Origin: Picosynechococcus sp. PCC 7117 | GTDB lineage: Bacteria; Cyanobacteriota; Cyanobacteriia; Cyanobacteriales; MRBY01 | DNA: 64,000 nucleotides | Assembly (NCBI RefSeq): GCF_001693275.1 | Contig: NZ_CP016477.1 | Span: 434,001-498,000, forward strand | Direction: 5' to 3' | Made by a program: the position numbers and the translations under genes | Notes under the pieces: model-generated | The model's database searches: none | What the model was told of the DNA's origin: nothing | The model's input: the letters and a program-made list of their open reading frames with translations, nothing else | In this document: positions 1 to 64,000 of the stretch, piece after piece | How positions within the stretch are numbered: position 1 is the stretch's first letter | How the letters are laid out: the number at the start of each line of letters is the position of its first letter

Positions 1-14
1 CAATAAAACCGCGA

Positions 15-50
15 GAAAGCCGGATTCTGTAGGGCGGAATCCCAGCTTTC
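15..50 (-). terminator. Imperfect hairpin downstream of urtA
   Basis: Read on the minus strand, GAAAGC...GGATTC pairs with GAATCC...GCTTTC around a short loop, followed after a few bases by TTTTATT. It begins about 25 bp after the urtA stop. It may be a terminator, or a partial attenuator if urtBCDE follow to the left of the window as is usual for this transporter. The stem has mismatches, so the call is tentative. Confidence 0.45.
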
Positions 51-75
51 CCGAAAAACATCTGGGCGTTAAACC

Positions 76-1392
76 CTAGATGGCATATTTTTCACCCTTT
101 GTGGGGTCGCTCCAGTCACAGGCAAATCCTTTGGTGGATTCAACATACTGGTTCCAGGCTTGGGGGGCGATGGGGCCGTCGGTTTCCCAGACGATATCGA
201 ACATCCCGTCTTCCCGTACCTGACCGATGCGCACGGTCTTTGAGAGGTGGTGGTTAACATTCATCGTCACCGGGCCTTCGGGAGCCGCAAATTCTTGACC
301 AATGGCGGCACTCCGTACAGCTTCGAGGTCATAGGCATCGGTCGCCCCATTGGCGATCGCCGCTTCTACTGCCTGCTTCCAGATGTAGACCATGATGTAG
401 GCCGCTTCCATGGGGTCATTGGTCACCCGGTCTTCACCGTACTCTGCTTTAAAGTCTGCCACCCACTTTTCATTTTCAGGGGTTTCCACGGTTTGGAAGT
501 AGTTCCAAGACGCATAGTGACCCGTGAGGTATTCGGGGCCAATTTGACGGACTTCTTCTTCGGCGATCGACACCGACATGACCGGATATTGCTCCGGGGT
601 GAGGCCCGCATCACGAATTTGTTTGAAGAACGCAACGTTACTGTCACCGTTCAAGCTATTGAAAATCACGCCGCCGTTGGGAAGCGCTGCTTTGATTTTG
701 GTGATAATCGGCGTCACTTCAGTGTTACCGAGGGGCAGATAGTCTTCGCCGACCGTGGTGCCACCTTTGGCTTCTAACTGGGCTTTGATAATGGTGTTCG
801 CAGTTCTGGGGAATACATAGTCAGAACCCACGAGGAAAAATTCTGTGCCCTTATTTTCGAGGAGCCAATCCACAGCGGGCTCGATTTGTTGGTTCGGGGC
901 GGCCCCAGTGTAGAAGATATTCTTCGAGCATTCCTGGCCTTCGTACTGGACAGGGTAGAACAGCATGTGGTCTTTTGCTTCAAAGACATCTTTAACCGCT
1001 TTTCGGCTGGCAGACGTCCAGCAGCCAAAGACGACGGCGACACCATCTTGGTCAATGAGTTTTTCGGCTTTTTCTTTGAAGACATCCCAGTCGGAGGCAC
1101 CATCTTCGACAATGGCTTCGATTTGTTTGCCATCGATGCCACCGGCGGCATTAATTTCTTTGATGGCGAGTTGTTCAGCTTCGACCACGGTGGTTTCACT
1201 AATGGCCATGGTGCCACTGAGGGAGTGGAGAATGCCAACTTTGATCGTGTCACCACTGGGGGTTGAAGTTGTGCTGCCACTATCGGGGGTATCAGGGGTT
1301 TCTGTGGGTTGGCCGCAGGCTTTGAGGAGAATACTGGAACCGAGGGCGGCGGAACTGTAGAGAATAAATTTACGTCTTCCGAGATTACTCAT
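76..1392 (-). CDS. urtA: Urea ABC transporter substrate-binding lipoprotein UrtA
   Basis: Periplasmic binding protein of the high-affinity urea ABC importer (UrtABCDE), which scavenges urea as a nitrogen source. The N-terminus carries a twin-arginine stretch (R6-R7-K8-F9) and a hydrophobic segment ending in the lipobox LLKAC with Cys26, then a Ser/Thr/Pro-rich linker. This suggests a Tat-type lipoprotein signal. The mature part has the type I periplasmic-binding fold seen in amide/urea receptors ([17 protein letters not shown] near residue 50, then WTSASRKAV and LFYPVQYEG). Length, 438 aa, is normal for the family. The rest of the urt operon is not in the window and would lie to the left. An NtcA-like promoter lies about 85 bp upstream, consistent with control by nitrogen status. 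Confidence 0.93.
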
Positions 1393-1476
1393 GGTTAATG
1401 CGATTTTCTCAAGGGGCTTTGGGATAGTGTGTGGGAGGAAAGAAGCTTAAAAGTTTAAGTCGTGTTTAAGCTTTGC

Positions 1477-1518
1477 AGTGTAAAAGTCCCGCCCCTAAAA
1501 AAATGTGACACTTGATAC
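1477..1518 (-). promoter_or_regulatory. NtcA-type promoter of urtA
   Basis: On the minus strand GTA-N8-CAC (1518-1505) matches the NtcA consensus GTA-N8-TAC with one mismatch. Exactly 22 nt downstream is TACACT (1482-1477), fitting the -10 form TAN3T. This spacing is the classic layout of NtcA-activated cyanobacterial promoters. The predicted transcript would start near 1470 and give a leader of about 80 nt before urtA. Site and spacing are read from the sequence; binding by NtcA is inferred. Confidence 0.65.
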
Positions 1519-1611
1519 AAAGTGCCGATGCGCTTGATTCAAGGGTTTGTTAATGGAGAAGAATTAATTTAACTTTACATTAAAGAAAATGGACTGCTTG
1601 CCCCTGCTCGG

Positions 1612-2562
1612 TCAGCGGATAGCCCTGAAGAGGCGATCGCCTAACTGGAGAATGTTATCCCGCCGGGGAATTTGCGCCAGCCAGTCAGGGGGAATATTGT
1701 CGAGGCCGTAGTAAAGTCCGGCTAACCCCCCGGCGATCGCCGCTGTGGTATCGGTGTCGTCCCCTAAATTCACCGCCGCGAGCACCGTATTCGGGTAATT
1801 ATCATGGTTTAAACAACACCAGAGGGCGGCTTCGAGGGCATGAACGACATAACCGCTCGCTGCAATGGTTTCCCTGGGAAGTGTGGCGAAATCTGCCACC
1901 AAAAGCCGCTCATAGTGGCTGAGTTCCGGCTTATAGATGGAATCGCGATAAAACTCTTCAGCCCGTTGTATCCCTTGCTGGTAGGCAATTTCAATACTTT
2001 TTCCGTGTAACAGTTCCAAGGCAATGGAAATATAAATGCCGCAGGCAATGAGTGAACGGGGATGACGGTGGGTCAGGTAGGAAATGTTGTGTACGAGATC
2101 CAAGAGATCGGCATAGGGCAGTCGCTCACCACAAAAGGCGAGGGGCAAAATACGCATCAAGGAGCCGTTGCCATTACTCCGCTCCCCGATCCCACCTGCT
2201 TCCAGGGGATTGATACCCGCTAAAATTTGGTGAATTGCGGCGGCAGTCGTGTTGCCCACATCAAAGGTTTCGCCGTGGGGTGTCCAGTAAGCTTCCTTGA
2301 GCCAGAGACCCATCTTGCGGCCCAGATGTTCGGGGAGCTCTTCGCCTAGACCCACTTCGGCGATCGCCTCGGCCAGACAAAAAGTGAGGGAACTATCATC
2401 CGACCAAGTGCCAGGGGGTTGATTGTAGGTGCCATAGCCCCGCATCGTTGTCACAGGATCCCGCTGTCGGGTGCGGCGCTCAGAAAATTCCACAGGCACG
2501 CCCAGGGCATCCCCCACACAAAGCCCCAATAATCCCCCGTGAATCTGCGCTTGCGTGACCAT
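1612..2562 (-). CDS. ADP-ribosylglycohydrolase family protein
   Basis: Member of the DraG/ARH family, which removes ADP-ribose from proteins or small molecules using two Mg ions. Family signatures are visible: GLCVGDALGVPVEF near the N-terminus, the metal-binding TWSDDSSLTFCLAEAI near residue 55, and GDDTDTTAAIAGGLAGLYYG near the C-terminus. About 316 aa is normal. The ATG at 2562 is preferred over an in-frame TTG one codon upstream. It is the last gene of a minus-strand run folC - small unknown gene - this gene, separated from the preceding gene by only a few bases, so the three are probably co-transcribed. The substrate cannot be told from sequence. Confidence 0.88.
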   Translation of the reverse strand: MVTQAQIHGGLLGLCVGDALGVPVEFSERRTRQRDPVTTMRGYGTYNQPPGTWSDDSSLTFCLAEAIAEVGLGEELPEHLGRKMGLWLKEAYWTPHGETFDVGNTTAAAIHQILAGINPLEAGGIGERSNGNGSLMRILPLAFCGERLPYADLLDLVHNISYLTHRHPRSLIACGIYISIALELLHGKSIEIAYQQGIQRAEEFYRDSIYKPELSHYERLLVADFATLPRETIAASGYVVHALEAALWCCLNHDNYPNTVLAAVNLGDDTDTTAAIAGGLAGLYYGLDNIPPDWLAQIPRRDNILQLGDRLFRAIR

Positions 2563-2568
2563 CAACGA

Positions 2569-2958
2569 TTACCCTCCTAAGTGATCAAATTGCTCAAACA
2601 TATTGTGGATCAACTGTTGGGTTTTCGCTTCCAGTTTTTGCCAATCCACGGCCCCGGACGCCTCGAACAGGGTTTCATCTATTTCCACGGCGCAGCCATT
2701 TTCCACGAGGGCTCCGGTGGGATAGGCGACAAAACAAATCTGATAACAGAGATCCCAGATATTGACTGTCGTTTCGATGGTGTCTTTTTTCAGGCGTAAA
2801 ATATAGCCAGGGTAGGGATCTTGGATATCTTCGTACTCACCAGTCCAGGGGGAATCTTCGAGCTGGGCGCGGAAATTATCGACGACCCGAATAAAGGCTG
2901 GTTGGAGCAACATTTCGGCCTGATTCCAAGCTTTACGGGTTTTAAATTTTGGCTGCAT
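2569..2958 (-). CDS. Conserved-looking protein of unknown function (129 aa)
   Basis: I do not recognise this protein. It is 129 aa, soluble and mildly acidic, with aromatic-rich stretches (ENSPWTGEYEDIQDPYPGY-type region near residues 36-52 and VNIWDLCYQICFVAY near 66-80) and no signal peptide or membrane segment. Its start overlaps the 3' end of folC by 17 bp and its stop lies just before the ADP-ribosylglycohydrolase, so translational coupling in a three-gene operon is likely. Nothing in the sequence ties it to folate or ADP-ribose chemistry. Confidence 0.7.
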   Translation of the reverse strand: MQPKFKTRKAWNQAEMLLQPAFIRVVDNFRAQLEDSPWTGEYEDIQDPYPGYILRLKKDTIETTVNIWDLCYQICFVAYPTGALVENGCAVEIDETLFEASGAVDWQKLEAKTQQLIHNMFEQFDHLGG

Positions 2959-4207
2959 AACTTAGAAATTCTCCCAAAAGATATAACGAACCACATAACA
3001 CCCTAGTGTGGGGGGAGGCGATCGCCTGATCAAGGGCTTCGGGTAAGGTTTCATGGGTTTGACAGGATGCGAGGGCCGGACAAATCACCTGGGCCAACAT
3101 TGCTAGGGCTTGGGGATCAGCGCTTCTATGGCCCCCCACTGGTAGGAGATGCAGGTGATCCCCGTCTCGTAGGAGGGCTTGAAGGACATTTTGGTGATCC
3201 TTGGTGGAGAGCATTCCCATGACCCAAGTGACGGGTTGGGGGAGGGTGTCTACATATTTGCGTAATTCCGCCGCCGCCACACCATTATGAGCGCCATCAA
3301 TGAGGATTTTTTGCCCCTGCCACTGGTGCCATTCAATGCGGCCCGCCCAGCGAGTTTTCGCAAGGCCATCGCGCAATTGTTGATCGGAAATTTGCCAACC
3401 TTGTTTGCGCAACGCATAAATAGTTTCAATGGCGATCGCTGAATTATGCAGTTGAATATCCCCTAAAAGCGGCAAAAAATATTCAAAATCACCGTATTTC
3501 GCTATCCTCCTCTGTTCTCCTCCTGAAGGGGGATGAATGGCTTGGGCGGGTTGAATCCAGGTGGCAGGACAATTTAACTCACTAATTTTTTCACGAATCA
3601 CTTTCGCCGCGATCTCCGGCACTTCCCCAATCACCGCCGGACAATCTTGTTTTAAAATGCCCGCTTTCTCCCCGGCAATTTTATCTAAGCTGTTACCTAA
3701 GCGCTGCCAGTGATCCATGCCGATGGAGGTAATGACAGAAACGAGGGGGCGATCGCAAACATTCGTCGAGTCCAAGCGTCCCCCCAACCCCACCTCAATC
3801 ACGGCAATATCTACCTGTTCCTGGGCGAAATACAAAAATCCCGCCGCCGTAATCACCTCAAATTGGGTCGGTGTTTCTTGGTTGGGATCAATGGCCGCTT
3901 TCACCTGTTCCAAAACCGTCAATAACCGCTCGGACGGAATCGGCTGATTATTCAAACAAATCCGTTCTGTCCAGTCCACCAAATGGGGCGACGTAAACCG
4001 CCCGACCCGATAGCCTGCCGCCGCCAAAATGGAAGACAAATAGGCACAGACCGACCCTTTCCCGTTCGTGCCTGCCACATGGAGAATCGGTACTTGGCGC
4101 TCTGGATGACCAAGGTTCGCCAATAGTTGGGTAATGCGCGTTAAACCGAGGTTAATGCCAAACCGTTCAAAGGTTTCAAGGAGATTGGCGATCGCCACTT
4201 GGCTCAT
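2942..4207 (-). CDS. folC: Bifunctional folylpolyglutamate synthase / dihydrofolate synthase
   Basis: ATP-dependent Mur-ligase-type enzyme that adds glutamate to dihydropteroate and to folates. The P-loop HVAGTNGKGSVCAYLSSIL lies near residues 42-60. The family motifs TSIGMDHWQRLG and ILIDGAHNG follow in the expected order. The ATG at 4207 (MSQVAIANLLETF) is chosen over a TTG four codons upstream. Length, about 421 aa, is normal. It is the first gene of the three-gene minus-strand operon that runs to 1612. Confidence 0.93.
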   Translation of the reverse strand: MSQVAIANLLETFERFGINLGLTRITQLLANLGHPERQVPILHVAGTNGKGSVCAYLSSILAAAGYRVGRFTSPHLVDWTERICLNNQPIPSERLLTVLEQVKAAIDPNQETPTQFEVITAAGFLYFAQEQVDIAVIEVGLGGRLDSTNVCDRPLVSVITSIGMDHWQRLGNSLDKIAGEKAGILKQDCPAVIGEVPEIAAKVIREKISELNCPATWIQPAQAIHPPSGGEQRRIAKYGDFEYFLPLLGDIQLHNSAIAIETIYALRKQGWQISDQQLRDGLAKTRWAGRIEWHQWQGQKILIDGAHNGVAAAELRKYVDTLPQPVTWVMGMLSTKDHQNVLQALLRDGDHLHLLPVGGHRSADPQALAMLAQVICPALASCQTHETLPEALDQAIASPHTRVLCGSLYLLGEFLSYAAKI

Positions 4208-4417
4208 GGTGAATATCAAAAATTTGGGACAATATCCCCAGACTATAATGGATTAACGTATGGGAAATTTCCAAAATCTGGGTTAATGCTGTTTTACGGA
4301 ACTCCGCTACTGGTTCGATCTCACAGAGACCGACTGACAAGCCCTAGTCGATGCCTGGCTGTTTGGGAGGAATGTGAAAAAATACTTTAAGCTGTAATTT
4401 TCTGACCAAAAAGCCAA

Positions 4418-5611
4418 GTGAAAATTTTAGTTATTCATAATAGATATCGTAATAGAGCAGGAGAAGACTCTACTTTTGATCAAGAAGTTGCTTTATTACA
4501 ACAAAGCAATCATTCCATTCAAGTCTGGACGAAGGACAATAAAGACATCAACGTAGGTAATTTTTTAGATGCCATAAGATTAGCGCTTAGTACAATATGG
4601 TCTAGCAAATCTTACAGGGAGCTTTTAGCTATCATCGATGATTTTAAACCAGATATTATTCATGTCCATAATACTCTGCCATTGCTTTCGCCATCTATTT
4701 TTTATGCAGCTAAAAAGAGAACAATTCCAACGGTTATTACTATTCAAAACTACCGTTTGAGTTGCCCTAAAGGAACTTTTTTTCGGAATAATAGTACCTG
4801 TGAGATATGCCTGAATAAATCTTTATTGTTTAGTGTTTACTATAAATGTTATCGAGATTCAAGATTGCAGACCGCAACAGTTGCATTGATGTTACAAGTT
4901 CACCGTTTATTGAGAACTTGGACAGAAACTATAACTGCCTATATTGCGGTAAGTCCATTCGTTAGAAATAAGCTTGTTGAGATGGGGATTCCTGCGGAAA
5001 AAATTTATTTAAAACCCAATTTTCTTCAAGGCGAGACCAAGTGGCTTGAAACTATTGACTTTGGAAAATATTATCTTTTTGTTGGCAGACTAGAAACAGA
5101 AAAAGGAATTCTAAATTTATTAAATGCATATCAAAATTTAAAATCTGAATATCCTTTATATATCGTCGGCAGTGGTAGTTTACAGTCAGTAGTGGAACAA
5201 TATGCCTCTGATAATCATAAAATCCAATATTTAGGACAAAGAACGCGGGAAGAAGTTATTCAATATATGCAAGGGGCGATCGCCTTAATTTTTCCGTCTA
5301 TTTGGTATGAAGGTTTTCCTTTAACAATTTTGGAAGCTTATAGTCAGTCTTTGCCAGTGATTGGTTCAAATATCGGCTCCGTGAGCTATGCAATCCAAAA
5401 TGGAATTACGGGTTTAACTTATCCAGCAGGTGATGAAAAAGCTTTGAAACGAGCATTGTTGTCTATTGAAAATGATAGAAAAGACTGGATTGATCTCAAA
5501 AAAAATATTCTAAACAACTTAGATGAGATCTACTTTGTTGACAACAATATAAGCTTTTTGGTAGAAATTTATCAAAGAATAGTTAAAGACTATTATTGTA
5601 AAGAAAATTGA
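4418..5611 (+). CDS. Glycosyltransferase, GT4-like (GT-B fold)
   Basis: Probable glycosyltransferase of the surface-polysaccharide locus. It starts at a GTG with MKILVIHNRY. The N-terminal Rossmann domain holds DIIHVHNTLPLLSPSIFYAA near residue 85. The C-terminal nucleotide-sugar domain has YYLFVGRLETEKGI and the diagnostic E-x7-E motif in WYEGFPLTILEAYSQSLPVI near residue 305. The coding sequence is AT-rich with a single HIP1 site, unlike the flanking housekeeping genes. It is the only plus-strand gene at this end of the locus and converges on the next glycosyltransferase with a gap of two bases. A Cys-rich insert (CEICLNKSLLFSVYYKC, around residues 128-144) resembles one found in many GT4 enzymes. 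Donor and acceptor are unknown. Confidence 0.85.
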   Translation: MKILVIHNRYRNRAGEDSTFDQEVALLQQSNHSIQVWTKDNKDINVGNFLDAIRLALSTIWSSKSYRELLAIIDDFKPDIIHVHNTLPLLSPSIFYAAKKRTIPTVITIQNYRLSCPKGTFFRNNSTCEICLNKSLLFSVYYKCYRDSRLQTATVALMLQVHRLLRTWTETITAYIAVSPFVRNKLVEMGIPAEKIYLKPNFLQGETKWLETIDFGKYYLFVGRLETEKGILNLLNAYQNLKSEYPLYIVGSGSLQSVVEQYASDNHKIQYLGQRTREEVIQYMQGAIALIFPSIWYEGFPLTILEAYSQSLPVIGSNIGSVSYAIQNGITGLTYPAGDEKALKRALLSIENDRKDWIDLKKNILNNLDEIYFVDNNISFLVEIYQRIVKDYYCKEN

Positions 5612-5613
5612 AC

Positions 5614-6906
5614 TTATTGGTTATTTTTGTTACTGTCTGCACGCTGAATAATTAATTGTATTAATTTTGCAGCTAATGCTTCCCGTGTATATTTTTTTAG
5701 AATTTCCGGGTTGGGTGAATAACTGAGTTGTTCAGCATTAAGCATTTTTTTAATAACGTCTTTGATGCTAGAAACTGAATTCCCTAAATAGACACCTACT
5801 CCTACTTCTTCAATCAGGTCGCTGGCAATTGTTCGTTTGTCAGAGCCAATTGCTAGAATCAGGGTGCCAGAATACATATATTCAAATATTTTGTTTGTTA
5901 GTATTCCACTCACTTTGGGGTCATTCCAATCCAGAAAAATTAATGCATCAGCTTCTTTTTGAATGTTTAAGATCTCTTTTCGAGGCAAATAAGGTTTTAT
6001 TGTAACAATTTTAGAGACTCTAAATCTCTCAATAAGAGAATTGATATATTGGAAACTTAAAGAATAGAAAATCACCTCTATTTTTTTGTCTATATTCTTT
6101 TGTTGCTTTGATAATTCACTTAGAGCTTCAAAGAGAGACAGTGGATTTTGTTTTTCTAAAACTGTGCCAGTATAAACCATTCTCACTTTACTTGTTTTTA
6201 AATTGGCTGACATGCTCTTTAATGAATATTCATCGATATCAAACCCATTTTCTATAACAAAAGTTGGCTTTCCAAGCTTATTTTCTAAAGTAAGTTTTAA
6301 CGGTTCAGAAACAACGGTAAGCAAATCGCATGAAGCAGTATATTTTTTTTCAATGTATCTTTCTAGGCGAGAAAATATTCCCTTAGATTCAAACAAGTGT
6401 CCATCACTCCATAAGTCTCTATAGTCAGCCACCCAAAATATTTCTTTGTGTCTTTTTTTGACATAGTGGCCAATGATATGAGCAGCAGGTGGGCCAAAGG
6501 TACTAACAACGATATCAAAATTATTTTTTTTGTATATTTGGCTAATCTTTTTTATCGCCGGAGTAATCCATAACATACTCGCAAAAAAGAGAGAACCTGT
6601 CCCAAGAAAAGTATTTGCTTTCCTGAAAAAAGAGCGAAGCTTTGTGTATTTTGTCGAAGAGGATGGTTGATGATTTGAATTATTTAGTTTGGATTTAATG
6701 GGGAGATACTGAACTTCTTCAACCCACATAGACTCTAGCTCTGGATAACTTTCTAAATCTAGAGGTGTTCTAAAGGATTCTAATTTGGCAGTTACAACAC
6801 AAACTTCGTGACCTAGTTTTTTCCAATATTTTGCCCAGGAATATGGTCTCAGCGACGCTGATCGATTGGTTGGGGGGAAGTCATGGGCAATAATCAGGAT
6901 TTTCAT
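5614..6906 (-). CDS. Glycosyltransferase, GT4-like
   Basis: Probable glycosyltransferase, 430 aa. It starts MKILIIAHDFPPTNRSASLR, the usual opening of GT4 enzymes that bind an acceptor near the membrane. Further on are FDIVVSTFGPPAAHIIG and WVADYRDLWSDGH (near residue 165), VRMVYTGTVLEKQNP, and LTNKIFEYMYSGTLILA, where the E-x7-E-type sugar-nucleotide site sits. The gene is AT-rich. Its start codon lies inside the 330-bp duplicated segment, 11 bases after the truncated wbpI copy, so the first codons of this gene share sequence with the region just downstream of intact wbpI. Specificity cannot be assigned. Confidence 0.84.
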   Translation of the reverse strand: MKILIIAHDFPPTNRSASLRPYSWAKYWKKLGHEVCVVTAKLESFRTPLDLESYPELESMWVEEVQYLPIKSKLNNSNHQPSSSTKYTKLRSFFRKANTFLGTGSLFFASMLWITPAIKKISQIYKKNNFDIVVSTFGPPAAHIIGHYVKKRHKEIFWVADYRDLWSDGHLFESKGIFSRLERYIEKKYTASCDLLTVVSEPLKLTLENKLGKPTFVIENGFDIDEYSLKSMSANLKTSKVRMVYTGTVLEKQNPLSLFEALSELSKQQKNIDKKIEVIFYSLSFQYINSLIERFRVSKIVTIKPYLPRKEILNIQKEADALIFLDWNDPKVSGILTNKIFEYMYSGTLILAIGSDKRTIASDLIEEVGVGVYLGNSVSSIKDVIKKMLNAEQLSYSPNPEILKKYTREALAAKLIQLIIQRADSNKNNQ

Positions 6907-7226
6907 GTACTGATGATTTAGCTGAGGAGGTGATGGACGATGAGTTGGGCGGCTTTTCCATCACCATAGGGTTTAGTTGTATCTAGCGGAGGTGGTACCG
7001 CTTCAAACCGCTGTTGTAGCTGTTCCTGCATGGTAGCTTGATCAACTGGTGGCAGTAAATAGTTCCAGCCCAGCTCAACGAGTTCGACCCATTCTGTTTC
7101 TTCCCGGAGCGTGACACAGGGGACACCATAGAAAAAAGCTTCTTTTTGGACACCGCCAGAGTCTGTGATAGTGAGCCGGGCATTTTTTTCGAGCATGACC
7201 ATATCCAGGTAGCCGACGGGTTCAAT
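6897..7226. repeat. 330-bp direct repeat, copy 1 (wbpI 3' end)
   Basis: Aligns without gaps to 8626-8955 (offset 1729 bp); I count two mismatches, at 6904 and in the Shine-Dalgarno-like AGGAGG region near 6924. It covers the last 102 or so codons of wbpI and the first codons of the glycosyltransferase at 5614-6906. Upstream of 7226 the similarity to wbpI continues but drops sharply, which suggests recombination or gene conversion between two different alleles. Confidence 0.95.
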
Positions 7227-7325
7227 AACGGCAAGAGTTTGGGCCATTATAGGTAGATTCGCTTTTTCTAGAGCTTTGCGAGTGTGGGGATAGAGTGGGA
7301 AGACAACTGGGATTTGTTTGGCCGC
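6918..7325 (-). pseudogene. Truncated UDP-sugar 2-epimerase (wbpI 3' fragment)
   Basis: About 136 codons equal to the C-terminal third of the intact epimerase at 8647-9735. The open frame begins right after a TAG at 7326-7328 with AAKQIPVVFPLYPHTRKALEK, matching IAKQIPVVLPLHPRTRKALEK of the intact protein. The first 33 codons are clearly diverged; from 7226 downwards the DNA is almost identical. An ATG at 7247 could start a 109-aa product, but it lacks the N-terminal Rossmann domain and most of the active site, so it cannot be a working epimerase. It is probably a remnant left by recombination at wbpI. Confidence 0.85.
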
Positions 7326-7410
7326 CTAATTACCTTCACGGGTTGACATCACCCTCAACAGTATAGCCAGGTCTGTCATAATTTTTTGACGGAGAATTTG
7401 CTGTTGACTA

Positions 7411-7494
7411 TTAAAAATTCAAAGAACGATCTAGTACATCTGCCAAGCGATAAGAACAATCCTTTGGCATATCGATACCTGTTTCGGCGATCGC
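7411..7494 (-). pseudogene. Orphan 3' tail of a DUF29 gene (84-bp perfect repeat, copy 1)
   Basis: Identical over 84 bp to 8113-8196, the last 28 codons including the stop of the DUF29 gene at 8113-8535. One boundary is exactly the stop codon; the other is exactly the last base of a HIP1 octamer (GCGATCGC at 7487-7494). Immediately beyond it lies the stop codon of the 177-aa gene. No start or upstream DUF29 sequence is present. The 85 bp between 7326 and 7410 show nothing I recognise. Confidence 0.85.
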
Positions 7495-8028
7495 CTAAAA
7501 CAAATCTCCATATTCTGTCAACACTGCCAAAGCAACCTTTAGCTTTCGTCGGTTCGATTCGGAGGGATCAAGCTGAAATTCGATTTCGGCAATACGGCAT
7601 CGAGTTTCAATTCGAGTTCGGCGAGCCGCATATTCTTCCGTTCTAGCTCGGCGTTGCTCTTCTTCAAGTCTGCGTTGCTCCTCCTCAGCTCTTCGAGACT
7701 CAGCTGCTCGTTCCTGAGCCATTCTTCGTTCTTCCGCTTCAATTCTGCGTTGCTCCTCCTCAGCTCTTCGTTGTACTTCCTCAGCTCGGCGTTGTGCTTC
7801 TTCAACCAAGCGGTTTGTTTCTCGATTTCGACGGTTCCACTCAACGCCGAAATTAGCCAATGTAGCCAGGAGGGCTGCCACAGTACATCGGTTGCTCCAG
7901 ATTCTTGGTTCGGCGATGATGCCGAGAAATTCAAAGTCGGTTTGGTCATAGAACCTCAAAAACGCAATGGCGATTAACAGCAGGGTCAGAACGGTAGAGG
8001 GCAACAGCCCCAGAAAATTGAGCCACAT
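7495..8028 (-). CDS. Membrane-anchored coiled-coil protein of unknown function (177 aa)
   Basis: Not a family I can name. Residues 1-25 form a hydrophobic segment (LGLLPSTVLTLLLIAIAFLRF), and a second weaker one lies around residues 48-60 (VAALLATLANFGV). Residues 65-150 are almost entirely Glu, Arg, Gln and Ala in a heptad-like pattern (AEEEQRRIEAEERRM and similar), predicting a long charged coiled coil. A 27-bp repeat inside this region (7669-7695 and 7744-7770) shows it grew by in-frame duplication. The gene sits between the two DUF29-tail repeats, and its stop codon abuts the HIP1 breakpoint at 7494. Expression and function are open. Confidence 0.6.
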   Translation of the reverse strand: MWLNFLGLLPSTVLTLLLIAIAFLRFYDQTDFEFLGIIAEPRIWSNRCTVAALLATLANFGVEWNRRNRETNRLVEEAQRRAEEVQRRAEEEQRRIEAEERRMAQERAAESRRAEEEQRRLEEEQRRARTEEYAARRTRIETRCRIAEIEFQLDPSESNRRKLKVALAVLTEYGDLF

Positions 8029-8112
8029 CTAAATCAACAGCAGGATTTCACTATTTTACTCAACGCCCCCCAACTCTGGCTCCCTGGACAGGGATTGTGA
8101 GGTGATCGCCTT

Positions 8113-8196
8113 TTAAAAATTCAAAGAACGATCTAGTACATCTGCCAAGCGATAAGAACAATCCTTTGGCATATCGATACCTGTTTCGGCGATCGC
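8113..8196. repeat. 84-bp perfect repeat, copy 2 (DUF29 tail)
   Basis: Partner of 7411-7494 (offset 702 bp, no mismatch). It ends at the HIP1 octamer 8189-8196 and at the DUF29 stop codon. Confidence 0.95.
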
Positions 8197-8535
8197 ATTC
8201 AAACGGGCGTTGACATAGGCTTTATCAATCCACTGTTGCGTCAGAAAGCGTTTTAAACTGGGACTGTCTTCAAGGTATTGTTGAATATTATTGCGCTCCC
8301 GTTCAATGGTGACCTGCCAACTGCGAGACCGTTTTTGAGGTTGATGATCCCACTTTAATAGGTGATGTAAAATCAGCCGGATACTACTCAAAAGGCGATC
8401 GCGTTCCCGTTTAGACAAATCCCGAACCTCTTCCACTAAATTCTCGATATCAAGGGCACTGAACTGACCGTTTTCAAGCAATTCGGCCATGGTTTCGGCC
8501 CATTGACTAAAGTCTTGTTCATACAGGGTACTCAT
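8113..8535 (-). CDS. DUF29 family protein
   Basis: 140-aa protein with the DUF29 pattern: YEQDFSQWAETMAELL at the N-terminus, then LSKRERDRLLSSIRLILHHL, KRSRSWQVTIERERNNI, and DSPSLKRFLTQQWIDKAY. DUF29 proteins are small and helical, abundant in cyanobacteria and of unknown function. The last 84 bp are duplicated at 7411-7494. A second DUF29 member lies at 18657-19079 and a decayed third at 21562-21841. Confidence 0.85.
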   Translation of the reverse strand: MSTLYEQDFSQWAETMAELLENGQFSALDIENLVEEVRDLSKRERDRLLSSIRLILHHLLKWDHQPQKRSRSWQVTIERERNNIQQYLEDSPSLKRFLTQQWIDKAYVNARLNAIAETGIDMPKDCSYRLADVLDRSLNF

Positions 8536-8590
8536 GGGTCTTGCTGCCGATGGGTGGGTTTGTTGATTTTATTTCGATTATAGTGAGCTG

Positions 8591-8635
8591 TTATGGAGAG
8601 AAGAAGGCGAGTATGGGAATGATGCGGATTTTTAT
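8591..8635 (-). pseudogene. Possible vestige of a glycosyltransferase 5' end
   Basis: Directly downstream of intact wbpI, the position matching the start codon of the 5614-6906 glycosyltransferase reads ATA instead of ATG. The same frame continues for 14 codons (IKIRIIPILAFFSP) before a stop. This loosely resembles a GT4 opening such as MKILIIAHDFPP. It may be the relic of a gene that once followed wbpI here. The similarity beyond the repeat is short, so this is tentative. Confidence 0.2.
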
Positions 8636-8955
8636 GTACTGATGATTTAGCTAAGGAGGTGATGGACGATGAGTTGGGCGGCTTTTCCATCACCATAGGG
8701 TTTAGTTGTATCTAGCGGAGGTGGTACCGCTTCAAACCGCTGTTGTAGCTGTTCCTGCATGGTAGCTTGATCAACTGGTGGCAGTAAATAGTTCCAGCCC
8801 AGCTCAACGAGTTCGACCCATTCTGTTTCTTCCCGGAGCGTGACACAGGGGACACCATAGAAAAAAGCTTCTTTTTGGACACCGCCAGAGTCTGTGATAG
8901 TGAGCCGGGCATTTTTTTCGAGCATGACCATATCCAGGTAGCCGACGGGTTCAAT
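8626..8955. repeat. 330-bp direct repeat, copy 2 (wbpI 3' end)
   Basis: Partner of 6897-7226 in direct orientation. This copy is continuous with the full-length epimerase gene. Confidence 0.95.
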
Positions 8956-9735
8956 GATGCTTAAGGCTTGGGTCAGGGAGGCGAAAAGATCCGTTTTTTC
9001 TAAGGCTTTGCGAGTGCGGGGATGCAGGGGAAGCACGACTGGAATTTGTTTCGCTATTTCGCTGAGAACCCCGAAGATCGCCTGAAGTCGTTGGGGGTTA
9101 TCTGTATTTTCCGCGCGGTGGATAGTGGCCAGTAAATAGTTTCTGGGTTGTAGCTGGAGGGTCTGTAGAATTTGGCTGCGGCTTTCAGCTTTTTCTCCAT
9201 AGTAAAGGGCGGCATCATACATCACATCGCCAACTAAGGCTATTTGATCTGCCCTGATACCTTCATGATGGAGGTTGGCAACGGCGGTTTCGGTGGGGGC
9301 AAAAAGTAAATCAGAAATTCGGTCTGCCAGAATTCGGTTAATTTCTTCGGGCATCTTTTTGTTAAAAGAGTGGAGTCCGGCTTCGACGTGGGCGATGGGA
9401 AGGTGTAGTTTGGCTGCAGCTAAAGCGCCAGCAAGGGTCGAATTAGTATCGCCATAAATCAAAACCCAATCGGGTTGTTCTCTGATCAGAACGGCTTCAA
9501 TGGCACTGAGCATTTGTCCAGTTTGGGTGCCATGGGAACCAGAACCAATGCCTAAATGGTAATGGGGGGCTGGAATTTCCATTTCCTCGAAAAAAATGGC
9601 TGACATATTCTCATCGTAGTGTTGTCCGGTGTGGACAAGGATTTCTTTTAGACCAGGTGTGTTTTGAATGAGACGAGAAACGGTAGCCGCTTTGATGAAT
9701 TGGGGACGGGCACCAACAATAGTTACAGTTTTCAT
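8647..9735 (-). CDS. wbpI: Non-hydrolysing UDP-sugar 2-epimerase, WbpI type
   Basis: GT-B-fold epimerase that inverts C2 of a UDP-amino sugar. The N-terminus reads VTIVGARPQFIKAA, followed by VHTGQHYDENMS, the conserved VLIYGDTNSTLAGALAA, and HVEAGLHSFNKKMPEEINR near residue 115. The SFNxxMPEEINR form is what I recall for WbpI-like enzymes acting on diacetamido-uronic acids, whereas WecB proteins differ at this place. Later motifs are LLATIHRAENTD and LTDSGGVQKEAFF-like ITDSGGVQKEAFFYG. Length, 362 aa, is complete. With wbpA, wbpB and wbpD at the other end of the locus it fits conversion of UDP-GlcNAc(3NAc)A to UDP-ManNAc(3NAc)A. The WecB alternative (UDP-GlcNAc to UDP-ManNAc) cannot be fully excluded. 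Its 3' end is duplicated at 6897-7226. Confidence 0.82.
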   Translation of the reverse strand: MKTVTIVGARPQFIKAATVSRLIQNTPGLKEILVHTGQHYDENMSAIFFEEMEIPAPHYHLGIGSGSHGTQTGQMLSAIEAVLIREQPDWVLIYGDTNSTLAGALAAAKLHLPIAHVEAGLHSFNKKMPEEINRILADRISDLLFAPTETAVANLHHEGIRADQIALVGDVMYDAALYYGEKAESRSQILQTLQLQPRNYLLATIHRAENTDNPQRLQAIFGVLSEIAKQIPVVLPLHPRTRKALEKTDLFASLTQALSIIEPVGYLDMVMLEKNARLTITDSGGVQKEAFFYGVPCVTLREETEWVELVELGWNYLLPPVDQATMQEQLQQRFEAVPPPLDTTKPYGDGKAAQLIVHHLLS

Positions 9736-9755
9736 CCATTAATTTTTGTTGCACT

Positions 9756-11051
9756 TTATCTATATCCTGATTGATTATTCACTGTCATGACAATTTTATT
9801 TATAAAATCATCCAGGTTAAGCTGATAATTGGTAAATATTGAATTAACTTTACTGTTGCCTAGCTTGAGCTTTATCCAATTTTCAATATCCATATCATTT
9901 AATGGTACGGTTTCTGCAATTTTTAGATTTCGCTCATGACTGTAATATTGACTACGATTACCGTCTGGTCGAATTTCTGGATCAAGCAATCCAGTACTCA
10001 CATTCATCCAGGCAGCTTCAATTGTCGTACTACTATTATAAGTGATATGTAAGTCAGACAAATTTAATATTATAGGAAGAGGAAATTCACTAGATTTTTC
10101 CCATTCTACTGTTTTGATATGTCCAAAGGTTTTAGCCAAATACTTTTCAATAGTTGAAAACTCAGAACCACGGATTTGTACTGGATGCAAACGAATTAGC
10201 CAATTGTAATTTTCACCCAATTTCAAAATTGTTCTTTCAAGAGCATAGGGCATGACACCATTCGGAACATATTGACCAAAATGTTTTTTCATTCCCCACT
10301 GAAGCGTGATTATAATAGTTGGCTTTTTGTTTTGTAAAAATAAATTTTTGTTTATAGTTTCTTTGACAAGAAAATCCTGATAATCATTAACCAGAAATCT
10401 CTGAAACCAAGGGTTGCCAATAATATCCACAGAAATTCTTTTTGAAGTAGTCCATTTTTTAAGGGCTTTGGCACTGCTTCCATCCCAGCAAAGAAAACCA
10501 CTAGGAAGATCTATAGGGGAAGTATTTTTTCTATACTTTTGTCCATACCAAGAGTGTTGATCTGTAATAATGCCGTGCTGCAAATCATAGACGGGAATTG
10601 ATAGTGAGTGACAAGCTTGACATAAAGATGAGGATGGTTGGATAACAATAATAACTTTAGGGCAAGCAATACTTAAAATTTTGAGCCATAATTTTTTCCT
10701 CTTTTCCTTAACCCAAGACAACCTTTTCTTTTGTCCTTGAAAAATATTAATTAATCTAGATTGTAGAGCAATCCATAAAAAGCTTTGGTTGAAGCTTAAT
10801 GGATTACCATATCCTAATTGTCCAGTTAATTGAGAAAAAGGTTTCGCCACAGTGATAATTCTCAAATTTTTTTGTCTTAATAAATCACCCATACTATCTA
10901 GGAGATGAGCATAGGCTTGATTCTGATAATTATGTCCACGATTATTGTCGTGACAGATTAGCAAAACATCACAAGAATTGATAGAATTCCAATCGTCACT
11001 CTTAATAGATGAATAAAAAATTTGACTTATTTTTATTAATTTTTGAATCAT
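9756..11051 (-). CDS. Putative capsule/polysaccharide glycosyltransferase (unassigned family)
   Basis: 431-aa AT-rich gene not clearly assignable. The C-terminal half resembles GT-B transferases of the polysialyltransferase or CDP-glycerol type: VYDLQHGIITDQHSW near residue 178, NWLIRLHPVQIRGSE near 280, and DLHITYNSSTTIEAAW near 338, where a nucleotide-sugar site would sit. The N-terminus lacks a signal peptide. It lies 20 bp downstream of nothing else on its strand except the flippase gene, and just upstream of wbpI, inside the nonulosonate cassette. A role in transferring the cassette's sugar is plausible but inferred from position. Confidence 0.55.
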   Translation of the reverse strand: MIQKLIKISQIFYSSIKSDDWNSINSCDVLLICHDNNRGHNYQNQAYAHLLDSMGDLLRQKNLRIITVAKPFSQLTGQLGYGNPLSFNQSFLWIALQSRLINIFQGQKKRLSWVKEKRKKLWLKILSIACPKVIIVIQPSSSLCQACHSLSIPVYDLQHGIITDQHSWYGQKYRKNTSPIDLPSGFLCWDGSSAKALKKWTTSKRISVDIIGNPWFQRFLVNDYQDFLVKETINKNLFLQNKKPTIIITLQWGMKKHFGQYVPNGVMPYALERTILKLGENYNWLIRLHPVQIRGSEFSTIEKYLAKTFGHIKTVEWEKSSEFPLPIILNLSDLHITYNSSTTIEAAWMNVSTGLLDPEIRPDGNRSQYYSHERNLKIAETVPLNDMDIENWIKLKLGNSKVNSIFTNYQLNLDDFINKIVMTVNNQSGYR

Positions 11052-11131
11052 AATTGCTTTAGGAAATTACTGCTTATCAAGAATGTAGATAAAGATGAAT
11101 TTTACTTTGAAAGTGAGTCTTAATTGTATCT

Positions 11132-12442
11132 TTAGAAGTTATTTTGAAAGAACAGATTCCAAGGCATCTTATAGACTCTAGCAGATAGAAGCCATGTCAT
11201 TAGAAATGACAGAAAAAAAGCTATCATAGTCCCCTGGGCTGCGCCGATCGCCCCATTCCAGATAATCAAAAAGTAGCTACTGATTAAATTAACCACTGCT
11301 GTTAAAAATGTTACCCAAGCTAGTAAATGGGTCTTTTGGGCATAAAAAATATAGTTTGTCACCATATAATACATTCCCTGAAAAGCTCCACCTAAAGCAA
11401 TCCAGATGATAAACTGACTAGAACTGACAAATTTTTCCCCTACTAGGAATTTTAAAAAGAAAGGCGCTGTAGTAGCAAGAGTGATTGACAGCATTAAAAT
11501 ACAAAAATCATAAACATAGGTCAGTTTGACTATTTTTAGATTAAGTAGAACATCCTCTTTTTTTAGTTGACTAAAAAGCCAAGGAGAGTAAGCCCGATTA
11601 AAGGATGTTGCCAGTATGCTAATAATCATACCTATTTGGGAGCCTACTACATAAATACCAGTATCTTGGATTCCTACTAAATTAGTAATTAAGATTCGGT
11701 CAGTGGTGGCGATCGCTAAACCACCTAGAGTATGTGGAATAAGTGGGATTCCAAAGTCAAGGGCATTTTTAATATAAAAAAAACTAAATCTAGGTTTGAA
11801 GCAATTTTCTCGAAATAAAATTAATAAAGCTAGAGATGCAAATATTCCTACAGCAATTACTTGTGCATAAATTCTACCTTGCCAATTCATACCCCAAAAT
11901 ACTACAAATAGAATTGAAAAACTTACATTAATTAATGTTTGAATTATTTGGTAGGTTCCATACTGAATGGGCTTTTTTTGAACCTGCCAAAGAGTTAGAA
12001 GAATTGTAATAATAAATTGTCCTATACAAACCAAGAAAACTGCCGATAACCATTTTCTGGGGAATTGAGTAATTTGACTAATCCAGCCTGATAAAAATAG
12101 CGTGACTAAGCCAGTCAAAACTGAACTAGCAATTAAAATATAAAAACAATTAGTAATAAATTTGGGAAAATCAATTGATTCTTTTTCGTAAAATTGTCTG
12201 GCAATAGCCCCATGGACATTGAGACCGATAAAAGTGGCCATCATGCTGACTAAAACGGAAAACATAGAAACAATTCCATAATCTTCTGGACTTAGGAATC
12301 GAGTCATTATTGGCAAAACCAAAAAGGGTATCGCGCTATTTAAAATGTTGGTTATAGTGTAAATTCCCGCCGATTGAATTAAAGGATAGTAGAGACTTTT
12401 TCTAAAAAGCATATATTTTAAAATTGACAAATTACTTGCCAA
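11132..12442 (-). CDS. Polysaccharide flippase, Wzx/MATE-like
   Basis: Integral membrane protein of about 430 aa with 12 or more hydrophobic segments. It opens with a short cytoplasmic end followed by GIYTITNILNSAIPFLVLPI and MTRFLSPEDYGIVSMFSVL, the standard start of O-antigen flippases that move undecaprenyl-linked repeat units across the inner membrane. The annotated start is a TTG overlapping the upstream aminotransferase gene by 11 bp; an in-frame ATG at 12412 (MLFRKSLYYPLIQSAG) is an equally good start. AT-rich. No Wzy polymerase is visible in the window. Confidence 0.85.
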   Translation of the reverse strand: MASNLSILKYMLFRKSLYYPLIQSAGIYTITNILNSAIPFLVLPIMTRFLSPEDYGIVSMFSVLVSMMATFIGLNVHGAIARQFYEKESIDFPKFITNCFYILIASSVLTGLVTLFLSGWISQITQFPRKWLSAVFLVCIGQFIITILLTLWQVQKKPIQYGTYQIIQTLINVSFSILFVVFWGMNWQGRIYAQVIAVGIFASLALLILFRENCFKPRFSFFYIKNALDFGIPLIPHTLGGLAIATTDRILITNLVGIQDTGIYVVGSQIGMIISILATSFNRAYSPWLFSQLKKEDVLLNLKIVKLTYVYDFCILMLSITLATTAPFFLKFLVGEKFVSSSQFIIWIALGGAFQGMYYMVTNYIFYAQKTHLLAWVTFLTAVVNLISSYFLIIWNGAIGAAQGTMIAFFLSFLMTWLLSARVYKMPWNLFFQNNF

Positions 12443-13877
12443 TTATTGCTTCAATGGTTCTCTGAATATCAGAATTCGACATAGAAATAGCACTGGGTAA
12501 ACTCAGCCCTTGCTTGCTTAATTTTTCTGCTATTGGCAAAACTTCTCCTTGGTTATAAATTGGTTGGAGATGAAGGGGGGGAAATAAAGGACGGGTTTCT
12601 ATATTTTTGCTTTTTAATACTTCCATTAGCCGATCTCGATCCATTTCAAATGCTTGATCGTCAATCAAAATAGAATAAAGCCAAAATACACTGTTTGCCC
12701 AATCTGCTTCAGGGGGTAACTGGATACCTGCTACATTCTGCAATCCTGTAGTATAAGCCTGAGCAATTCGTTTTTTAGCGGCAATAATACCATCGACTCT
12801 CTCCATCTGGGCTACACCTAAAGCTGCTTGGATATTAGTCATTCGGTAGTTATACCCCAAGACGGGATGCCAATAGCGTTTTTGTGAGGACATTCCGTGA
12901 TCTCGTAAAATCCGAACTTTTTCAGCTAAATCACTACGATTTGTAACAACAATACCTCCTTCACCCGTTGTGATTATTTTGTTCCCGTAGAAACTAAATG
13001 TACCAAGATCGCCAATTCCTCCAACAATTTTTCCTTTATATAGAGCTCCTTGTGCCTCAGCCGCATCTTCAATCACTGACAAATTATATCGATTAGCAAT
13101 TTCTAAAATAGGATCTAGATTGCAAGGATGGCCGTATAAATGAACTGGAATAATTGCTTTCGTCTGAGGAGTAATAGATTGCTCAATTAAATCAGGATCG
13201 AGATTCCAAGTTTCTGTTTCACTATCAACAAATACTGGCCTAGCTCCTGTGTAGCTTACCGCGTTAGCTGTAGCAATAAAGGTTAAAGAAGGTACAATCA
13301 CTTCATCACCACAACCGATTCCCAGAGACAACAAGGCAAGATGAAGTGCCGTAGTTCCACTACTGGTAGCAATAGCATAACGAGTCCCACAAAAATCAGC
13401 CATCATTTCTTCAAAGCGAGTCACAAATTTACCTGCTGAAGAAACCCATCCAGTGAGAACACATTCCGTCACATAGCTTAATTCCTTTTCTCCCAAAGAA
13501 GGTTCAGCTACGGGCAAACGCATTCTATTATCGAAAATAGCCAAGTCAGCAACTCGATGATGTTCATCTAAAAGAGGAATTACCCTAACAGGATCGCTAA
13601 ATAAAGATGCCACCTCTTCGCTTGACATTCCTAAACGAGCCGTCTTGGAATTAGGTCTTGGTACATCTGATATAGGCGATTCCAAACCATAACCTTTCAG
13701 AATAGCTCTGCGAATATCCCCATCAGTAACTAAACCGACAAAAACCTGAGTATCTGGCTCAACAAGTAAAGCCGTACCGAGGGATCCTTGGTCAATTGCT
13801 TGCATTGCCTGTCTGATAGTGCCTTTGTATGACAAACTCATTGCTTGAATACTTTCTCTATTTATATTTGTCTTCAC
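12432..13877 (-). CDS. CBS-domain pair fused to DegT/DnrJ/EryC1/StrS aminotransferase
   Basis: 481-aa fusion starting at GTG. Residues about 10-118 form a CBS pair (ALLVEPDTQVFVGLVTDGDI at 36-55 and a second half ending in HHRVADLAIFDN). This pair resembles the one fused to nucleotidyltransferases of the PtmE type in nonulosonate clusters. Residues 122-481 are a PLP-dependent sugar aminotransferase: SSGTTALHLALLSLG near 172, VIEDAAEAQGALYKG near 268, and the Schiff-base lysine in SFYGNK (Lys300). The enzyme should aminate a keto-sugar nucleotide, either as LegC-like in nonulosonate synthesis or as WbpE-like in diacetamido-uronic acid synthesis; it is the only such enzyme in the locus. Its 3' end overlaps the flippase start and its start overlaps the methyltransferase stop by 4 bp. 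Confidence 0.85.
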   Translation of the reverse strand: MKTNINRESIQAMSLSYKGTIRQAMQAIDQGSLGTALLVEPDTQVFVGLVTDGDIRRAILKGYGLESPISDVPRPNSKTARLGMSSEEVASLFSDPVRVIPLLDEHHRVADLAIFDNRMRLPVAEPSLGEKELSYVTECVLTGWVSSAGKFVTRFEEMMADFCGTRYAIATSSGTTALHLALLSLGIGCGDEVIVPSLTFIATANAVSYTGARPVFVDSETETWNLDPDLIEQSITPQTKAIIPVHLYGHPCNLDPILEIANRYNLSVIEDAAEAQGALYKGKIVGGIGDLGTFSFYGNKIITTGEGGIVVTNRSDLAEKVRILRDHGMSSQKRYWHPVLGYNYRMTNIQAALGVAQMERVDGIIAAKKRIAQAYTTGLQNVAGIQLPPEADWANSVFWLYSILIDDQAFEMDRDRLMEVLKSKNIETRPLFPPLHLQPIYNQGEVLPIAEKLSKQGLSLPSAISMSNSDIQRTIEAIIGK

Positions 13878-14773
13878 TTTCTGACCTCTACTATTAATGT
13901 ATCACTCGTTAATCGCTCTTCCCGATCGCGCTTATATAGAGATTCTATGCGTTGTAATATAGGCTTAGTTTCTTGGAAACTAGGTGCTGATAGTTGGGGT
14001 TTCCCATAATCTAGCCAATTAAGTAAATTACGCAACCCATAACGCTGTACTCCACGAATTGTAAACGCTGTAAAGCTTGCTTTCCTTAAAGCATATCCCA
14101 AAGTATCAGCAGTAAAGTAACTCAGATGAGCAACTTGCCAATAAAAATTTCTGTAATCAGATTGCTGTTCTAGCAACTCATCGTCACAATTAGGTACTTC
14201 AATCAGAAGATACCCGCCAGGAGCCACAAATTCAAAACACTGTTTTAAGAATTTAATTGGATTACGAACATGTTCTAAAACGTGGAATAAAGCAACTGCT
14301 TGAAATTGACCTCTATAAGGTTCTATAAATTCAGGTCTATCTATCCATCCCCGAATAAATTTTCCATCTAAATGAGCCTGAGCTAATTTGATACGACAAC
14401 TGCTAATATCTATGCCTAAAGCATCATATTTCTGTTGCGCTAGTAAATCAACGAAAAAACTATATCCACAACCAATATCTAAAACTTTTCCTCCGGGAAC
14501 TAAAGATTGAAGCCACTTAACACGCCTTTCAGTATCATCAACACTTTTTTTTCTCCATACTGCTAAATCAGTTTTACCCATAATATTTTGGGTTTGAGAA
14601 TCTGTATTATAAAACTCTGTTTCTTCTATTTCTGAAGGCAAAGGATATAGTTGAATGTGATCGCTGACCTGATGACGAACCACTTTAATTTTCTTTGAAG
14701 GATCATCTCGCAATGTTTCGCTGACTACTTCATAGCTGCCTTTTTGTTTTGTCAATAAATCTTCAATTTCCAT
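13874..14773 (-). CDS. Class I SAM-dependent methyltransferase
   Basis: 299-aa soluble protein. The SAM-binding motif I is GGKVLDIGCGYSFFVDLLAQ near residue 95, followed by DALGIDISSCRIKLAQ (motif II) and FQAVALFHVLEHVRNPIKFL (motif post-I/III), the UbiE/UbiG-type order. Residues 1-80 form an extra N-terminal segment before the Rossmann domain. It overlaps the CBS-aminotransferase gene by 4 bp, so the two are translationally coupled. It probably O- or N-methylates a sugar of the surface glycan; the acceptor is unknown. Confidence 0.8.
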   Translation of the reverse strand: MEIEDLLTKQKGSYEVVSETLRDDPSKKIKVVRHQVSDHIQLYPLPSEIEETEFYNTDSQTQNIMGKTDLAVWRKKSVDDTERRVKWLQSLVPGGKVLDIGCGYSFFVDLLAQQKYDALGIDISSCRIKLAQAHLDGKFIRGWIDRPEFIEPYRGQFQAVALFHVLEHVRNPIKFLKQCFEFVAPGGYLLIEVPNCDDELLEQQSDYRNFYWQVAHLSYFTADTLGYALRKASFTAFTIRGVQRYGLRNLLNWLDYGKPQLSAPSFQETKPILQRIESLYKRDREERLTSDTLIVEVRK

Positions 14774-14782
14774 AACTTTTTC

Positions 14783-15646
14783 TTAGTTCTCTAGTTTTAA
14801 AACTTTTTTTACAATTTCGTAATCTTGCTGTATGGATTCTAATTTACGATAAATTTCTAAAGTAATTGTTTTGCTCCTAAAATCGTAGGCTCTCAATTCG
14901 TCTAAAGTTTTGCTATCTTGATTAAACCCTCTGTTTTGGTCGTGAAATCCATCATTTTCGCTGATATGAATATAGTTAGTGTGATTAAATAAAGTGCCGA
15001 ATTGCTCTGCAAAATCAAGTTTTAATGAATTTACACTCACTTTTAAATGAGCAATATCTAGTAATAATTCAAACTCCAACCTGTCCCTAAATTCTAAATA
15101 ACTGTCATAATCTGTTAACAGAAAAGGATTTTGCCCATTATATGTTCTAGCATTAGTCTGAGAAAACACATTATTTTCTATATATAGTTCGATATCATCA
15201 CCAACAAGCTCTTTAAGAATATTAAAGGCACGACAAAAACGATTAATTGCCTGATTTTTATTAAATAACTTATCTTTGCCGATTTTTTGTCCGATCTCCT
15301 TGACTCTAATATCAACGAGGAAACCGGCATGAAACCCAAGTTTTTTAGATCCAAGTTTTTTAGACAGTGTGATCGCATTTTTGCAATGTTCTAAACTTCT
15401 CTCATAAATTTCATCATTGAGAGATGCTAAATTTAGAACAAAATGATTTTTAGGAGGTGGAAAGTAGTTATGAACCAAATAGTTTAAACTGTACTGATCT
15501 TGAAGCTGCAATAACTCCATTTCATAATCATTATAGTAATGAGTTCCCCCTGTAAGTTCTATATTTGTAAATCCTCTTTCAGCTATCTCTTTTACCGATT
15601 CCCCGATTTTTTTCCGTGAAGAACAAGCCGATGATATATAAATCAT
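14783..15646 (-). CDS. TIM-barrel sugar-phosphate isomerase/epimerase-like protein
   Basis: 287-aa protein of the xylose isomerase-like/AP endonuclease 2 superfamily. Visible features are an opening beta strand MIYISSACSSRKKIGES, LGFHAGFLVD near residue 104, ELYIENNVFSQ near 153, ELLLDIAHLKVSV near 195 and NYIHISENDGFHDQN near 225. Glu, Asp and His residues at these strand ends would form the metal site. Very AT-rich and HIP1-free. Close neighbours are neuB and an acetyltransferase, so it probably acts on a sugar intermediate of the same pathway. I do not know a defined nonulosonate step for this fold, so the reaction is open. Confidence 0.65.
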   Translation of the reverse strand: MIYISSACSSRKKIGESVKEIAERGFTNIELTGGTHYYNDYEMELLQLQDQYSLNYLVHNYFPPPKNHFVLNLASLNDEIYERSLEHCKNAITLSKKLGSKKLGFHAGFLVDIRVKEIGQKIGKDKLFNKNQAINRFCRAFNILKELVGDDIELYIENNVFSQTNARTYNGQNPFLLTDYDSYLEFRDRLEFELLLDIAHLKVSVNSLKLDFAEQFGTLFNHTNYIHISENDGFHDQNRGFNQDSKTLDELRAYDFRSKTITLEIYRKLESIQQDYEIVKKVLKLEN

Positions 15647-15686
15647 AAATTATATTATAATTTTTTGAGCTGATTAATTTTAAGTT

Positions 15687-16151
15687 TTATATTTCCAAAA
15701 AGCCAACTAATTGTTCATTTTCTCGCTCTTTAAATTTATATTTTAGTGCTTTATAGAGATTCAAAGCTGGATTATTATCTGCATACACTTTTAAGCGAAT
15801 TTGATTGGCACCTTTAGTTCGAGCTGCTGCGTGAAGAAAAAACATCATTAATTTACCCAATCCCTTTTTTCTATATGCAGGGTGAATATAAACTCCTAAA
15901 CTAGGAACTGTGTAACCTTCATCCCATCCCCGGAGCATTCCATAGCCCAGTATAGTTCCGTGCCTTACTAAAATATAGTACAAATCCTGGCCTATATACT
16001 TGCATAATTTTTTTGCATACTCTTCAGTAAAGGGGTGAGGATGAAATATTAGCGAATCCCCATTTTCTTCTATGGTTTTAAATAAACTTACCAACTGTGG
16101 CTCCCATTGCCGATCTAAAATTCTGCATTCTAATTCTGATGAATTTTTCAT
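15687..16151 (-). CDS. GNAT family N-acetyltransferase
   Basis: 154-aa acetyltransferase. The acetyl-CoA-binding loop is seen as GVYIHPAYRKKGLGKLMMFFLH (R-x2-G-x-G/A type) near residues 86-108, followed by IRLKVYADNNPALNLYKALKYK, the usual C-terminal end of the fold. In this context it may N-acetylate the amino sugar made by the CBS-aminotransferase, as PseH or LegH do in other bacteria; that role is inferred from position. Gene is AT-rich and about 40 bp upstream of the TIM-barrel gene. Confidence 0.75.
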   Translation of the reverse strand: MKNSSELECRILDRQWEPQLVSLFKTIEENGDSLIFHPHPFTEEYAKKLCKYIGQDLYYILVRHGTILGYGMLRGWDEGYTVPSLGVYIHPAYRKKGLGKLMMFFLHAAARTKGANQIRLKVYADNNPALNLYKALKYKFKERENEQLVGFLEI

Positions 16152-16193
16152 AGATTTATTAAATGATATTTCAATTATTCTTCTAGAAGCTTA

Positions 16194-17255
16194 CTAACTC
16201 CAATCTATGTCAGATAAGGTCAAGTAACTTTCAGCAGAGATATCTCTAGTCACTCCCTTACCCAGAATGCGATCGTACCAAGACGGTTGCAATCCAAAGC
16301 CAGGACGCTTACAGACCAAATCCTCTGCTGATATAATTTTTCCGGCTTTTATATGCCGACGTGCCACCAAACTTTTCTGCATCATTGGCTTGTTTGGCAA
16401 CTCACTTGCTGTCGGCTGTTTAATACCATCTCCTAAAGCTGCTTCCACATCTCGAATAGTTTGAACTAATGCAGAGAGTTCAGCAGGTTCTAAGGAGGCT
16501 CGGTGATCGGGGCCGTTCAAAGTACGATCTAAAGTAAAATGCTTTTCGACCACACAAGCTCCTATTGCCACTGCCCAAGGACTAGCTCCAATTCCTGTTG
16601 TATGGTCAGAGAAGCCGACAGGAAAACCGAAAGCCTGTTCTAGCGTTTTCATCGCTCGTAAGTTTACTTCATTGATAGGGGCAGGATACTCAGAAGTACA
16701 ATGCAAAATTACTATTTTTTCTGCTATTCCTCCTGTTTTTATCGTGTTTACTGCTTCCTCGACTTCTGCTAAATTTGACATCCCTGTAGATAAAATAACA
16801 GGACGCCCCTTGCTTGCTACATAACGCAAAAATGGTAGATTAGTTGTATCCGTTGAGGCAATTTTATAAGCAGCAACATCAAGATGAGCGAGCATATCAA
16901 CACTTTTGTTCTCATAGGGAGTACACATATATATAATCCCTGCGCGATCGCAGTGTGTTTTTAATTCTTTGTGCTGATCGTCATTCAGTTCTACAGACTT
17001 GAGCATTTCATACTGACTTCCAGGCTTTCCAGTTGTTTCAACTTGATATTGTGCTTTTGGAGCTTCTGGAGTAATTAATTCTTCCGTTATAAAACTTTGA
17101 AATTTAACAGCATCCGCACCTGCTTTGACGGCAGCATCAACTAACTGATGAGCTAATTCTATGTTGCCATTATGGTTTACTCCAGCCTCAGCAATAATAA
17201 AGCAAGGTTTATCCTGACCAATTTCTCGATTACCAATTCGCACATATTGACTCAT
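16194..17255 (-). CDS. neuB: Nonulosonic acid (sialic-acid-type) synthase NeuB
   Basis: Condenses an N-acetylated hexosamine-type sugar with phosphoenolpyruvate to a nine-carbon nonulosonic acid. The NeuB barrel is seen as IIAEAGVNHNG (residues 20-30), DAVKFQSF, YKIASTDTTNLPFLRYVA, HCTSEYPAP and VGFSDHTTGIGASPWAVAIG. Residues from about 290 on form the C-terminal SAF (antifreeze-like) domain, KSLVARRHIKAGKIISAEDL. Length, 353 aa, is complete. neuA lies 2 bp upstream in the same operon. Sequence alone does not separate sialic, legionaminic and pseudaminic acid synthases; no NeuC, LegB or PseB partner is visible nearby. Confidence 0.9.
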   Translation of the reverse strand: MSQYVRIGNREIGQDKPCFIIAEAGVNHNGNIELAHQLVDAAVKAGADAVKFQSFITEELITPEAPKAQYQVETTGKPGSQYEMLKSVELNDDQHKELKTHCDRAGIIYMCTPYENKSVDMLAHLDVAAYKIASTDTTNLPFLRYVASKGRPVILSTGMSNLAEVEEAVNTIKTGGIAEKIVILHCTSEYPAPINEVNLRAMKTLEQAFGFPVGFSDHTTGIGASPWAVAIGACVVEKHFTLDRTLNGPDHRASLEPAELSALVQTIRDVEAALGDGIKQPTASELPNKPMMQKSLVARRHIKAGKIISAEDLVCKRPGFGLQPSWYDRILGKGVTRDISAESYLTLSDIDWS

Positions 17256-17257
17256 GT

Positions 17258-17959
17258 TTATTTGCCCTTCATCCTTTCTCTAATTAAAACTTCTGCAATT
17301 GTAAAGTCTAGTTCACTATCTATATCGATACTTCGATTTTCAGGCATCAGATAGCCTTGCATATCCCCACCATATAGCATTTTATTTTGCCGAATAAACT
17401 TAGTTCTTATCACATCCACTGCACCATTTAGGCGATAAACAGGTGGTAGTTTCTGACTTTGATAGTATTCTCGTTCATCTTTGCCCTCCAAAAAAGGAAC
17501 GAGGCGATTTTCATCTATAAATGATTTCATCCAATACGGATGATGGTTTACTTTACATACTGAACGAATACAATCAGCGTCATGATTTTTGAGTTTTTCA
17601 ATGCATTGTTTCACATCTTCTGGAATTCGCAAAGGAGATGTAGGACGCAACCAAACCACCATATCTGGTATATAATTCTCTTTTTCTTTTAAAAAATCCA
17701 AAGTATGTAAACAGACTGGTAAATCTGGGGTTTTATCTAAGGCTAATTCAGCCGGACGTAAAAATGGAACTTCTGCTCCATATTGAGAACTAATTTTAGC
17801 AATTTCAGGAGAGTCCGTAGACACTAGAACTCTATTGTCAAGAGAAATAGCCAATTCTATAGTCCAAGCGATTAAAGGTTTTCCTGCCAAGTTACGAATA
17901 TTTTTCCCAGGTATTCTTTTTGATGCAGCTCTTGCTGGGATGATTATCAAAGTTCTCAT
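17258..17959 (-). CDS. neuA: CMP-nonulosonate cytidylyltransferase (NeuA-like)
   Basis: Activates the nonulosonic acid with CTP to the CMP-sugar used by glycosyltransferases. The nucleotide-binding motif IIPARAASKRIPGKNIR sits at residues 6-22, followed by GKPLIAWTIE, VLVSTDSPEIAKIS and the characteristic VWLRPTSPLR near residue 104. Length, 233 aa, is that of the NeuA/LegF/PseF family. It directly precedes neuB in the operon. The exact sugar is undetermined. Confidence 0.88.
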   Translation of the reverse strand: MRTLIIIPARAASKRIPGKNIRNLAGKPLIAWTIELAISLDNRVLVSTDSPEIAKISSQYGAEVPFLRPAELALDKTPDLPVCLHTLDFLKEKENYIPDMVVWLRPTSPLRIPEDVKQCIEKLKNHDADCIRSVCKVNHHPYWMKSFIDENRLVPFLEGKDEREYYQSQKLPPVYRLNGAVDVIRTKFIRQNKMLYGGDMQGYLMPENRSIDIDSELDFTIAEVLIRERMKGK

Positions 17960-18051
17960 AAAATGAAGTTTTGTTTTACATTATTCAAAATTTAAGTAGC
18001 TTACATTCTTAAAGATATAGACTCAAAGAGTTTACTCATTGAAAGGTTTGT

Positions 18052-18654
18052 TTATTTTACTTTCTTGATAGTCATTGAAGAAAATTTTTGATATGAAACT
18101 CCTTGAGAATCGACTGCCAAACCAGTCGCATCAAACTCTAACACATCTCCATAAGCACTCATCCACCCAACCAAACGTGCCGGAACCCCAGCCACCATTC
18201 CATAGGCCGGAACATCCTTCGTGACCACTGCCCCCGCTGCCACAAAAGCGCATTCATAGAGCGTTACCCCACAGACAATCGTTGCATTCGCCCCAATACT
18301 TGCACCCCGCTTAATCAACGTTGTTCCGTAGTCATCACTCGTATTGCGAGGAAACTCAGACCGGGGCGTTTTCACATTCGTAAAGACCATGCTAGGGCCA
18401 CAGAAGACATAATCCTCTAAAACAACCCCCTCATAGAGGGACACATTATTCTGAATCTTACAGCCGTTCCCAATCGCCACCCGATTCGCCACAAACACAT
18501 TTTGCCCCAGGGAACAATCCCGGCCAATCTTGGCCCCACCCATCACGTGGGAAAAATGCCAAATCTTTGTCCCCTGACGGATCTCCGCACCAGGGTCAAT
18601 ATAGGCCGATTCGTGGGCAAAATAATCACTTGTTTTTTCTTTCTGTTCGTTCAT
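18052..18654 (-). CDS. wbpD: UDP-sugar N-acetyltransferase, WbpD type (left-handed beta-helix)
   Basis: 200-aa hexapeptide-repeat protein. Repeats run from AYIDPGAEIRQGTKIW (residue 18) through MGGAKIGRDCSLGQNVFVANRVAIG and NNVSLYEGVVLEDYVFCG, to IKRGASIGANATIVCG and FVAAGAVVTKDVPAYGMVAG. This closely follows WbpD, which N-acetylates C3 of UDP-2-acetamido-3-amino-2,3-dideoxyglucuronate. It is followed upstream by a DUF29 gene 2 bp away and then wbpB and wbpA, so it belongs to the wbpA-B-D block. A 92-bp gap without visible features separates it from neuA. Confidence 0.82.
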   Translation of the reverse strand: MNEQKEKTSDYFAHESAYIDPGAEIRQGTKIWHFSHVMGGAKIGRDCSLGQNVFVANRVAIGNGCKIQNNVSLYEGVVLEDYVFCGPSMVFTNVKTPRSEFPRNTSDDYGTTLIKRGASIGANATIVCGVTLYECAFVAAGAVVTKDVPAYGMVAGVPARLVGWMSAYGDVLEFDATGLAVDSQGVSYQKFSSMTIKKVK

Positions 18655-18656
18655 CT

Positions 18657-19079
18657 TCAGTTCATAACCTGGTCTAAAGCTGCTGCCAGAATCTCATTTT
18701 TGTTCACCTGGGCTTCTAGCTCGATAGCCGAATACTTGCCTTCAAAAGCCTCTAGGGCTGCCTTGCGGATCGCCGTATCAAACGCATCCTCCAAGATTTC
18801 TGTTAATTCCTCCCGATTCGCATAAACACCCCCAGCCTTGCGCCGCTTATTTGTCCGCTGCATGGCCTTTGCCGCATTGTAAATCGAAAAATCCCAAGAG
18901 CGGGTCGTCCGATTTTCCGCCGCCTGCTTAATCAAATGCAGGAGCAAAATCACGCCATAACTATAAATTTTGTTGAGCTTGTCCTCCTTCGACATTTCCT
19001 CCATTTCCTCGATGAGCGCGAGGGCATCCCCATAATTTTCCGTTTCGATATACTGCCGCAACAGGGTCAATTCTTCCAT
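18657..19079 (-). CDS. DUF29-like small helical protein
   Basis: 140 aa. It lacks the usual YxxDFxxW opening but its core, LIEEMEEMSKEDKLNKIYSY then ILLLHLIKQAAENRTTRSWDFSI, lines up with the DUF29 protein at 8113-8535 (VEEVRDLSKRERDRLLSSI, RLILHHLLKW, KRSRSWQVTI). Assignment to the DUF29 superfamily rests on this visible pattern. It is packed between wbpD and wbpB with 2-bp and 5-bp gaps, so it is transcribed with sugar-nucleotide genes; whether it acts with them is unknown. Confidence 0.7.
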   Translation of the reverse strand: MEELTLLRQYIETENYGDALALIEEMEEMSKEDKLNKIYSYGVILLLHLIKQAAENRTTRSWDFSIYNAAKAMQRTNKRRKAGGVYANREELTEILEDAFDTAIRKAALEAFEGKYSAIELEAQVNKNEILAAALDQVMN

Positions 19080-19084
19080 GGGAT

Positions 19085-20029
19085 TTACCTCTCTAAATCA
19101 CGCTGAACCTGCTCCAAAATGTTAACCACTGCTACCCCATTCCAGCCATCGGAGCGGGGGCGTTGTCGTGTTTCCATACAGTCCAAAAAATGTTGGCATT
19201 CCTGGCGGAGGGGCGGTGGACTCTCAAAGTTTGCTAGCCAACTGCCTTGATCCTGATTTTGCAGATCCTGATCCACCGTTTTTTGGTAAACCGTCACCTG
19301 CCCAGACACCTCATCATAGACCAGCATCTCCTGGGAACCAATCACCATTGTTTTCCGTTCCAGTAAAGGCGCATACCAAGAACAATGGATATGGGCGGTT
19401 TGTCCCCCGGCAAAAGTTAAAGCCACATCGACATCATCCGCCACTGTGGGTTGGAGCATTGTTCGTCCCGCCGCTTTTACTTGTTGTAATGTGGGTTGTC
19501 CGAGTAAGTCTAAGACGACGGAAACATCGTGGGGCGCAAACGACCACCAGACATTTTCCTCGCGCCTAACCCGTCCCAGCTTGGTTCGCCGCGTTGCCAC
19601 ATGCAAAACCTGGCCCGCTTTTCCCGTTGCGAGATAGTCCCGCATCCAGGCGATCGCCCCTTGGTAGAGCAACAAATGACCGACCATCAAGATCCTTCCC
19701 TGCTGATCCGCATATTCTGCTAGGGCCTTGGCTTCATCTGCCCTGAGAGTCATTGGCTTTTCTACAAAAACATCCTTGCCCGCTTCTAAGGCTGCTAGGG
19801 CTAGGGAATAGTGGGTCGGGGCAGGGGTCGCAATCACAATCCCTTGGGCTTCACTGTTTAGCGCTTTGGCGAAGTCAGCATAAACTTGTACATCAGGATA
19901 TTGCTGGATAACTTTTTCCCGAAGCACCGGTGCCAATTCGACAACCCCGGCCAATGCTCCCAATTCATAAAAATTTTGAACGAGGTTTTTGCCCCAGTGG
20001 CCCGCCCCCACAACAATCACTCGACTCAT
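19085..20029 (-). CDS. wbpB: Gfo/Idh/MocA oxidoreductase, WbpB-like
   Basis: 314-aa NAD(P)-dependent dehydrogenase. The Rossmann motif is IVVGAGHWGKNLVQNFYELG at residues 5-24; further motifs are GIVIATPAPTHYSLA and DVFVEKPMTL (the EKP signature, near residue 98), and WWSFAPHDVSVVLDLLGQP near 170. In the wbpA-B-D context it should oxidise C3 of UDP-GlcNAcA ahead of transamination. It overlaps the wbpA stop by 4 bp, a sign of translational coupling. Confidence 0.8.
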   Translation of the reverse strand: MSRVIVVGAGHWGKNLVQNFYELGALAGVVELAPVLREKVIQQYPDVQVYADFAKALNSEAQGIVIATPAPTHYSLALAALEAGKDVFVEKPMTLRADEAKALAEYADQQGRILMVGHLLLYQGAIAWMRDYLATGKAGQVLHVATRRTKLGRVRREENVWWSFAPHDVSVVLDLLGQPTLQQVKAAGRTMLQPTVADDVDVALTFAGGQTAHIHCSWYAPLLERKTMVIGSQEMLVYDEVSGQVTVYQKTVDQDLQNQDQGSWLANFESPPPLRQECQHFLDCMETRQRPRSDGWNGVAVVNILEQVQRDLER

Positions 20030-21354
20030 AACAACGTCACCTTATCTTTGTCACAGTTCAAATGGCGCGTCACCCCCCGCGTATCTAGCACCGCCTGGGC
20101 CTGCTTGACCACATTGCCATAATCAATGGCACGATGATCCGTCGTAATCACCACCAAATCAACGGCTTGAAGCAATTCATCTGTGAGGGAAATTGAATGC
20201 AATTGCTCACTGTTGACCTGAATCTCAGGGACGAAAGGATCATGGTAAAAGAGGGTGACGCCAGCTTGGGAAAGCCGTTCAAGTAAGGCGATCGCCGGTG
20301 ATTCCCGACAATCTCCCAAATCTTTTTTGTAAGCCACCCCCAAAAGCAACACTTGAGATTTTGAGGGCGCAACCCCCACCCGATTTAAGATGCGCCAAAT
20401 TTTGTCCGTCACAAATTCCGGCATTCGACGGTTAATTTCTCCCGCCAACGCGATGAAATGGGTTTCAAAATTATATTCTTTCGCTTTCCATTCCAGATAA
20501 TGGGGATCAATCGGGATACAATGGCCCCCGACCCCAGGCCCCGGATAGAATGGCATCATCCCGAAAGGTTTTGTGTTGGCCGCATCCAACACCTCCCAGA
20601 CATCAATCCCTAGGCGATCGCACAACATTGCCAACTCATTCACAAGGGCAATATTCACCGCCCGAAACGTATTCTCAAAGACTTTGACCAACTCTGCGGC
20701 CTTAGCACTGGTCACCGGCACCACATGATCGATAGTTTGGGAGTAAAACAACATCGCCGCCTCTAAAGAGTCAGGATCAGAAGCCCCTACCACCTTATTT
20801 GTATTTTTAGTGGTATAGCGCTTATTGCCTGGATCGACCCGCTCCGGTGAGTGGGCCAGAAAAAAATCTTTCCCTTGTCGCAAACCGCTAATCCCTTCCA
20901 ACAGGGGGCCCATTACCTCATCCGTTGTCCCTGGATAGGTCGTGGACTCAAGGGTAACCAGTTGTCCTGGCTTTAAATGTTCAGCAATTTGTTGGGTCAC
21001 ACTTTCTACATAGGACAGATTCGGCGTGAGATTTTGAGTTAATGGTGTTGGCACACAAATGACGACCACATCTAGATCTGGAATCGCCGTAAAATTTTCG
21101 ACGGCCCTAAGGCGACCACTCTGAACAAGTTGCTGTAACGCCTCATCCTCTACGTCAGGAATATAATTTTCAGCGGCGTTAATTTTGGCTGTTCGTGCGG
21201 GATTTTGCTCAATCCCGATAACATGAAAACCGACTTTAGCCTTCTCAACTGCAAAGGGCAAACCGACATAACCAAGGCCGACAACACCGACTGTTGCTGT
21301 ACGTTGCCGAATTTTCTCTTTAAATTGAGTGAGCAGGGGAGCTTCTGAATTCAC
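20026..21354 (-). CDS. wbpA: UDP-N-acetylglucosamine 6-dehydrogenase, WbpA-like
   Basis: Oxidises C6 of UDP-GlcNAc to the uronic acid in two NAD-dependent steps. The N-terminal motif is VGVVGLGYVGLPFAVEKAKV near residue 22; the central domain has LVKVFENTFRAVNIALVNEL near 225; the catalytic cysteine lies in GPGVGGHCIPIDPHYL near 275; the C-terminal UDP-binding domain has LLGVAYKKDLGDCRESPAI. Start is GTG. 442 aa is normal. First gene of the long minus-strand operon reaching down to about 12.4 kb or further. Confidence 0.88.
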   Translation of the reverse strand: MNSEAPLLTQFKEKIRQRTATVGVVGLGYVGLPFAVEKAKVGFHVIGIEQNPARTAKINAAENYIPDVEDEALQQLVQSGRLRAVENFTAIPDLDVVVICVPTPLTQNLTPNLSYVESVTQQIAEHLKPGQLVTLESTTYPGTTDEVMGPLLEGISGLRQGKDFFLAHSPERVDPGNKRYTTKNTNKVVGASDPDSLEAAMLFYSQTIDHVVPVTSAKAAELVKVFENTFRAVNIALVNELAMLCDRLGIDVWEVLDAANTKPFGMMPFYPGPGVGGHCIPIDPHYLEWKAKEYNFETHFIALAGEINRRMPEFVTDKIWRILNRVGVAPSKSQVLLLGVAYKKDLGDCRESPAIALLERLSQAGVTLFYHDPFVPEIQVNSEQLHSISLTDELLQAVDLVVITTDHRAIDYGNVVKQAQAVLDTRGVTRHLNCDKDKVTLL

Positions 21355-21561
21355 AGCTTATTTTCTCGAAATTTTGGGCAACTGAAACTCTTTAAGCTTA
21401 GATTACCCGAACCAACGATAAAAGTCCTCAGATTCAAGGCTGCCTAGCACAGTGAAAAAGAAGACAAAAGGCGATCGCCCTGATCAAGAATTCTTTTTGG
21501 ATGTGGTTTAGATACCATAAAAATTGTAAACGCTTGATTGAGCAAACCTTCCTTAAAGCCG

Positions 21562-21841
21562 ATGAAGCCCAAACCTGTTGCCTCATACGAAAATGATTTT
21601 TATGGCTGGGCTCAGTGGCAAGCCCAGGCGATCGCCCAAAGGCAAGTATCAGAGGCGGCGTAATCCTAGCTTAAAATCTCGGCTCACCGATGCCGTAGAG
21701 GATGGATTTGAGGCTGGCCTTGATTTAGCCCTACGGAAAACAGATTTGCCCCTAAAAATTTTCCCTGAGCAATGTCCCTATGGTTTTGAAGCGGCGATCG
21801 CCGATGACTTCCTCTGTGATGTGAGCCAGGATTGGCAATAA
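21562..21841 (+). pseudogene. Decayed DUF29 gene with internal deletion and frame change
   Basis: An ATG at 21562 opens 33 codons containing YENDFYGWAQWQAQAIAQRQ, the usual DUF29 N-terminus, then a TAA at 21661. In the next frame the DUF29 C-terminus continues: RRRNPSLKSRLTDAVEDGF then LPLKIFPEQCPYGFEAAIAD, ending at 21841. Compared with the intact protein at 8113-8535, about 60 central residues are missing at the join. The flanks, 21355-21561 and 21842-22020, hold the upstream regions of wbpA and aspS; I see no further gene or clear regulatory motif there. Confidence 0.75.
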
Positions 21842-22020
21842 CTGACTTGAAAGCTTATCGGTTGGTTTTGGTGAGAGCAAACGGGTACCGGATTTTTGTT
21901 AGATGGCAGCCAGTTTTACCCTTAAGTTTGGGATGCCCAAGAGAATGTAGGCAAGACCCAGGATCTTTGGTAGGCTTAGTATCGCTTTAAAACTCTATGC
22001 TTTAACTATATATACTAACT

Positions 22021-23811
22021 ATGCGTACTCATTACTGCGGGGATTTGCGCTCCGAGCACATTGACCAGACCGTAACCCTGTATGGCTGGGTCGATCGCCG
22101 TCGGGATCATGGTGGCGTAATTTTTATTGATCTACGCGATCGCACGGGCATTGTCCAGATTGTCAGTGACCCCCAGCGAACTCCAGATTCCTACAATGAT
22201 GCCGATGCTAGCCGTAGTGAGTATGTCGTAAAAATTGTTGGGAAAGTCAGTGCCCGCCAAGAAGGGGCGAAAAATCCCAAATTACCCACCGGCGAAGTGG
22301 AGATCTACGCTGACACCATCGAGATCCTAAATGGCGTCCATAAACAGCTCCCGATCCTCGTTTCCAGTAGTGCCGACGGCGATCAAGTCAAAGAAGACCT
22401 CCGACTAAAATATCGCTACCTCGACCTGCGCCGAGAAACCATGGCGAAAAACCTCCAACTGCGCCACACCGTCGTCAAATCAATGCGCCGCTTCCTGGAA
22501 GACGATGAAAACTTCATGGAGGTGGAAACGCCAATCTTGACTCGGTCTACCCCCGAAGGCGCGCGGGATTATCTGGTGCCGTCCCGAGTGAACCCAGGCG
22601 ATTGGTATGCCCTGCCCCAGTCGCCCCAGCTTTTTAAACAATTGCTGATGGTGGCCGGCTGCGATCGCTACTATCAAATTGCCCGCTGCTTCCGCGATGA
22701 AGACCTCCGGGCTGACCGCCAACCGGAGTTTACCCAGTTGGATATGGAAATGAGCTTCATGTCCTTCGACGAGATTATTGACCTCAACGAACGCCTAATT
22801 TGTCGTATTTTCCAGGAGGCCCAGGGCATTGAACTAGAGCGCCCCTTCCCGCGCATCACCTACGCCGAGTCTATGGAAAAATATGGCTGCGATCGCCCTG
22901 ATACGCGCTTTGGCCTGGAGCTAGTCAATGTCTCCGATATCGTTGCGGACATGGGCTTTAAAGTCTTTTCTGGCGCGGTTAAGAGCGGTGGCCAAGTAAA
23001 AGTCCTCCCGATTCCCAACGGAAACGATGCTATTTCTAATGTACGGATCAAGCCCGGTGGTGATCTGTTTAATGCCGCCGTCGAAATGGGAGCCAAAGGG
23101 CTTGCCTTTATTCGGGTGCGGGAAGACGGGGCGATCGATACCATCGGCGCGATCAAGGACAACCTCAGTGACGCTCAAAAACAAGAACTCCTCCGTCGCA
23201 CTGGAGCTGAAGCGGGCACGCTCCTCCTCTTTGGGGCTGGGGCAACGGATATTGTCAATAAGTCCCTAGACCGGGTGCGACAGTTGGTCGGTGCCGAGAT
23301 GGGCTTGATCAATGAAAATCAGCTCAATTTTGTTTGGGTTACAGATTTTCCGATGTTTGAATATAACAGCGACGAAAAACGCCTCGAAGCCTTACACCAT
23401 CCCTTCACTGCACCGAATCCAGAAGATCTAGAGGATCTGGCAACGGCCCACGCCCTCGCCTACGACATCGTCTTAAATGGCATTGAAATCGGTGGCGGCA
23501 GTCTACGGATTTACCAGCGGGAAGTCCAAGAAAAAGTCTTCCAGACCATTGGCTTATCAGAAACCGAGGCCCAAGAAAAATTTGGTTTTCTACTTGAAGC
23601 CTTTGAATATGGCACCCCGCCCCATGGCGGCATTGCCTATGGTTTAGATCGTTTGGTGATGCTTATGGCCCAGGAGGATTCCATTCGTGATGTGATTGCC
23701 TTCCCGAAAACACAACAGGCCAGCTGTCTGTTGACCGATGCCCCGGCGGGAGTCGATCAAAAGCAACTGAAGGAGCTCTTTGTCGCTTCTACGGCCCCGG
23801 AAAAAGACTAG
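22021..23811 (+). CDS. aspS: Aspartyl-tRNA synthetase
   Basis: Charges tRNA-Asp (or tRNA-Asp and tRNA-Asn where an amidotransferase is present). The 596-aa length is that of the bacterial type. The N-terminal OB anticodon-binding domain holds [20 protein letters not shown]. The class II core has [20 protein letters not shown] (motif 1 region), [20 protein letters not shown] (motif 2) and [13 protein letters not shown] (motif 3). A bacterial GAD insertion lies between. No Shine-Dalgarno sequence precedes the ATG, and a TATACT sits only 5 bp upstream of it. Confidence 0.96.
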
Positions 23812-23939
23812 GCCATTGGCTTTCAAGACAACTGAAATTGTTTTCAAAAAGAATAATAGGGGATGATCGTGCAATTTCGGCGATCGCCCCTGTTTTTTTA
23901 TGCTCTACATCGTTTGGGAAAGGGCGGCTGTTCTCGGCT

Positions 23940-24854
23940 TTAGGAAAGGGAATGATCTTTGGGGCCAAACATCATGTGAATCGCCATGGTGGGTTTGCCC
24001 CGTTGGTGATATTTTTTCGCCCAGTGCCGCATTAATTCATGCAGTTCTGTCTGGGCCTGGGATAGATCGGCGGGGGCAATATCAAGGGATTCAAAAATGC
24101 GCATGACGTTGTGTTGTTGCTTTGTCCAGGCATGGCTAAGGCGCAAAAAGTGGGCGGCGTCTTCGAGGAGGGAATGGGGGGCTTTTGTTGGGCTGTCGGG
24201 GCCGCCGTAGGTAGAACTCAAAAGGATGTAATAGGGCATCCCCCAGGGATTATCGAGGCGCATCACGGTCTCGGCGTGGAGCAAACGGCGTTTGATATGT
24301 TCGGCGAGGGCTTCACTGAGGGGCAATGGGCGATCGCCTGGGATTTTTGCCTGGGCCTGTTGGTGTAAAAAAGCAATAAGATCCGCAAATTCGGCGGAGG
24401 AGATCCCCTGGGCCGCTGGGAGATCTGGGGGCAGTTTCGCTTCGAGGTAAGTCTGTTGGTCTTCGCTGAGGCGATCGCCCGTTAACCGGGGTTGGGAGTG
24501 ATGCCAGGGATACTGCCCTAACCAAACCTGGGGCAATTCAGTCAGGTAAGTGGGTTCCTGGAAAGCCGCATGCTGCAACCGTTGGCCCGCCTGGAGACCC
24601 TGCTCAATTTCCTGGACAATGGCCTTGACCCGTTTCGGTTCGATGTGGTGCAAATGCCCAGTCATGCGTAGATTTCCCCCCTGCTCTACATAGGTGGTAT
24701 AGACCGCACATTTGGCCGCCGTTGCCGCCGCATCCAAAAAAGCCCCATGGCGATAACTGCTTTGCCGGAGCGCAAAAAACGCCAAAGACAACAACACTTG
24801 ATCAAAGGCACTCGGATTTAGGGCTTGGAGCAGTTCTAGTTCCGGTTGTGCCAT
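23940..24854 (-). CDS. Protein of unknown function (304 aa)
   Basis: I do not recognise this protein. It is soluble and helix-rich, with no signal peptide. Noticeable stretches are FFALRQSSYRHGAFLDAAAT near residue 30, HHIEPKRVKAIVQEIEQGL near 68, and NPWGMPYYILLSSTYGGPDS near 205. The ATG at 24854 (MAQPELELLQAL) is preferred over a TTG ten codons upstream. HIP1 sites and base composition are native, so it is not a recent acquisition. It converges with aspS at 23811. Confidence 0.75.
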   Translation of the reverse strand: MAQPELELLQALNPSAFDQVLLSLAFFALRQSSYRHGAFLDAAATAAKCAVYTTYVEQGGNLRMTGHLHHIEPKRVKAIVQEIEQGLQAGQRLQHAAFQEPTYLTELPQVWLGQYPWHHSQPRLTGDRLSEDQQTYLEAKLPPDLPAAQGISSAEFADLIAFLHQQAQAKIPGDRPLPLSEALAEHIKRRLLHAETVMRLDNPWGMPYYILLSSTYGGPDSPTKAPHSLLEDAAHFLRLSHAWTKQQHNVMRIFESLDIAPADLSQAQTELHELMRHWAKKYHQRGKPTMAIHMMFGPKDHSLS

Positions 24855-25128
24855 CGACGAAAAAGCCCCAGAGGAATTGGTCAATTTTCAGAGTTCCCCA
24901 AACGAATCAACTGGCAAGTTAGACAAGAATAATGAAGTTTCGATGATCCCTTTAGGGGCTAAATTCTACTTGGCTTTTGGCCATTGGCTGTGGCTTATCC
25001 CCTGAAAATAGGGAAAATCTGACATTTGGCTGAGTTTAATGACCCGTTTTGGCGACGAATCGGCCTCACGAAAATTTAATGGTTATTGACAGGCTAAATG
25101 CATCCGCCAATATGCGCAAAAATCAAAA

Positions 25129-26254
25129 TCAAGTTTCCCAAAGACGACGGCGCGGTTTTCCGTTCAAGCGCTGGTGGGCCTCCTGGAGCAGTTGGGGGAT
25201 GGGCAGTTGGCTGGGGCAACGGGGTAAACAGTCGCCACATTCTGTACAGGCATTGCCTTTTTTTGCCAGGGAACCAATGGCCGGCATTTTCGAGCATTTG
25301 ATAGCGGTATTCGCCGTAACTTTGCATATCGTAGGCGATCGCCAAATTTCTGAGGCGGAGAATTTCGGGGATTGCAATCGCTTCAGGGCAGGGTAAGCAG
25401 TCGTAACATTGGTGGCATTCTGTCCCCTGGAGGCGTTGGTGTTGGTGCTGACTCAGGTTTGTGAGGCGCTGTTGTTCCTGGGGGGTGAGGGGCTGATCTT
25501 GGTCAACGAGGGGCACCAAAACAGCCAATTCAGTGGGATTGGCTGCCCCAAAACTGAGGGTCGTAATCCGGCGATCGCCCAACAAAAAACGGTAGGTGAG
25601 CTCTAGGGGTGTGTCCGGTTGGCAGAGGGTCTGGAGGGTCTGGGGTGGGGTAAATAGTTGGCCTCCTTTATCACCAGGGGAAATGATAAAAATCCCTAAA
25701 TCTCGTGCTGCAGCAAGGGCGATCGCCTCAGCATTACGCTGAAAAAAATAATAGTAATGGAGGTTAACAAATTCAAAATAGCCCGTTTCGATGGCCGTGA
25801 GAATTAAAGGCAGGGGACCGTGGGTCGAAAAACCAAGGTGGCGAAATTTGCCTTGCCGTTGCAATTGTTGGAGCGGCCCTAGTCCCGTTTCTAAAAACCA
25901 CTGGAGATGTTCTGCTGTATTAATCCCGTGGATCGCCAGGCAATCTAAATAATCGGTGCCTAAATTTTCTAGGGAAGCTGTGATGGTCTGCTCAATTTCC
26001 GCCGCCGCCCCCTTGGGTAATAGTTTGCTAGTGAGAAAAAAATTTGACCGGGGGAGACCCAATTTGCAAAAAGCTTGCCCCAACAAACGCTCACTCACCC
26101 CGTAGCTCGGCGCTGTTTCAAAATGATTAATCCCCAACTGCCAAGCCCGCTGCACCGTTGCCGTCATGGTTGCGCTGCTGTCTAAAGCTCGCATTGTCCC
26201 CAGGGAAAAAATAGAAATATCTAGTCCTGTTTTCCCAAACCGTCGGTAGCGCAT
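25129..26254 (-). CDS. Aldo/keto reductase with C-terminal Fe-S motifs, interrupted by a frameshift
   Basis: Predicted NADPH-linked aldo/keto reductase. The N-terminus MRYRRFGKTGLDISIFSLG, the catalytic HFETAPSYGVSERLLG (Asp replaced by Glu in the usual FDTA), the lysine in FFLTSKLLPKG and the histidine in LAIHG follow the family order. A ferredoxin-like segment C-x2-C-x2-CLPCPEAIAIP follows near residue 280. The gene then meets A7 (T7 at 25258-25264 on the plus strand). In frame it reads into an unrelated tail to a stop at 25094; dropping one A restores the expected ending CTECGDCLPRCPSQLPIP and a stop at 25129, giving 374 aa. It is either a real frameshift, slippage at the A run or a sequence error. 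Confidence 0.85.
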
Positions 26255-26277
26255 GGTGATCGTGACTGGTGCGGTTC

Positions 26278-27348
26278 CTAGCCCTCTTCGATGGCCGCCA
26301 TGAGAGATTCCGTAATATTAACCCCCCGGCGGTCGCCCCGTTGTTGGTAGAGATCCCGCGCCATTTCTAGAGCTTCGAGGGCTTCGCGGGAACGTCGCCG
26401 CCCCTGGAGGGCCACCGCAAAATTGTAAAAGGCCGCCGGATCCGTGGGGGACAATTCCGTTAGGGCGCGGTAGGCAATAATGGCGTTGATATAATCCTCG
26501 GTCTTCATCGCCGCCGATCCATATAAAGCAAAGGCTTCGCGGGATTGGGGATCGACAAAACTAGCCTGTTCATAGGCGGCGATCGCCTGGGGGAATAAAT
26601 TTTGGGTTTCGTAGATCTTGCCGACCCGAATTTGCATCGCACTGTCGCGGGTGCTGAGGCGGCGGGCTTCTTCCAGGAAGGCGATCGCCTGGTCACGATC
26701 ATTGAGACCAAACCACGTCACCGCTGCCTTAATGCGAAGTTCTGCGTCATTGGGCCGTTGGCGCAGCAAATCAGGAAACAGCACTGCCGCCTCTTGGTTC
26801 CGTCCTAATTGCAACAAACTGGTTAAACTATTTTGCAGCGCCATGGTGTTGTTGCTGTCTTTAGCCAAAACTTTACGGTACGCGACCAGAGCTTGATCGT
26901 AGTCCCCGGCCCGAAATTGCACGGTCGCTAAACCCAGACTGTAGGCCAGGTTATTCGGCTGCAGTTGGGTGGCTCGCTGGTAGGCGTTGATGGCACTGCG
27001 GTTATCGCCACTTTGGGCCAAATTAAAACCCAGGGCATTGAAAAACTCTGCATTGTCATCTTCTAATTCCGTAGCCCGGCGGTAGGCCGTCACCGCTTCT
27101 GAATAATTGCCCAGTTGAGAGAGGGCGTAACCGAAGGCACCATGGATCCGGGCGTTGTTGGCTTCTATGGTGAGAGCCTGGCGGTAATGCTGCACTGCTT
27201 GGGCAAAATTCCGATTGGTCAGCTGTTCATTTCCCTGTTCGAGGAGGGCATTGAGTTGGGGATTAGCCCAAGTGACTGAAGGGGACAATACACCGAAGGC
27301 GATCGCCACACCGCAACCCACTAACCAACGAGAGAAACGAATACCCAT
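26278..27348 (-). CDS. Secreted or periplasmic TPR-repeat protein
   Basis: About 356 aa. Starting at the ATG at 27348, the N-terminus MGIRFSRWLVGCGVAIAFGV is a classical signal peptide with cleavage likely after TWA. The rest is a chain of about eight tetratricopeptide repeats with the typical pattern A-x-YRRATELEDDNAEFFNALG and NNLAYSLGLATVQFRAGDYD. These build a protein-binding scaffold. A longer frame up to 27450 lacks a sensible signal sequence. The partner protein is unknown. Confidence 0.85.
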   Translation of the reverse strand: MGIRFSRWLVGCGVAIAFGVLSPSVTWANPQLNALLEQGNEQLTNRNFAQAVQHYRQALTIEANNARIHGAFGYALSQLGNYSEAVTAYRRATELEDDNAEFFNALGFNLAQSGDNRSAINAYQRATQLQPNNLAYSLGLATVQFRAGDYDQALVAYRKVLAKDSNNTMALQNSLTSLLQLGRNQEAAVLFPDLLRQRPNDAELRIKAAVTWFGLNDRDQAIAFLEEARRLSTRDSAMQIRVGKIYETQNLFPQAIAAYEQASFVDPQSREAFALYGSAAMKTEDYINAIIAYRALTELSPTDPAAFYNFAVALQGRRRSREALEALEMARDLYQQRGDRRGVNITESLMAAIEEG

Positions 27349-27526
27349 AGTGAACGTAACGTTTTTTTTCAAAATGACGCATCCGATTCTAGCACGCCGC
27401 AAATTATGCTGTTGTCTGGTGTCTGTTCCCCTAATTTTCAAAAAACTCAAGAAAAAAGAGGCTTAAATTCGCCCCTTGTCTCACCATCTTGCATTGGGTA
27501 AGGAATATTTGCTGCCACAAAAATGC

Positions 27527-28573
27527 TTATTCTTCTTCGGTGGTGTGGTGCTCATCCCCGAAACCCATGGAACTCATATCCAGATTTTCCCGGACTTTTT
27601 GGGTGACGATCGCCGCAACGTCCGGATTTTCCTCTAGATACTTCACTGCATTGTCGCGACCCTGGGCAATGTTATCCCCTTCGTAGCTGTACCAAGCACC
27701 TTTACGGGTAATAACTCCCGTTTGTTCAGCGAGGTCTAGCATGCAGCCCACACGAGAGATTCCTTTCCCAAAGATAATGTCAAATTCAGCAATGCGGAAC
27801 GGTGGGGCAACTTTATTTTTGGCCACCTTAACCTTGGCGCGGATGCCAAATTCCCCTTCGCTCCCTTTCTTGAGGGTTTGGATGCGTCGGATATCGAGGC
27901 GCACGGAAGCATAAAATTTAAGGGCTGTCCCGCCAGTCGTCACCTCTGGATTACCGTAACTAATGCCAATTTTTTGGCGCAATTGATTGAGGAAGATTAC
28001 TGTACAACCCGAACGCCCCATATTCCCGGCAATTTTACGGAGGGCTTTACTCATGAGACGGGCCTGGAGACCCACCTGCACATCGCCCATTTCTCCTTCG
28101 ATCTCTGCCCTGGGCACGAGGGCCGCCACCGAGTCAATCACAATCAGATCCACCGCCGCTGAGCGAACCAATTGGTCGGCAATTTCTAAAGCGGATTCGC
28201 CGTTATCGGGTTGGGCCACCAGCAGGTTTTCAATATCAACTCCCAAGGCCGCGGAATAGGTGGGATCCAGGGCATGTTCAGCGTCAATAAAGGCAGCGAC
28301 GCCACCCGCTTTTTGGACTTCGGCGATCGCATGGAGAGCAACCGTCGTTTTCCCAGAACTCTCCGGGCCGTAGATTTCCACAATTCGCCCGCGTGGGAAC
28401 CCACCCCCCATCGCCTGATCTAGGGTCAAAGCTCCACTGGGGATTGTTTCGACCTTCATCTGGGCGGCATCCCCCAACCGCATAATTGCCCCTTTACCGA
28501 AGTTGCGCTCGATTTGGTTGAGCACTAGGTTTAGGGCTTTTTCTTTGTCGGGATTATTGGTGATGGCTGACAT
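27527..28573 (-). CDS. recA: Recombinase RecA
   Basis: DNA strand-exchange ATPase of homologous recombination. The Walker A motif is [19 protein letters not shown] near residue 65, followed by [27 protein letters not shown] (Walker B) and [13 protein letters not shown] (loop region). The ATG at 28573 ([14 protein letters not shown]) is preferred over a frame extending to 28630. Length 348 aa is normal, with a short acidic tail ending [12 protein letters not shown]. Monocistronic by appearance. Confidence 0.97.
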
Positions 28574-28741
28574 GGTTACCTCGATCGCCGTGGCGTAATG
28601 GGTCAAAGGTGATTGGGTTTCTGAGTTCAATCGTACTTATGGTATCGCAATTTTTCCGGAAAGCGACCAGAGGATTTTTACAATCCGACAAAAGGCAGAT
28701 CCAGGCGAGATTTCGGCGACAAACAACCCTCACCGGGATGA

Positions 28742-30406
28742 TTATTTGGGCTGCTGGAAGTGGTAGATAGTCTGGGTTTTGACGGGGGCCGCTTGGATAA
28801 AGGTGGGTAGCTGGGGCCAGGTCAAAAATTCACGGTCGAGTTGAATTTGTAACCCCGTCATTGGGTCATCCCCTGTGGCAATCATAAACTCCAATTCCGT
28901 GAGATCGTCCCATTGGGCAATGTCACCGAGGAGGGAGGCGATCGCCTGGAGATAGGGATGTTGCGTATCGGTGTACCAATCTGCGCGGGCTAACTTGGCC
29001 TGGTCGAAGCCTAGGTGAACGATTAACGGCGCATTGGAAAAGACCGCACTAGCAACCGGACGGGCTTCTTCTCGTACCAATAAATGTTGTTTTTGGGTCA
29101 AGTGGCGGAGCCGTTCTAAATGCTCATAGCGTTGGGTGACATTATCTTTCCCTTGCCAACGGAGGGCAATGGTCGCTAGGTGGGTTTGCAGGAGCATATG
29201 CCCCAACTTTTGGGCCTTGGTATTGAGATAACGGGTATTAAAATCATTACTCTCAATCAGAAGCGGCACCCGATCGACCACCTCTAGGCCGTAGCCCTTC
29301 AGGCCCGCAATTTTCCGGGGATTATTGGTGATTAAACGAATCGCATGGACGCCCAGGTCATTGAGCATTTGTGCCCCCATGCCGTAGTCCCGGAGATCCG
29401 CCGGAAAGCCGAGCCGTTCGTTGGCTTCTACTGTATCTAAACCCATATCCTGCAAGGAATAGGCCTTGAGTTTATTAATCAAGCCAATGCCGCGCCCTTC
29501 CTGACGTAGATAGACCACCACCCCTTGACCGGCATTTTCGATCATCTTGAGGGCGGCAATCAGTTGCATCCGACAATCACAGCGCAGGGAACCGAGGGCA
29601 TCCCCCGTTAAACATTCTGAGTGAACGCGCACCATCACAGGCTGGTCGGCAAAATTCTTCGGATCACCTTTCACAATGGCCACGTGCTCTGTGCCGTCCA
29701 TGGTGTTGCGGTAGGCATAGATTTCAAATTGACCAAACTCCGTAGGGAGCTTCGTGACGGTCTCACGGTAGACAAAGCGGTCATTTTCGAGGCGATAGGA
29801 AATCAAGTCGGCAATGCTAATAATTTTGAGGTCAAACTTTCGGGCATATTCAATCAGTTCCGGCAGCCGCGCCATGGAGCCATCGTTATTTTGAATTTCG
29901 CAAATGACCCCCGCTGGGTATAAACCAGCTAAGCGGGACAGATCCACCGCAGCTTCGGTGTGGCCAGCGCGCTTGAGGACACCACCGCTCCGGGCTCGGA
30001 GGGGGAAAATATGGCCGGGGCGATTGAGGTCTTCGGGGCAGGAGGTGGGGTCAATGGCTACCTGGATCGTGCGGGAACGGTCTTCGGCAGAAATCCCCGT
30101 GGTAACGCCCAGGCGGGGATGGGCATCAATGCTGATCGTAAAGGCGGTTTGGTTGCTGTCGGTATTTTTGTGAACCATCAAAGGCAGATCTAAGGCATCG
30201 AGGCGATCGCCGGTCATGGCCAAACAAATCAAGCCCCGTGCTTCCACGGCCATGAAGTTAATCATGTCTGGGGTGGCATGTTGGGCCGCACAGATGATGT
30301 CCCCCTCATTTTCACGATTTTCATCGTCTACGACAACGATGGCCCGTCCGGCTTTGATGTCGCCCAATGCCGCTTCAATTGAATCAAACTGCCAAGCTGT
30401 ATCCAC
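28742..30406 (-). CDS. ribBA: Bifunctional DHBP synthase / GTP cyclohydrolase II
   Basis: Riboflavin biosynthesis enzyme carrying both entry reactions. Residues 1-205 are the RibB domain ([17 protein letters not shown] near 25, [11 protein letters not shown] near 127). Residues 206-405 are RibA, with the zinc site [17 protein letters not shown] and the [13 protein letters not shown] loop. GTG start. At 554 aa it carries about 150 extra C-terminal residues (from [17 protein letters not shown]) beyond the usual 400; I know such extensions from cyanobacteria, but not their function. No FMN riboswitch was seen upstream. Confidence 0.93.
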
Positions 30407-30484
30407 GTATTTTCCGGTCTGCTAAATGTAATGTTTCTTTAATATTTAGTCTCTATTGTAACGTTTTGCCGGGGTCGGTGCGGC

Positions 30485-32146
30485 CTAGATAATCACTTGG
30501 GGATCCTGGTGCTTGGGCTGTTTGAGCACGGGTTTTTGCTGGAGAAGTACCGAGAAAGTGACCGTTGATCCTAAGCCTTCGCCCATACTGTAGAAAGAGA
30601 TTTTGCCGCCACAGGCTTCAACCAGTTTCTTGGAAATGGCGAGGCCCAACCCCGTACCGCCATATTTGCGGGTATGGCCACCCCGCACCTGGGAAAAATT
30701 TTGGAAGAGCTTAGATTGCATATCCAAAGCCACACCAATCCCCGTATCGATCACACTGATTTTGACCATCCCTGGAAATTGTTGGTCGTCGTGGATGACG
30801 GGTTTGAAAACTAGCTCAACATTGATCGTAATACCACCAGCATTGGTGAATTTGATCGCGTTGCCCACGAGGTTCAGGAGCACCTGAAAAAGACGCTGGT
30901 AGTCGCCGTAGAGGATGATATCGTCGTGGCTTTCGGGCACCAACATTTCCCAGGTGAGATTTTTGGTTTGTAACTGGGGCCGGGCAAAGTTATTGAGGTT
31001 ATCGAGCAGTTCCCCTAGGCTAATGGGCTGGAGATCGAGGTCGAGTTTGCCTGATTCAATTTTGGCAATGTCGAGGATATCGTTGATTAGGTTCAGCAGG
31101 TGGAGGGCACTTTCGTGGGCGGCGGCAATGAAATCTAACTCTTCGGCGCGGCCATCGGCCATTTCATCGAGGACGAGGGTCAGAAAACCGATGATGCCAT
31201 TGAGGGGGGTGCGGAGTTCGTGGGTGGTATTGGCGAGGAAGTCGTTTTTGAGGCGGGCGGCTTCGGTGGCGGCTTGGTGGAGTTGTTCAAGTTCTTGGTA
31301 GAGGGTGGCATGGGCGATCGCCGTTCCCAGTTGTTCGGCGAGCTCCTGGGCAAATTCTTGCTCAACTTCCTGCCAAATCCTGGGGCGATCGCACTGTTGC
31401 AGACAGATAAAACCATTGACACTACCTTGGTAGAGGGTAGGCAAGATAAGCACCGCTTGACTGTCGGCCAGGGCCGGGCAAAGGGTTGTTAAAGATTGGG
31501 AAACTTGAGTTTGATAAATTTCTTCGAGGACTGGGCTATCGGGCGATCGCCAACTAGCCCCAAGACAGGAGGGAACCGAGCTGCAACGATATTCTGCTTC
31601 GACCTGAAATCGGCTTTGGGTTGCATCGGCGGTCAACAATAGACAACGACTCACCTGTAAAGTTTTACCTAGGCCATTCATCGCCTCTTGACGAATCACC
31701 GTCAGGTCAAAGGTATTGCGGATCTTGCGAGCAATGCGACTGAGGGCTTTTTGATAGGACAGGGGAGAGAGGGAACTGGGGGCAACAGCCTGGGGGAAAC
31801 CCACCACCAACAGTTGGCCCGCGCCGATGGCAGTGACCAAAAGCTTGAGGGGAAAAGTCTGGTCGGCCCATTGAAAAGTACCGTCTAGGGTTTCGGGGAG
31901 GCCCCCCTGACCCACCCGTTGCAGAGCAGTTGTGTAGATGGCGTTGTCTACCGTGATCCATTGCTGAAAAATTTCTGTTGTCACCATTGCCTGGGGTTGG
32001 CAGCCAAAGGTTTCTGCCCATTGCCAAAAAAAAGCGGTACAAACCCCCATATTGTCCTGGAGCCAGATAATTTCTGCGTTGAGGGCTTGCCAATAGGCGA
32101 AGTGCTGCCGTTGATCTGCTGGTAGTTGAGGCGGAAAACAACCCAT
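30485..32146 (-). CDS. Sensor histidine kinase with PAS-like and GAF domains
   Basis: 553-aa soluble hybrid-free histidine kinase. Residues 1-110 look PAS-like (WLQDNMGVCTAFFWQWAETF). Residues 130-285 form a GAF domain (IRQEAMNGLGKTLQVSRCLL). The H-box NTTHELRTPLNGIIGF lies near residue 310 (phospho-accepting His), the N-box LLNLVGNAIKFTNAGG near 430, DTGIGVALDMQSKLF and GGTGLGLAISKKLVEACGG complete an intact ATP lobe. No membrane segments. No response regulator gene is adjacent, so the partner is unknown. Confidence 0.88.
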   Translation of the reverse strand: MGCFPPQLPADQRQHFAYWQALNAEIIWLQDNMGVCTAFFWQWAETFGCQPQAMVTTEIFQQWITVDNAIYTTALQRVGQGGLPETLDGTFQWADQTFPLKLLVTAIGAGQLLVVGFPQAVAPSSLSPLSYQKALSRIARKIRNTFDLTVIRQEAMNGLGKTLQVSRCLLLTADATQSRFQVEAEYRCSSVPSCLGASWRSPDSPVLEEIYQTQVSQSLTTLCPALADSQAVLILPTLYQGSVNGFICLQQCDRPRIWQEVEQEFAQELAEQLGTAIAHATLYQELEQLHQAATEAARLKNDFLANTTHELRTPLNGIIGFLTLVLDEMADGRAEELDFIAAAHESALHLLNLINDILDIAKIESGKLDLDLQPISLGELLDNLNNFARPQLQTKNLTWEMLVPESHDDIILYGDYQRLFQVLLNLVGNAIKFTNAGGITINVELVFKPVIHDDQQFPGMVKISVIDTGIGVALDMQSKLFQNFSQVRGGHTRKYGGTGLGLAISKKLVEACGGKISFYSMGEGLGSTVTFSVLLQQKPVLKQPKHQDPQVII

Positions 32147-32358
32147 GGAGGCATTGAGTGAATATTGTCGAGATTAAGTCCGGGTATTTGATGACTAGCC
32201 CAGGCGATCGCAATGGGATCCGCTGCGCGGTGCGCTTTTGGGAAAATCAAACCCTATTGGGGATTTTATCGGACTTTTTCTTGATGGCTGACAAAGGCCC
32301 ATTATGACTAACAATTTGGGGGGTAAAGGCCAGCTTAACAACAATATACTTACCTTTC

Positions 32359-32604
32359 TTAATCGTTCCATTCCCCCTTGGGCGGAACTGGAGGATTGCG
32401 CCGAAACCGTCGGGTGAGTTCATCATCGCGGACCCGTTCGCCCCGGAGCCACTGCTTAACGGCAGTTTCGATCACTTTGCTGGGGTCGTTAGTAAGATGT
32501 TTGATCTGATCGAGGACTTCTGGATCGATGTGAATCGAAATCTGAGTTTTTTCGGGCTGTCTTTGGGGGTCGGTGGGGTGATTTTCCATAGAAATGGCGG
32601 CCAT
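32359..32604 (-). CDS. Small ribbon-helix-helix (CopG/antitoxin-like) protein
   Basis: 81 aa. The segment EKTQISIHIDPEVLDQIKHL followed by DPSKVIETAVKQWLRGER has the beta-helix-helix spacing of RHH DNA-binding proteins. The tail is basic then proline-rich (RRFRRNPPVPPKGEW). No toxin gene lies next to it on either side. Start at 32604 or at the ATG five codons downstream (MENHPTD). Could be an orphan antitoxin or a small regulator. Confidence 0.6.
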   Translation of the reverse strand: MAAISMENHPTDPQRQPEKTQISIHIDPEVLDQIKHLTNDPSKVIETAVKQWLRGERVRDDELTRRFRRNPPVPPKGEWND

Positions 32605-32960
32605 TGGATGAGCTACATTCTATCAAAGGGTGTTTGCGTCTCTGTATCAAGGGGCTTGGGTAATTTCCCTAATCGAGGTTGTTATCTTTTGCGCCATCAC
32701 AAGCTCTCTAAGAGGATGCTAAAGACTTTTAATGTAGGGTCTGCGGAGGCGATCGCCTTTGGTTAAGACCATGATGAAGGATTCATTTGGACAGCCAAAA
32801 TTGTGACGGTTTCTTGATGGGACTGCCATTTTGTTGCCCAAAAACAAGGAACCCCTCTGGTCTGGGGGACATAGAGGGGCATCTAAACTTATTGAGTTAT
32901 TCAGTAATAACTGGACTGCCGGAGAGGTTCAATTCCGCCCTGGAGCAGTCGTTAGATTAT
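32605..32960. other. Intergenic stretch between RHH gene and speD
   Basis: 356 bp without a convincing gene. It contains one HIP1 site near 32750, the speD terminator hairpin at 32852-32879, and a second HIP1 at the speD stop. Nothing else was recognised. Confidence 0.5.
32836..32879 (-). terminator. Probable terminator of speD
   Basis: On the minus strand CCCCTCT (32879-32873 complement) pairs perfectly with AGAGGGG across a 14-base spacer, followed by TTCCTTGTTTTT. It lies about 80 bp after the speD stop. Confidence 0.55.
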
Positions 32961-33344
32961 TTAGGCGATCGCCGCAGCCATGGAGGGCACCAAAATTTCT
33001 TTGGGGAAACCGCGATCAAATTCGGTCATTTTACATTCCGTTGCCTGTAGCGCCTGCTGGAGGAATTTCATGGCTTCAACGGGTTTGCCGCGACCACAAA
33101 AGAAAAGATCAGCCGCAAAGTACCCATATTCGGGCCAGGTATGAATGGCAATGTGGGACTCAGCAAGGGTTGCGGTGGCTGTTACACCGTGGGGACTGAA
33201 TTGATGGACACAGAGATCAATTAGAGTCGCTTCTCCGGCGGCGATCGCTTCGATCATGGCCCGACGGATACCTTCGGGATCATTGAGGAGGTTCGCAGGG
33301 GAACCCCAACCATCCACCACAAGGTGAGTACCCAATTTTTTCAT
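32961..33344 (-). CDS. speD: S-adenosylmethionine decarboxylase proenzyme
   Basis: Pyruvoyl enzyme that makes decarboxylated SAM for polyamine synthesis. The ATG at 33344 gives MKKLGTHLVVDGWGSP, the family's standard start. The self-cleavage site is LAESHIAIHTWPEYGYFAAD, in which the serine becomes the pyruvoyl group and the chain splits into beta and alpha subunits; DLFFCG follows. 127 aa is the bacterial class 1B size. Divergent from clpB. Confidence 0.95.
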   Translation of the reverse strand: MKKLGTHLVVDGWGSPANLLNDPEGIRRAMIEAIAAGEATLIDLCVHQFSPHGVTATATLAESHIAIHTWPEYGYFAADLFFCGRGKPVEAMKFLQQALQATECKMTEFDRGFPKEILVPSMAAAIA

Positions 33345-33552
33345 TCTTTTTATCCTTACACTCCGAGTAAAGGGGATAAACTTTGCGTTCATATCACAAA
33401 GAAGATCTCAGTTTCAATGATTTTCTGAGGAAAATAAATCCGTATTTTTACCTAAATTTGGATCGGGGAAATTTTCGCACTGCCCCCAAGGGACAATCAG
33501 CAACTTGTTATACTGTGCTGATAAAAACCGTTAACGCCAAAACAAACTACTG

Positions 33553-36546
33553 ATGCAGCCCACCGATTCCAGCAAATTCACCGAACAAGCTTGGGATGCG
33601 ATCGTCAAGTCACAGGAGATCGCCCGTCGCTACAGACACCAAAATCTTGAGGTGGAACATCTACTCTTGTCATTGCTAGAACAGGAGCAGGAACAGGGAT
33701 TGGCCCAAACGATTTTGACCCAGACAGGTGTCGATGGGATCAGGCTCCAGCAGCAGTTAGAACGGTTTGCCCAACAACAGCCGAAACTAATGCGGGGCGA
33801 TCAGCTTTATCTTGGTCAAGGTTTAGATGTGATGTTAGACCGGGCCGAAGCCTGTCGTAACAGTTGGCAGGATGATTTTATTTCTGTTGAGCATTTGCTG
33901 GTGGGCTTTGCGGAGGATGAGCGGATTGGACGGCGATCGCTGAAAAGTTTTAACCTCGACCCCCAGGATCTCGAACTCAAGATCAAAGCCCTCAAAGGTA
34001 GCCAAAAGGTCACCGCCCAGAACCAAGAGGAAACTGGTAGCACCTATGGCGGCAGTCCCCTGAGTAAATATGGCCGCGATCTCACTGAACAGGCCAAGGA
34101 CGGCAAACTCGATCCGGTGATTGGGCGAGATGATGAGATTCGGCGCGTGATTCAGGTACTTTCTCGGCGCTCGAAAAATAATCCGGTTTTAATTGGGGAA
34201 CCAGGGGTTGGGAAAACGGCGATCGCCGAAGGTTTGGCCCAACGAATCGTCAATGGCGACGTGCCCGAATCCCTGAAAAATCGGCAGTTGATGTCCCTCG
34301 ATATGGGTTCCCTCATTGCCGGCGCAAAATACCGGGGCGAATTTGAAGCCCGTCTGCGGTCTGTGCTTAAAGAAGTGACCCAGTCCGACGGACAAATTAT
34401 TCTCTTCATTGATGAAGTCCATACCGTCGTCGGCGCAGGTTCCGCCAACGGTTCCATGGATGCCGGAAATCTCCTCAAACCGATGTTGGCACGGGGTGAA
34501 TTGCGCTGTATTGGGGCGACCACCCTCGACGAATTCCGCAAACATATCGAAAAAGATCCTGCCCTCGAACGGCGTTTCCAGCAGGTGTTAGTCCAACAGC
34601 CTACCGTCGAAGATACCGTCTCAATCCTGCGGGGCTTAAAAGAACGCTATGAACTGCACCACGGCGTCAACATTACCGACTCCGCCCTCGTTGCCGCTGC
34701 CACCCTCTCCAACCGCTACATCACCGACCGTTTTCTTCCCGATAAGGCGATCGATCTAGTAGACGAAGCTGCCGCCAAACTGAAAATGGAGATTACCTCC
34801 AAACCCGTTGAACTCGAAGCGATTGATCGTCGCCTAATGCAGCTACAAATGGAGCAGCTTTCCCTCAAAGGTGAAGAACAACTCGGCGCGACTTCCCCGG
34901 CCTATCTCGCTTCCAAGGAACGTTTAGATCGGATCGACGAAGAAATTAAAAGCCTTGAAATCCAACAGAAAGACCTTTCTTCCCAGTGGCTCGCCGAGAA
35001 AAATCTCATCGATGAAATTAATTCCCTCAAGGAAGAGGAAGAACAACTGCGTCTCCAGGTGGAACAGGCAGAACGCGCCTATGACCTCAACAAAGCGGCT
35101 CAATTGAAATATGGACGTTTAGAAGGTTTACAAGCAGAACTCAGTCAAAAAGAAGTCAAACTGCTGGAAATCCAAGCCGCCGGAGATGCCATGCTCCGGG
35201 AACAAGTTACGGAAGCTGACATTGCCGAAATTGTTGCCCGTTGGACAGGGATTCCCGTGAATCGCTTGATGGAATCCGAACGGCAAAAACTGCTGCAACT
35301 CGAAGGACATTTGCACGAGCGGGTGATCGGTCAGCAGGAAGCGGTGGAAGCGGTCTCGGCGGCAATTCGTCGTGCCAGAGCAGGGATGAAGGATCCTAGT
35401 CGTCCGATTGGTTCGTTTATGTTTATGGGGCCGACAGGGGTCGGGAAAACAGAATTAGCGCGGGCTTTAGCAGCGTTCCTCTTTGATAGTGAAGAGGCGA
35501 TGGTACGCATTGATATGTCCGAATATATGGAAAAACATGCGGTATCCCGATTAATCGGTGCGCCTCCGGGTTATGTGGGCTACGAAGAAGGAGGACAACT
35601 GTCGGAGGCGGTGCGTCGTCGTCCCTATTCGGTGGTGCTGCTGGATGAGGTGGAAAAAGCCCATAAGGATGTTTTTAATATCCTGTTGCAGGTGCTGGAT
35701 GATGGGCGGATCACCGATTCCCAAGGGCGGGTGGTGGATTTCCGCAATACGATCATTGTGATGACGAGCAATATTGGTAGTGAATTTATCCTGAGTTTGT
35801 CGGGGGATGACGCCAACTACGACAAGATGCGGGACAAAGTGACGGGGGCATTACGGAAAAATTTCCGCCCAGAATTTTTGAACCGGATTGATGAACTGAT
35901 TATTTTCCACACCCTGAAGCGGGATGAGTTGCGCGAGATTGTCAAACTGCAAATTCATCGCATTGAAAAGCTCCTGGCCGACCAAAAAATTACATTGTCG
36001 CTCACGGATGCAGCCCTCGACCATGTAGTAGAAGCAGGCTATGACCCGACCTTTGGGGCAAGACCTTTAAAACGGGCGATTCAACGGGAACTCGAAAACC
36101 CGATCGCCAATCGCATTTTAGAAACGGACTTTATGGAAGGCGATCGCATTTTAGTTGATTGCGTCGAGGGTGCCTTGGTTTTTGATCGGCAACGACCTGA
36201 ACGAGAAGTGCCAGAGGTGATTTCGGAAGAGGCGATCGCCCCAGCACCGGAAGAGCAACCCATAGAAACAGAAGAGGCATCTATAACAGAAGCAGAAATC
36301 CTTCCTGTCGTCGCACCGGATGAAATTGTGGTTGCAGAGGCTGAACTTGATGAACCCGATGATGATTGGGGTGAAGATGAGACGACTGTTTCCTTTGATG
36401 CCGAACAACCCGATGATCAATGGTTTGGTGCCGATGAGCCAGAGCAAACAGCTAATGGTTTAGAATCTCCAATCAGAGAAACTAACCCGCCAGCCTATGT
36501 TGGCGCGGATTCCGATTCAGAGGAAAACTGGTTAGATTCTATCTAG
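33553..36546 (+). CDS. clpB: ATP-dependent disaggregase ClpB with acidic C-terminal extension
   Basis: Hsp100 chaperone that rescues aggregated proteins with DnaK. Residues 1-150 are the Clp N-domain. NBD1 has the Walker [18 protein letters not shown] near 218 and [15 protein letters not shown]. The coiled-coil middle domain spans about 410-530. NBD2 has [17 protein letters not shown] near 622 and [16 protein letters not shown]. The usual end is reached near residue 870 ([12 protein letters not shown]). A further 125 residues follow, rich in Glu, Asp, Pro and Ala, with three acidic tryptophan motifs ([23 protein letters not shown]). At 997 aa it is clearly longer than most ClpB. No CIRCE element was seen upstream; TATACT at 33509-33514 is a possible -10 box. 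Confidence 0.95.
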
Positions 36547-36704
36547 GTGTTGAAGCAAAAGGATAATGTCAAGCTCGAATTATTCTTGGGCGTTATGTAC
36601 AAAGAAATACTTTGTAACTTGCTAAAGTTATCCTTCTAAAATTTATAAAACTTCAAAAAAACTGGTATCCACATAGGAGATAATGGGCGAAGAAACACAA
36701 TGTT

Positions 36705-38063
36705 TTGAGTGCCGTGATTCCTGATCCCAGTTCATTTCGTAACGAAACAGAAGTCGAAAGTAAATTAATTGTTCATTACTTATTGCCAAAACTAGGTTAT
36801 CCGCCTAACACTTGGTACCAAGAAGTTGCCTTTGGCAATATTCGTCTTGATTTTATGGCGTTTACCGCGACGGTAATGCCTTTCACTTGGGATAGTAGCT
36901 CTCCTCTAAATCTTATTATTGAAGCCAAAAGTCCGAGAGAAAATTTAGATCGTCATGTGCCTCGTCTAAGAACCTATTTGACCAGTTTAAAGTCCCCCTA
37001 TGGAATATTAACGAATGGCAAAGATTTTCGTATTTACGAACGAGATGGCTCAAAAATAGATCTGTGTTTTCAATGCTCAGGATCAGAAATTGATGCTAAC
37101 CTAGAAAAAATCAAGTTTTTAGTTGGTCGTGAAAGTTTAAAACCCGTTCCCAGTAGTCGGAAAAAGTCTGAAATTCAACCAGAAAAAAATTTAACCGCGC
37201 GAAAAAATCGTATGAAAATCATCGCTGTTTATCACAATAAAGGCGGAGTTGGCAAAACAACAACAGTAGTCAATCTCGCCGCCGCATTGCAGAAGCAAGG
37301 CAAACGGATTTTAATTGTTGATTTGGATAGCCAAGCAAATACGACTTATGCAACTGGTTTGGCAAAATTTCTTGATGAGAAAGACGATGACCTTAAAAAT
37401 AACAATATTTTGCAACTCATTCAATCTAGAGAAAAATATCCAGTCAAAGCAGTTGCAAGACCCTCAACTTACGTATCCCAAGGTATTGATGTAATTCCAT
37501 CTCATATTGAGATGATGAAATATGAATCGGAATTAACCCGGATTGAACCAGCCAAAACTCGACTATTATCTAAGCTAAAAGATGTCAAGAATGATTATGA
37601 TATTGTTCTAATTGATACTCCTCCCTCACTTAATTTGTATGCTCGTATTGCTTTACTAAGTGCAGGTTATCTAATCATTCCTTCAGACCTTAAACCATTT
37701 GCTAATGAGGGTTTAAATAATGTCAAAGATTTTATCGCGGATATAAACGAAGCCAAAGATATGTTTGGCATGTCTCCTTTGAAAATTTTAGGTGTTTTAC
37801 CGTCGAAGATTTCAACGAATGCTCGCTTTGTCCAGTATACATATCCCAAACGTCGCAGAATGGTCGAACAACGTTATGGTTTTCCCCTAATGTCTGCGGC
37901 AATTTATGAACGAGAAGATCTTGCCAAAGCGTTGGAAAATACCTTGGAGTATGGAGAAGAAGATATTCCGGATCCACTCTCTATTTTTGACTATAAATCA
38001 GATTCTGTATCAGCCCATGAATTTGCAATGCTAGCTAGTGAAGTATTAGAGAAAATCAATTAA
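36705..38063 (+). CDS. PD-(D/E)xK nuclease-like domain fused to ParA-type ATPase
   Basis: 452-aa fusion. Residues 1-135 resemble the N-terminal domain of type I restriction R subunits: Glu18 in EVESKLIVHYLLPKLGYPP, Asp49 in IRLDFMAF and Glu73-x-Lys75 in LIIEAKSP, i.e. all residues of a PD-(D/E)xK site. After a charged linker, residues 170-452 are a ParA/MinD ATPase with the deviant Walker A in YHNKGGVGKTTTVVNLAAAL, then ILIVDLDSQANTTYA, and DIVLIDTPPSLNLYA (Walker B). The start is TTG at 36705 or GTG at 36714; an internal ATG at 37212 could yield ParA alone. The ParB-like gene follows 3 bp downstream. AT-rich and HIP1-free, unlike clpB and prlC, so probably acquired. Partition, defence or both are possible roles. 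Confidence 0.8.
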   Translation: MSAVIPDPSSFRNETEVESKLIVHYLLPKLGYPPNTWYQEVAFGNIRLDFMAFTATVMPFTWDSSSPLNLIIEAKSPRENLDRHVPRLRTYLTSLKSPYGILTNGKDFRIYERDGSKIDLCFQCSGSEIDANLEKIKFLVGRESLKPVPSSRKKSEIQPEKNLTARKNRMKIIAVYHNKGGVGKTTTVVNLAAALQKQGKRILIVDLDSQANTTYATGLAKFLDEKDDDLKNNNILQLIQSREKYPVKAVARPSTYVSQGIDVIPSHIEMMKYESELTRIEPAKTRLLSKLKDVKNDYDIVLIDTPPSLNLYARIALLSAGYLIIPSDLKPFANEGLNNVKDFIADINEAKDMFGMSPLKILGVLPSKISTNARFVQYTYPKRRRMVEQRYGFPLMSAAIYEREDLAKALENTLEYGEEDIPDPLSIFDYKSDSVSAHEFAMLASEVLEKIN

Positions 38064-38066
38064 ATT

Positions 38067-38828
38067 ATGCTAGAAAACCTTTTAAAAATTCAACTAATTG
38101 ATATTCTATCTGTTGATAGCCCAGAACCCCGATCTGGTTTTTCTAAGGATAAAATTGAAACTTTGGCCAATAGTTTTTTAACAGTCGGTGGGAACTCTCA
38201 ACCTATTCTTGTTCAACGCTTAGATTTTGATTCATTTACCGTTGTTTCTGGACATTTAGAATATTATGCAGCAGTCCGAGCCAGAGAAATCAATGATGAT
38301 TTTGAGATGATTAACGCGATCATTATTACTCCTGAAAATGAAGCGCAGATCAAGCATCAATATGATTATTTAAATACTGTGCAAGAAAGTTCTGCGACTA
38401 ACTCTTTGGAGCATAGTTTAAACAAAAATGAAATTGCTAATTTAGAAAAAAATCTTTTAGCTCACCTTCAAGATCAACTTAAATTTGAAGTTTCTCGCTT
38501 AGAAAATAATTTATCGAGAAATCTTGAGCAAAAATTTGATGGTGTTAAAATTCTTGTGCCTCGTGATGAGGATCACCTAGAAGCCTTTAATGTTTCTGAT
38601 TTCAAAATTTTAGTCGATAAACTAGGTTCTGCTGGCTTTACTGGTAAGAAAGGTCAGAAAATGGCAACAGCAATTATTCAAGAGAGAAAAAAAAGTCGCT
38701 TTAGTTCTTTGGGAGAAATTATTAACAGAGTGCGGTTACAGAACAAAAATAGAGCTATTACTGAAACTTCAATGGTAAAAATTCTAGATGCTTGGAATCG
38801 ATTTATTGATGTAGAAGAAACTAAATAA
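38067..38828 (+). CDS. ParB-like protein with C-terminal helix-hairpin-helix-like region
   Basis: 253 aa. Residues 20-75 follow the ParB/sulfiredoxin N-terminal pattern: FSKDKIETLANSFLTVGG, then QPILVQRLDFDSFTVVSG and HLEYYAAVRAREI, where ParB proteins have the GERRxxA box. Residues 120-165 are probably coiled coil. Residues 180-225 (AGFTGKKGQKMATAIIQERK then FSSLGEIINRV) resemble a helix-hairpin-helix DNA-binding unit. No helix-turn-helix typical of chromosomal ParB is obvious. It pairs with the ParA fusion in an operon and shares its AT-rich composition. Confidence 0.65.
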   Translation: MLENLLKIQLIDILSVDSPEPRSGFSKDKIETLANSFLTVGGNSQPILVQRLDFDSFTVVSGHLEYYAAVRAREINDDFEMINAIIITPENEAQIKHQYDYLNTVQESSATNSLEHSLNKNEIANLEKNLLAHLQDQLKFEVSRLENNLSRNLEQKFDGVKILVPRDEDHLEAFNVSDFKILVDKLGSAGFTGKKGQKMATAIIQERKKSRFSSLGEIINRVRLQNKNRAITETSMVKILDAWNRFIDVEETK

Positions 38829-38831
38829 AAG

Positions 38832-38866
38832 AAAAAGCCTTTGGAATATCCCAAAAGCCTTTTTTT
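38832..38866 (+). terminator. Terminator after the ParA/ParB-like operon, probably bidirectional
   Basis: AAAAAGCCTTTGG and CCCAAAAGCCTTTTTTT form an imperfect stem around AATAT. The T run on the plus strand follows the ParB-like gene by a few bases; the A run on the other side could serve prlC, whose stop is at 38888 on the minus strand. Confidence 0.6.
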
Positions 38867-38887
38867 ACGCTCATTTAAAGAATGGAG

Positions 38888-40957
38888 TTAAGCAGTTTGC
38901 AATAGACCACTATGGCGAAGCAAAGGTTCTGTTTGCGGTTCCCGACCCCGGAATTTCTTGAACACTTCCAATGGGTGGAGACTGCCGCCTAAACCGAGGA
39001 TCGTTTCGCGGAATTTTTTGCCCACATCGGCGATCGCCACCGTATCTTCGAGGCCAGCTTCTTCAAAGGCCGCAAACGCATCCGCACTGAGCACTTCCGC
39101 CCACTTGTAGCTGTAATAGCCCGCTGCATAGCCCCCCGCAAAGATATGACCAAAGGCACAGAGGAACGAATCTTCCGGCAATGGTTTCATAACGGTGGTG
39201 GTTTCAGCGAGGCGATCGCGCACCTGTTCCGGGGTCTCACCACTGGCCGGGTCATACTTCGCGTGCAGTTCAATATCCAGCAAACTAAAGTGCAACTGCC
39301 GCAACATCGCCGACCCACTCATATAAGTCCGTGCCGCCAAGAGTTTCTGGTAATAATGCTCCGGTAACGTTTCCCCCGTTTCGTAATGTTTCGCCATGCC
39401 GAATAGCGTTTCTCGGTGGTAGCACCAATTTTCCATAAACTGACTGGGCAACTCCACCGCATCCCACTCAACATTATTAATTCCCGCCGCACCAGGGTAA
39501 TCCACATGGGTCAACATATGCTGCAACCCGTGGCCAAACTCATGGAAGAGGGTTTCCACTTCCCCAAAGGTCATCAAACTGGGCTTACCGTCTACGGGGG
39601 GCGTTTGGTTACAAATCAGATAAGCCACAGGTAAACGGGTAACGGTGTGACCATTCACCACCAACTTCGCGCGACCGACGCAATCATTCATCCATGCCCC
39701 ACCCCGTTTTTCTGCCGGACGACTGTAGGGATCAAGGTAAAAACTGGCAATTTGTTCTCCAGACTCGTCGTTAATTTTGAAATAACGCACATCTTCATGC
39801 CACACGGGCGCTTCGCCATCGGCAGCGGTAATTTTGACGGAAAACAAGCGTTGCGCTAGGCCAAACAAGCCATCTAAGACCCGCCCTAGGGAAAAATAAG
39901 GGCGCAATTCTTCGGCGGTAAAGCCAAACTTTTCTTCCCGTTGTTTCTCTGACCAGTAAGCCACATCCCAGTGGGCCAAGTCAGCCTGTCCCGAAAAGGT
40001 TTTTAGGGTCGCCAATTCTTGCTGGGCAGCCTCAAAACTCACTTGGCGCAACTCTTCCATAAGTTGTTCAACGGCGGCCACACTCGGGGCCATTTTCCGG
40101 GCTAGACTCAGTTCGGCATAATTTTCAAAGCCTAAAATCTGCGCCTTTTGTTTGCGCAACTCAAGGATGCGATCAATGTGGGGGTGATTATCAAATTCCC
40201 CAGAAGAAGCCTTCGAGACTGCTGCTTTGTAGACTTTTTCCCGCAGTTCCCGGTTTTCGGCATATTTCAAAAAGGGGAGATAGCTGGGGTAATCAAGGGT
40301 AATGACCCAGGGGCCATTTTCTGGGGTCGCGTTTTCTTCCCCTTCGCTGCGGGCGGTTTGGGCGGCGAGGCTCAGGGCGCTATCGGGTAAACCAGCCACA
40401 TCTTTTTTGTTGGTCAGTTTGAGCTTAAAGGCCTTGGTCGCATCGAGGACATTATTTGAAAATTTCGTCGAAAGATCCGCCAGTTCTAATTGGATCGCGT
40501 TGAATTTCTCCTTAATTTCCCCTTCGAGGCTCACCCCAGCGAGTTCGGCTTCCTTGAGGGCGGTTTCGATAATGCGTTGCTGGGCGGGTTCTAGTTTGTC
40601 CCATTGGTCACTTTCGCGAATTGCTTTGTAACCTTCATAGATGGGGCGACTTTGGCTCCAACGGTTAATAAACTGCACCACAGCAGGTTGCATTTTTTCG
40701 TAGGCAGCGCGCAGTTCTGTACTATTTTTGACACTCATGAGATGACCGATCACCCCCCAAGTCCACATCAGCTTTTCTTCGAGCTGGGTGAGGGGTTCGA
40801 CAAAGTCTGTCCAGGTGGGTTTGAGGTTCGCCTCAAGATCGCTGACCTGTTGTTCTAGTTCCGCCAGAAGAGTGGTGACAGCGGGTTCAACATGTTCGGC
40901 TTTGATCTCGGCGAAGGGGGGCAGACCATGGCCGATAAGGAGGGGATTCTGGGTCAT
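38888..40957 (-). CDS. prlC: Oligopeptidase A, M3 family metallopeptidase
   Basis: Zinc peptidase degrading small peptides, including cleaved signal peptides, in the cytosol. The zinc site TLFHEFGHGLQHMLTHV (HExxH) lies near residue 470, with ENWCYHRETL giving the downstream glutamate region. RKQKAQILGFENYAELSLARK and SFYLDPYSRPAEKRGGAWM are typical of M3A. 689 aa is normal. Native composition. Divergent from the M1 aminopeptidase gene. Confidence 0.93.
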   Translation of the reverse strand: MTQNPLLIGHGLPPFAEIKAEHVEPAVTTLLAELEQQVSDLEANLKPTWTDFVEPLTQLEEKLMWTWGVIGHLMSVKNSTELRAAYEKMQPAVVQFINRWSQSRPIYEGYKAIRESDQWDKLEPAQQRIIETALKEAELAGVSLEGEIKEKFNAIQLELADLSTKFSNNVLDATKAFKLKLTNKKDVAGLPDSALSLAAQTARSEGEENATPENGPWVITLDYPSYLPFLKYAENRELREKVYKAAVSKASSGEFDNHPHIDRILELRKQKAQILGFENYAELSLARKMAPSVAAVEQLMEELRQVSFEAAQQELATLKTFSGQADLAHWDVAYWSEKQREEKFGFTAEELRPYFSLGRVLDGLFGLAQRLFSVKITAADGEAPVWHEDVRYFKINDESGEQIASFYLDPYSRPAEKRGGAWMNDCVGRAKLVVNGHTVTRLPVAYLICNQTPPVDGKPSLMTFGEVETLFHEFGHGLQHMLTHVDYPGAAGINNVEWDAVELPSQFMENWCYHRETLFGMAKHYETGETLPEHYYQKLLAARTYMSGSAMLRQLHFSLLDIELHAKYDPASGETPEQVRDRLAETTTVMKPLPEDSFLCAFGHIFAGGYAAGYYSYKWAEVLSADAFAAFEEAGLEDTVAIADVGKKFRETILGLGGSLHPLEVFKKFRGREPQTEPLLRHSGLLQTA

Positions 40958-41123
40958 ATGCGGTTAATTTTTCTGATGTTTACGCTATTTCCCATTATGA
41001 CAGCAAGTTTTTGGGGAAGGCAGTGGGGATATCTGGGCATGGTTGGCTGGCCCATCAACGGGATTGTTATGATTTGAAACGAATGAATTTTATGGGCGGC
41101 GATCGCCTTTTGAGCCTGAGGAT

Positions 41124-43715
41124 ATGTCGAGCAAAATGTCTGGAATTAATTTTGAAGCGTTTGTGGATACAGAAACGACCCGTTCTTTTGAGTTGCCCGG
41201 CGCAAAACCCCACTACAACCCCGACCGTCCGGGACAGGTGGAGCATATCTGTTTGGATTTGGATCTCGACATTACGGGGCGATCGCTCTTTGGGACTTGC
41301 ACGATTACCCTGGTGCCAGTGCGTTCTGGGGTGATGTCCCTGACCCTTGATGCGGTGGACATGGCCATTGAATCAGTAAGCATCGACAGCGTTAGTCAGC
41401 CCTTTGATTATGATGGCGAAACCCTGAATATCCGCTTACTGCAACCGACGACGACGAAAAAAATTGAGTTGGCGATCGCCTACCGGTTAACGGAACCCCA
41501 ACGGGGCATTTATTTCATTCAGCCGGACGACCATTACCCTGATAAACCTATGCAGGTCTGGACTCAAGGGGAAGATGAAGATTCTCGGTTTTGGTTTCCC
41601 TGTTTCGACTATCCTGGTCAGCTTGCCACCTCTGAACTAAAAATTCGCGTGGCTAATCCCTACCGGGCTATCTCCAATGGTGAATTGATCAGCAGTGAGA
41701 AACAAGGAGAAAAAACGGAATATCACTGGTATCAAAAGGAAATTCACCCGTCATATCTAATCACCTTGGCGGTGGGTGATTTTGCCGAAACAAAAACCGA
41801 ATGGCAGGGAATTCCTGTCCTCTACTACGTCGAAAAAGGGCGCGAAGCCGATGGCGATCGCAGCATGGGGAAAACGCCCCAGATGATGGATTTTCTCAGT
41901 CAAACCTACGGCTACCAATACCCATTCCCAAAATACGCCCAAGTGTGCGTCGATGACTTCATTTTCGGCGGCATGGAAAACACATCTACCACCCTTTTGA
42001 CGGATCGTTGTTTACTCGACGAACGGGCGAGCCTCGACGATCAGCGCACTGAAACCCTCGTATTACACGAATTAGCCCACCAGTGGTTTGGCGATCTGGT
42101 AGTGATTAAACATTGGAGCCACGCCTGGATCAAAGAAGGGATGGCCACCTACGCCGAGGTGCTCTGGACGGAACATGAATATGGCAAGGAGGAAGCAGCC
42201 TATTATCTCCTCGAACAGATGCGGAACTATCTCGACGAAGACAGCAGCCGTTACCGTCGCCCCATCGTCACCCATGTTTATCGCGCCCCCATTGAACTTT
42301 ATGATCGCCACCTCTACGAAAAAGGCGCTTGCGTCTACCACATGATCCGCACGGTGTTGGGGGATGAGTTGTTCTCAAAAGCAATTCAAAAGTTTGTTCA
42401 AAAGCACGCCCACCAAACAGTCGAAACCGTTGATCTCCTGCGGGCGATTGAGGAATCCACTGGGTTTAACCTTGCGCCTTTGTTTGATCAATATGTTTTT
42501 CGGGGTGGCCATCCGGATTTTGAAGTGGCCTACAGTTGGGACGGGGAAAATGGTTTAGCAAAACTGACGGTCAAACAAACCCAGGGGCAAAAAGACGAAA
42601 AAGCTCTGTTTGACCTCAAAATTCCCGTTGCTTTTAACTATCTCGATGGGGAAACGGTCAACCAAAAAACCTTTACCTTTAAGCTCAATGACGCGGAACA
42701 TACCTTTTATCTTCCCCTCGACCGCAAACCGGATTTTGTCAGCTTTGATGTGGGCAACCATTGGACAAAAACGGTGAAATTGTTCTACCCGATGGCAGAA
42801 CTAAAAAATCAATTGACCCATGATCCCGATCCCATTTCTCGCATTCAAGCAGCCGAGGCGATCGCCAAGGAAGGGAACCTCGAAGCGGTCAATACGTTGC
42901 AAACAGCTTTAACAACAGAAGCGTTTTGGGGTGTACGGGTAGAGATTGCCAAAGCCCTCGGGACAATCCAACTCAATCAAGCCGAGGATGCCCTGATGGC
43001 AGGGTTAAAAGATGCCCATCCCCGTGTCCGCTGGGCCACCCTATCTAGCCTCGGTAAGTTCAAAACCGAAAGTAGCTACGAGGCGATGAAAACTTTTCTC
43101 TTGGCAGGAGATGTCAGCTACTATACCGAAGCCGCCGCCGCCCGCACCTTAGGCGCAATGGTTTCTGTTGGTTTAACGGACAAAGCCGAGGCCACCCGTG
43201 ATTTGCTTAACCAGATCCTCGAAACCCGCGCAGGTTGGAATGAAGTTGTCCGGGCCGGAGCCATTGGCGGACTCGCCGCGATGAAAACTTCCCCCGAAGC
43301 CGTGGACGCGATCCTGCCCTACACCGAACTGGGCATCCCCCAACCGCTACGCCTTGCCGCAATCCGGGCTCTAGGCACCGTCGCCAGCGGCCAAACCAAC
43401 GACAAATTAGCAGTCATTCTCAATTGCTTAGAGGCGATCGCCAGGGAAACCTTCTTCCTCACCCAAGTTGCCATTGTGAGCGCCCTCGGCCAGATCGAAA
43501 ATCCCAAAGCTGTTACGCTCCTCCAAACCTTGGCCAACCAAGCCCCTGACAAGCGCGTCCGCCAGCGGGCCGAAGAAACCGTGAGCAGCCTCCAGAAAAA
43601 GCTCAGCACCGACAAAGCGATTCAAGGATTGCGCGAAGACCTCGATAAACTGCGGGAAGACAACAAACAACTGCAAAGTCGCCTCGCCAAACTCGAAGCC
43701 CAGGGCAACCATTGA
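41124..43715 (+). CDS. M1 family aminopeptidase with HEAT-like C-terminal repeats
   Basis: 863-aa zinc aminopeptidase. The exopeptidase motif GGMEN is in IFGGMENTSTT near residue 280. The zinc site is LHELAHQWFGDL near 316 with the third ligand in HAWIKEGMATYAE. From about residue 560 the protein becomes HEAT/PBS-type helical repeats (AHPRVRWATLSSLGKF), replacing the usual ERAP-like domain, and it ends in a short coiled coil (LREDNKQLQSRLAKLEAQ). Cytosolic by lack of a signal peptide. Shares the peptide-degradation theme with its divergent neighbour prlC. Confidence 0.92.
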   Translation: MSSKMSGINFEAFVDTETTRSFELPGAKPHYNPDRPGQVEHICLDLDLDITGRSLFGTCTITLVPVRSGVMSLTLDAVDMAIESVSIDSVSQPFDYDGETLNIRLLQPTTTKKIELAIAYRLTEPQRGIYFIQPDDHYPDKPMQVWTQGEDEDSRFWFPCFDYPGQLATSELKIRVANPYRAISNGELISSEKQGEKTEYHWYQKEIHPSYLITLAVGDFAETKTEWQGIPVLYYVEKGREADGDRSMGKTPQMMDFLSQTYGYQYPFPKYAQVCVDDFIFGGMENTSTTLLTDRCLLDERASLDDQRTETLVLHELAHQWFGDLVVIKHWSHAWIKEGMATYAEVLWTEHEYGKEEAAYYLLEQMRNYLDEDSSRYRRPIVTHVYRAPIELYDRHLYEKGACVYHMIRTVLGDELFSKAIQKFVQKHAHQTVETVDLLRAIEESTGFNLAPLFDQYVFRGGHPDFEVAYSWDGENGLAKLTVKQTQGQKDEKALFDLKIPVAFNYLDGETVNQKTFTFKLNDAEHTFYLPLDRKPDFVSFDVGNHWTKTVKLFYPMAELKNQLTHDPDPISRIQAAEAIAKEGNLEAVNTLQTALTTEAFWGVRVEIAKALGTIQLNQAEDALMAGLKDAHPRVRWATLSSLGKFKTESSYEAMKTFLLAGDVSYYTEAAAARTLGAMVSVGLTDKAEATRDLLNQILETRAGWNEVVRAGAIGGLAAMKTSPEAVDAILPYTELGIPQPLRLAAIRALGTVASGQTNDKLAVILNCLEAIARETFFLTQVAIVSALGQIENPKAVTLLQTLANQAPDKRVRQRAEETVSSLQKKLSTDKAIQGLREDLDKLREDNKQLQSRLAKLEAQGNH

Positions 43716-43985
43716 TCACACTTTTGGGGCGAACTTTCCGGGGCGATTTTGCGTCGAAAAAAATGAGGTGAATAGCCCAGCAATTTGTCAACCACTTGGC
43801 GATCGCCCCAAGAATTATCCCAAGGCCGGATCCATTGGCGATCGCCCTCTGCCATTCCACAAAATCTACTTATCAATTCTTTAGACTCCGGACATCCGTG
43901 CTACCATCGGTAGTCAAAAAGGTGGCGAGGCAACATCATCCCTCATCATCTGCGGTGGAGGAGTTCAAGGAGTTTCCTAAATCTT

Positions 43986-45059
43986 ATGGCCCAACTACAG
44001 TCCAGTCTATCCCCCAATACGAATCTCAGAATCGGCGTGATTGGCGTAGGCAACATGGGGCAACACCACACCCGTGTCCTTAGCCTCCTCAAAGATGTTG
44101 AACTCATTGGCGTCGCGGATCTCAACGTTGAACGCGGCTTAGACCTCGCCAGTAAATATCGCATCCGTTATTTTGAGGACTACCACGCCCTGCTTCCCCT
44201 CGTCGATGCGGTTTGCATTGCTGTCCCCACCAAGCTCCATTACCAAGTGGGCCTAGAGTGCATGGCAGCGGGCAAGCATGTGATGATCGAAAAACCCATT
44301 GCGGCGAGTATCAGTGAAGCCGAAGCCCTCGTTAATGCGGCCGCCGAACATAACGTGATCCTCCAAGTTGGTCACATCGAACGGTTTAATCCCGCCTTCC
44401 AAGAACTGAGCAAAGTGCTCAAAACCGAAAAACTATTAGCAATCGAAGCCCATCGCATGAGCCCCTATTCCCAACGGGCAAACGATGTTTCCGTCGTCTT
44501 GGATTTAATGATCCATGATATTGATCTGCTCTTAGAGATGGCAGCTTCTCCGGTGGTCCAACTAACGGCTACGGGTTCAAAGAAAGACGACTCTAACCAT
44601 TTAGATTATGTAACAGCCACCTTGAATTTCGCCAATGGCATCGTGGCCACCCTCACGGCAAGCAAAGTCACCCACCGCAAAATCCGCACGATCGCCGCCC
44701 ACTGCCAGAATTCCCTCACCGAAGCCGATTTTCTCAATAACGAGATCGAAATTCACCGCCAAACCACCGCCAATTACACCACCGACTATGGCCAAGTTCT
44801 TTACCGTCAGGATGGTTTGATCGAGCAAGTTTACACCAGTAATATCGAACCGCTCCATGCCGAACTCGAACATTTTGTTCAATGTGTCCGGGGGGGCGAA
44901 CAACCTTCCGTTGGGGGAGAACAGGCGTTAAAAGCCCTCCGCCTTGCGAGCTTGATCGAACAAAGCGCCCTGGATGGCAAAGTCTGGAAAGAGGCTGATC
45001 GCCATTACCAACACCTCAATAAACCGAAGACCATCGTCACGCCCCTCTCCGTTTCTTGA
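43986..45059 (+). CDS. Gfo/Idh/MocA family oxidoreductase
   Basis: 357-aa NAD(P)-dependent dehydrogenase. RIGVIGVGNMGQHHTRVLSL is the Rossmann motif near residue 17, ADLNVERGLDLASKY follows, and HVMIEKPIAASISEAEAL carries the EKP signature near residue 100. A good Shine-Dalgarno (AAGGAG) sits 12 bp before the ATG. It resembles WbpB in fold but lies far from the polysaccharide genes; the substrate is unknown. Confidence 0.87.
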   Translation: MAQLQSSLSPNTNLRIGVIGVGNMGQHHTRVLSLLKDVELIGVADLNVERGLDLASKYRIRYFEDYHALLPLVDAVCIAVPTKLHYQVGLECMAAGKHVMIEKPIAASISEAEALVNAAAEHNVILQVGHIERFNPAFQELSKVLKTEKLLAIEAHRMSPYSQRANDVSVVLDLMIHDIDLLLEMAASPVVQLTATGSKKDDSNHLDYVTATLNFANGIVATLTASKVTHRKIRTIAAHCQNSLTEADFLNNEIEIHRQTTANYTTDYGQVLYRQDGLIEQVYTSNIEPLHAELEHFVQCVRGGEQPSVGGEQALKALRLASLIEQSALDGKVWKEADRHYQHLNKPKTIVTPLSVS

Positions 45060-45161
45060 TATTTTGCGTTTTCGATGCGTGAAGGGGCGCAGTTTTCGCT
45101 ACCCTTAATAGATAAACAATCATCCTTTGACTTTAGCGGGTAAGGAGCCGCTGCACTGACT

Positions 45162-45299
45162 ATGTCTGATCTCAATCGTGGCATCATGAAATTTGACGGC
45201 GCAGATAAACCCATCGTCGTCGCCGTTTCTGCTGTTTTAGTTTTAGGGGCGATCGCCGCCCTGGTGATCTGGGGTCTCACAACCGCCTATTCGTTCTAA
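45162..45299 (+). CDS. Single-pass membrane miniprotein (45 aa)
   Basis: ATG at 45162 preceded by TAAGGAG about 20 bp upstream. The 45 codons encode a short polar N-terminus (MSDLNRGIMKFDGADKP) and one hydrophobic helix (VAVSAVLVLGAIAALVIWGL) ending in TTAYSF. The layout resembles small photosystem or NDH-1 subunits of cyanobacteria, but I cannot name it. Good codon pattern, one HIP1 site and tight spacing before the next gene support a real gene. Confidence 0.65.
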   Translation: MSDLNRGIMKFDGADKPIVVAVSAVLVLGAIAALVIWGLTTAYSF

Positions 45300-45319
45300 A
45301 CTAATCCAGTCACCTCTAG

Positions 45320-46453
<1,134 letters not shown>

Positions 46454-46550
46454 AAATTGAATTGGGAATCTGTCAGAAAAAAAATTGGCGATCGCCTTGC
46501 AATATTTTATTTTTATGCTAGGATTGATAACTGTGAAAACAAAAAAACGT

Positions 46551-46635
46551 GGGTCGGTGCCCGAGTGGTTAATGGGGGCGGACTGTAAATCCGCTGACTA
46601 TGTCTACGCTGGTTCGAATCCAGCTCGGCCCACCA
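46551..46635 (+). tRNA. tRNA-Tyr (anticodon GTA)
   Basis: Acceptor GGGTCGG pairs with TCGGCCC (two G-T pairs). The anticodon stem GCGGA/TCCGC encloses CTGTAAA with GTA at 46585-46587. A long variable arm (class II, about TGACTATGTCTACGC) and the T loop GGTTCGAATCC follow. CCA is encoded (46633-46635). Confidence 0.95.
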
Positions 46636-46639
46636 CATT

Positions 46640-46711
<72 letters not shown>

Positions 46712-46881
46712 TCTTAGAACAGTTAATTGTTAACCAGTATAAAAAGCGTTTGAATATTCGCTTAAATTATTATTCCTGCGGATATCTGCCGTTGCCGCAA
46801 TCTTTTGTTTTTCTTTAGGATTAATGGAGGCGCACTGGGTTTCCCCATTGCCTTTGTAAAACTGAATTATCCTAAGCATCT

Positions 46882-47025
46882 ATGACTGAGAAAAAAAAGA
46901 CCCAGCCAGCACCCGCCCAGGGAACCACAACAACATCAGAAAAGGTACTGTGTCCCCACTGCAAGCGCACTGCGACTAATGGCATCAAATGTAAGGGGAT
47001 CTGTGTTGCTGATAGTGATTATTAA
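46882..47025 (+). CDS. Cysteine-motif miniprotein (47 aa)
   Basis: ATG at 46882 opens a 47-codon frame. The first half is Lys/Thr/Pro/Ala-rich and probably disordered. The second half holds four cysteines, LCPHCKR and KCKGICVADSD (C24, C27, C37, C41), a spacing that suggests a small zinc-binding knuckle. It ends 11 bp before the convergent gene at 47037. I do not recognise the family. Confidence 0.6.
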   Translation: MTEKKKTQPAPAQGTTTTSEKVLCPHCKRTATNGIKCKGICVADSDY

Positions 47026-47036
47026 TCGATTGCAGC

Positions 47037-47288
47037 TCAAATCATAAAGGAAATGCCATTTAAACTAATTAGCAGCAATAATAAACCAAAATTTACCCAC
47101 AATTCTTTTTTATAGGTATTCATCTTTTCCCCAAGAATGCGGGCTGTTTTTTGTTGTAAATAATGGCGCAATTTTAGGGGCAGTTTTTCGTAATATTGCC
47201 GATACTCCAGGGCCGTTAGCAGGACATTCCCAACGTTGTAGAGGGTGATGCCGAGGAGAATCCAGCGGTAAAGGTTATAGAAATTCAT
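47037..47288 (-). CDS. Small two-helix membrane protein of unknown function
   Basis: 83 aa. Two hydrophobic segments (LYRWILLGITLYNVGNVLLT at residues 6-25 and WVNFGLLLLLISLNGISFMI at 64-83) flank a basic central region (PLKLRHYLQQKTARILGEK). No motif I can assign. Convergent with the cysteine miniprotein. Confidence 0.6.
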   Translation of the reverse strand: MNFYNLYRWILLGITLYNVGNVLLTALEYRQYYEKLPLKLRHYLQQKTARILGEKMNTYKKELWVNFGLLLLLISLNGISFMI

Positions 47289-47454
47289 GGCTTACAAAAA
47301 TCTATGGCAGCCGGAGAATCAATCTGAAGTTGATGGCTGAGGGAAAAGAAATAGCAGGTAAAACCCCACTCGGTGATGTTCGGTTGTACTGCTTCTATTT
47401 TGGAAAAAATCCTTTTAGTATCAATATAACCTAGGGTCAGAAGAGAGCAATACT

Positions 47455-48849
47455 GTGGTGGATTTAAAGAAACTAGAAGAACTCAATATTCAGCAAACGG
47501 TGGCCGGCATTCTCCAGGACTTTAACCCGATCTTTTCGTCTACTTCTTCTTCTGGACAAACTGGGCAGTGGCGCGCGGCGATCGCCGCCTTAACGGATTT
47601 ACTCCTGCGCTCCGGGGGCGAAACCCGTGGTGTTATTTTATCGAGCCCTAGCCCAGTCTTTGACGCGCCCCAAATCACCCGCCACCACCATCATTACGTT
47701 TTAACGCCGAAAAATCTCCAGGACATTGCCCTGAGTCATCTGCAATTGCCGGGGGCCGGCTTGAATCAAAGCATTCGGCACCACAATAATCAAATCGTTG
47801 AGTTTCCAATTCTGCCCAATGATCCGTTGGCCCAGGAACAATTTTGTTTGATTTTGACGGCGAAGTTTAATTTTGCGATGGCCCTGTCTCCCCAGGGATT
47901 GCTCTTTTCGTTTGACCCAGAGGCGATCGCCGCCATTTGGCAAATTTTGCAGTGGCGCATGGCCCTAACGCAACCATTCCAGTTCCAAACCCTCGCCCAA
48001 CTTTGGCCCCGCTTTGCCGAGGTTGTTCCGGACTACCGGCTTGTCTCCCGGTTTAGCCAGTTAATGGTGCGATCGCTGACGGTTAATTTACCCCAGGCTG
48101 ATTCCCTACCATCTCCAGAACCCCACCAAACCCCTGAACCAACCGCCCAAGCTCAACCGGAATTAGAGCTATTGCAGGCCCTCACCCATGAAATTCGCAC
48201 TCCTCTAACAACAATCCGTACCATGACAAAGTTGTTGTTAAAAAAGAAAACCCAACTGACTCAGGATATTGTCAAACGCATCGAAACCATTGAGCAAGAG
48301 TGCAACGAACAAATCCGGCGCATGGAACTTATTTTTCGGGCGGCCGAATTGGAAACTCCATCCCATCACCCGAAGCAAACTCTGCAACTGGTGCCCATTT
48401 CCCTAGAGCAAATTTTCCAGGAGGGAACACCCCGTTGGCAAAAACAGGCCCAACGGCGCAATGTCAACCTAGAGGTCGCCTTACCCCCATACCTGCCCCA
48501 GGTGGTGAGTGATCCAGCGATGCTTGACCAAATGCTGTCCGGGTTAATCGAGACCCTCACGCGACGCCTACCGACGGGAGCAGAGGTACAAATCCAAGTC
48601 AGCACCGCCGGCAACCAACTCAAGTTAGAAGTCCAGTCCCACGGTCTGGGTCAAAAATGCCTTGAAAAGGCGATTGGCCAGTTACTCATTTTCCAACCAG
48701 AAACGGGCAGCTTGAGCCTGAATTTAGATGTGACCAAAAATCTCTTTCAACAGTTAGGCGGCAAACTGGCAATTCGACGCCGGGCTTCCGGGGAAGAAGT
48801 CTTTGCTATTTTCTTACCCCTCGGCAATAGCTTCGCTGTGCCCCTCTAG
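47455..48849 (+). CDS. Histidine kinase-like protein with degenerate ATP-binding lobe
   Basis: 464 aa, GTG start (47455 or 47458). Residues 1-215 are a conserved-looking N-terminal part of unknown fold. Residues 238-300 hold a good HisKA dimerisation domain, LLQALTHEIRTPLTTIRTM, with the phospho-accepting His. The ATP lobe is poor: where the N-box asparagine should be stands LSGLIETLTRR, the D-box reads VQSHGLG without Asp, and the G2 box reads GSLSLNLDV. It may be phosphorylated by another kinase or act as a scaffold. No response regulator is adjacent. Confidence 0.75.
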   Translation: MVDLKKLEELNIQQTVAGILQDFNPIFSSTSSSGQTGQWRAAIAALTDLLLRSGGETRGVILSSPSPVFDAPQITRHHHHYVLTPKNLQDIALSHLQLPGAGLNQSIRHHNNQIVEFPILPNDPLAQEQFCLILTAKFNFAMALSPQGLLFSFDPEAIAAIWQILQWRMALTQPFQFQTLAQLWPRFAEVVPDYRLVSRFSQLMVRSLTVNLPQADSLPSPEPHQTPEPTAQAQPELELLQALTHEIRTPLTTIRTMTKLLLKKKTQLTQDIVKRIETIEQECNEQIRRMELIFRAAELETPSHHPKQTLQLVPISLEQIFQEGTPRWQKQAQRRNVNLEVALPPYLPQVVSDPAMLDQMLSGLIETLTRRLPTGAEVQIQVSTAGNQLKLEVQSHGLGQKCLEKAIGQLLIFQPETGSLSLNLDVTKNLFQQLGGKLAIRRRASGEEVFAIFLPLGNSFAVPL

Positions 48850-48931
48850 ATCTCGTAAGGGCATGGTAGAGCACCCTAAATTCCCCTTAGGAATGTCTCT
48901 GCTAACCAAACGCTGAATTTCACCATTGATG

Positions 48932-48967
48932 CAAAAAAAGATGGGCCACACTAGAGGAGCCCATCTC
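48932..48967 (-). terminator. Rho-independent terminator of rpsF
   Basis: On the minus strand GATGGGC and GCCCATC pair perfectly across 12 bases (extended by A-T pairs), followed immediately by seven T. It lies about 40 bp after the rpsF stop. Confidence 0.88.
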
Positions 48968-49006
48968 TGTTAATTTTCGATTTAGTTTTTATCGGGTGCT
49001 GGAAGT

Positions 49007-49354
49007 TTAGGCACCAGGAGCCGCTGGCTCAGAGGGAGGTGCGTCGGCTTCGAGGGCAATGGGTTCTGCATCCAGCTTCATGGTGAGGTAGCGAATAACC
49101 ATTTCCCCTAAGCGCATATCCCGCTCGACGGCTTTGATTTGGCTGCCATCGGCTTTGTAGTTTACTTGGATGTAGATTCCATCGTTGAAGTTCTGGATCG
49201 GATAGGCGAGGTGGCGCTTGCCCCGTACTTGAACCTGAAGATCGCTTGCCCCAGAGTCTTGGAGCATGGTCTTGTATTTGCTGGAGACTTCCTGCACCTG
49301 CTCTTCGCTGAGGTCGGGGCGCAGGATGTACATCATTTCGTAGTTGTTGCTCAT
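49007..49354 (-). CDS. rpsF: 30S ribosomal protein S6
   Basis: 115-aa ribosomal protein that binds 16S rRNA together with S18. The N-terminus [19 protein letters not shown] and the later [17 protein letters not shown] and [17 protein letters not shown] follow the family. The tail ([14 protein letters not shown]) is an acidic Pro/Ala extension. Not next to other ribosomal genes, as commonly seen in cyanobacteria. Confidence 0.95.
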
Positions 49355-49601
49355 TACTGTTTGATATAAATCCTTCTGGACAATAAGGCCGCTCGATGTG
49401 TGGAAATTTCGGATTTCTTTTACGATTCGAGAAGCAAGGATATAAAATTCTACTACACCTTGCCCCCTTTTAGGGAGTGTTGGCTGGATCTGAAACTGAT
49501 GAAAAACGGATCATGACTTGGGTCTGAGGGTCTGTCATCGATTGGCGATCGCCACCTTGAGGTGGAGCTCTGTTCTGTGTTTAGTTGATCAAAATTCATT
49601 T

Positions 49602-50396
49602 ATGGCGCAACGATATGTTCGGGTTCAAACTCCCCAAGGGCAAGTATTATACGGACTGCTAAAGCTCAACCGTGAAGTGCAGGTGATCGATGCACCGGCT
49701 TGGTTGGGGGGACAACCGACGGGGGAAAGTCTGGCGCCGGATGAGTACCAATTATTGGCCCCCTGCGCCCCGTCAAAAATTGTTGCGGTGGGTCATAATT
49801 ATGCCGCCCATGCGGCGGAACTCCAGCAGCCGATTCCGTCGGAACCAGTGTTATTTTTGAAACCTCCCAGTGCGATTGTGGCCCACCAACAGGGCATTGT
49901 GTATCCGGCCCAATGTCAACAGTTGGAGTTTGAGGGGGAATTGGCCCTTGTGATTGGCGATCGCACCCGCCATTGCTCTGAAGAAGAGACCCACCGAAAA
50001 ATTTGGGGCTATACCATCGCCAATGATGTGACGGCGCGGGATCTCCAACGGCAGGATGCCCAGTGGACGCGGGCAAAGGGATTTGATACGTTCTGTCCCC
50101 TCGGTCCTTGGATTGTGCGCGAGCTTAGCCCCGATGCCAAGTTGCGCACCTATGTAACGCCCCTGGGGGAAGAACTCCCTGAACAACCAGACCCAGCCCA
50201 GGCCGCCTCGGTGCAGGATATGGTTTTTTCCGTGGCCAAATTGGTGAGCTACATCTCCGAAATTATGACCCTGTTGCCCGGTGATGTGATTTTGACGGGG
50301 ACTCCCGCCGGAGTTCACACTGTCCGCATTGGCGATCGCCTTTTGATCACCATCGAAGGGATCGGCGAGCTCGAAAATCCCATCATCGCCCCCTAA
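49602..50396 (+). CDS. Fumarylacetoacetate hydrolase family protein
   Basis: 264 aa. FAH-fold metalloenzyme acting on oxo-acids. The ATG at 49602 (MAQRYVRVQTPQG) is chosen; a longer frame from 49518 adds an unlikely N-terminus. Motifs: VGHNYAAHAAELQQPIP near residue 65, LKPPSAIVAHQ, the metal-binding EFEGELALVIGDRTR near 112, NDVTARDLQ and ILTGTPAGVHTVRIGD. The substrate is not predictable; members include oxaloacetate decarboxylases and acylpyruvases. Confidence 0.9.
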   Translation: MAQRYVRVQTPQGQVLYGLLKLNREVQVIDAPAWLGGQPTGESLAPDEYQLLAPCAPSKIVAVGHNYAAHAAELQQPIPSEPVLFLKPPSAIVAHQQGIVYPAQCQQLEFEGELALVIGDRTRHCSEEETHRKIWGYTIANDVTARDLQRQDAQWTRAKGFDTFCPLGPWIVRELSPDAKLRTYVTPLGEELPEQPDPAQAASVQDMVFSVAKLVSYISEIMTLLPGDVILTGTPAGVHTVRIGDRLLITIEGIGELENPIIAP

Positions 50397-50441
50397 GACT
50401 TGTTTCCATTCTCCATTGCTTGTCGCTTACCACCCGTTACC

Positions 50442-52163
50442 ATGCCCATCGCCAAACGTTTTTTGACCCGTACCTGTTCCGTCGCCTGTCTTCTCCTTGT
50501 GGGTTGTGGTACGGCGAATAACATGGCGCCGCCGAATTCCAGCGAACCGACGTTGCTCCGACTGCTGTACTGGCAAGGGCCGACCATTTTAAATCCCCAT
50601 CTTTCTACAGGTTTTAAGGATTGGGAAGCCAGCCGGATTACCCTCGAACCCCTGGCAACGTTTGATCCTGATAGCGAGTTGGTGCCTGTGTTAGCCGCAG
50701 AAATTCCCAGCCTCGAAAATGGGGGGCTCAGTGCCGATGGACGCTCCGTAACCTGGAAACTCAAATCGGATTTGCGTTGGTCTGATGGGGAGCCGTTCAC
50801 GGCGGCGGATGTGGTTTTTACCTATGAATTCATTACAAACCCGGCGGCGGGGGCGACTAATGCGGGGGTTTTTCAGGGGGTAGAAACCGTAGAAGCCATC
50901 GACGAAACAACGGTGAAGGTTACTTTTAAAGATGTGACCCCTGCCTGGTTTGGGGTTTTTGTCGGGGCTGAGGGGATGATTTTACCCCGTCACAAATTTG
51001 TCGATTACCAAGGAGAACAGGCCAGAACTGCGCCAGCAAATCTGTTACCGGTGGGCACAGGGCCATACCGGGTGGTGGAATTTAAGCCGGGGGATGTGGT
51101 GGTTTACGAAAAGAACCCCCATTATCGGGATGTCGAGCAGTTAGGTTTTGAGCGATTAGAGCTAAAAGGGGGTGGGGATGCCACCGCAGCGGCGCGGGCT
51201 GTCCTCCAAACAGGGGAGGCAGATTTTGCCTACAATCTCCAGGTAGAAACCAAGGTTTTGACGGAACTGAGTGCAGGGGGACAGGGGCAAGTTTTAGCGA
51301 ACTTTGGATCCTTGAGTGAACGGCTAGTCCTCAACTTCACTGACCCCAATCAGGAAACCCCCAGTGGTGAACGGTCGAGTTTGGCTTTTCCCCATCCTTT
51401 CTTGACGGATCGGCGCGTGCGGGAGGCGATCGCCACGGCCATTGATCGCGAGACCATTGCCCAGGAACTGTATGGTGTCACGGGCAAACCCACCAGTAAT
51501 TTTGTAGTGAATCCCCCTGAGTTCGTCTCCCCCAATACCAGCTATCGCTTCAACCCAGAACAGGCCAAGGCCCTCCTCGACCAAGCGGGCTGGGTCGATA
51601 CCAACGGCGATGGGACCCGTGATCAAGACGGCGTGGAGATGCGGTTGCTGTTCCAGACTTCTGTGAATCCGCTCCGCCAGAAAACCCAAGCGATTATTAA
51701 GCAAAATTTGGCCGAAATTGGGATGGCCGTTGAGCTAAAAAGCATTGACGCCAGCATTTACTTTTCCGGCGATCCGGCCAATGTGGACACCACAGAACGC
51801 TTTACGGCAGATTTGCAGATGTTTACGACGGGTAATACCAATCCTGATCCCCTGCCCTATTTCAAACGTTACACCTGCGCTGAAATTCCGACCCAGGCCA
51901 ACAACTGGACGGGGGATAACTATGCCCGTTATTGCAACCCCGATTATGACGAACTCTGGGCCGCAACCACCCAAGCCCTCGATCCAGAAGAGCGGCAAGC
52001 CTCGTTGATTCGCCTCAATGATTTGCTGATTCAAGAGGTTGCGGTCATTCCCCTCATTCACCGGGCAGAGACCGCCGGGATTGGCGATCGCCTTACGGGG
52101 GTCAGCCTCACGCCCTGGGATATGAATACTTGGAATATTGCCGCCTGGCGCAAGGAAGCCTAG
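50442..52163 (+). CDS. ABC transporter solute-binding lipoprotein, family 5 (DppA/OppA type)
   Basis: 573 aa from the ATG at 50442. The signal peptide MPIAKRFLTRTCSVACLLLV ends in the lipobox VGC, so it is an outer-face lipoprotein. The SBP_bac_5 signature is present: EPLATFDPDSELVPVLA, WKLKSDLRWSDGEPFTAADV and LPVGTGPYRVVEF near residue 205. It should capture peptides or similar oligomeric solutes. No permease or ATPase gene is adjacent. It follows the FAH-family gene by 45 bp and may be co-transcribed. Confidence 0.88.
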   Translation: MPIAKRFLTRTCSVACLLLVGCGTANNMAPPNSSEPTLLRLLYWQGPTILNPHLSTGFKDWEASRITLEPLATFDPDSELVPVLAAEIPSLENGGLSADGRSVTWKLKSDLRWSDGEPFTAADVVFTYEFITNPAAGATNAGVFQGVETVEAIDETTVKVTFKDVTPAWFGVFVGAEGMILPRHKFVDYQGEQARTAPANLLPVGTGPYRVVEFKPGDVVVYEKNPHYRDVEQLGFERLELKGGGDATAAARAVLQTGEADFAYNLQVETKVLTELSAGGQGQVLANFGSLSERLVLNFTDPNQETPSGERSSLAFPHPFLTDRRVREAIATAIDRETIAQELYGVTGKPTSNFVVNPPEFVSPNTSYRFNPEQAKALLDQAGWVDTNGDGTRDQDGVEMRLLFQTSVNPLRQKTQAIIKQNLAEIGMAVELKSIDASIYFSGDPANVDTTERFTADLQMFTTGNTNPDPLPYFKRYTCAEIPTQANNWTGDNYARYCNPDYDELWAATTQALDPEERQASLIRLNDLLIQEVAVIPLIHRAETAGIGDRLTGVSLTPWDMNTWNIAAWRKEA

Positions 52164-52174
52164 GAATGACGGCC

Positions 52175-53851
52175 CTAAAATAGACCCCGCCGACCATTCG
52201 GCATGATAGTGGCCCAGTTCGTTTTAGCGGTTTTGAGTTGCTGGTCTGTGATTTTGGCGTTGCGCAAATTCGCGCCACAGAGATTCGCCCCGTCCAGCAG
52301 AGCGTAGTTTAAATAGGCCTGTTCTAGGTTAGCTCCCCGCAGATCGGCTTGGCTGAGGTTGGTATAGCTCAGGTAAGCCTGTTCTAGATTTGCGTCCCGG
52401 AGATTCGCTTGGTGTAAGTTAGCTTTGCCAAAATCAGCACGACTGAGATTTGCCCCCTGGAAATTGGCTTGAATCATTTGGGATTGGTGGAAAATACAGC
52501 CTGATAAATTCATGCGCGGCAGGCTGAGACCTAACAGTTGTAGTTGAGCAAAGTTTCGGCGACCTTGGCCATAGGCACTCAACATATCCTGGGCGGTCAA
52601 CTTAGTTTCCATCGGATTTGCCCGATTAGCTTTGTTCGGCTCGATCCGCATAGTTTTGCCCATGGTAGAACGGGGTTTGTTACGTCCTGCGGTCAATCGA
52701 TTAATACGCTGGGCAGAGGCAGAGGGGTGATAGGTGTCTGTCTGGGAAGGGGCACCATAGGGTTTCTTTTGGCGATCGCGTCTTGCTCGGATGGCCATCG
52801 CTAACTGAGAATTAGCCAGGGTGGAAGGGCCGCCCGTCAGTTCCCCATCGTCATCGCTTGAGGCGGTGGAAGAGACTTGGCCCCCAGTGGTTCCCGTAAA
52901 GGATTCTGCGCCACTCAAATCTGCCATGCCCTGGGCCAGGCTTTCCATATAGGGTTCCATTTCGAGGGCATCAAGCACATCCTGGGCGGATTGATAGCGG
53001 TGCTTGACTGAACTCTCCAGCATTTTGTGGAGGACACTCGCGAGGCTGTTGCTGATATTGACGTGGGACTCCCACAGCAGCTCCCCCGTTTTGGAGTCGT
53101 AGTCGAGTTCTTTGGGGGGTTTCCCGGTGAGCAAATAAAGACAGGTGATCCCCACCGCATAGATGTCACTGGCATAGACGGGACGCATGGCCATTTGCTC
53201 TGGGGGAGCATAGCCTGGGGTGCCAACGGCGAAGGAGGTGAGGGCCGTTTGTTCTGATGTCGAGGCGATCGCCTCGACATTAATTTGATTTTTTACCGCA
53301 CCAAAATCAATCAAAACTAATTTTTTATCTTGGTCACGGCGAATCAGGTTGGCGGGCTTGATATCCCGGTGGATGACCTGTTGGGAGTGAATGTATTGGA
53401 TGACAGGTAAAACTTCGCTGAGGAATTGCCGCGCTCCGGCTTCGCTAAATGGCCCATTTTTTTTTACTTCCTGCTGCAGGTTATTGCCTTTGACATATTC
53501 CTGAACCAGGTAAAAATGATTGTCGTCTTCAAAGTAATCCAGGAGGCGAGGCACCTGGGGATGATTGCCGATGCGACCGAGGGTCTCCGCCTCCCGTTCA
53601 AAAAGTTCGCGGGCCATCTGGAACAAGTGCGGCACGTTGCTCGCAAGACGCAGTTGCTTGATCACACAGGATGGTTTGCCGGGGAGGTTCAAATCTACCG
53701 CGAGAAAGGTGGCACCAAAACCACCATGGCCTAAGCTTTTGAGGGGTTTATAGCGTTGGCGCAGGATTAGGCTACTGCCACAGGTTCCGCAGACTCGCGC
53801 CTTGAGAGGATTTTTGGGGTTGGAACATTTGGGATTGATACAGTAGCTCAT
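52175..53851 (-). CDS. spkB: Ser/Thr protein kinase with N-terminal Cys motif and pentapeptide repeats (SpkB type)
   Basis: 558 aa. The N-terminus has a zinc-ribbon-like motif (C4, C9, then VCGTCGSSL). The Hanks-type kinase domain spans about 33-300: LGHGGFGATFLAVD (glycine loop), VIKQL (lysine), VIHRDIKPANLI (catalytic loop) and VLIDFGAVKNQ (DFG). A Ser/Thr-rich linker follows. Residues 450-545 are pentapeptide repeats of the A(D/N)Lxx form (ANLSRADFGKANLHQANLRD). This architecture is that of SpkB of Synechocystis, a kinase linked to motility and oxidative stress. Converges on the solute-binding gene with an 11-bp gap. Confidence 0.88.
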   Translation of the reverse strand: MSYCINPKCSNPKNPLKARVCGTCGSSLILRQRYKPLKSLGHGGFGATFLAVDLNLPGKPSCVIKQLRLASNVPHLFQMARELFEREAETLGRIGNHPQVPRLLDYFEDDNHFYLVQEYVKGNNLQQEVKKNGPFSEAGARQFLSEVLPVIQYIHSQQVIHRDIKPANLIRRDQDKKLVLIDFGAVKNQINVEAIASTSEQTALTSFAVGTPGYAPPEQMAMRPVYASDIYAVGITCLYLLTGKPPKELDYDSKTGELLWESHVNISNSLASVLHKMLESSVKHRYQSAQDVLDALEMEPYMESLAQGMADLSGAESFTGTTGGQVSSTASSDDDGELTGGPSTLANSQLAMAIRARRDRQKKPYGAPSQTDTYHPSASAQRINRLTAGRNKPRSTMGKTMRIEPNKANRANPMETKLTAQDMLSAYGQGRRNFAQLQLLGLSLPRMNLSGCIFHQSQMIQANFQGANLSRADFGKANLHQANLRDANLEQAYLSYTNLSQADLRGANLEQAYLNYALLDGANLCGANLRNAKITDQQLKTAKTNWATIMPNGRRGLF

Positions 53852-54216
53852 CCAGAGTCACCTTAATGGGAGAGGCGATCGCCTCTGCAAGGAAAGAGTT
53901 TTGGTCGCCTATTTTGTTACCGTGAGCAAGCATGGCGTTGTGATCTGACGCACCAACGGGGATGACCTGTGATGGTGTGTTCACCTCAAGCTCCATCATA
54001 TCCCACCACCTTAACGTACTGGGATGGTGTCTGGGGGTTTGCTAGGCGTGTTCTTAGCGTTCCCTAAAAGGGCGCGTTTCGGCTCAGGGCTTGGGTCTTT
54101 CTGTCAGGATCTGTGGGGTATCATCTATGGCGATCGCCCCCAATATTTTCCCCGGTAAGGGGAGGGAAACGTTTAAAATAAACTCCTTGAAACTAGTGTA
54201 ATGCCCCAAAAAGTCA
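53852..54216. other. Intergenic stretch between spkB and pheT
   Basis: 365 bp between divergent genes. It holds a 16-bp palindrome AGAGGCGATCGCCTCT containing HIP1 (about 53870-53886) and another HIP1 near 54130. Promoters of both genes must lie here, but no clear -10/-35 pair, riboswitch or T-box-like leader was recognised. A minus-strand frame across 53772-53999 overlaps the spkB start and looks like chance. Confidence 0.5.
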
Positions 54217-56646
54217 ATGCGGATTTCCCTGAATTGGTTAAAAGAGTTTGTTGAGATCACCCTATCGCCAGAAGAATTAGCCAAAACCCTAACCATTGCT
54301 GGGTTTGAAGTAGAAGAAATCGAGGATCGCCGCCGCCTAGCCGATGGTGTCGTTGTTGGTAAAGTTGTGAGCCGCGAACCCCATCCCGACGCCGACAAAC
54401 TGAGCGTCTGTCAAGTCGATATTGGTACAGACGAACTTTCAACCATTGTCTGTGGGGCGAAAAATGTCCGGGCCGATATCTTTGTCCCCGTCGCTACCCT
54501 AGGCACCTACTTACCCACCATTGACCTCAAACTAAAACCCACCAAACTCCGGGGTGTAAAATCCTCCGGGATGATTTGCTCCCTCTCCGAATTGGGCTTA
54601 GAAAAAGACTCCGAAGGCATTCACATTTTTGAACAACCAGACCTGAAACCAGGAATGGATGTGCGCCCCATCCTCGGCTTAGATGATGTGGTATTGGATT
54701 TAACCGCCACCGCCAACCGAGCCGATGCCCTCAGTATGGTCGGCGTCGCGCGGGAAGTGGCGGCCCTCACGGGAGTAGACGTCAAACTCCCAGAAATTCC
54801 GGCCATGGATATCGCCCCAGAAACATTGACCATTACCGTGGCCGATCCTGTCGCCTGTCCCGCCTATCTCGGTACGGTGATCGAAGGTGTGACGACAGCG
54901 CCTTCTCCTGATTGGTTAAAATTCCGGCTCCAAGCGGCTGGCACTCGCCCGATTAATAATGTTGTTGATATCACCAACTATGTACTCCTCGAATGGGGAC
55001 AGCCCCTCCATGCCTTTGACCGGGAGCGTCTTGCCCAGGTGGCAGGATCTGAAACCGTTGCCCTTGGGGTGCGGTTTGCCAAAGCCGGAGAAATGTTAAC
55101 GACCCTCGATGGTCAAGAGCGCAAGCTAGCTGAGAAAAATTTGGTGATTACCGCCAATGATGTCCCTGTTGCTTTGGCCGGGGTAATGGGTGGTGAAAGT
55201 ACGGAAGTTCACAATGGTACCCAGAATATTGTTTTAGAAGCAGCCCTATTTGAACCGGTCACTATCCGACGGTCTTCCCGTGCTGTGGGTCTGCGCAGCG
55301 AATCTTCGACTCGCTATGAACGGGGCGTCAACCAAGTGGAATTAGACCGGGCGGCCCAACGGGCGATCGCCCTCCTCCAAGAACTCACCGGAGGCACTGT
55401 GGTTCAGCGTGGTCTCACGGATACCCGACCCGATCCCAACGCCCGCCCCAAAATCCCGCTGCGCTTACAACGGCTCCACGAAGTCCTCGGCCATGTCCAC
55501 AAGGACGGCAAAATTTTTGATGTGCCCCTCGCCGATGTGGAACGCATTTTAGCTGACCTCGGCTGCACCCTCGAATCCACAGGAGAAGGGGTCTGGGAAG
55601 TGGCTGTGCCTCCCTACCGTTATCGCGATTTAGAACGTGAAATTGATCTCATCGAAGAAGTGGCCCGCCTTTATGGCTATGACAATTTCTGCGATACCCT
55701 GCCAAGTCAATCCGCCGCTGGTTTCTTGTCCCCAGCAGAAAAAGTGAATCGTCAATTGCGGGGGAGCTTCCGAGCGATTGGCCTAACCGAAGTGGTTCAT
55801 TACTCCCTGGTTAAACCAGAACTTGCTGATATTAAACTCAGTAACCCCCTGTTTGTGGAATATTCTGCCCTACGAAAGGAGCTGCTCACAGGGTTAATTG
55901 ATGCCTTTGCCTACAACCAATCCCAAGGCAATGGTGCCCTCAATGCCTTTGAACTGGGTCGCGTTTTTTGGCTAGATGACAACGAAAACTATGCCGAAGC
56001 CGATTATCTAGCTGGAATTCTGGGGGGCAATCTCAATCCCGATGGCAGTTGGGCCGTCGGTGGCAAAGGTCAACCGATGTCTTGGTACGAAGCAAAAGGA
56101 TTTCTTGATGCCGCCTTTAGGCAACTGGGCTTAGAGGTGAGCTATCGGGCAGATACTAGCAACGAAAAATTGCATCCCGGCCGGACAGCGTCTCTCTGGC
56201 TTCAGGGGCGTCAACTGGGGATTTTCGGGCAACTTCATCCCCAATTGCGGCAGGAAAAAGATTTGATCGATGCGGTGTATGTTTTTGAGCTGAAACTTGA
56301 TCTGCTGCAAACGGTGTTGAGTCGTCCATCCCAACAGGTGCCCATTTTTAAGGCCTTTTCTACTTACCCCGCAGTCACCCGCGATTTGGCGTTCTTTGCC
56401 CCCCTCGAAACGTCTGTAGCCGACCTGGAGCAGGCCATGCAGAAAACAGCAAAAAAACTGTTGGCTGGGGTGGAGTTATTTGATGAATATCGCGGTGAGC
56501 ACGCCCCTGAAGGCCAGCGCAGTTTGGCTTTCAGTTTGCAGTATCGAGCTGCGGATAAAACCCTAACGGACGAGGAGATTGATCCAGTCCACCAAAAGGT
56601 GCGAGATGCGCTGGTCAAACAGTTTGCCGTGACCTTGAGAAGCTAA
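54217..56646 (+). CDS. pheT: Phenylalanyl-tRNA synthetase beta subunit
   Basis: 809-aa beta subunit of the heterotetrameric PheRS. The N-terminal tRNA-binding (EMAP-like) domain holds [21 protein letters not shown]3/B4 editing domain, B5 ([13 protein letters not shown]) and a catalytic-like domain follow. The C-terminal anticodon-binding FDX-ACB domain begins at [20 protein letters not shown] near residue 715. The alpha subunit gene (pheS) is not adjacent, which is usual in cyanobacteria. No leader peptide was seen. Confidence 0.96.
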
Positions 56647-56664
56647 CCCCTCTGCCTCGCGGCA

Positions 56665-56682
56665 TCTCCCCTCAAGGGGAGA
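56665..56682. repeat. Perfect short stem-loop between pheT and malic enzyme genes
   Basis: TCTCCCC-TCAA-GGGGAGA, a 7-bp perfect stem in the 47-bp gap between the convergent genes. It is preceded by a C-rich segment with CCTCTGCCTCGCGGC. No T run follows on either strand, so it is a weak terminator at best. Confidence 0.5.
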
Positions 56683-56693
56683 ATCAAGGTGTT

Positions 56694-58085
56694 CTAGCGG
56701 CGGGCAACACCATCTTGGCGGGCGGCTTGACCGACGGCGGCGGAAACGGCGGCGGCGACCCGTTGATCGAAAACCGAGGGAATAATATGCTCTCGATCCA
56801 ACTGGGCCGGGCTAACCAAAGAGGCGATCGCCTGGGCCGCTTGGAGGCACATATTGGTGGTAATGCTGGAGGCGCGACAATCGAGGGCACCCCGGAATAC
56901 CCCCGGAAAGGCGAGGACATTATTAATTTGGTTTGGGTAATCACTCCGGCCAGTGGCCACCACCGCGACTTTATCCATGATCAGTTCCGGCTGAATTTCG
57001 GGGATCGGGTTGGCCATCGCAAAGACAATCGGGTCTTTCGCCATGGATGTCACCATTGCGGGGGTCACCACACCGGGCGCACTCACCCCAAGGAAAATAT
57101 CTGCATCCTGCATCGCCTCGGCGAGGGTACCAGAGGCGGCCACGGCAAAGGCTTGCTTTTCGGGGGTGAGATTATCCCGCTGGCTGGAAATAATGCCCTT
57201 GGAATCACACATCCAAATATCCGTTGCCCCTGCTTGCCGGAGTAATTTGGCGATCGCCACCCCCGCAGCCCCTGCTCCATTGATCACGATTTTGACGGTT
57301 TGGAGGTCTTTTTTGACTAATTTCAGGGCATTGAACAGCGCCGCCAGGGAAACAATCGCTGTACCATGTTGATCGTCATGGAAGATGGGAATATCCGTTT
57401 CTGCCTTCAGCCGTTGCTCAATCTCAAAACAGCGGGGCGCGGCAATATCTTCTAAATTCACACCGCCAAACACCGGGGCGAGATATTTCACCGTGCGGAC
57501 AATTTCTTCGACATCCTGAGTCGCCAAACAAATGGGAAACGCATTCACCCCAGCAAATTCCTTAAAGAGCATCGCTTTCCCTTCCATCACAGGCATTGCG
57601 GCTTCCGGCCCCAAATTGCCTAACCCCAAAACAGCACTGCCGTCGGTGACGATCGCCACCATATTGCTTTTCACGGTCAAATCATAGACCTGTTCCGGTT
57701 TCTCGGCGATCGCCTGACAAACGCGACCCACCCCCGGCGTATAGGCCATCGCTAAATCGGACTGCACCGTTAGGGGAATGCGACTTTCGACGGTAATTTT
57801 CCCCCCCTGATGAATCGCAAAGGTGCGGTCTAGAACCTTGAGGATTTCAATCTCTGGCACCGCTTTGACGGCATCGACAATGTCCCCAGCGTGTTTTTCA
57901 CTGGAGGCATCCACGGTGATGTTGCGGATTAAAAATTTCAGATCCCGTTCTACCAACTCAATATTGCCAAGGCTGCCTCCCACGTTGGCGATCGCCTGGG
58001 TCACATTGGCCAAAGTGCCCGCCCGGTTGGGAATGCGTAGCTGGATCGTGACACTGTAGCTAGGATTTGGGGTGAGGGCAACCAT
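56694..58085 (-). CDS. Malic enzyme (oxaloacetate-decarboxylating) with N-terminal ACT domain
   Basis: 463 aa. Converts malate to pyruvate and CO2 with NAD(P). Residues 8-80 form an ACT domain (VTIQLRIPNRAGTLANVTQ), probably an allosteric ligand site. The malic-enzyme core has YTPGVGRVCQAIAE, NLEDIAAPRCFEIEQRL and FHDDQHGTAIVSLAALFNAL (metal and substrate site), and the NAD-binding IVINGAGAAGVAIAKLLRQA near 290. The ACT fusion is shared with other bacterial malic enzymes. Cofactor choice cannot be read. Confidence 0.92.
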   Translation of the reverse strand: MVALTPNPSYSVTIQLRIPNRAGTLANVTQAIANVGGSLGNIELVERDLKFLIRNITVDASSEKHAGDIVDAVKAVPEIEILKVLDRTFAIHQGGKITVESRIPLTVQSDLAMAYTPGVGRVCQAIAEKPEQVYDLTVKSNMVAIVTDGSAVLGLGNLGPEAAMPVMEGKAMLFKEFAGVNAFPICLATQDVEEIVRTVKYLAPVFGGVNLEDIAAPRCFEIEQRLKAETDIPIFHDDQHGTAIVSLAALFNALKLVKKDLQTVKIVINGAGAAGVAIAKLLRQAGATDIWMCDSKGIISSQRDNLTPEKQAFAVAASGTLAEAMQDADIFLGVSAPGVVTPAMVTSMAKDPIVFAMANPIPEIQPELIMDKVAVVATGRSDYPNQINNVLAFPGVFRGALDCRASSITTNMCLQAAQAIASLVSPAQLDREHIIPSVFDQRVAAAVSAAVGQAARQDGVARR

Positions 58086-58333
58086 AGAATTTGCGTTAAA
58101 TTTTGCTTATTGAAAAAACGAGAAGCGGAAAAATTCCCATCTCATTTAACCCTACTTTTCCCTTTTCCTAAAGTATTCCGGCTTACGAAATGGTTTGGGA
58201 CGATCTCAAGAAAAGACACTTTATCTTGCCCGGAGCTGACCTAAATCAAATCGCGAATCATTACTCTTAGGGATGCCGCCCCGCAAATTCTTGGCAAAAT
58301 AGAGGGGAATGTCACCCAATTGTTGAAAACATC

Positions 58334-58936
58334 ATGGTTGCCCTCACCTCAGATCAGTACCTCAGTCCCGAAGAATATTTAGAGTTAGAGAAACATAGCG
58401 ACATTAAGCATGAGTATATCGATGGAGAAATCTATGCGATGGCCGGCGCTAGCAATGTCCATAACAAAATCAACACTAATCTGTTAGTTTCCCTCAGCCT
58501 TAAACTCCGGGGTTCTGGTTGCCAACCCTATAGCAGTGATATGAAAGTACGCGTTCAGGACGGACGACGCTTTTTTTATCCTGATTTGCTCGTAAGCTGC
58601 GATCCAGAAATCAATGACTTAACCGCCTACGCGATGGATCATCCACGGTTAATCATTGAAATCCTCTCCGAATCGACGGAAGGCTTTGACCGGGGTGATA
58701 AGTTTAAGTTTTACCGCACGATTCCCAGCTTGCAGGAATACATTTTGGTCAGCACAACCCATTACTCAGTAGACTGCTTTCGGCGTAGCGAAGGGAAGCT
58801 CTGGATTCTAGAAAGTTACCAAGGCCAAGAGGCAACGCTTAAACTGCAATCCCTAGACCTCGAAATTCCCCTAGTGGATATCTATGCCACGGTAAGTTTG
58901 CCGGAAGTTGAGCCGGAATTCCCCGATGAGAAATAA
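58334..58936 (+). CDS. Uma2 family (DUF820) endonuclease-like protein
   Basis: 200 aa. The family pattern is complete: LSPEEYLELEKHSDIKHEYI, YIDGEIYAMAGAS, DLLVSCDP and PRLIIEILSESTEGFDRGDK. Asp and Glu residues in DLLVSCD and IIEIL match the PD-(D/E)xK fold. Such genes exist in many copies in cyanobacteria; the function is unclear. Stand-alone, no partner gene. Confidence 0.88.
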   Translation: MVALTSDQYLSPEEYLELEKHSDIKHEYIDGEIYAMAGASNVHNKINTNLLVSLSLKLRGSGCQPYSSDMKVRVQDGRRFFYPDLLVSCDPEINDLTAYAMDHPRLIIEILSESTEGFDRGDKFKFYRTIPSLQEYILVSTTHYSVDCFRRSEGKLWILESYQGQEATLKLQSLDLEIPLVDIYATVSLPEVEPEFPDEK

Positions 58937-59082
58937 ATAAAGGCGATCGCCACCCAAGCCTCACCCCAGGTTTTTAAACCAGACACTATTGATACCAATC
59001 CCTGATAAAAGCGGCCCCATAGTGGTCAGGACAAATCAATCACTGATATCGTTGTGTCTGTATGTTGTGAGGAGCAAAACCC

Positions 59083-60528
59083 ATGATGATCATGCCAGAG
59101 GAAGGACATCCCCTGAGTCGTATGTTGGCGAGCTATCCGCCCCAAGCCCTACGGTGTGATTTACCCGCAGGCTCATTATTTGGGACTGACGGGATTCGGG
59201 GTAAAGCGGGGGATCTGCTGACGGCTCCCTTTGCGCTCCAAGTTGGCTACTGGGCTGGACAAGTGCTCCAGGAAACAGCGGCACGACGCGCCCCTGTGAT
59301 CATTGGGCAAGATTCTCGCAACTCCAGTGATATGTTAGCGATGGCGATCGCCGCTGGTTTGACCGCCTCTGGATTAGAAGTGTGGCATGTGGGCCTTTGT
59401 CCAACGCCCTGTGTTTCCTATCTGGCCCGCACCACGGACGCCATTGGTGGCATCATGATTTCCGCCAGCCACAACCCCCCCGAAGATAATGGCATTAAGT
59501 TTTTTAGTGACGCTGGGACGAAACTGCTCAAGGATCTCAGTGCCAAGATTGAAGCGGGTCTGCGCGGCGATCGCCTAGAAAATATTCTGTCGCAAACCAA
59601 TAACTGTGGTTCCTACCAACACCAAAAGGAACTGACCCAACAATACCGGAATGCAGTTTTTGCGACACTTCCCCAAGGTTTATCCCTCGACGGCCTCAAA
59701 ATTGTGCTCGATTTGGCCTGGGGCGCTTCTGTGCATTTGGCTCCCGAACTTTTCCAAGCCCTCGGTGCAGAAGTGATTGCCCTGCACCACCAACCAGACG
59801 GCAACAAAATTAACGTCAACTGCGGTTCTACCCACATCGACCAACTCCAAGGGGCGGTGCAGTTCCACAACGCGGATCTCGGCTTTGCCTTTGATGGGGA
59901 CGCCGACCGGGTGATTGCTGTGGATAACACAGGCCGGATCGTTGATGGGGATTACATCCTCTATCTTTGGGGGAAACAACTCCAGGCAGCGGGTCAACTG
60001 CCGAACAATTTAATTGTCGGTACCGTAATGGCAAATCTGGGCTTTGAGCGGGCCTGGGAAAAACTGGGAGGACAACTTCATCGGACTGCCGTTGGCGATC
60101 AGTATGTCCAAGCGGCCATGTGGCAGACGGGGGCGATGCTCGGTGGCGAACAATCGGGTCATATTCTTTGCCATCACCACAGCGTTTCTGGGGACGGGAT
60201 CCAAACGGCATTGCATTTAGCGGCCTTCGTCCGGGAGGCGGGGGTACCCCTCAATGAGTTGATTGACCAAAGTTTCCAGACCTATCCCCAGTTCCTGAAA
60301 AATGTGCGGGTCGAAGATCGCGATCGCCGTTTAAATTGGCAGAACTACGACGTACTCCAAACGGAAATTGATAAGGCCGAAGCGGCCATGGGTGATAAGG
60401 GACGGGTGTTGGTGCGAGCTTCGGGGACAGAACCTGTCATTCGGGTGATGGTTGAGGCCGAGGAACAGTATCTCGCGGAATATTGGACACAACACCTGGT
60501 CAATGTGGTGCAAAGCCATTTGGGCTAG
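59083..60528 (+). CDS. glmM: Phosphoglucosamine mutase
   Basis: Interconverts glucosamine-6-P and glucosamine-1-P on the way to UDP-GlcNAc, the precursor of peptidoglycan and of the sugars made by the wbp locus. The N-terminus has [13 protein letters not shown] near 31. The phosphoserine loop is [18 protein letters not shown] near 130, the metal loop [13 protein letters not shown] near 270, and [15 protein letters not shown] lies near the end. 481 aa is slightly longer than the usual 450. Its stop overlaps the recN stop by 4 bp. Confidence 0.92.
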
Positions 60529-62291
60529 GCTTGGGTCATTTTGCTGCCCGCCTTGAGGGTTTGGGCCTGGACTAAGAGGGATTCGGCGAAGGAAATCGCT
60601 TCCTCGGCGGCATGACCCCCCGTCAACTGGGCTAATTCGTCCCGGCGTTTCTGATGATGCTGTAGGGATTCTACGGCGACAAGGGTGCGATCGCCTTTTT
60701 GTTTTTTTGTCTGGGATTGCACTTGTTTTGTCACGCGAAAATGCCCATCGGCCATGGCGGCAATGAGGGGTTGGTGGGTGACGCAAAGCACCTGATGATA
60801 CTGGCTGAGGTGGTGGAGCTTGGTGGCGATCGCCTGGGCCACTTTCCCCGAAACCCCCGCGTCAATTTCATCAAACACCAAAGTTTTCGGCGTCGTCTGC
60901 TGCTGGGTAAAACAGGCTTTGAGGGCGAGGAGAAAGCGACTCATTTCCCCACCAGAAGCAATCTCGGCGAGGGGTTGAGCCACCTCTCCAGGGTTCGGGC
61001 TGAAATAAAACGTCACCTGATCGGCTCCGGCGGCAGTAGGCGAGATGGGACTAAGGCGACATTCAAAGCTCACCTTTGCCATCGCCAGGGGTTTCAGTTC
61101 TTTAATCAGTTGCTTTTCTAATTTTTGGGCTGCTTTTTGGCGTAATTGGCTTAATTTTTGGCAATGGACTTCTAAGTCTTGATATTTAATTCTACAGTCT
61201 TGCTCTAGGGCTTCAAGGGACTGATCCGCAGCGGTGAGGACATCTAGCTCCCCCTGAAGTTTGTCCCGGTAGGCGATCGCCTCGCTGAGGGTCGGGCCAT
61301 ACTTACGGCAAATTCGCTTTAGTACCCGCATTCGGGCCTCAATGTCAGCCAATTGTTTTGGGTCAGCTTCAAGATTGTTGTTGTAGGTGCTGATTTGGTG
61401 GCCTGCTTCTACTACCTCTGTAAGGGCATTGCGCACCATGTCGAGAATGCCATTTAACTGGGTATCATAGTCCACCATTTCTTTGAGCAGGTTCTCAGCC
61501 TCCCCCAAAAGATCCGCCACCGCCGGGGTTTCGGGATCGTCATTTTGGTACAAAATTTGGTGTGCCTGGTAACTGAGCTGTTGCAATTCCACCACATGGG
61601 AAAGGCGATCGCCTTCCTGTTGCAATACTTCTAGCTCCTCAGGATCCTCTAAATGGGCGTCACATAGCTCCTGGAGTTGATATTGCAGTAAATCTAGCCG
61701 TTGGAGCCGTTCTTGCTCCGAAGTGCGCCGACTTTCGAGTAATTGCTTTGCTTTGAGATAAGTTTGATAGGCTAAATTTACAAGTTGCCGCTGCTGTTGC
61801 ACCTGGGAGCCACCGTAGCTATCCAAGAGAATTCGCTGCCGTTCGGGAATCAGGAGTTCAACCGTTTGTCCCTGGGCGGTAATTTCTAGCAGTTGCGCCC
61901 GGAGTTCCGCCATCAAACCCTGATTGAGAATAATTCCGTTAACGCGACTGCGCGATCGTAAACCAGTGCGGGTCAGACTCAACTCCCGACTACAAACCAC
62001 CGTTTCATCTTCTAGCAGATCAATGTCTTGGCTCTGTAACCATTGTTTGATGCTGGGGGTGAGGGTAAAGGTGGCTTCAATAAATGCCCGTTCTCCCGTG
62101 GCATCTCCTTGATCATTTTTCGCCCGAATTAACCGCGCCGTCGCTTTTCCGCCAAGGGCAAGATCGAGGGCATCCAGAATAATTGACTTTCCGGCCCCCG
62201 TTTCCCCGGTCAAAACCATCAACCCAGCCTGTAAATCGAGCTCTAGATGATCGATCAACGCAAAATTTTCAATGCGGAGGCAACACAGCAT
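60525..62291 (-). CDS. recN: DNA repair protein RecN
   Basis: SMC-like ATPase of double-strand-break repair. The P-loop [20 protein letters not shown] is at residues 24-43 and the ABC signature with Walker B near the C-terminus ([38 protein letters not shown]). The middle is a long coiled coil. Full length at 588 aa. Convergent with glmM. Confidence 0.95.
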
Positions 62292-62410
62292 AAATGGTTG
62301 GGGAAAAGAAAAGTCGTTCGCTGTCTATTATGCCGGAGTTTTGGGGCGGCAGTGGCAGATTCTGGCCCTGGCAATTTTCACTAAAATGGCAGTAGCGCTC
62401 CACAGTTTTT

Positions 62411-63307
62411 ATGCATCTTGACCAACTCAATCAACAATACGGCCTGCCTGAACTTTCCTTTGGCGATCGCCAACGGGGTTTTCCAGTGATCAAAATTAAG
62501 AATCGGTTTGCCACGGCAGAAATCTCTCTCTATGGCGGACAGGTGCTCTCTTTCCAACCAAGCAACACCCAGGCTGATCTTTTATTTTTGAGCGATCGCA
62601 GTCATTACCGACCAGGAAAAGCGATCCGGGGTGGCATTCCCATCTGTTGGCCCTGGTTTGGGGCAGACCCGGACGGATTAGGGCGAGCAAACCATGGTTT
62701 TGCCCGCGATCGCCTCTGGACTGTCCGGCACACCGAAACCCTCGCCAATGGCGCAACCCGCGTTATTTTAAGCTTGCAAGATGATGAAGAGACCCACAAA
62801 ATTTGGGATTATGCTTTTGAACTGGCGATCGCCGTCACCGTGGGCGAAACCTTAGATCTCGAACTCACGAGTCATAACCGCGATCAAAGGCCGATGACCA
62901 TTACCCAAGCTCTCCACACCTACTTCACCATCGGCGACATTCAACGGGTTAAAGTGCTGGGCCTCGCAGGTTTGGACTACATCGATAAGGCGGATCAAGA
63001 AAAACTCAAACAACAAATTGGCGAAGTCACTATTCAGGGGGAAGTAGACCGCATTTATCAAAATACCGCCCCGAAGCTGTTCATTGATGATCTTAGTCTT
63101 GAGCGCAAAATTGAGGTTTGTAACCGAAACAGTACCACGACCATCGTCTGGAATCCTGGCATGGAGAAAACTGCAACCATGGGTGATCTTTCTCCGGACG
63201 CCTATCAACGATTTCTCTGTGTTGAAACGGCCAATGCTGCCGCCGAGACTATCACCCTCGCTCCCGGCGAACGCTATACCCTCGGTATTACTTACCGATT
63301 GTTGTGA
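62411..63307 (+). CDS. D-hexose-6-phosphate mutarotase
   Basis: 298-aa galactose-mutarotase-fold protein of the YeaD type. Motifs: GGQVLSFQPSN, KAIRGGIPICWPWFG, NHGFARDRLW (first catalytic His) and TQALHTYFTIGDI (second His), then WNPGMEKTATMGDLSPDAYQ with the catalytic Glu near FLCVETANA. It speeds the alpha/beta exchange of glucose-6-phosphate. Native composition. Confidence 0.9.
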   Translation: MHLDQLNQQYGLPELSFGDRQRGFPVIKIKNRFATAEISLYGGQVLSFQPSNTQADLLFLSDRSHYRPGKAIRGGIPICWPWFGADPDGLGRANHGFARDRLWTVRHTETLANGATRVILSLQDDEETHKIWDYAFELAIAVTVGETLDLELTSHNRDQRPMTITQALHTYFTIGDIQRVKVLGLAGLDYIDKADQEKLKQQIGEVTIQGEVDRIYQNTAPKLFIDDLSLERKIEVCNRNSTTTIVWNPGMEKTATMGDLSPDAYQRFLCVETANAAAETITLAPGERYTLGITYRLL

Positions 63308-63331
63308 GTTATGGATTATGAAAAATTTGGG

Positions 63332-64000
63332 CTAGTCGGCTTCAACCTGCACCAATACTACGGTGACGTTATCGGAACCACCGTTATCTTTAGCCGTTTC
63401 AATTAAAGCCGCCGCTGCCTGGTCGAGGTCATCATTAGCGCTCAGAATAAATTGGATTTCTGAATCGTCCACTTCTTCGGTCAGTCCATCGCTGCATAAC
63501 AACAGGCGATTGCCACTGTGAATCTCTAGGGTAGCCAGGTCAATCAAGCTTAAATCTTTACGACCCAGACATTGCGAAAGGACATGACGCCAGGGATGCA
63601 CCTTCGCCTGTTCTGCCGTAATATCTCCCGACTGCACCGCCTGGGAGACCCAGGTATGATCGCCAGTTACTTGAATGAGGGTGTCTCCCCGGAAACTATA
63701 GAGGCGAGAATCCCCCACGTGGGCGCGCCAAACATGATCGCCCCGAAATAGCACCATCACCGCTGTCGTACCCATGTCTTGACGGGCTGGGTTGTCGAGT
63801 TGATCCGCGAGGATTGCCTCATTGGCTTTGATAAGGGCCGTTTCTAAAAGATCTTCTGAGCTTTCTGGGCTTTCCCAATTAGCCTCTAAATATTGCTGGA
63901 TGGTTTCTACGGCAATCCGACTAGCTTCTTCTCCCCCTGCGTGTCCTCCCATGCCATCGGCAACGATGAAAAATCGCCCGTCGGGATCACAATAGTAGGA
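63332..64000 (-). CDS. PP2C-type Ser/Thr protein phosphatase (5' end outside window)
   Basis: The frame is open to the right edge, so the start lies beyond 64000. The visible part reads YYCDPDGRFFIVADGMGGHA (metal-binding DGMGG), then DMGTTAVMVLFRGDHVWRAH, VGDSRLYSF, CSDGLTEEVDDSE and DNGGSDNVTVVLV, all PP2C motifs with their metal Asp residues. The protein reverses Ser/Thr phosphorylation and may oppose kinases such as SpkB; that link is inference. An ATG at 63952 is internal, not the true start. Confidence 0.93.
   Translation of the reverse strand, partial: SYYCDPDGRFFIVADGMGGHAGGEEASRIAVETIQQYLEANWESPESSEDLLETALIKANEAILADQLDNPARQDMGTTAVMVLFRGDHVWRAHVGDSRLYSFRGDTLIQVTGDHTWVSQAVQSGDITAEQAKVHPWRHVLSQCLGRKDLSLIDLATLEIHSGNRLLLCSDGLTEEVDDSEIQFILSANDDLDQAAAALIETAKDNGGSDNVTVVLVQVEAD

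Follow-up and report, generated by a model that had tools for sequence, protein, structure and literature searches.

A nuclease-ParA fusion with a linked ParB-like partner: a two-gene module in cyanobacterial chromosomes

Background

The familiar task of ParA ATPases is to move DNA or cargo, that of restriction nucleases to cut DNA; in the locus described here both are parts of one conserved protein. The N-terminal nuclease domain of HsdR (Pfam HSDR_N and HSDR_N_2; 3h1t, EcoR124I) and those of DrdV and BpuSI have a PD-(D/E)xK fold and residues that are also present in this fusion, but in these enzymes a helicase or a methylase is joined to the nuclease, whereas the fusion carries ParA instead. 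Many PD-(D/E)xK nucleases need two domains for a double-strand break, and ParA proteins form dimers with ATP and show no preference for particular sequences when they bind DNA. In the ParABS systems (Soj/Spo0J, plasmid ParA/ParB) a complete ParA is accompanied by a downstream gene for a ParB-fold protein, as it is here, and the fold of the downstream partner is also that of the non-canonical ParB-fold proteins Noc, KorB, PadC, SerK and sulfiredoxin. McdA and other cyanobacterial cargo-positioning ParA/MinD ATPases have the ParA fold of the fusion, and McdA structures are among the sequence matches; these ATPases are not known to have a nuclease domain or a ParB-fold partner. As far as the main text of a 2025 survey of ParB-fold proteins goes (PMC12704722), only a DUF3850 fusion is consistently found beside parA, and a term search of that main text for HhH, helix-hairpin-helix and Rho_N gave no hits. 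The component families are known; in open-licence PMC papers I found no description of a nuclease-ParA fusion or of the present combination.

Results

The window, i.e. the whole stretch of 64,000 nucleotides that was analysed, corresponds to positions 434001-498000 of contig C1 in an assembly of 3.43 Mb. Two co-directional genes, 3 bp apart as the initial annotation had it, lie between clpB, which ends at 36546, and a gene for a peptidase of family M3 (Pfam) on the opposite strand. No other long gene is present in this gap of the window. The features are:

36546..38831, no strand: AT-rich segment in the gap between clpB and the M3 peptidase gene; homology to the closest relative (genome G081) ends at 36545 and restarts at 38832
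36714..37148, + strand: HsdR-type PD-(D/E)xK nuclease domain of the fusion, with GTG 36714 as start and TTG 36705 as alternative
37149..37211, + strand: weakly conserved linker of the fusion (mean top-residue frequency 0.35)
37212..38063, + strand: ParA ATPase domain with the deviant Walker A motif KGGVGKTT; an in-frame ATG at 37212 opens the domain
38067..38828, + strand: ParB-like partner gene; ParB/Srx fold, long helix, HhH-like C-terminal domain
38832..38863, no strand: terminator-like inverted repeat between convergent genes, in the flank and outside the insert

The open reading frame of the fusion (36705-38063, + strand) comprises 452 amino acids counted from the TTG, and that of the partner (38067-38828, + strand) 253. 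The frame from TTG 36705 exists, but the family alignment makes the GTG at 36714, nine bases inside, the more plausible start; the residue numbers of the nuclease core (E14, D49, E73, K75) are counted from the TTG. Pfam assigns residues 20-114 to HSDR_N_2 (E 3.3e-6, 27.6 bits, cut-off 25) and residues 170-350 to AAA_31 (E 3.3e-52), the full ParA domain beginning around residue 170, which bears out the reading of one open frame as a PD-(D/E)xK core joined to a complete ParA ATPase. Pfam finds no helicase domain in the fusion of the window, so that it does not qualify as a type I restriction-modification enzyme, which would have an SF2 helicase motor in the same protein. The deviant Walker A motif is intact, and K179 to T186 are conserved in all 29 rows of a family alignment, as expected for the signature lysine of the ParA/MinD family. 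A terminator had been thought to close the unit; the repeat is there, but because 38832-38863 lies in sequence common to G081, it is assigned to the flank and not to the module.

Conservation of the nuclease half was read from an alignment of 99 rows over 400 amino acids; the counts refer to 97 rows (95 distinct, as there are two pairs of identical rows), with L095 omitted for its different N-terminal part and L194 for its broken frame. E14, K20, R47, E73 and K75 are invariant and D49 is present in 96/97 rows (E73 and K75 in 97/97 each). E18, D49, E73 and K75 had been named as the core from the window alone, where all four are found, but E18 turns out to be the least conserved among them, being Ile in 3/97 rows, while E14 is invariant. 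In L170, a full-length frame, Gly replaces the catalytic Asp49 (window numbering), which makes this copy a natural candidate for a cleavage-dead form. The smaller alignment of 29 rows was drawn from 41 loci (40 relatives and the window) by length and by an N-terminal motif that includes N13-E14, so that both residues are conserved by construction in that set; the alignment of 99 rows is free of this selection. Mean top-residue frequencies in the 29 rows are 0.76 for the nuclease, 0.35 for the linker and 0.71 for ParA. The dN/dS of the nuclease domain ranges from 0.04 to 0.38 in the 30 closest pairs listed, which are not independent of each other, and by this measure the nuclease and ParA domains are alike under purifying selection, with the linker freer.

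An AlphaFold2 model of the nuclease domain (pLDDT 89, pTM 0.85) has an alpha-beta-beta-beta-alpha-beta core, and its best structural matches in VIA-align are the N-terminal domains of HsdR from V. vulnificus (Z 12.1), DrdV (11.4) and BpuSI (10.6). Foldseek with the same model returned nothing at E ≤0.001 (best E 3.5e-3), and a sequence profile of the domain against the PDB nothing at E 0.1, so that the assignment of the fold rests on the VIA-align scores, the HSDR_N_2 match and the residues. The predicted fold and the D...ExK signature together point to an HsdR-type PD-(D/E)xK domain, in agreement with the initial proposal. From what is known of PD-(D/E)xK nucleases, I infer that the fusion would cleave DNA in a metal-dependent manner.

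The partner matches Pfam ParB_N (E 5.1e-6, 26.9 bits, cut-off 26.3) and is predicted to consist of a ParB/Srx-fold domain (approximately residues 7-107), a long helix (120-163) and an HhH-like domain (approximately 166-247); the model has a pLDDT of 90 and a pTM of 0.48, which makes the relative placing of the domains unreliable. Its N-terminal domain is of the ParB/Noc/sulfiredoxin type and superposes on M. xanthus ParB bound to CDP with Z 12.1 (rmsd 2.9 over 91 residues), so that judged by the model the partner has the fold of the ParB-fold NTP-binding proteins. The C-terminal end is called HhH-like because of its best structural matches (C-terminal domain of KIF22, Z 8.4; N-terminal domain of TEFM, Z 8.3, both near the level where common arrangements turn up), matches to DUF655 and HhH models that are both below the Pfam cut-off, and a match of the family profile to AF1531 (E 0.0019). 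The original description as a ParB-like HhH protein holds for the ParB part; its last part is softened to HhH-like. The family profile also matches residues 1343-1406 of PDB chain 9k3a_B, named only 'Tail protein' (E 1.1e-9).

Two features of canonical ParB proteins were used as a test, the GxxR motif of box II and the ParA-binding motif LG(R/K)GL, as given in the main text of PMC12704722. Unlike the ParB proteins of ParABS systems, the partner has neither: the arginine of GxxR is present in 0/52 partners (48/52 have Glu at that column), and LG(R/K)GL in 0/52 within the first 60 residues. No Pfam model of a HTH domain matches the partner at E 10 or better. The C-terminal domain is swapped among close relatives. 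Thus the partners of L082 and L086 are 89% identical over 95 N-terminal residues while their C-termini are without similarity, and the same lack of C-terminal similarity is observed in 11 of 134 partner pairs with N-terminal parts at least 75% identical (107 of the 111 partners; L107, L106, L097, L099, L083 and L079 were omitted beforehand, and the pair L164/L181 may reflect a contig end). Three C-terminal types occur: HhH-like, Rho_N (in L086 just under the Pfam cut-off) and a third type. This exchangeable end probably binds DNA.

Of 386 sampled cyanobacterial genomes, 56 match the fusion at E 1e-40 (34/142 genera) and 52 match the partner at E 1e-5. Nuclease and ParA are in one open reading frame in at least 43 of the 386, a manual count of 34 full-length rows and 9 with both parts in one open frame. 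The spread is patchy even within the genus of the window, where the fusion is found in 2/6 genomes at E 1e-20 and in none of the other 4. Conserved pairing had been expected across relatives, and the partner gene is indeed directly downstream in 38/41 loci, and a partner match lies downstream in 78 of the best 80 of 581 GTDB candidates, a few of them truncated (e.g. L171, L196); the two sets of loci overlap, and the 581 candidates include plain ParA genes. The two loci without a partner match are a contig end and a broken copy. The hypothesis that the join is a sequencing error or due to chance is rejected by the single frame in these genomes, the pairing and the purifying selection. Since one conserved protein with a dedicated partner occurs in about 1 in 9 sampled cyanobacterial genomes, the link between nuclease and ParA is selected and no accident.

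Among the best 80 of the 581 candidates, loci titled as non-cyanobacterial come from Desulfonema magnum (a complete chromosome), Beggiatoa, Parabeggiatoa, Thioploca, Thiomargarita (two), Thiorhodospira, Desulfobacteraceae, a deltaproteobacterial bin and a Bacteroidales bin; sulphur bacteria are thus among the carriers, and some of the loci are from metagenome bins. The fusion looks rare outside the cyanobacteria, because no further genome matched at E 1e-60 among 246 sampled in the phylum of Desulfonema and 397 in that of Thiorhodospira. In the best ParA tree, made by a quick method and with many weak forks, the non-cyanobacterial copies are nested among the cyanobacterial ones in three places; of the 3 changes, supported branches force 1, and 2 are forced for the Pseudomonadota. 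The nesting fits horizontal transfer, but the supported branches would also allow the cyanobacterial set to have arisen only once. The idea of a transferred module is thus favoured by the patchy spread, the nesting and the AT-rich composition, but the supported branches force only part of that nesting. In 20/40 relatives the module lies on a contig of at least 2.6 Mb, and the contigs of the other 20 are too small for a decision; every copy that can be placed in this way is chromosomal. It is, apparently, a chromosomal module that moves horizontally.

The fused nuclease is absent in 13 loci, 11 of which keep the partner gene, so the pair may work without cutting. Nuclease remnants lie upstream of ParA in 2 of the 13. 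On the best ParA tree these loci do not group together, which may reflect several losses of the nuclease. Halves encoded by separate genes would speak against a true fusion; natural split genes were not seen, only ParA without the nuclease domain and copies that look frameshifted. The break is within the Walker A region in L092 and a little beyond it in L096, while of L097 only the front part is in the stretch called; all three are read as frameshifts or broken copies. In L095 (9274-14652) SF1 helicase domains precede the same ParA. The gene upstream matches helicases and, weakly, the nucleases DUF559/MTES_1575; nearby is another HSDR_N_2-ParA, its frame broken, with a ParB_N-Rho_N partner. 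In L098 (6852-11270), from a distant cyanobacterium, a ParA-only module lies directly downstream of clpB, as does the module in the window.

The module stands out as an AT-rich island, as initially described, with a GC content of 0.35-0.37 versus approximately 0.50 in its surroundings. The window contains 88 HIP1 sites (0.77 expected), which together with the relatives found marks it as cyanobacterial. The gap of about 36.24-39.03 kb noticed earlier is exact, with zero sites between 36239 and 39030. It is not unique in the window, as 11716-16944 is also free of HIP1, longer, and AT-rich too. The region 4418-17959 of the window is mostly of low GC (0.31-0.42 in most genes, approximately 0.44-0.51 at 6918-9735) and by eye contains genes of a surface-polysaccharide kind (glycosyltransferases, a flippase-like protein, a NeuB-like synthase and a cytidylyltransferase). 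Module GC is lower than that of the flanks in 39/39 loci measured, and HIP1 density is 0.18 per kb in the module versus 0.80 in the flanks, a difference partly expected from the AT content (39 of the 41 loci, two with short flanks being omitted; a few broken loci count a second gene other than the partner).

In the closest relative, G081 (96% identity in the peptidase), the corresponding gap of approximately 10.3 kb (L123:9447-19550) holds type I hsdR, hsdM and hsdS, HEPN/MNT and PIN genes and a DEDDh-AAA protein, while in G387 (L117:2773-3777), another member of the genus, it holds two AT-rich open reading frames of 154 and 174 amino acids, with no match in Pfam or PADLOC. The module, at this one site, thus sits in a variable position used by restriction genes in the closest relative. 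No tRNA gene is nearer than 46.5 kb.

The neighbours of the module do not point to a defence island in general. PADLOC models show no sign of an excess beside the module: near it 13 families were found, each in 1-3 of 131 proteins, and farther out 87 families in 131 proteins, mostly single proteins matched by many models, the comparison being one of families and not of proteins matched. The near sample is 131 of 142 proteins and the far sample 131 of 263 (a random draw of 142 without its last 11). Eleven near proteins were removed by hand, namely the nuclease pieces of L092 and L096, module relatives in L095 and L103, three proteins from L106 and a single one from each of L097, L102, L105 and the window. 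In the near set, to which this count is confined, 6/131 proteins belong to the putative restriction endonuclease family Uma2. Of 112 neighbour families the 25 commonest include no methylase, and none was spotted by eye in the loci inspected; in contrast to type I HsdR, no HsdM or HsdS lies beside the fusion in the window or, by eye, in the loci printed. The neighbours are common to genera or families in some groups, indicating slow turnover, and in the non-cyanobacterial loci they are mostly housekeeping-like by eye. A second, distant ParA gene is located at most 3 genes from the module in 13/41 loci, mostly on the opposite strand (L069:10913-11797, L082:10798-11712, L086:7992-8876 and ten other loci), and in some of these loci a gene for a class I tRNA synthetase recurs together with glycosyltransferases.

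Searches with the proteins themselves gave a similar picture. PADLOC-DB 2.0.0 has no match to the partner and three to the fusion, each of them confined to ParA and the best scoring 36 bits across 44 residues, so that by sequence neither protein fits a known anti-phage model of that database. The fusion is absent from 72,556 plasmid records at E 1e-30, where its separate parts give only weak matches. A first scan of viral contigs found no fusion; ParA alone occurs in 25 viral loci, and L229 has one weak partner match without a matching open frame. Phage records give 134 matches, none over 80% of the query; the 15 matches listed fall within ParA, and the partner of a relative has no match among phages. 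On these searches a viral or phage origin was rejected. In 75 upstream regions, perfect inverted repeats were not in excess over mononucleotide shuffles, and no parS-like site of this perfect kind was found near the operon; with its additional nuclease, no HTH match and no plasmid match, the module departs from ParABS.

Discussion

As ParA proteins form dimers, many nucleases of this type cut in pairs, and the partner has an exchangeable end, the simplest view is an adaptor-targeted nuclease switched by an ATPase. I tentatively favour such an ATP-gated nuclease, probably directed against foreign DNA, at somewhat less than even confidence. The two genes would form a self-contained module for DNA surveillance and cutting, in which the ParB-like protein binds DNA via its exchangeable C-terminal domain (HhH-like in the window), while its conserved N-terminal domain brings in the fusion by the ParA half. 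ATP-driven dimerisation of ParA on the DNA would then bring two HsdR-type nuclease domains together and result in a cut, with the ATPase cycle gating the nuclease. Cleavage, gating and recruitment are modelled here on known ParA dimers and PD-(D/E)xK nucleases. Foreign DNA, e.g. plasmids or phages, is the likely target, because the module is patchy, AT-rich and present in several phyla, and the closest relative has restriction genes at the site; it is also the least certain part of the proposal. The earlier suggestion of defence or plasmid interference accordingly finds some backing in the insertion site, but not in the survey of neighbours, and it stays a conjecture.

Alternatively, the module could serve the maintenance or positioning of chromosomal DNA, ParA and the ParB-like protein organising DNA or DNA-bound cargo and the nuclease processing branched or damaged DNA. 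I consider this the main alternative, though less likely than the first reading; the slow turnover in some groups, the lack of defence neighbours and the survival of nuclease-less pairs leave room for it. The long contigs in half of the relatives (the rest undecided), the intact ParA core, the 11 loci in which ParA and partner persist without nuclease and the nearby second ParA gene in 13/41 loci would all agree with such a role. HhH domains in many cases recognise DNA by its structure and not by its sequence, which would suit it as well, and the benefit would be felt in cells that are polyploid, filamentous or very large; the non-cyanobacterial carriers include Beggiatoa, Thioploca, Thiomargarita and Desulfonema, which are large or filamentous. 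However, there is no match at E 1e-40 in 330/386 cyanobacteria, nor at E 1e-20 in 4/6 members of the genus, so the module is not needed for maintenance in general. The spread of carriers over several phyla, the absence of the canonical ParA-binding motif from 52/52 partners and the lack of an upstream excess of perfect palindromes (against mononucleotide shuffles only) do not point in this direction either.

A toxin-antitoxin-like or addiction module, in which a harmful fusion is restrained by its tightly linked downstream partner, is improbable. It would account for the close linkage of a two-gene unit, the AT-rich composition and the absent or frameshifted nuclease part in several loci, and toxin-antitoxin genes occupy the same gap in G081; yet the partner is retained where the nuclease is absent, its exchangeable, probably DNA-binding domain resembles a targeting subunit more than an antitoxin, and plasmids gave no match. 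Hardly credible is the idea, also considered in the initial annotation, that the ParA and ParB-like pair in AT-rich DNA is what remains of the partition system of an integrated element such as a plasmid, given the 0/72,556 plasmids with the fusion at E 1e-30 (its parts matching weakly), the 20/40 relatives with contigs of at least 2.6 Mb, the purifying selection on both domains, a nearest tRNA gene at least 46.5 kb off and the lack of any other long gene in the gap. With this part dropped, what stands of the initial interpretation is a chromosomal module of an HsdR-type nuclease-ParA fusion and its linked partner.

It is possible, if on the whole doubtful, that the adaptor-targeted nuclease constitutes an undescribed class of DNA interference, with ParA as the ATP-gated dimerisation switch of a restriction nuclease and targets chosen via exchangeable domains of a ParB-fold adaptor; these would then do what the target-setting domains of HsdS do in type I enzymes. 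The partner, lacking the GxxR arginine and having an exchangeable end, offers a natural test of a ParB fold without that arginine. Should the module act against incoming DNA, it would represent a defence architecture of a new kind, relevant to the barriers to transformation in cyanobacteria; if it tends the chromosome instead, it would be a case of a nuclease built into a positioning system.
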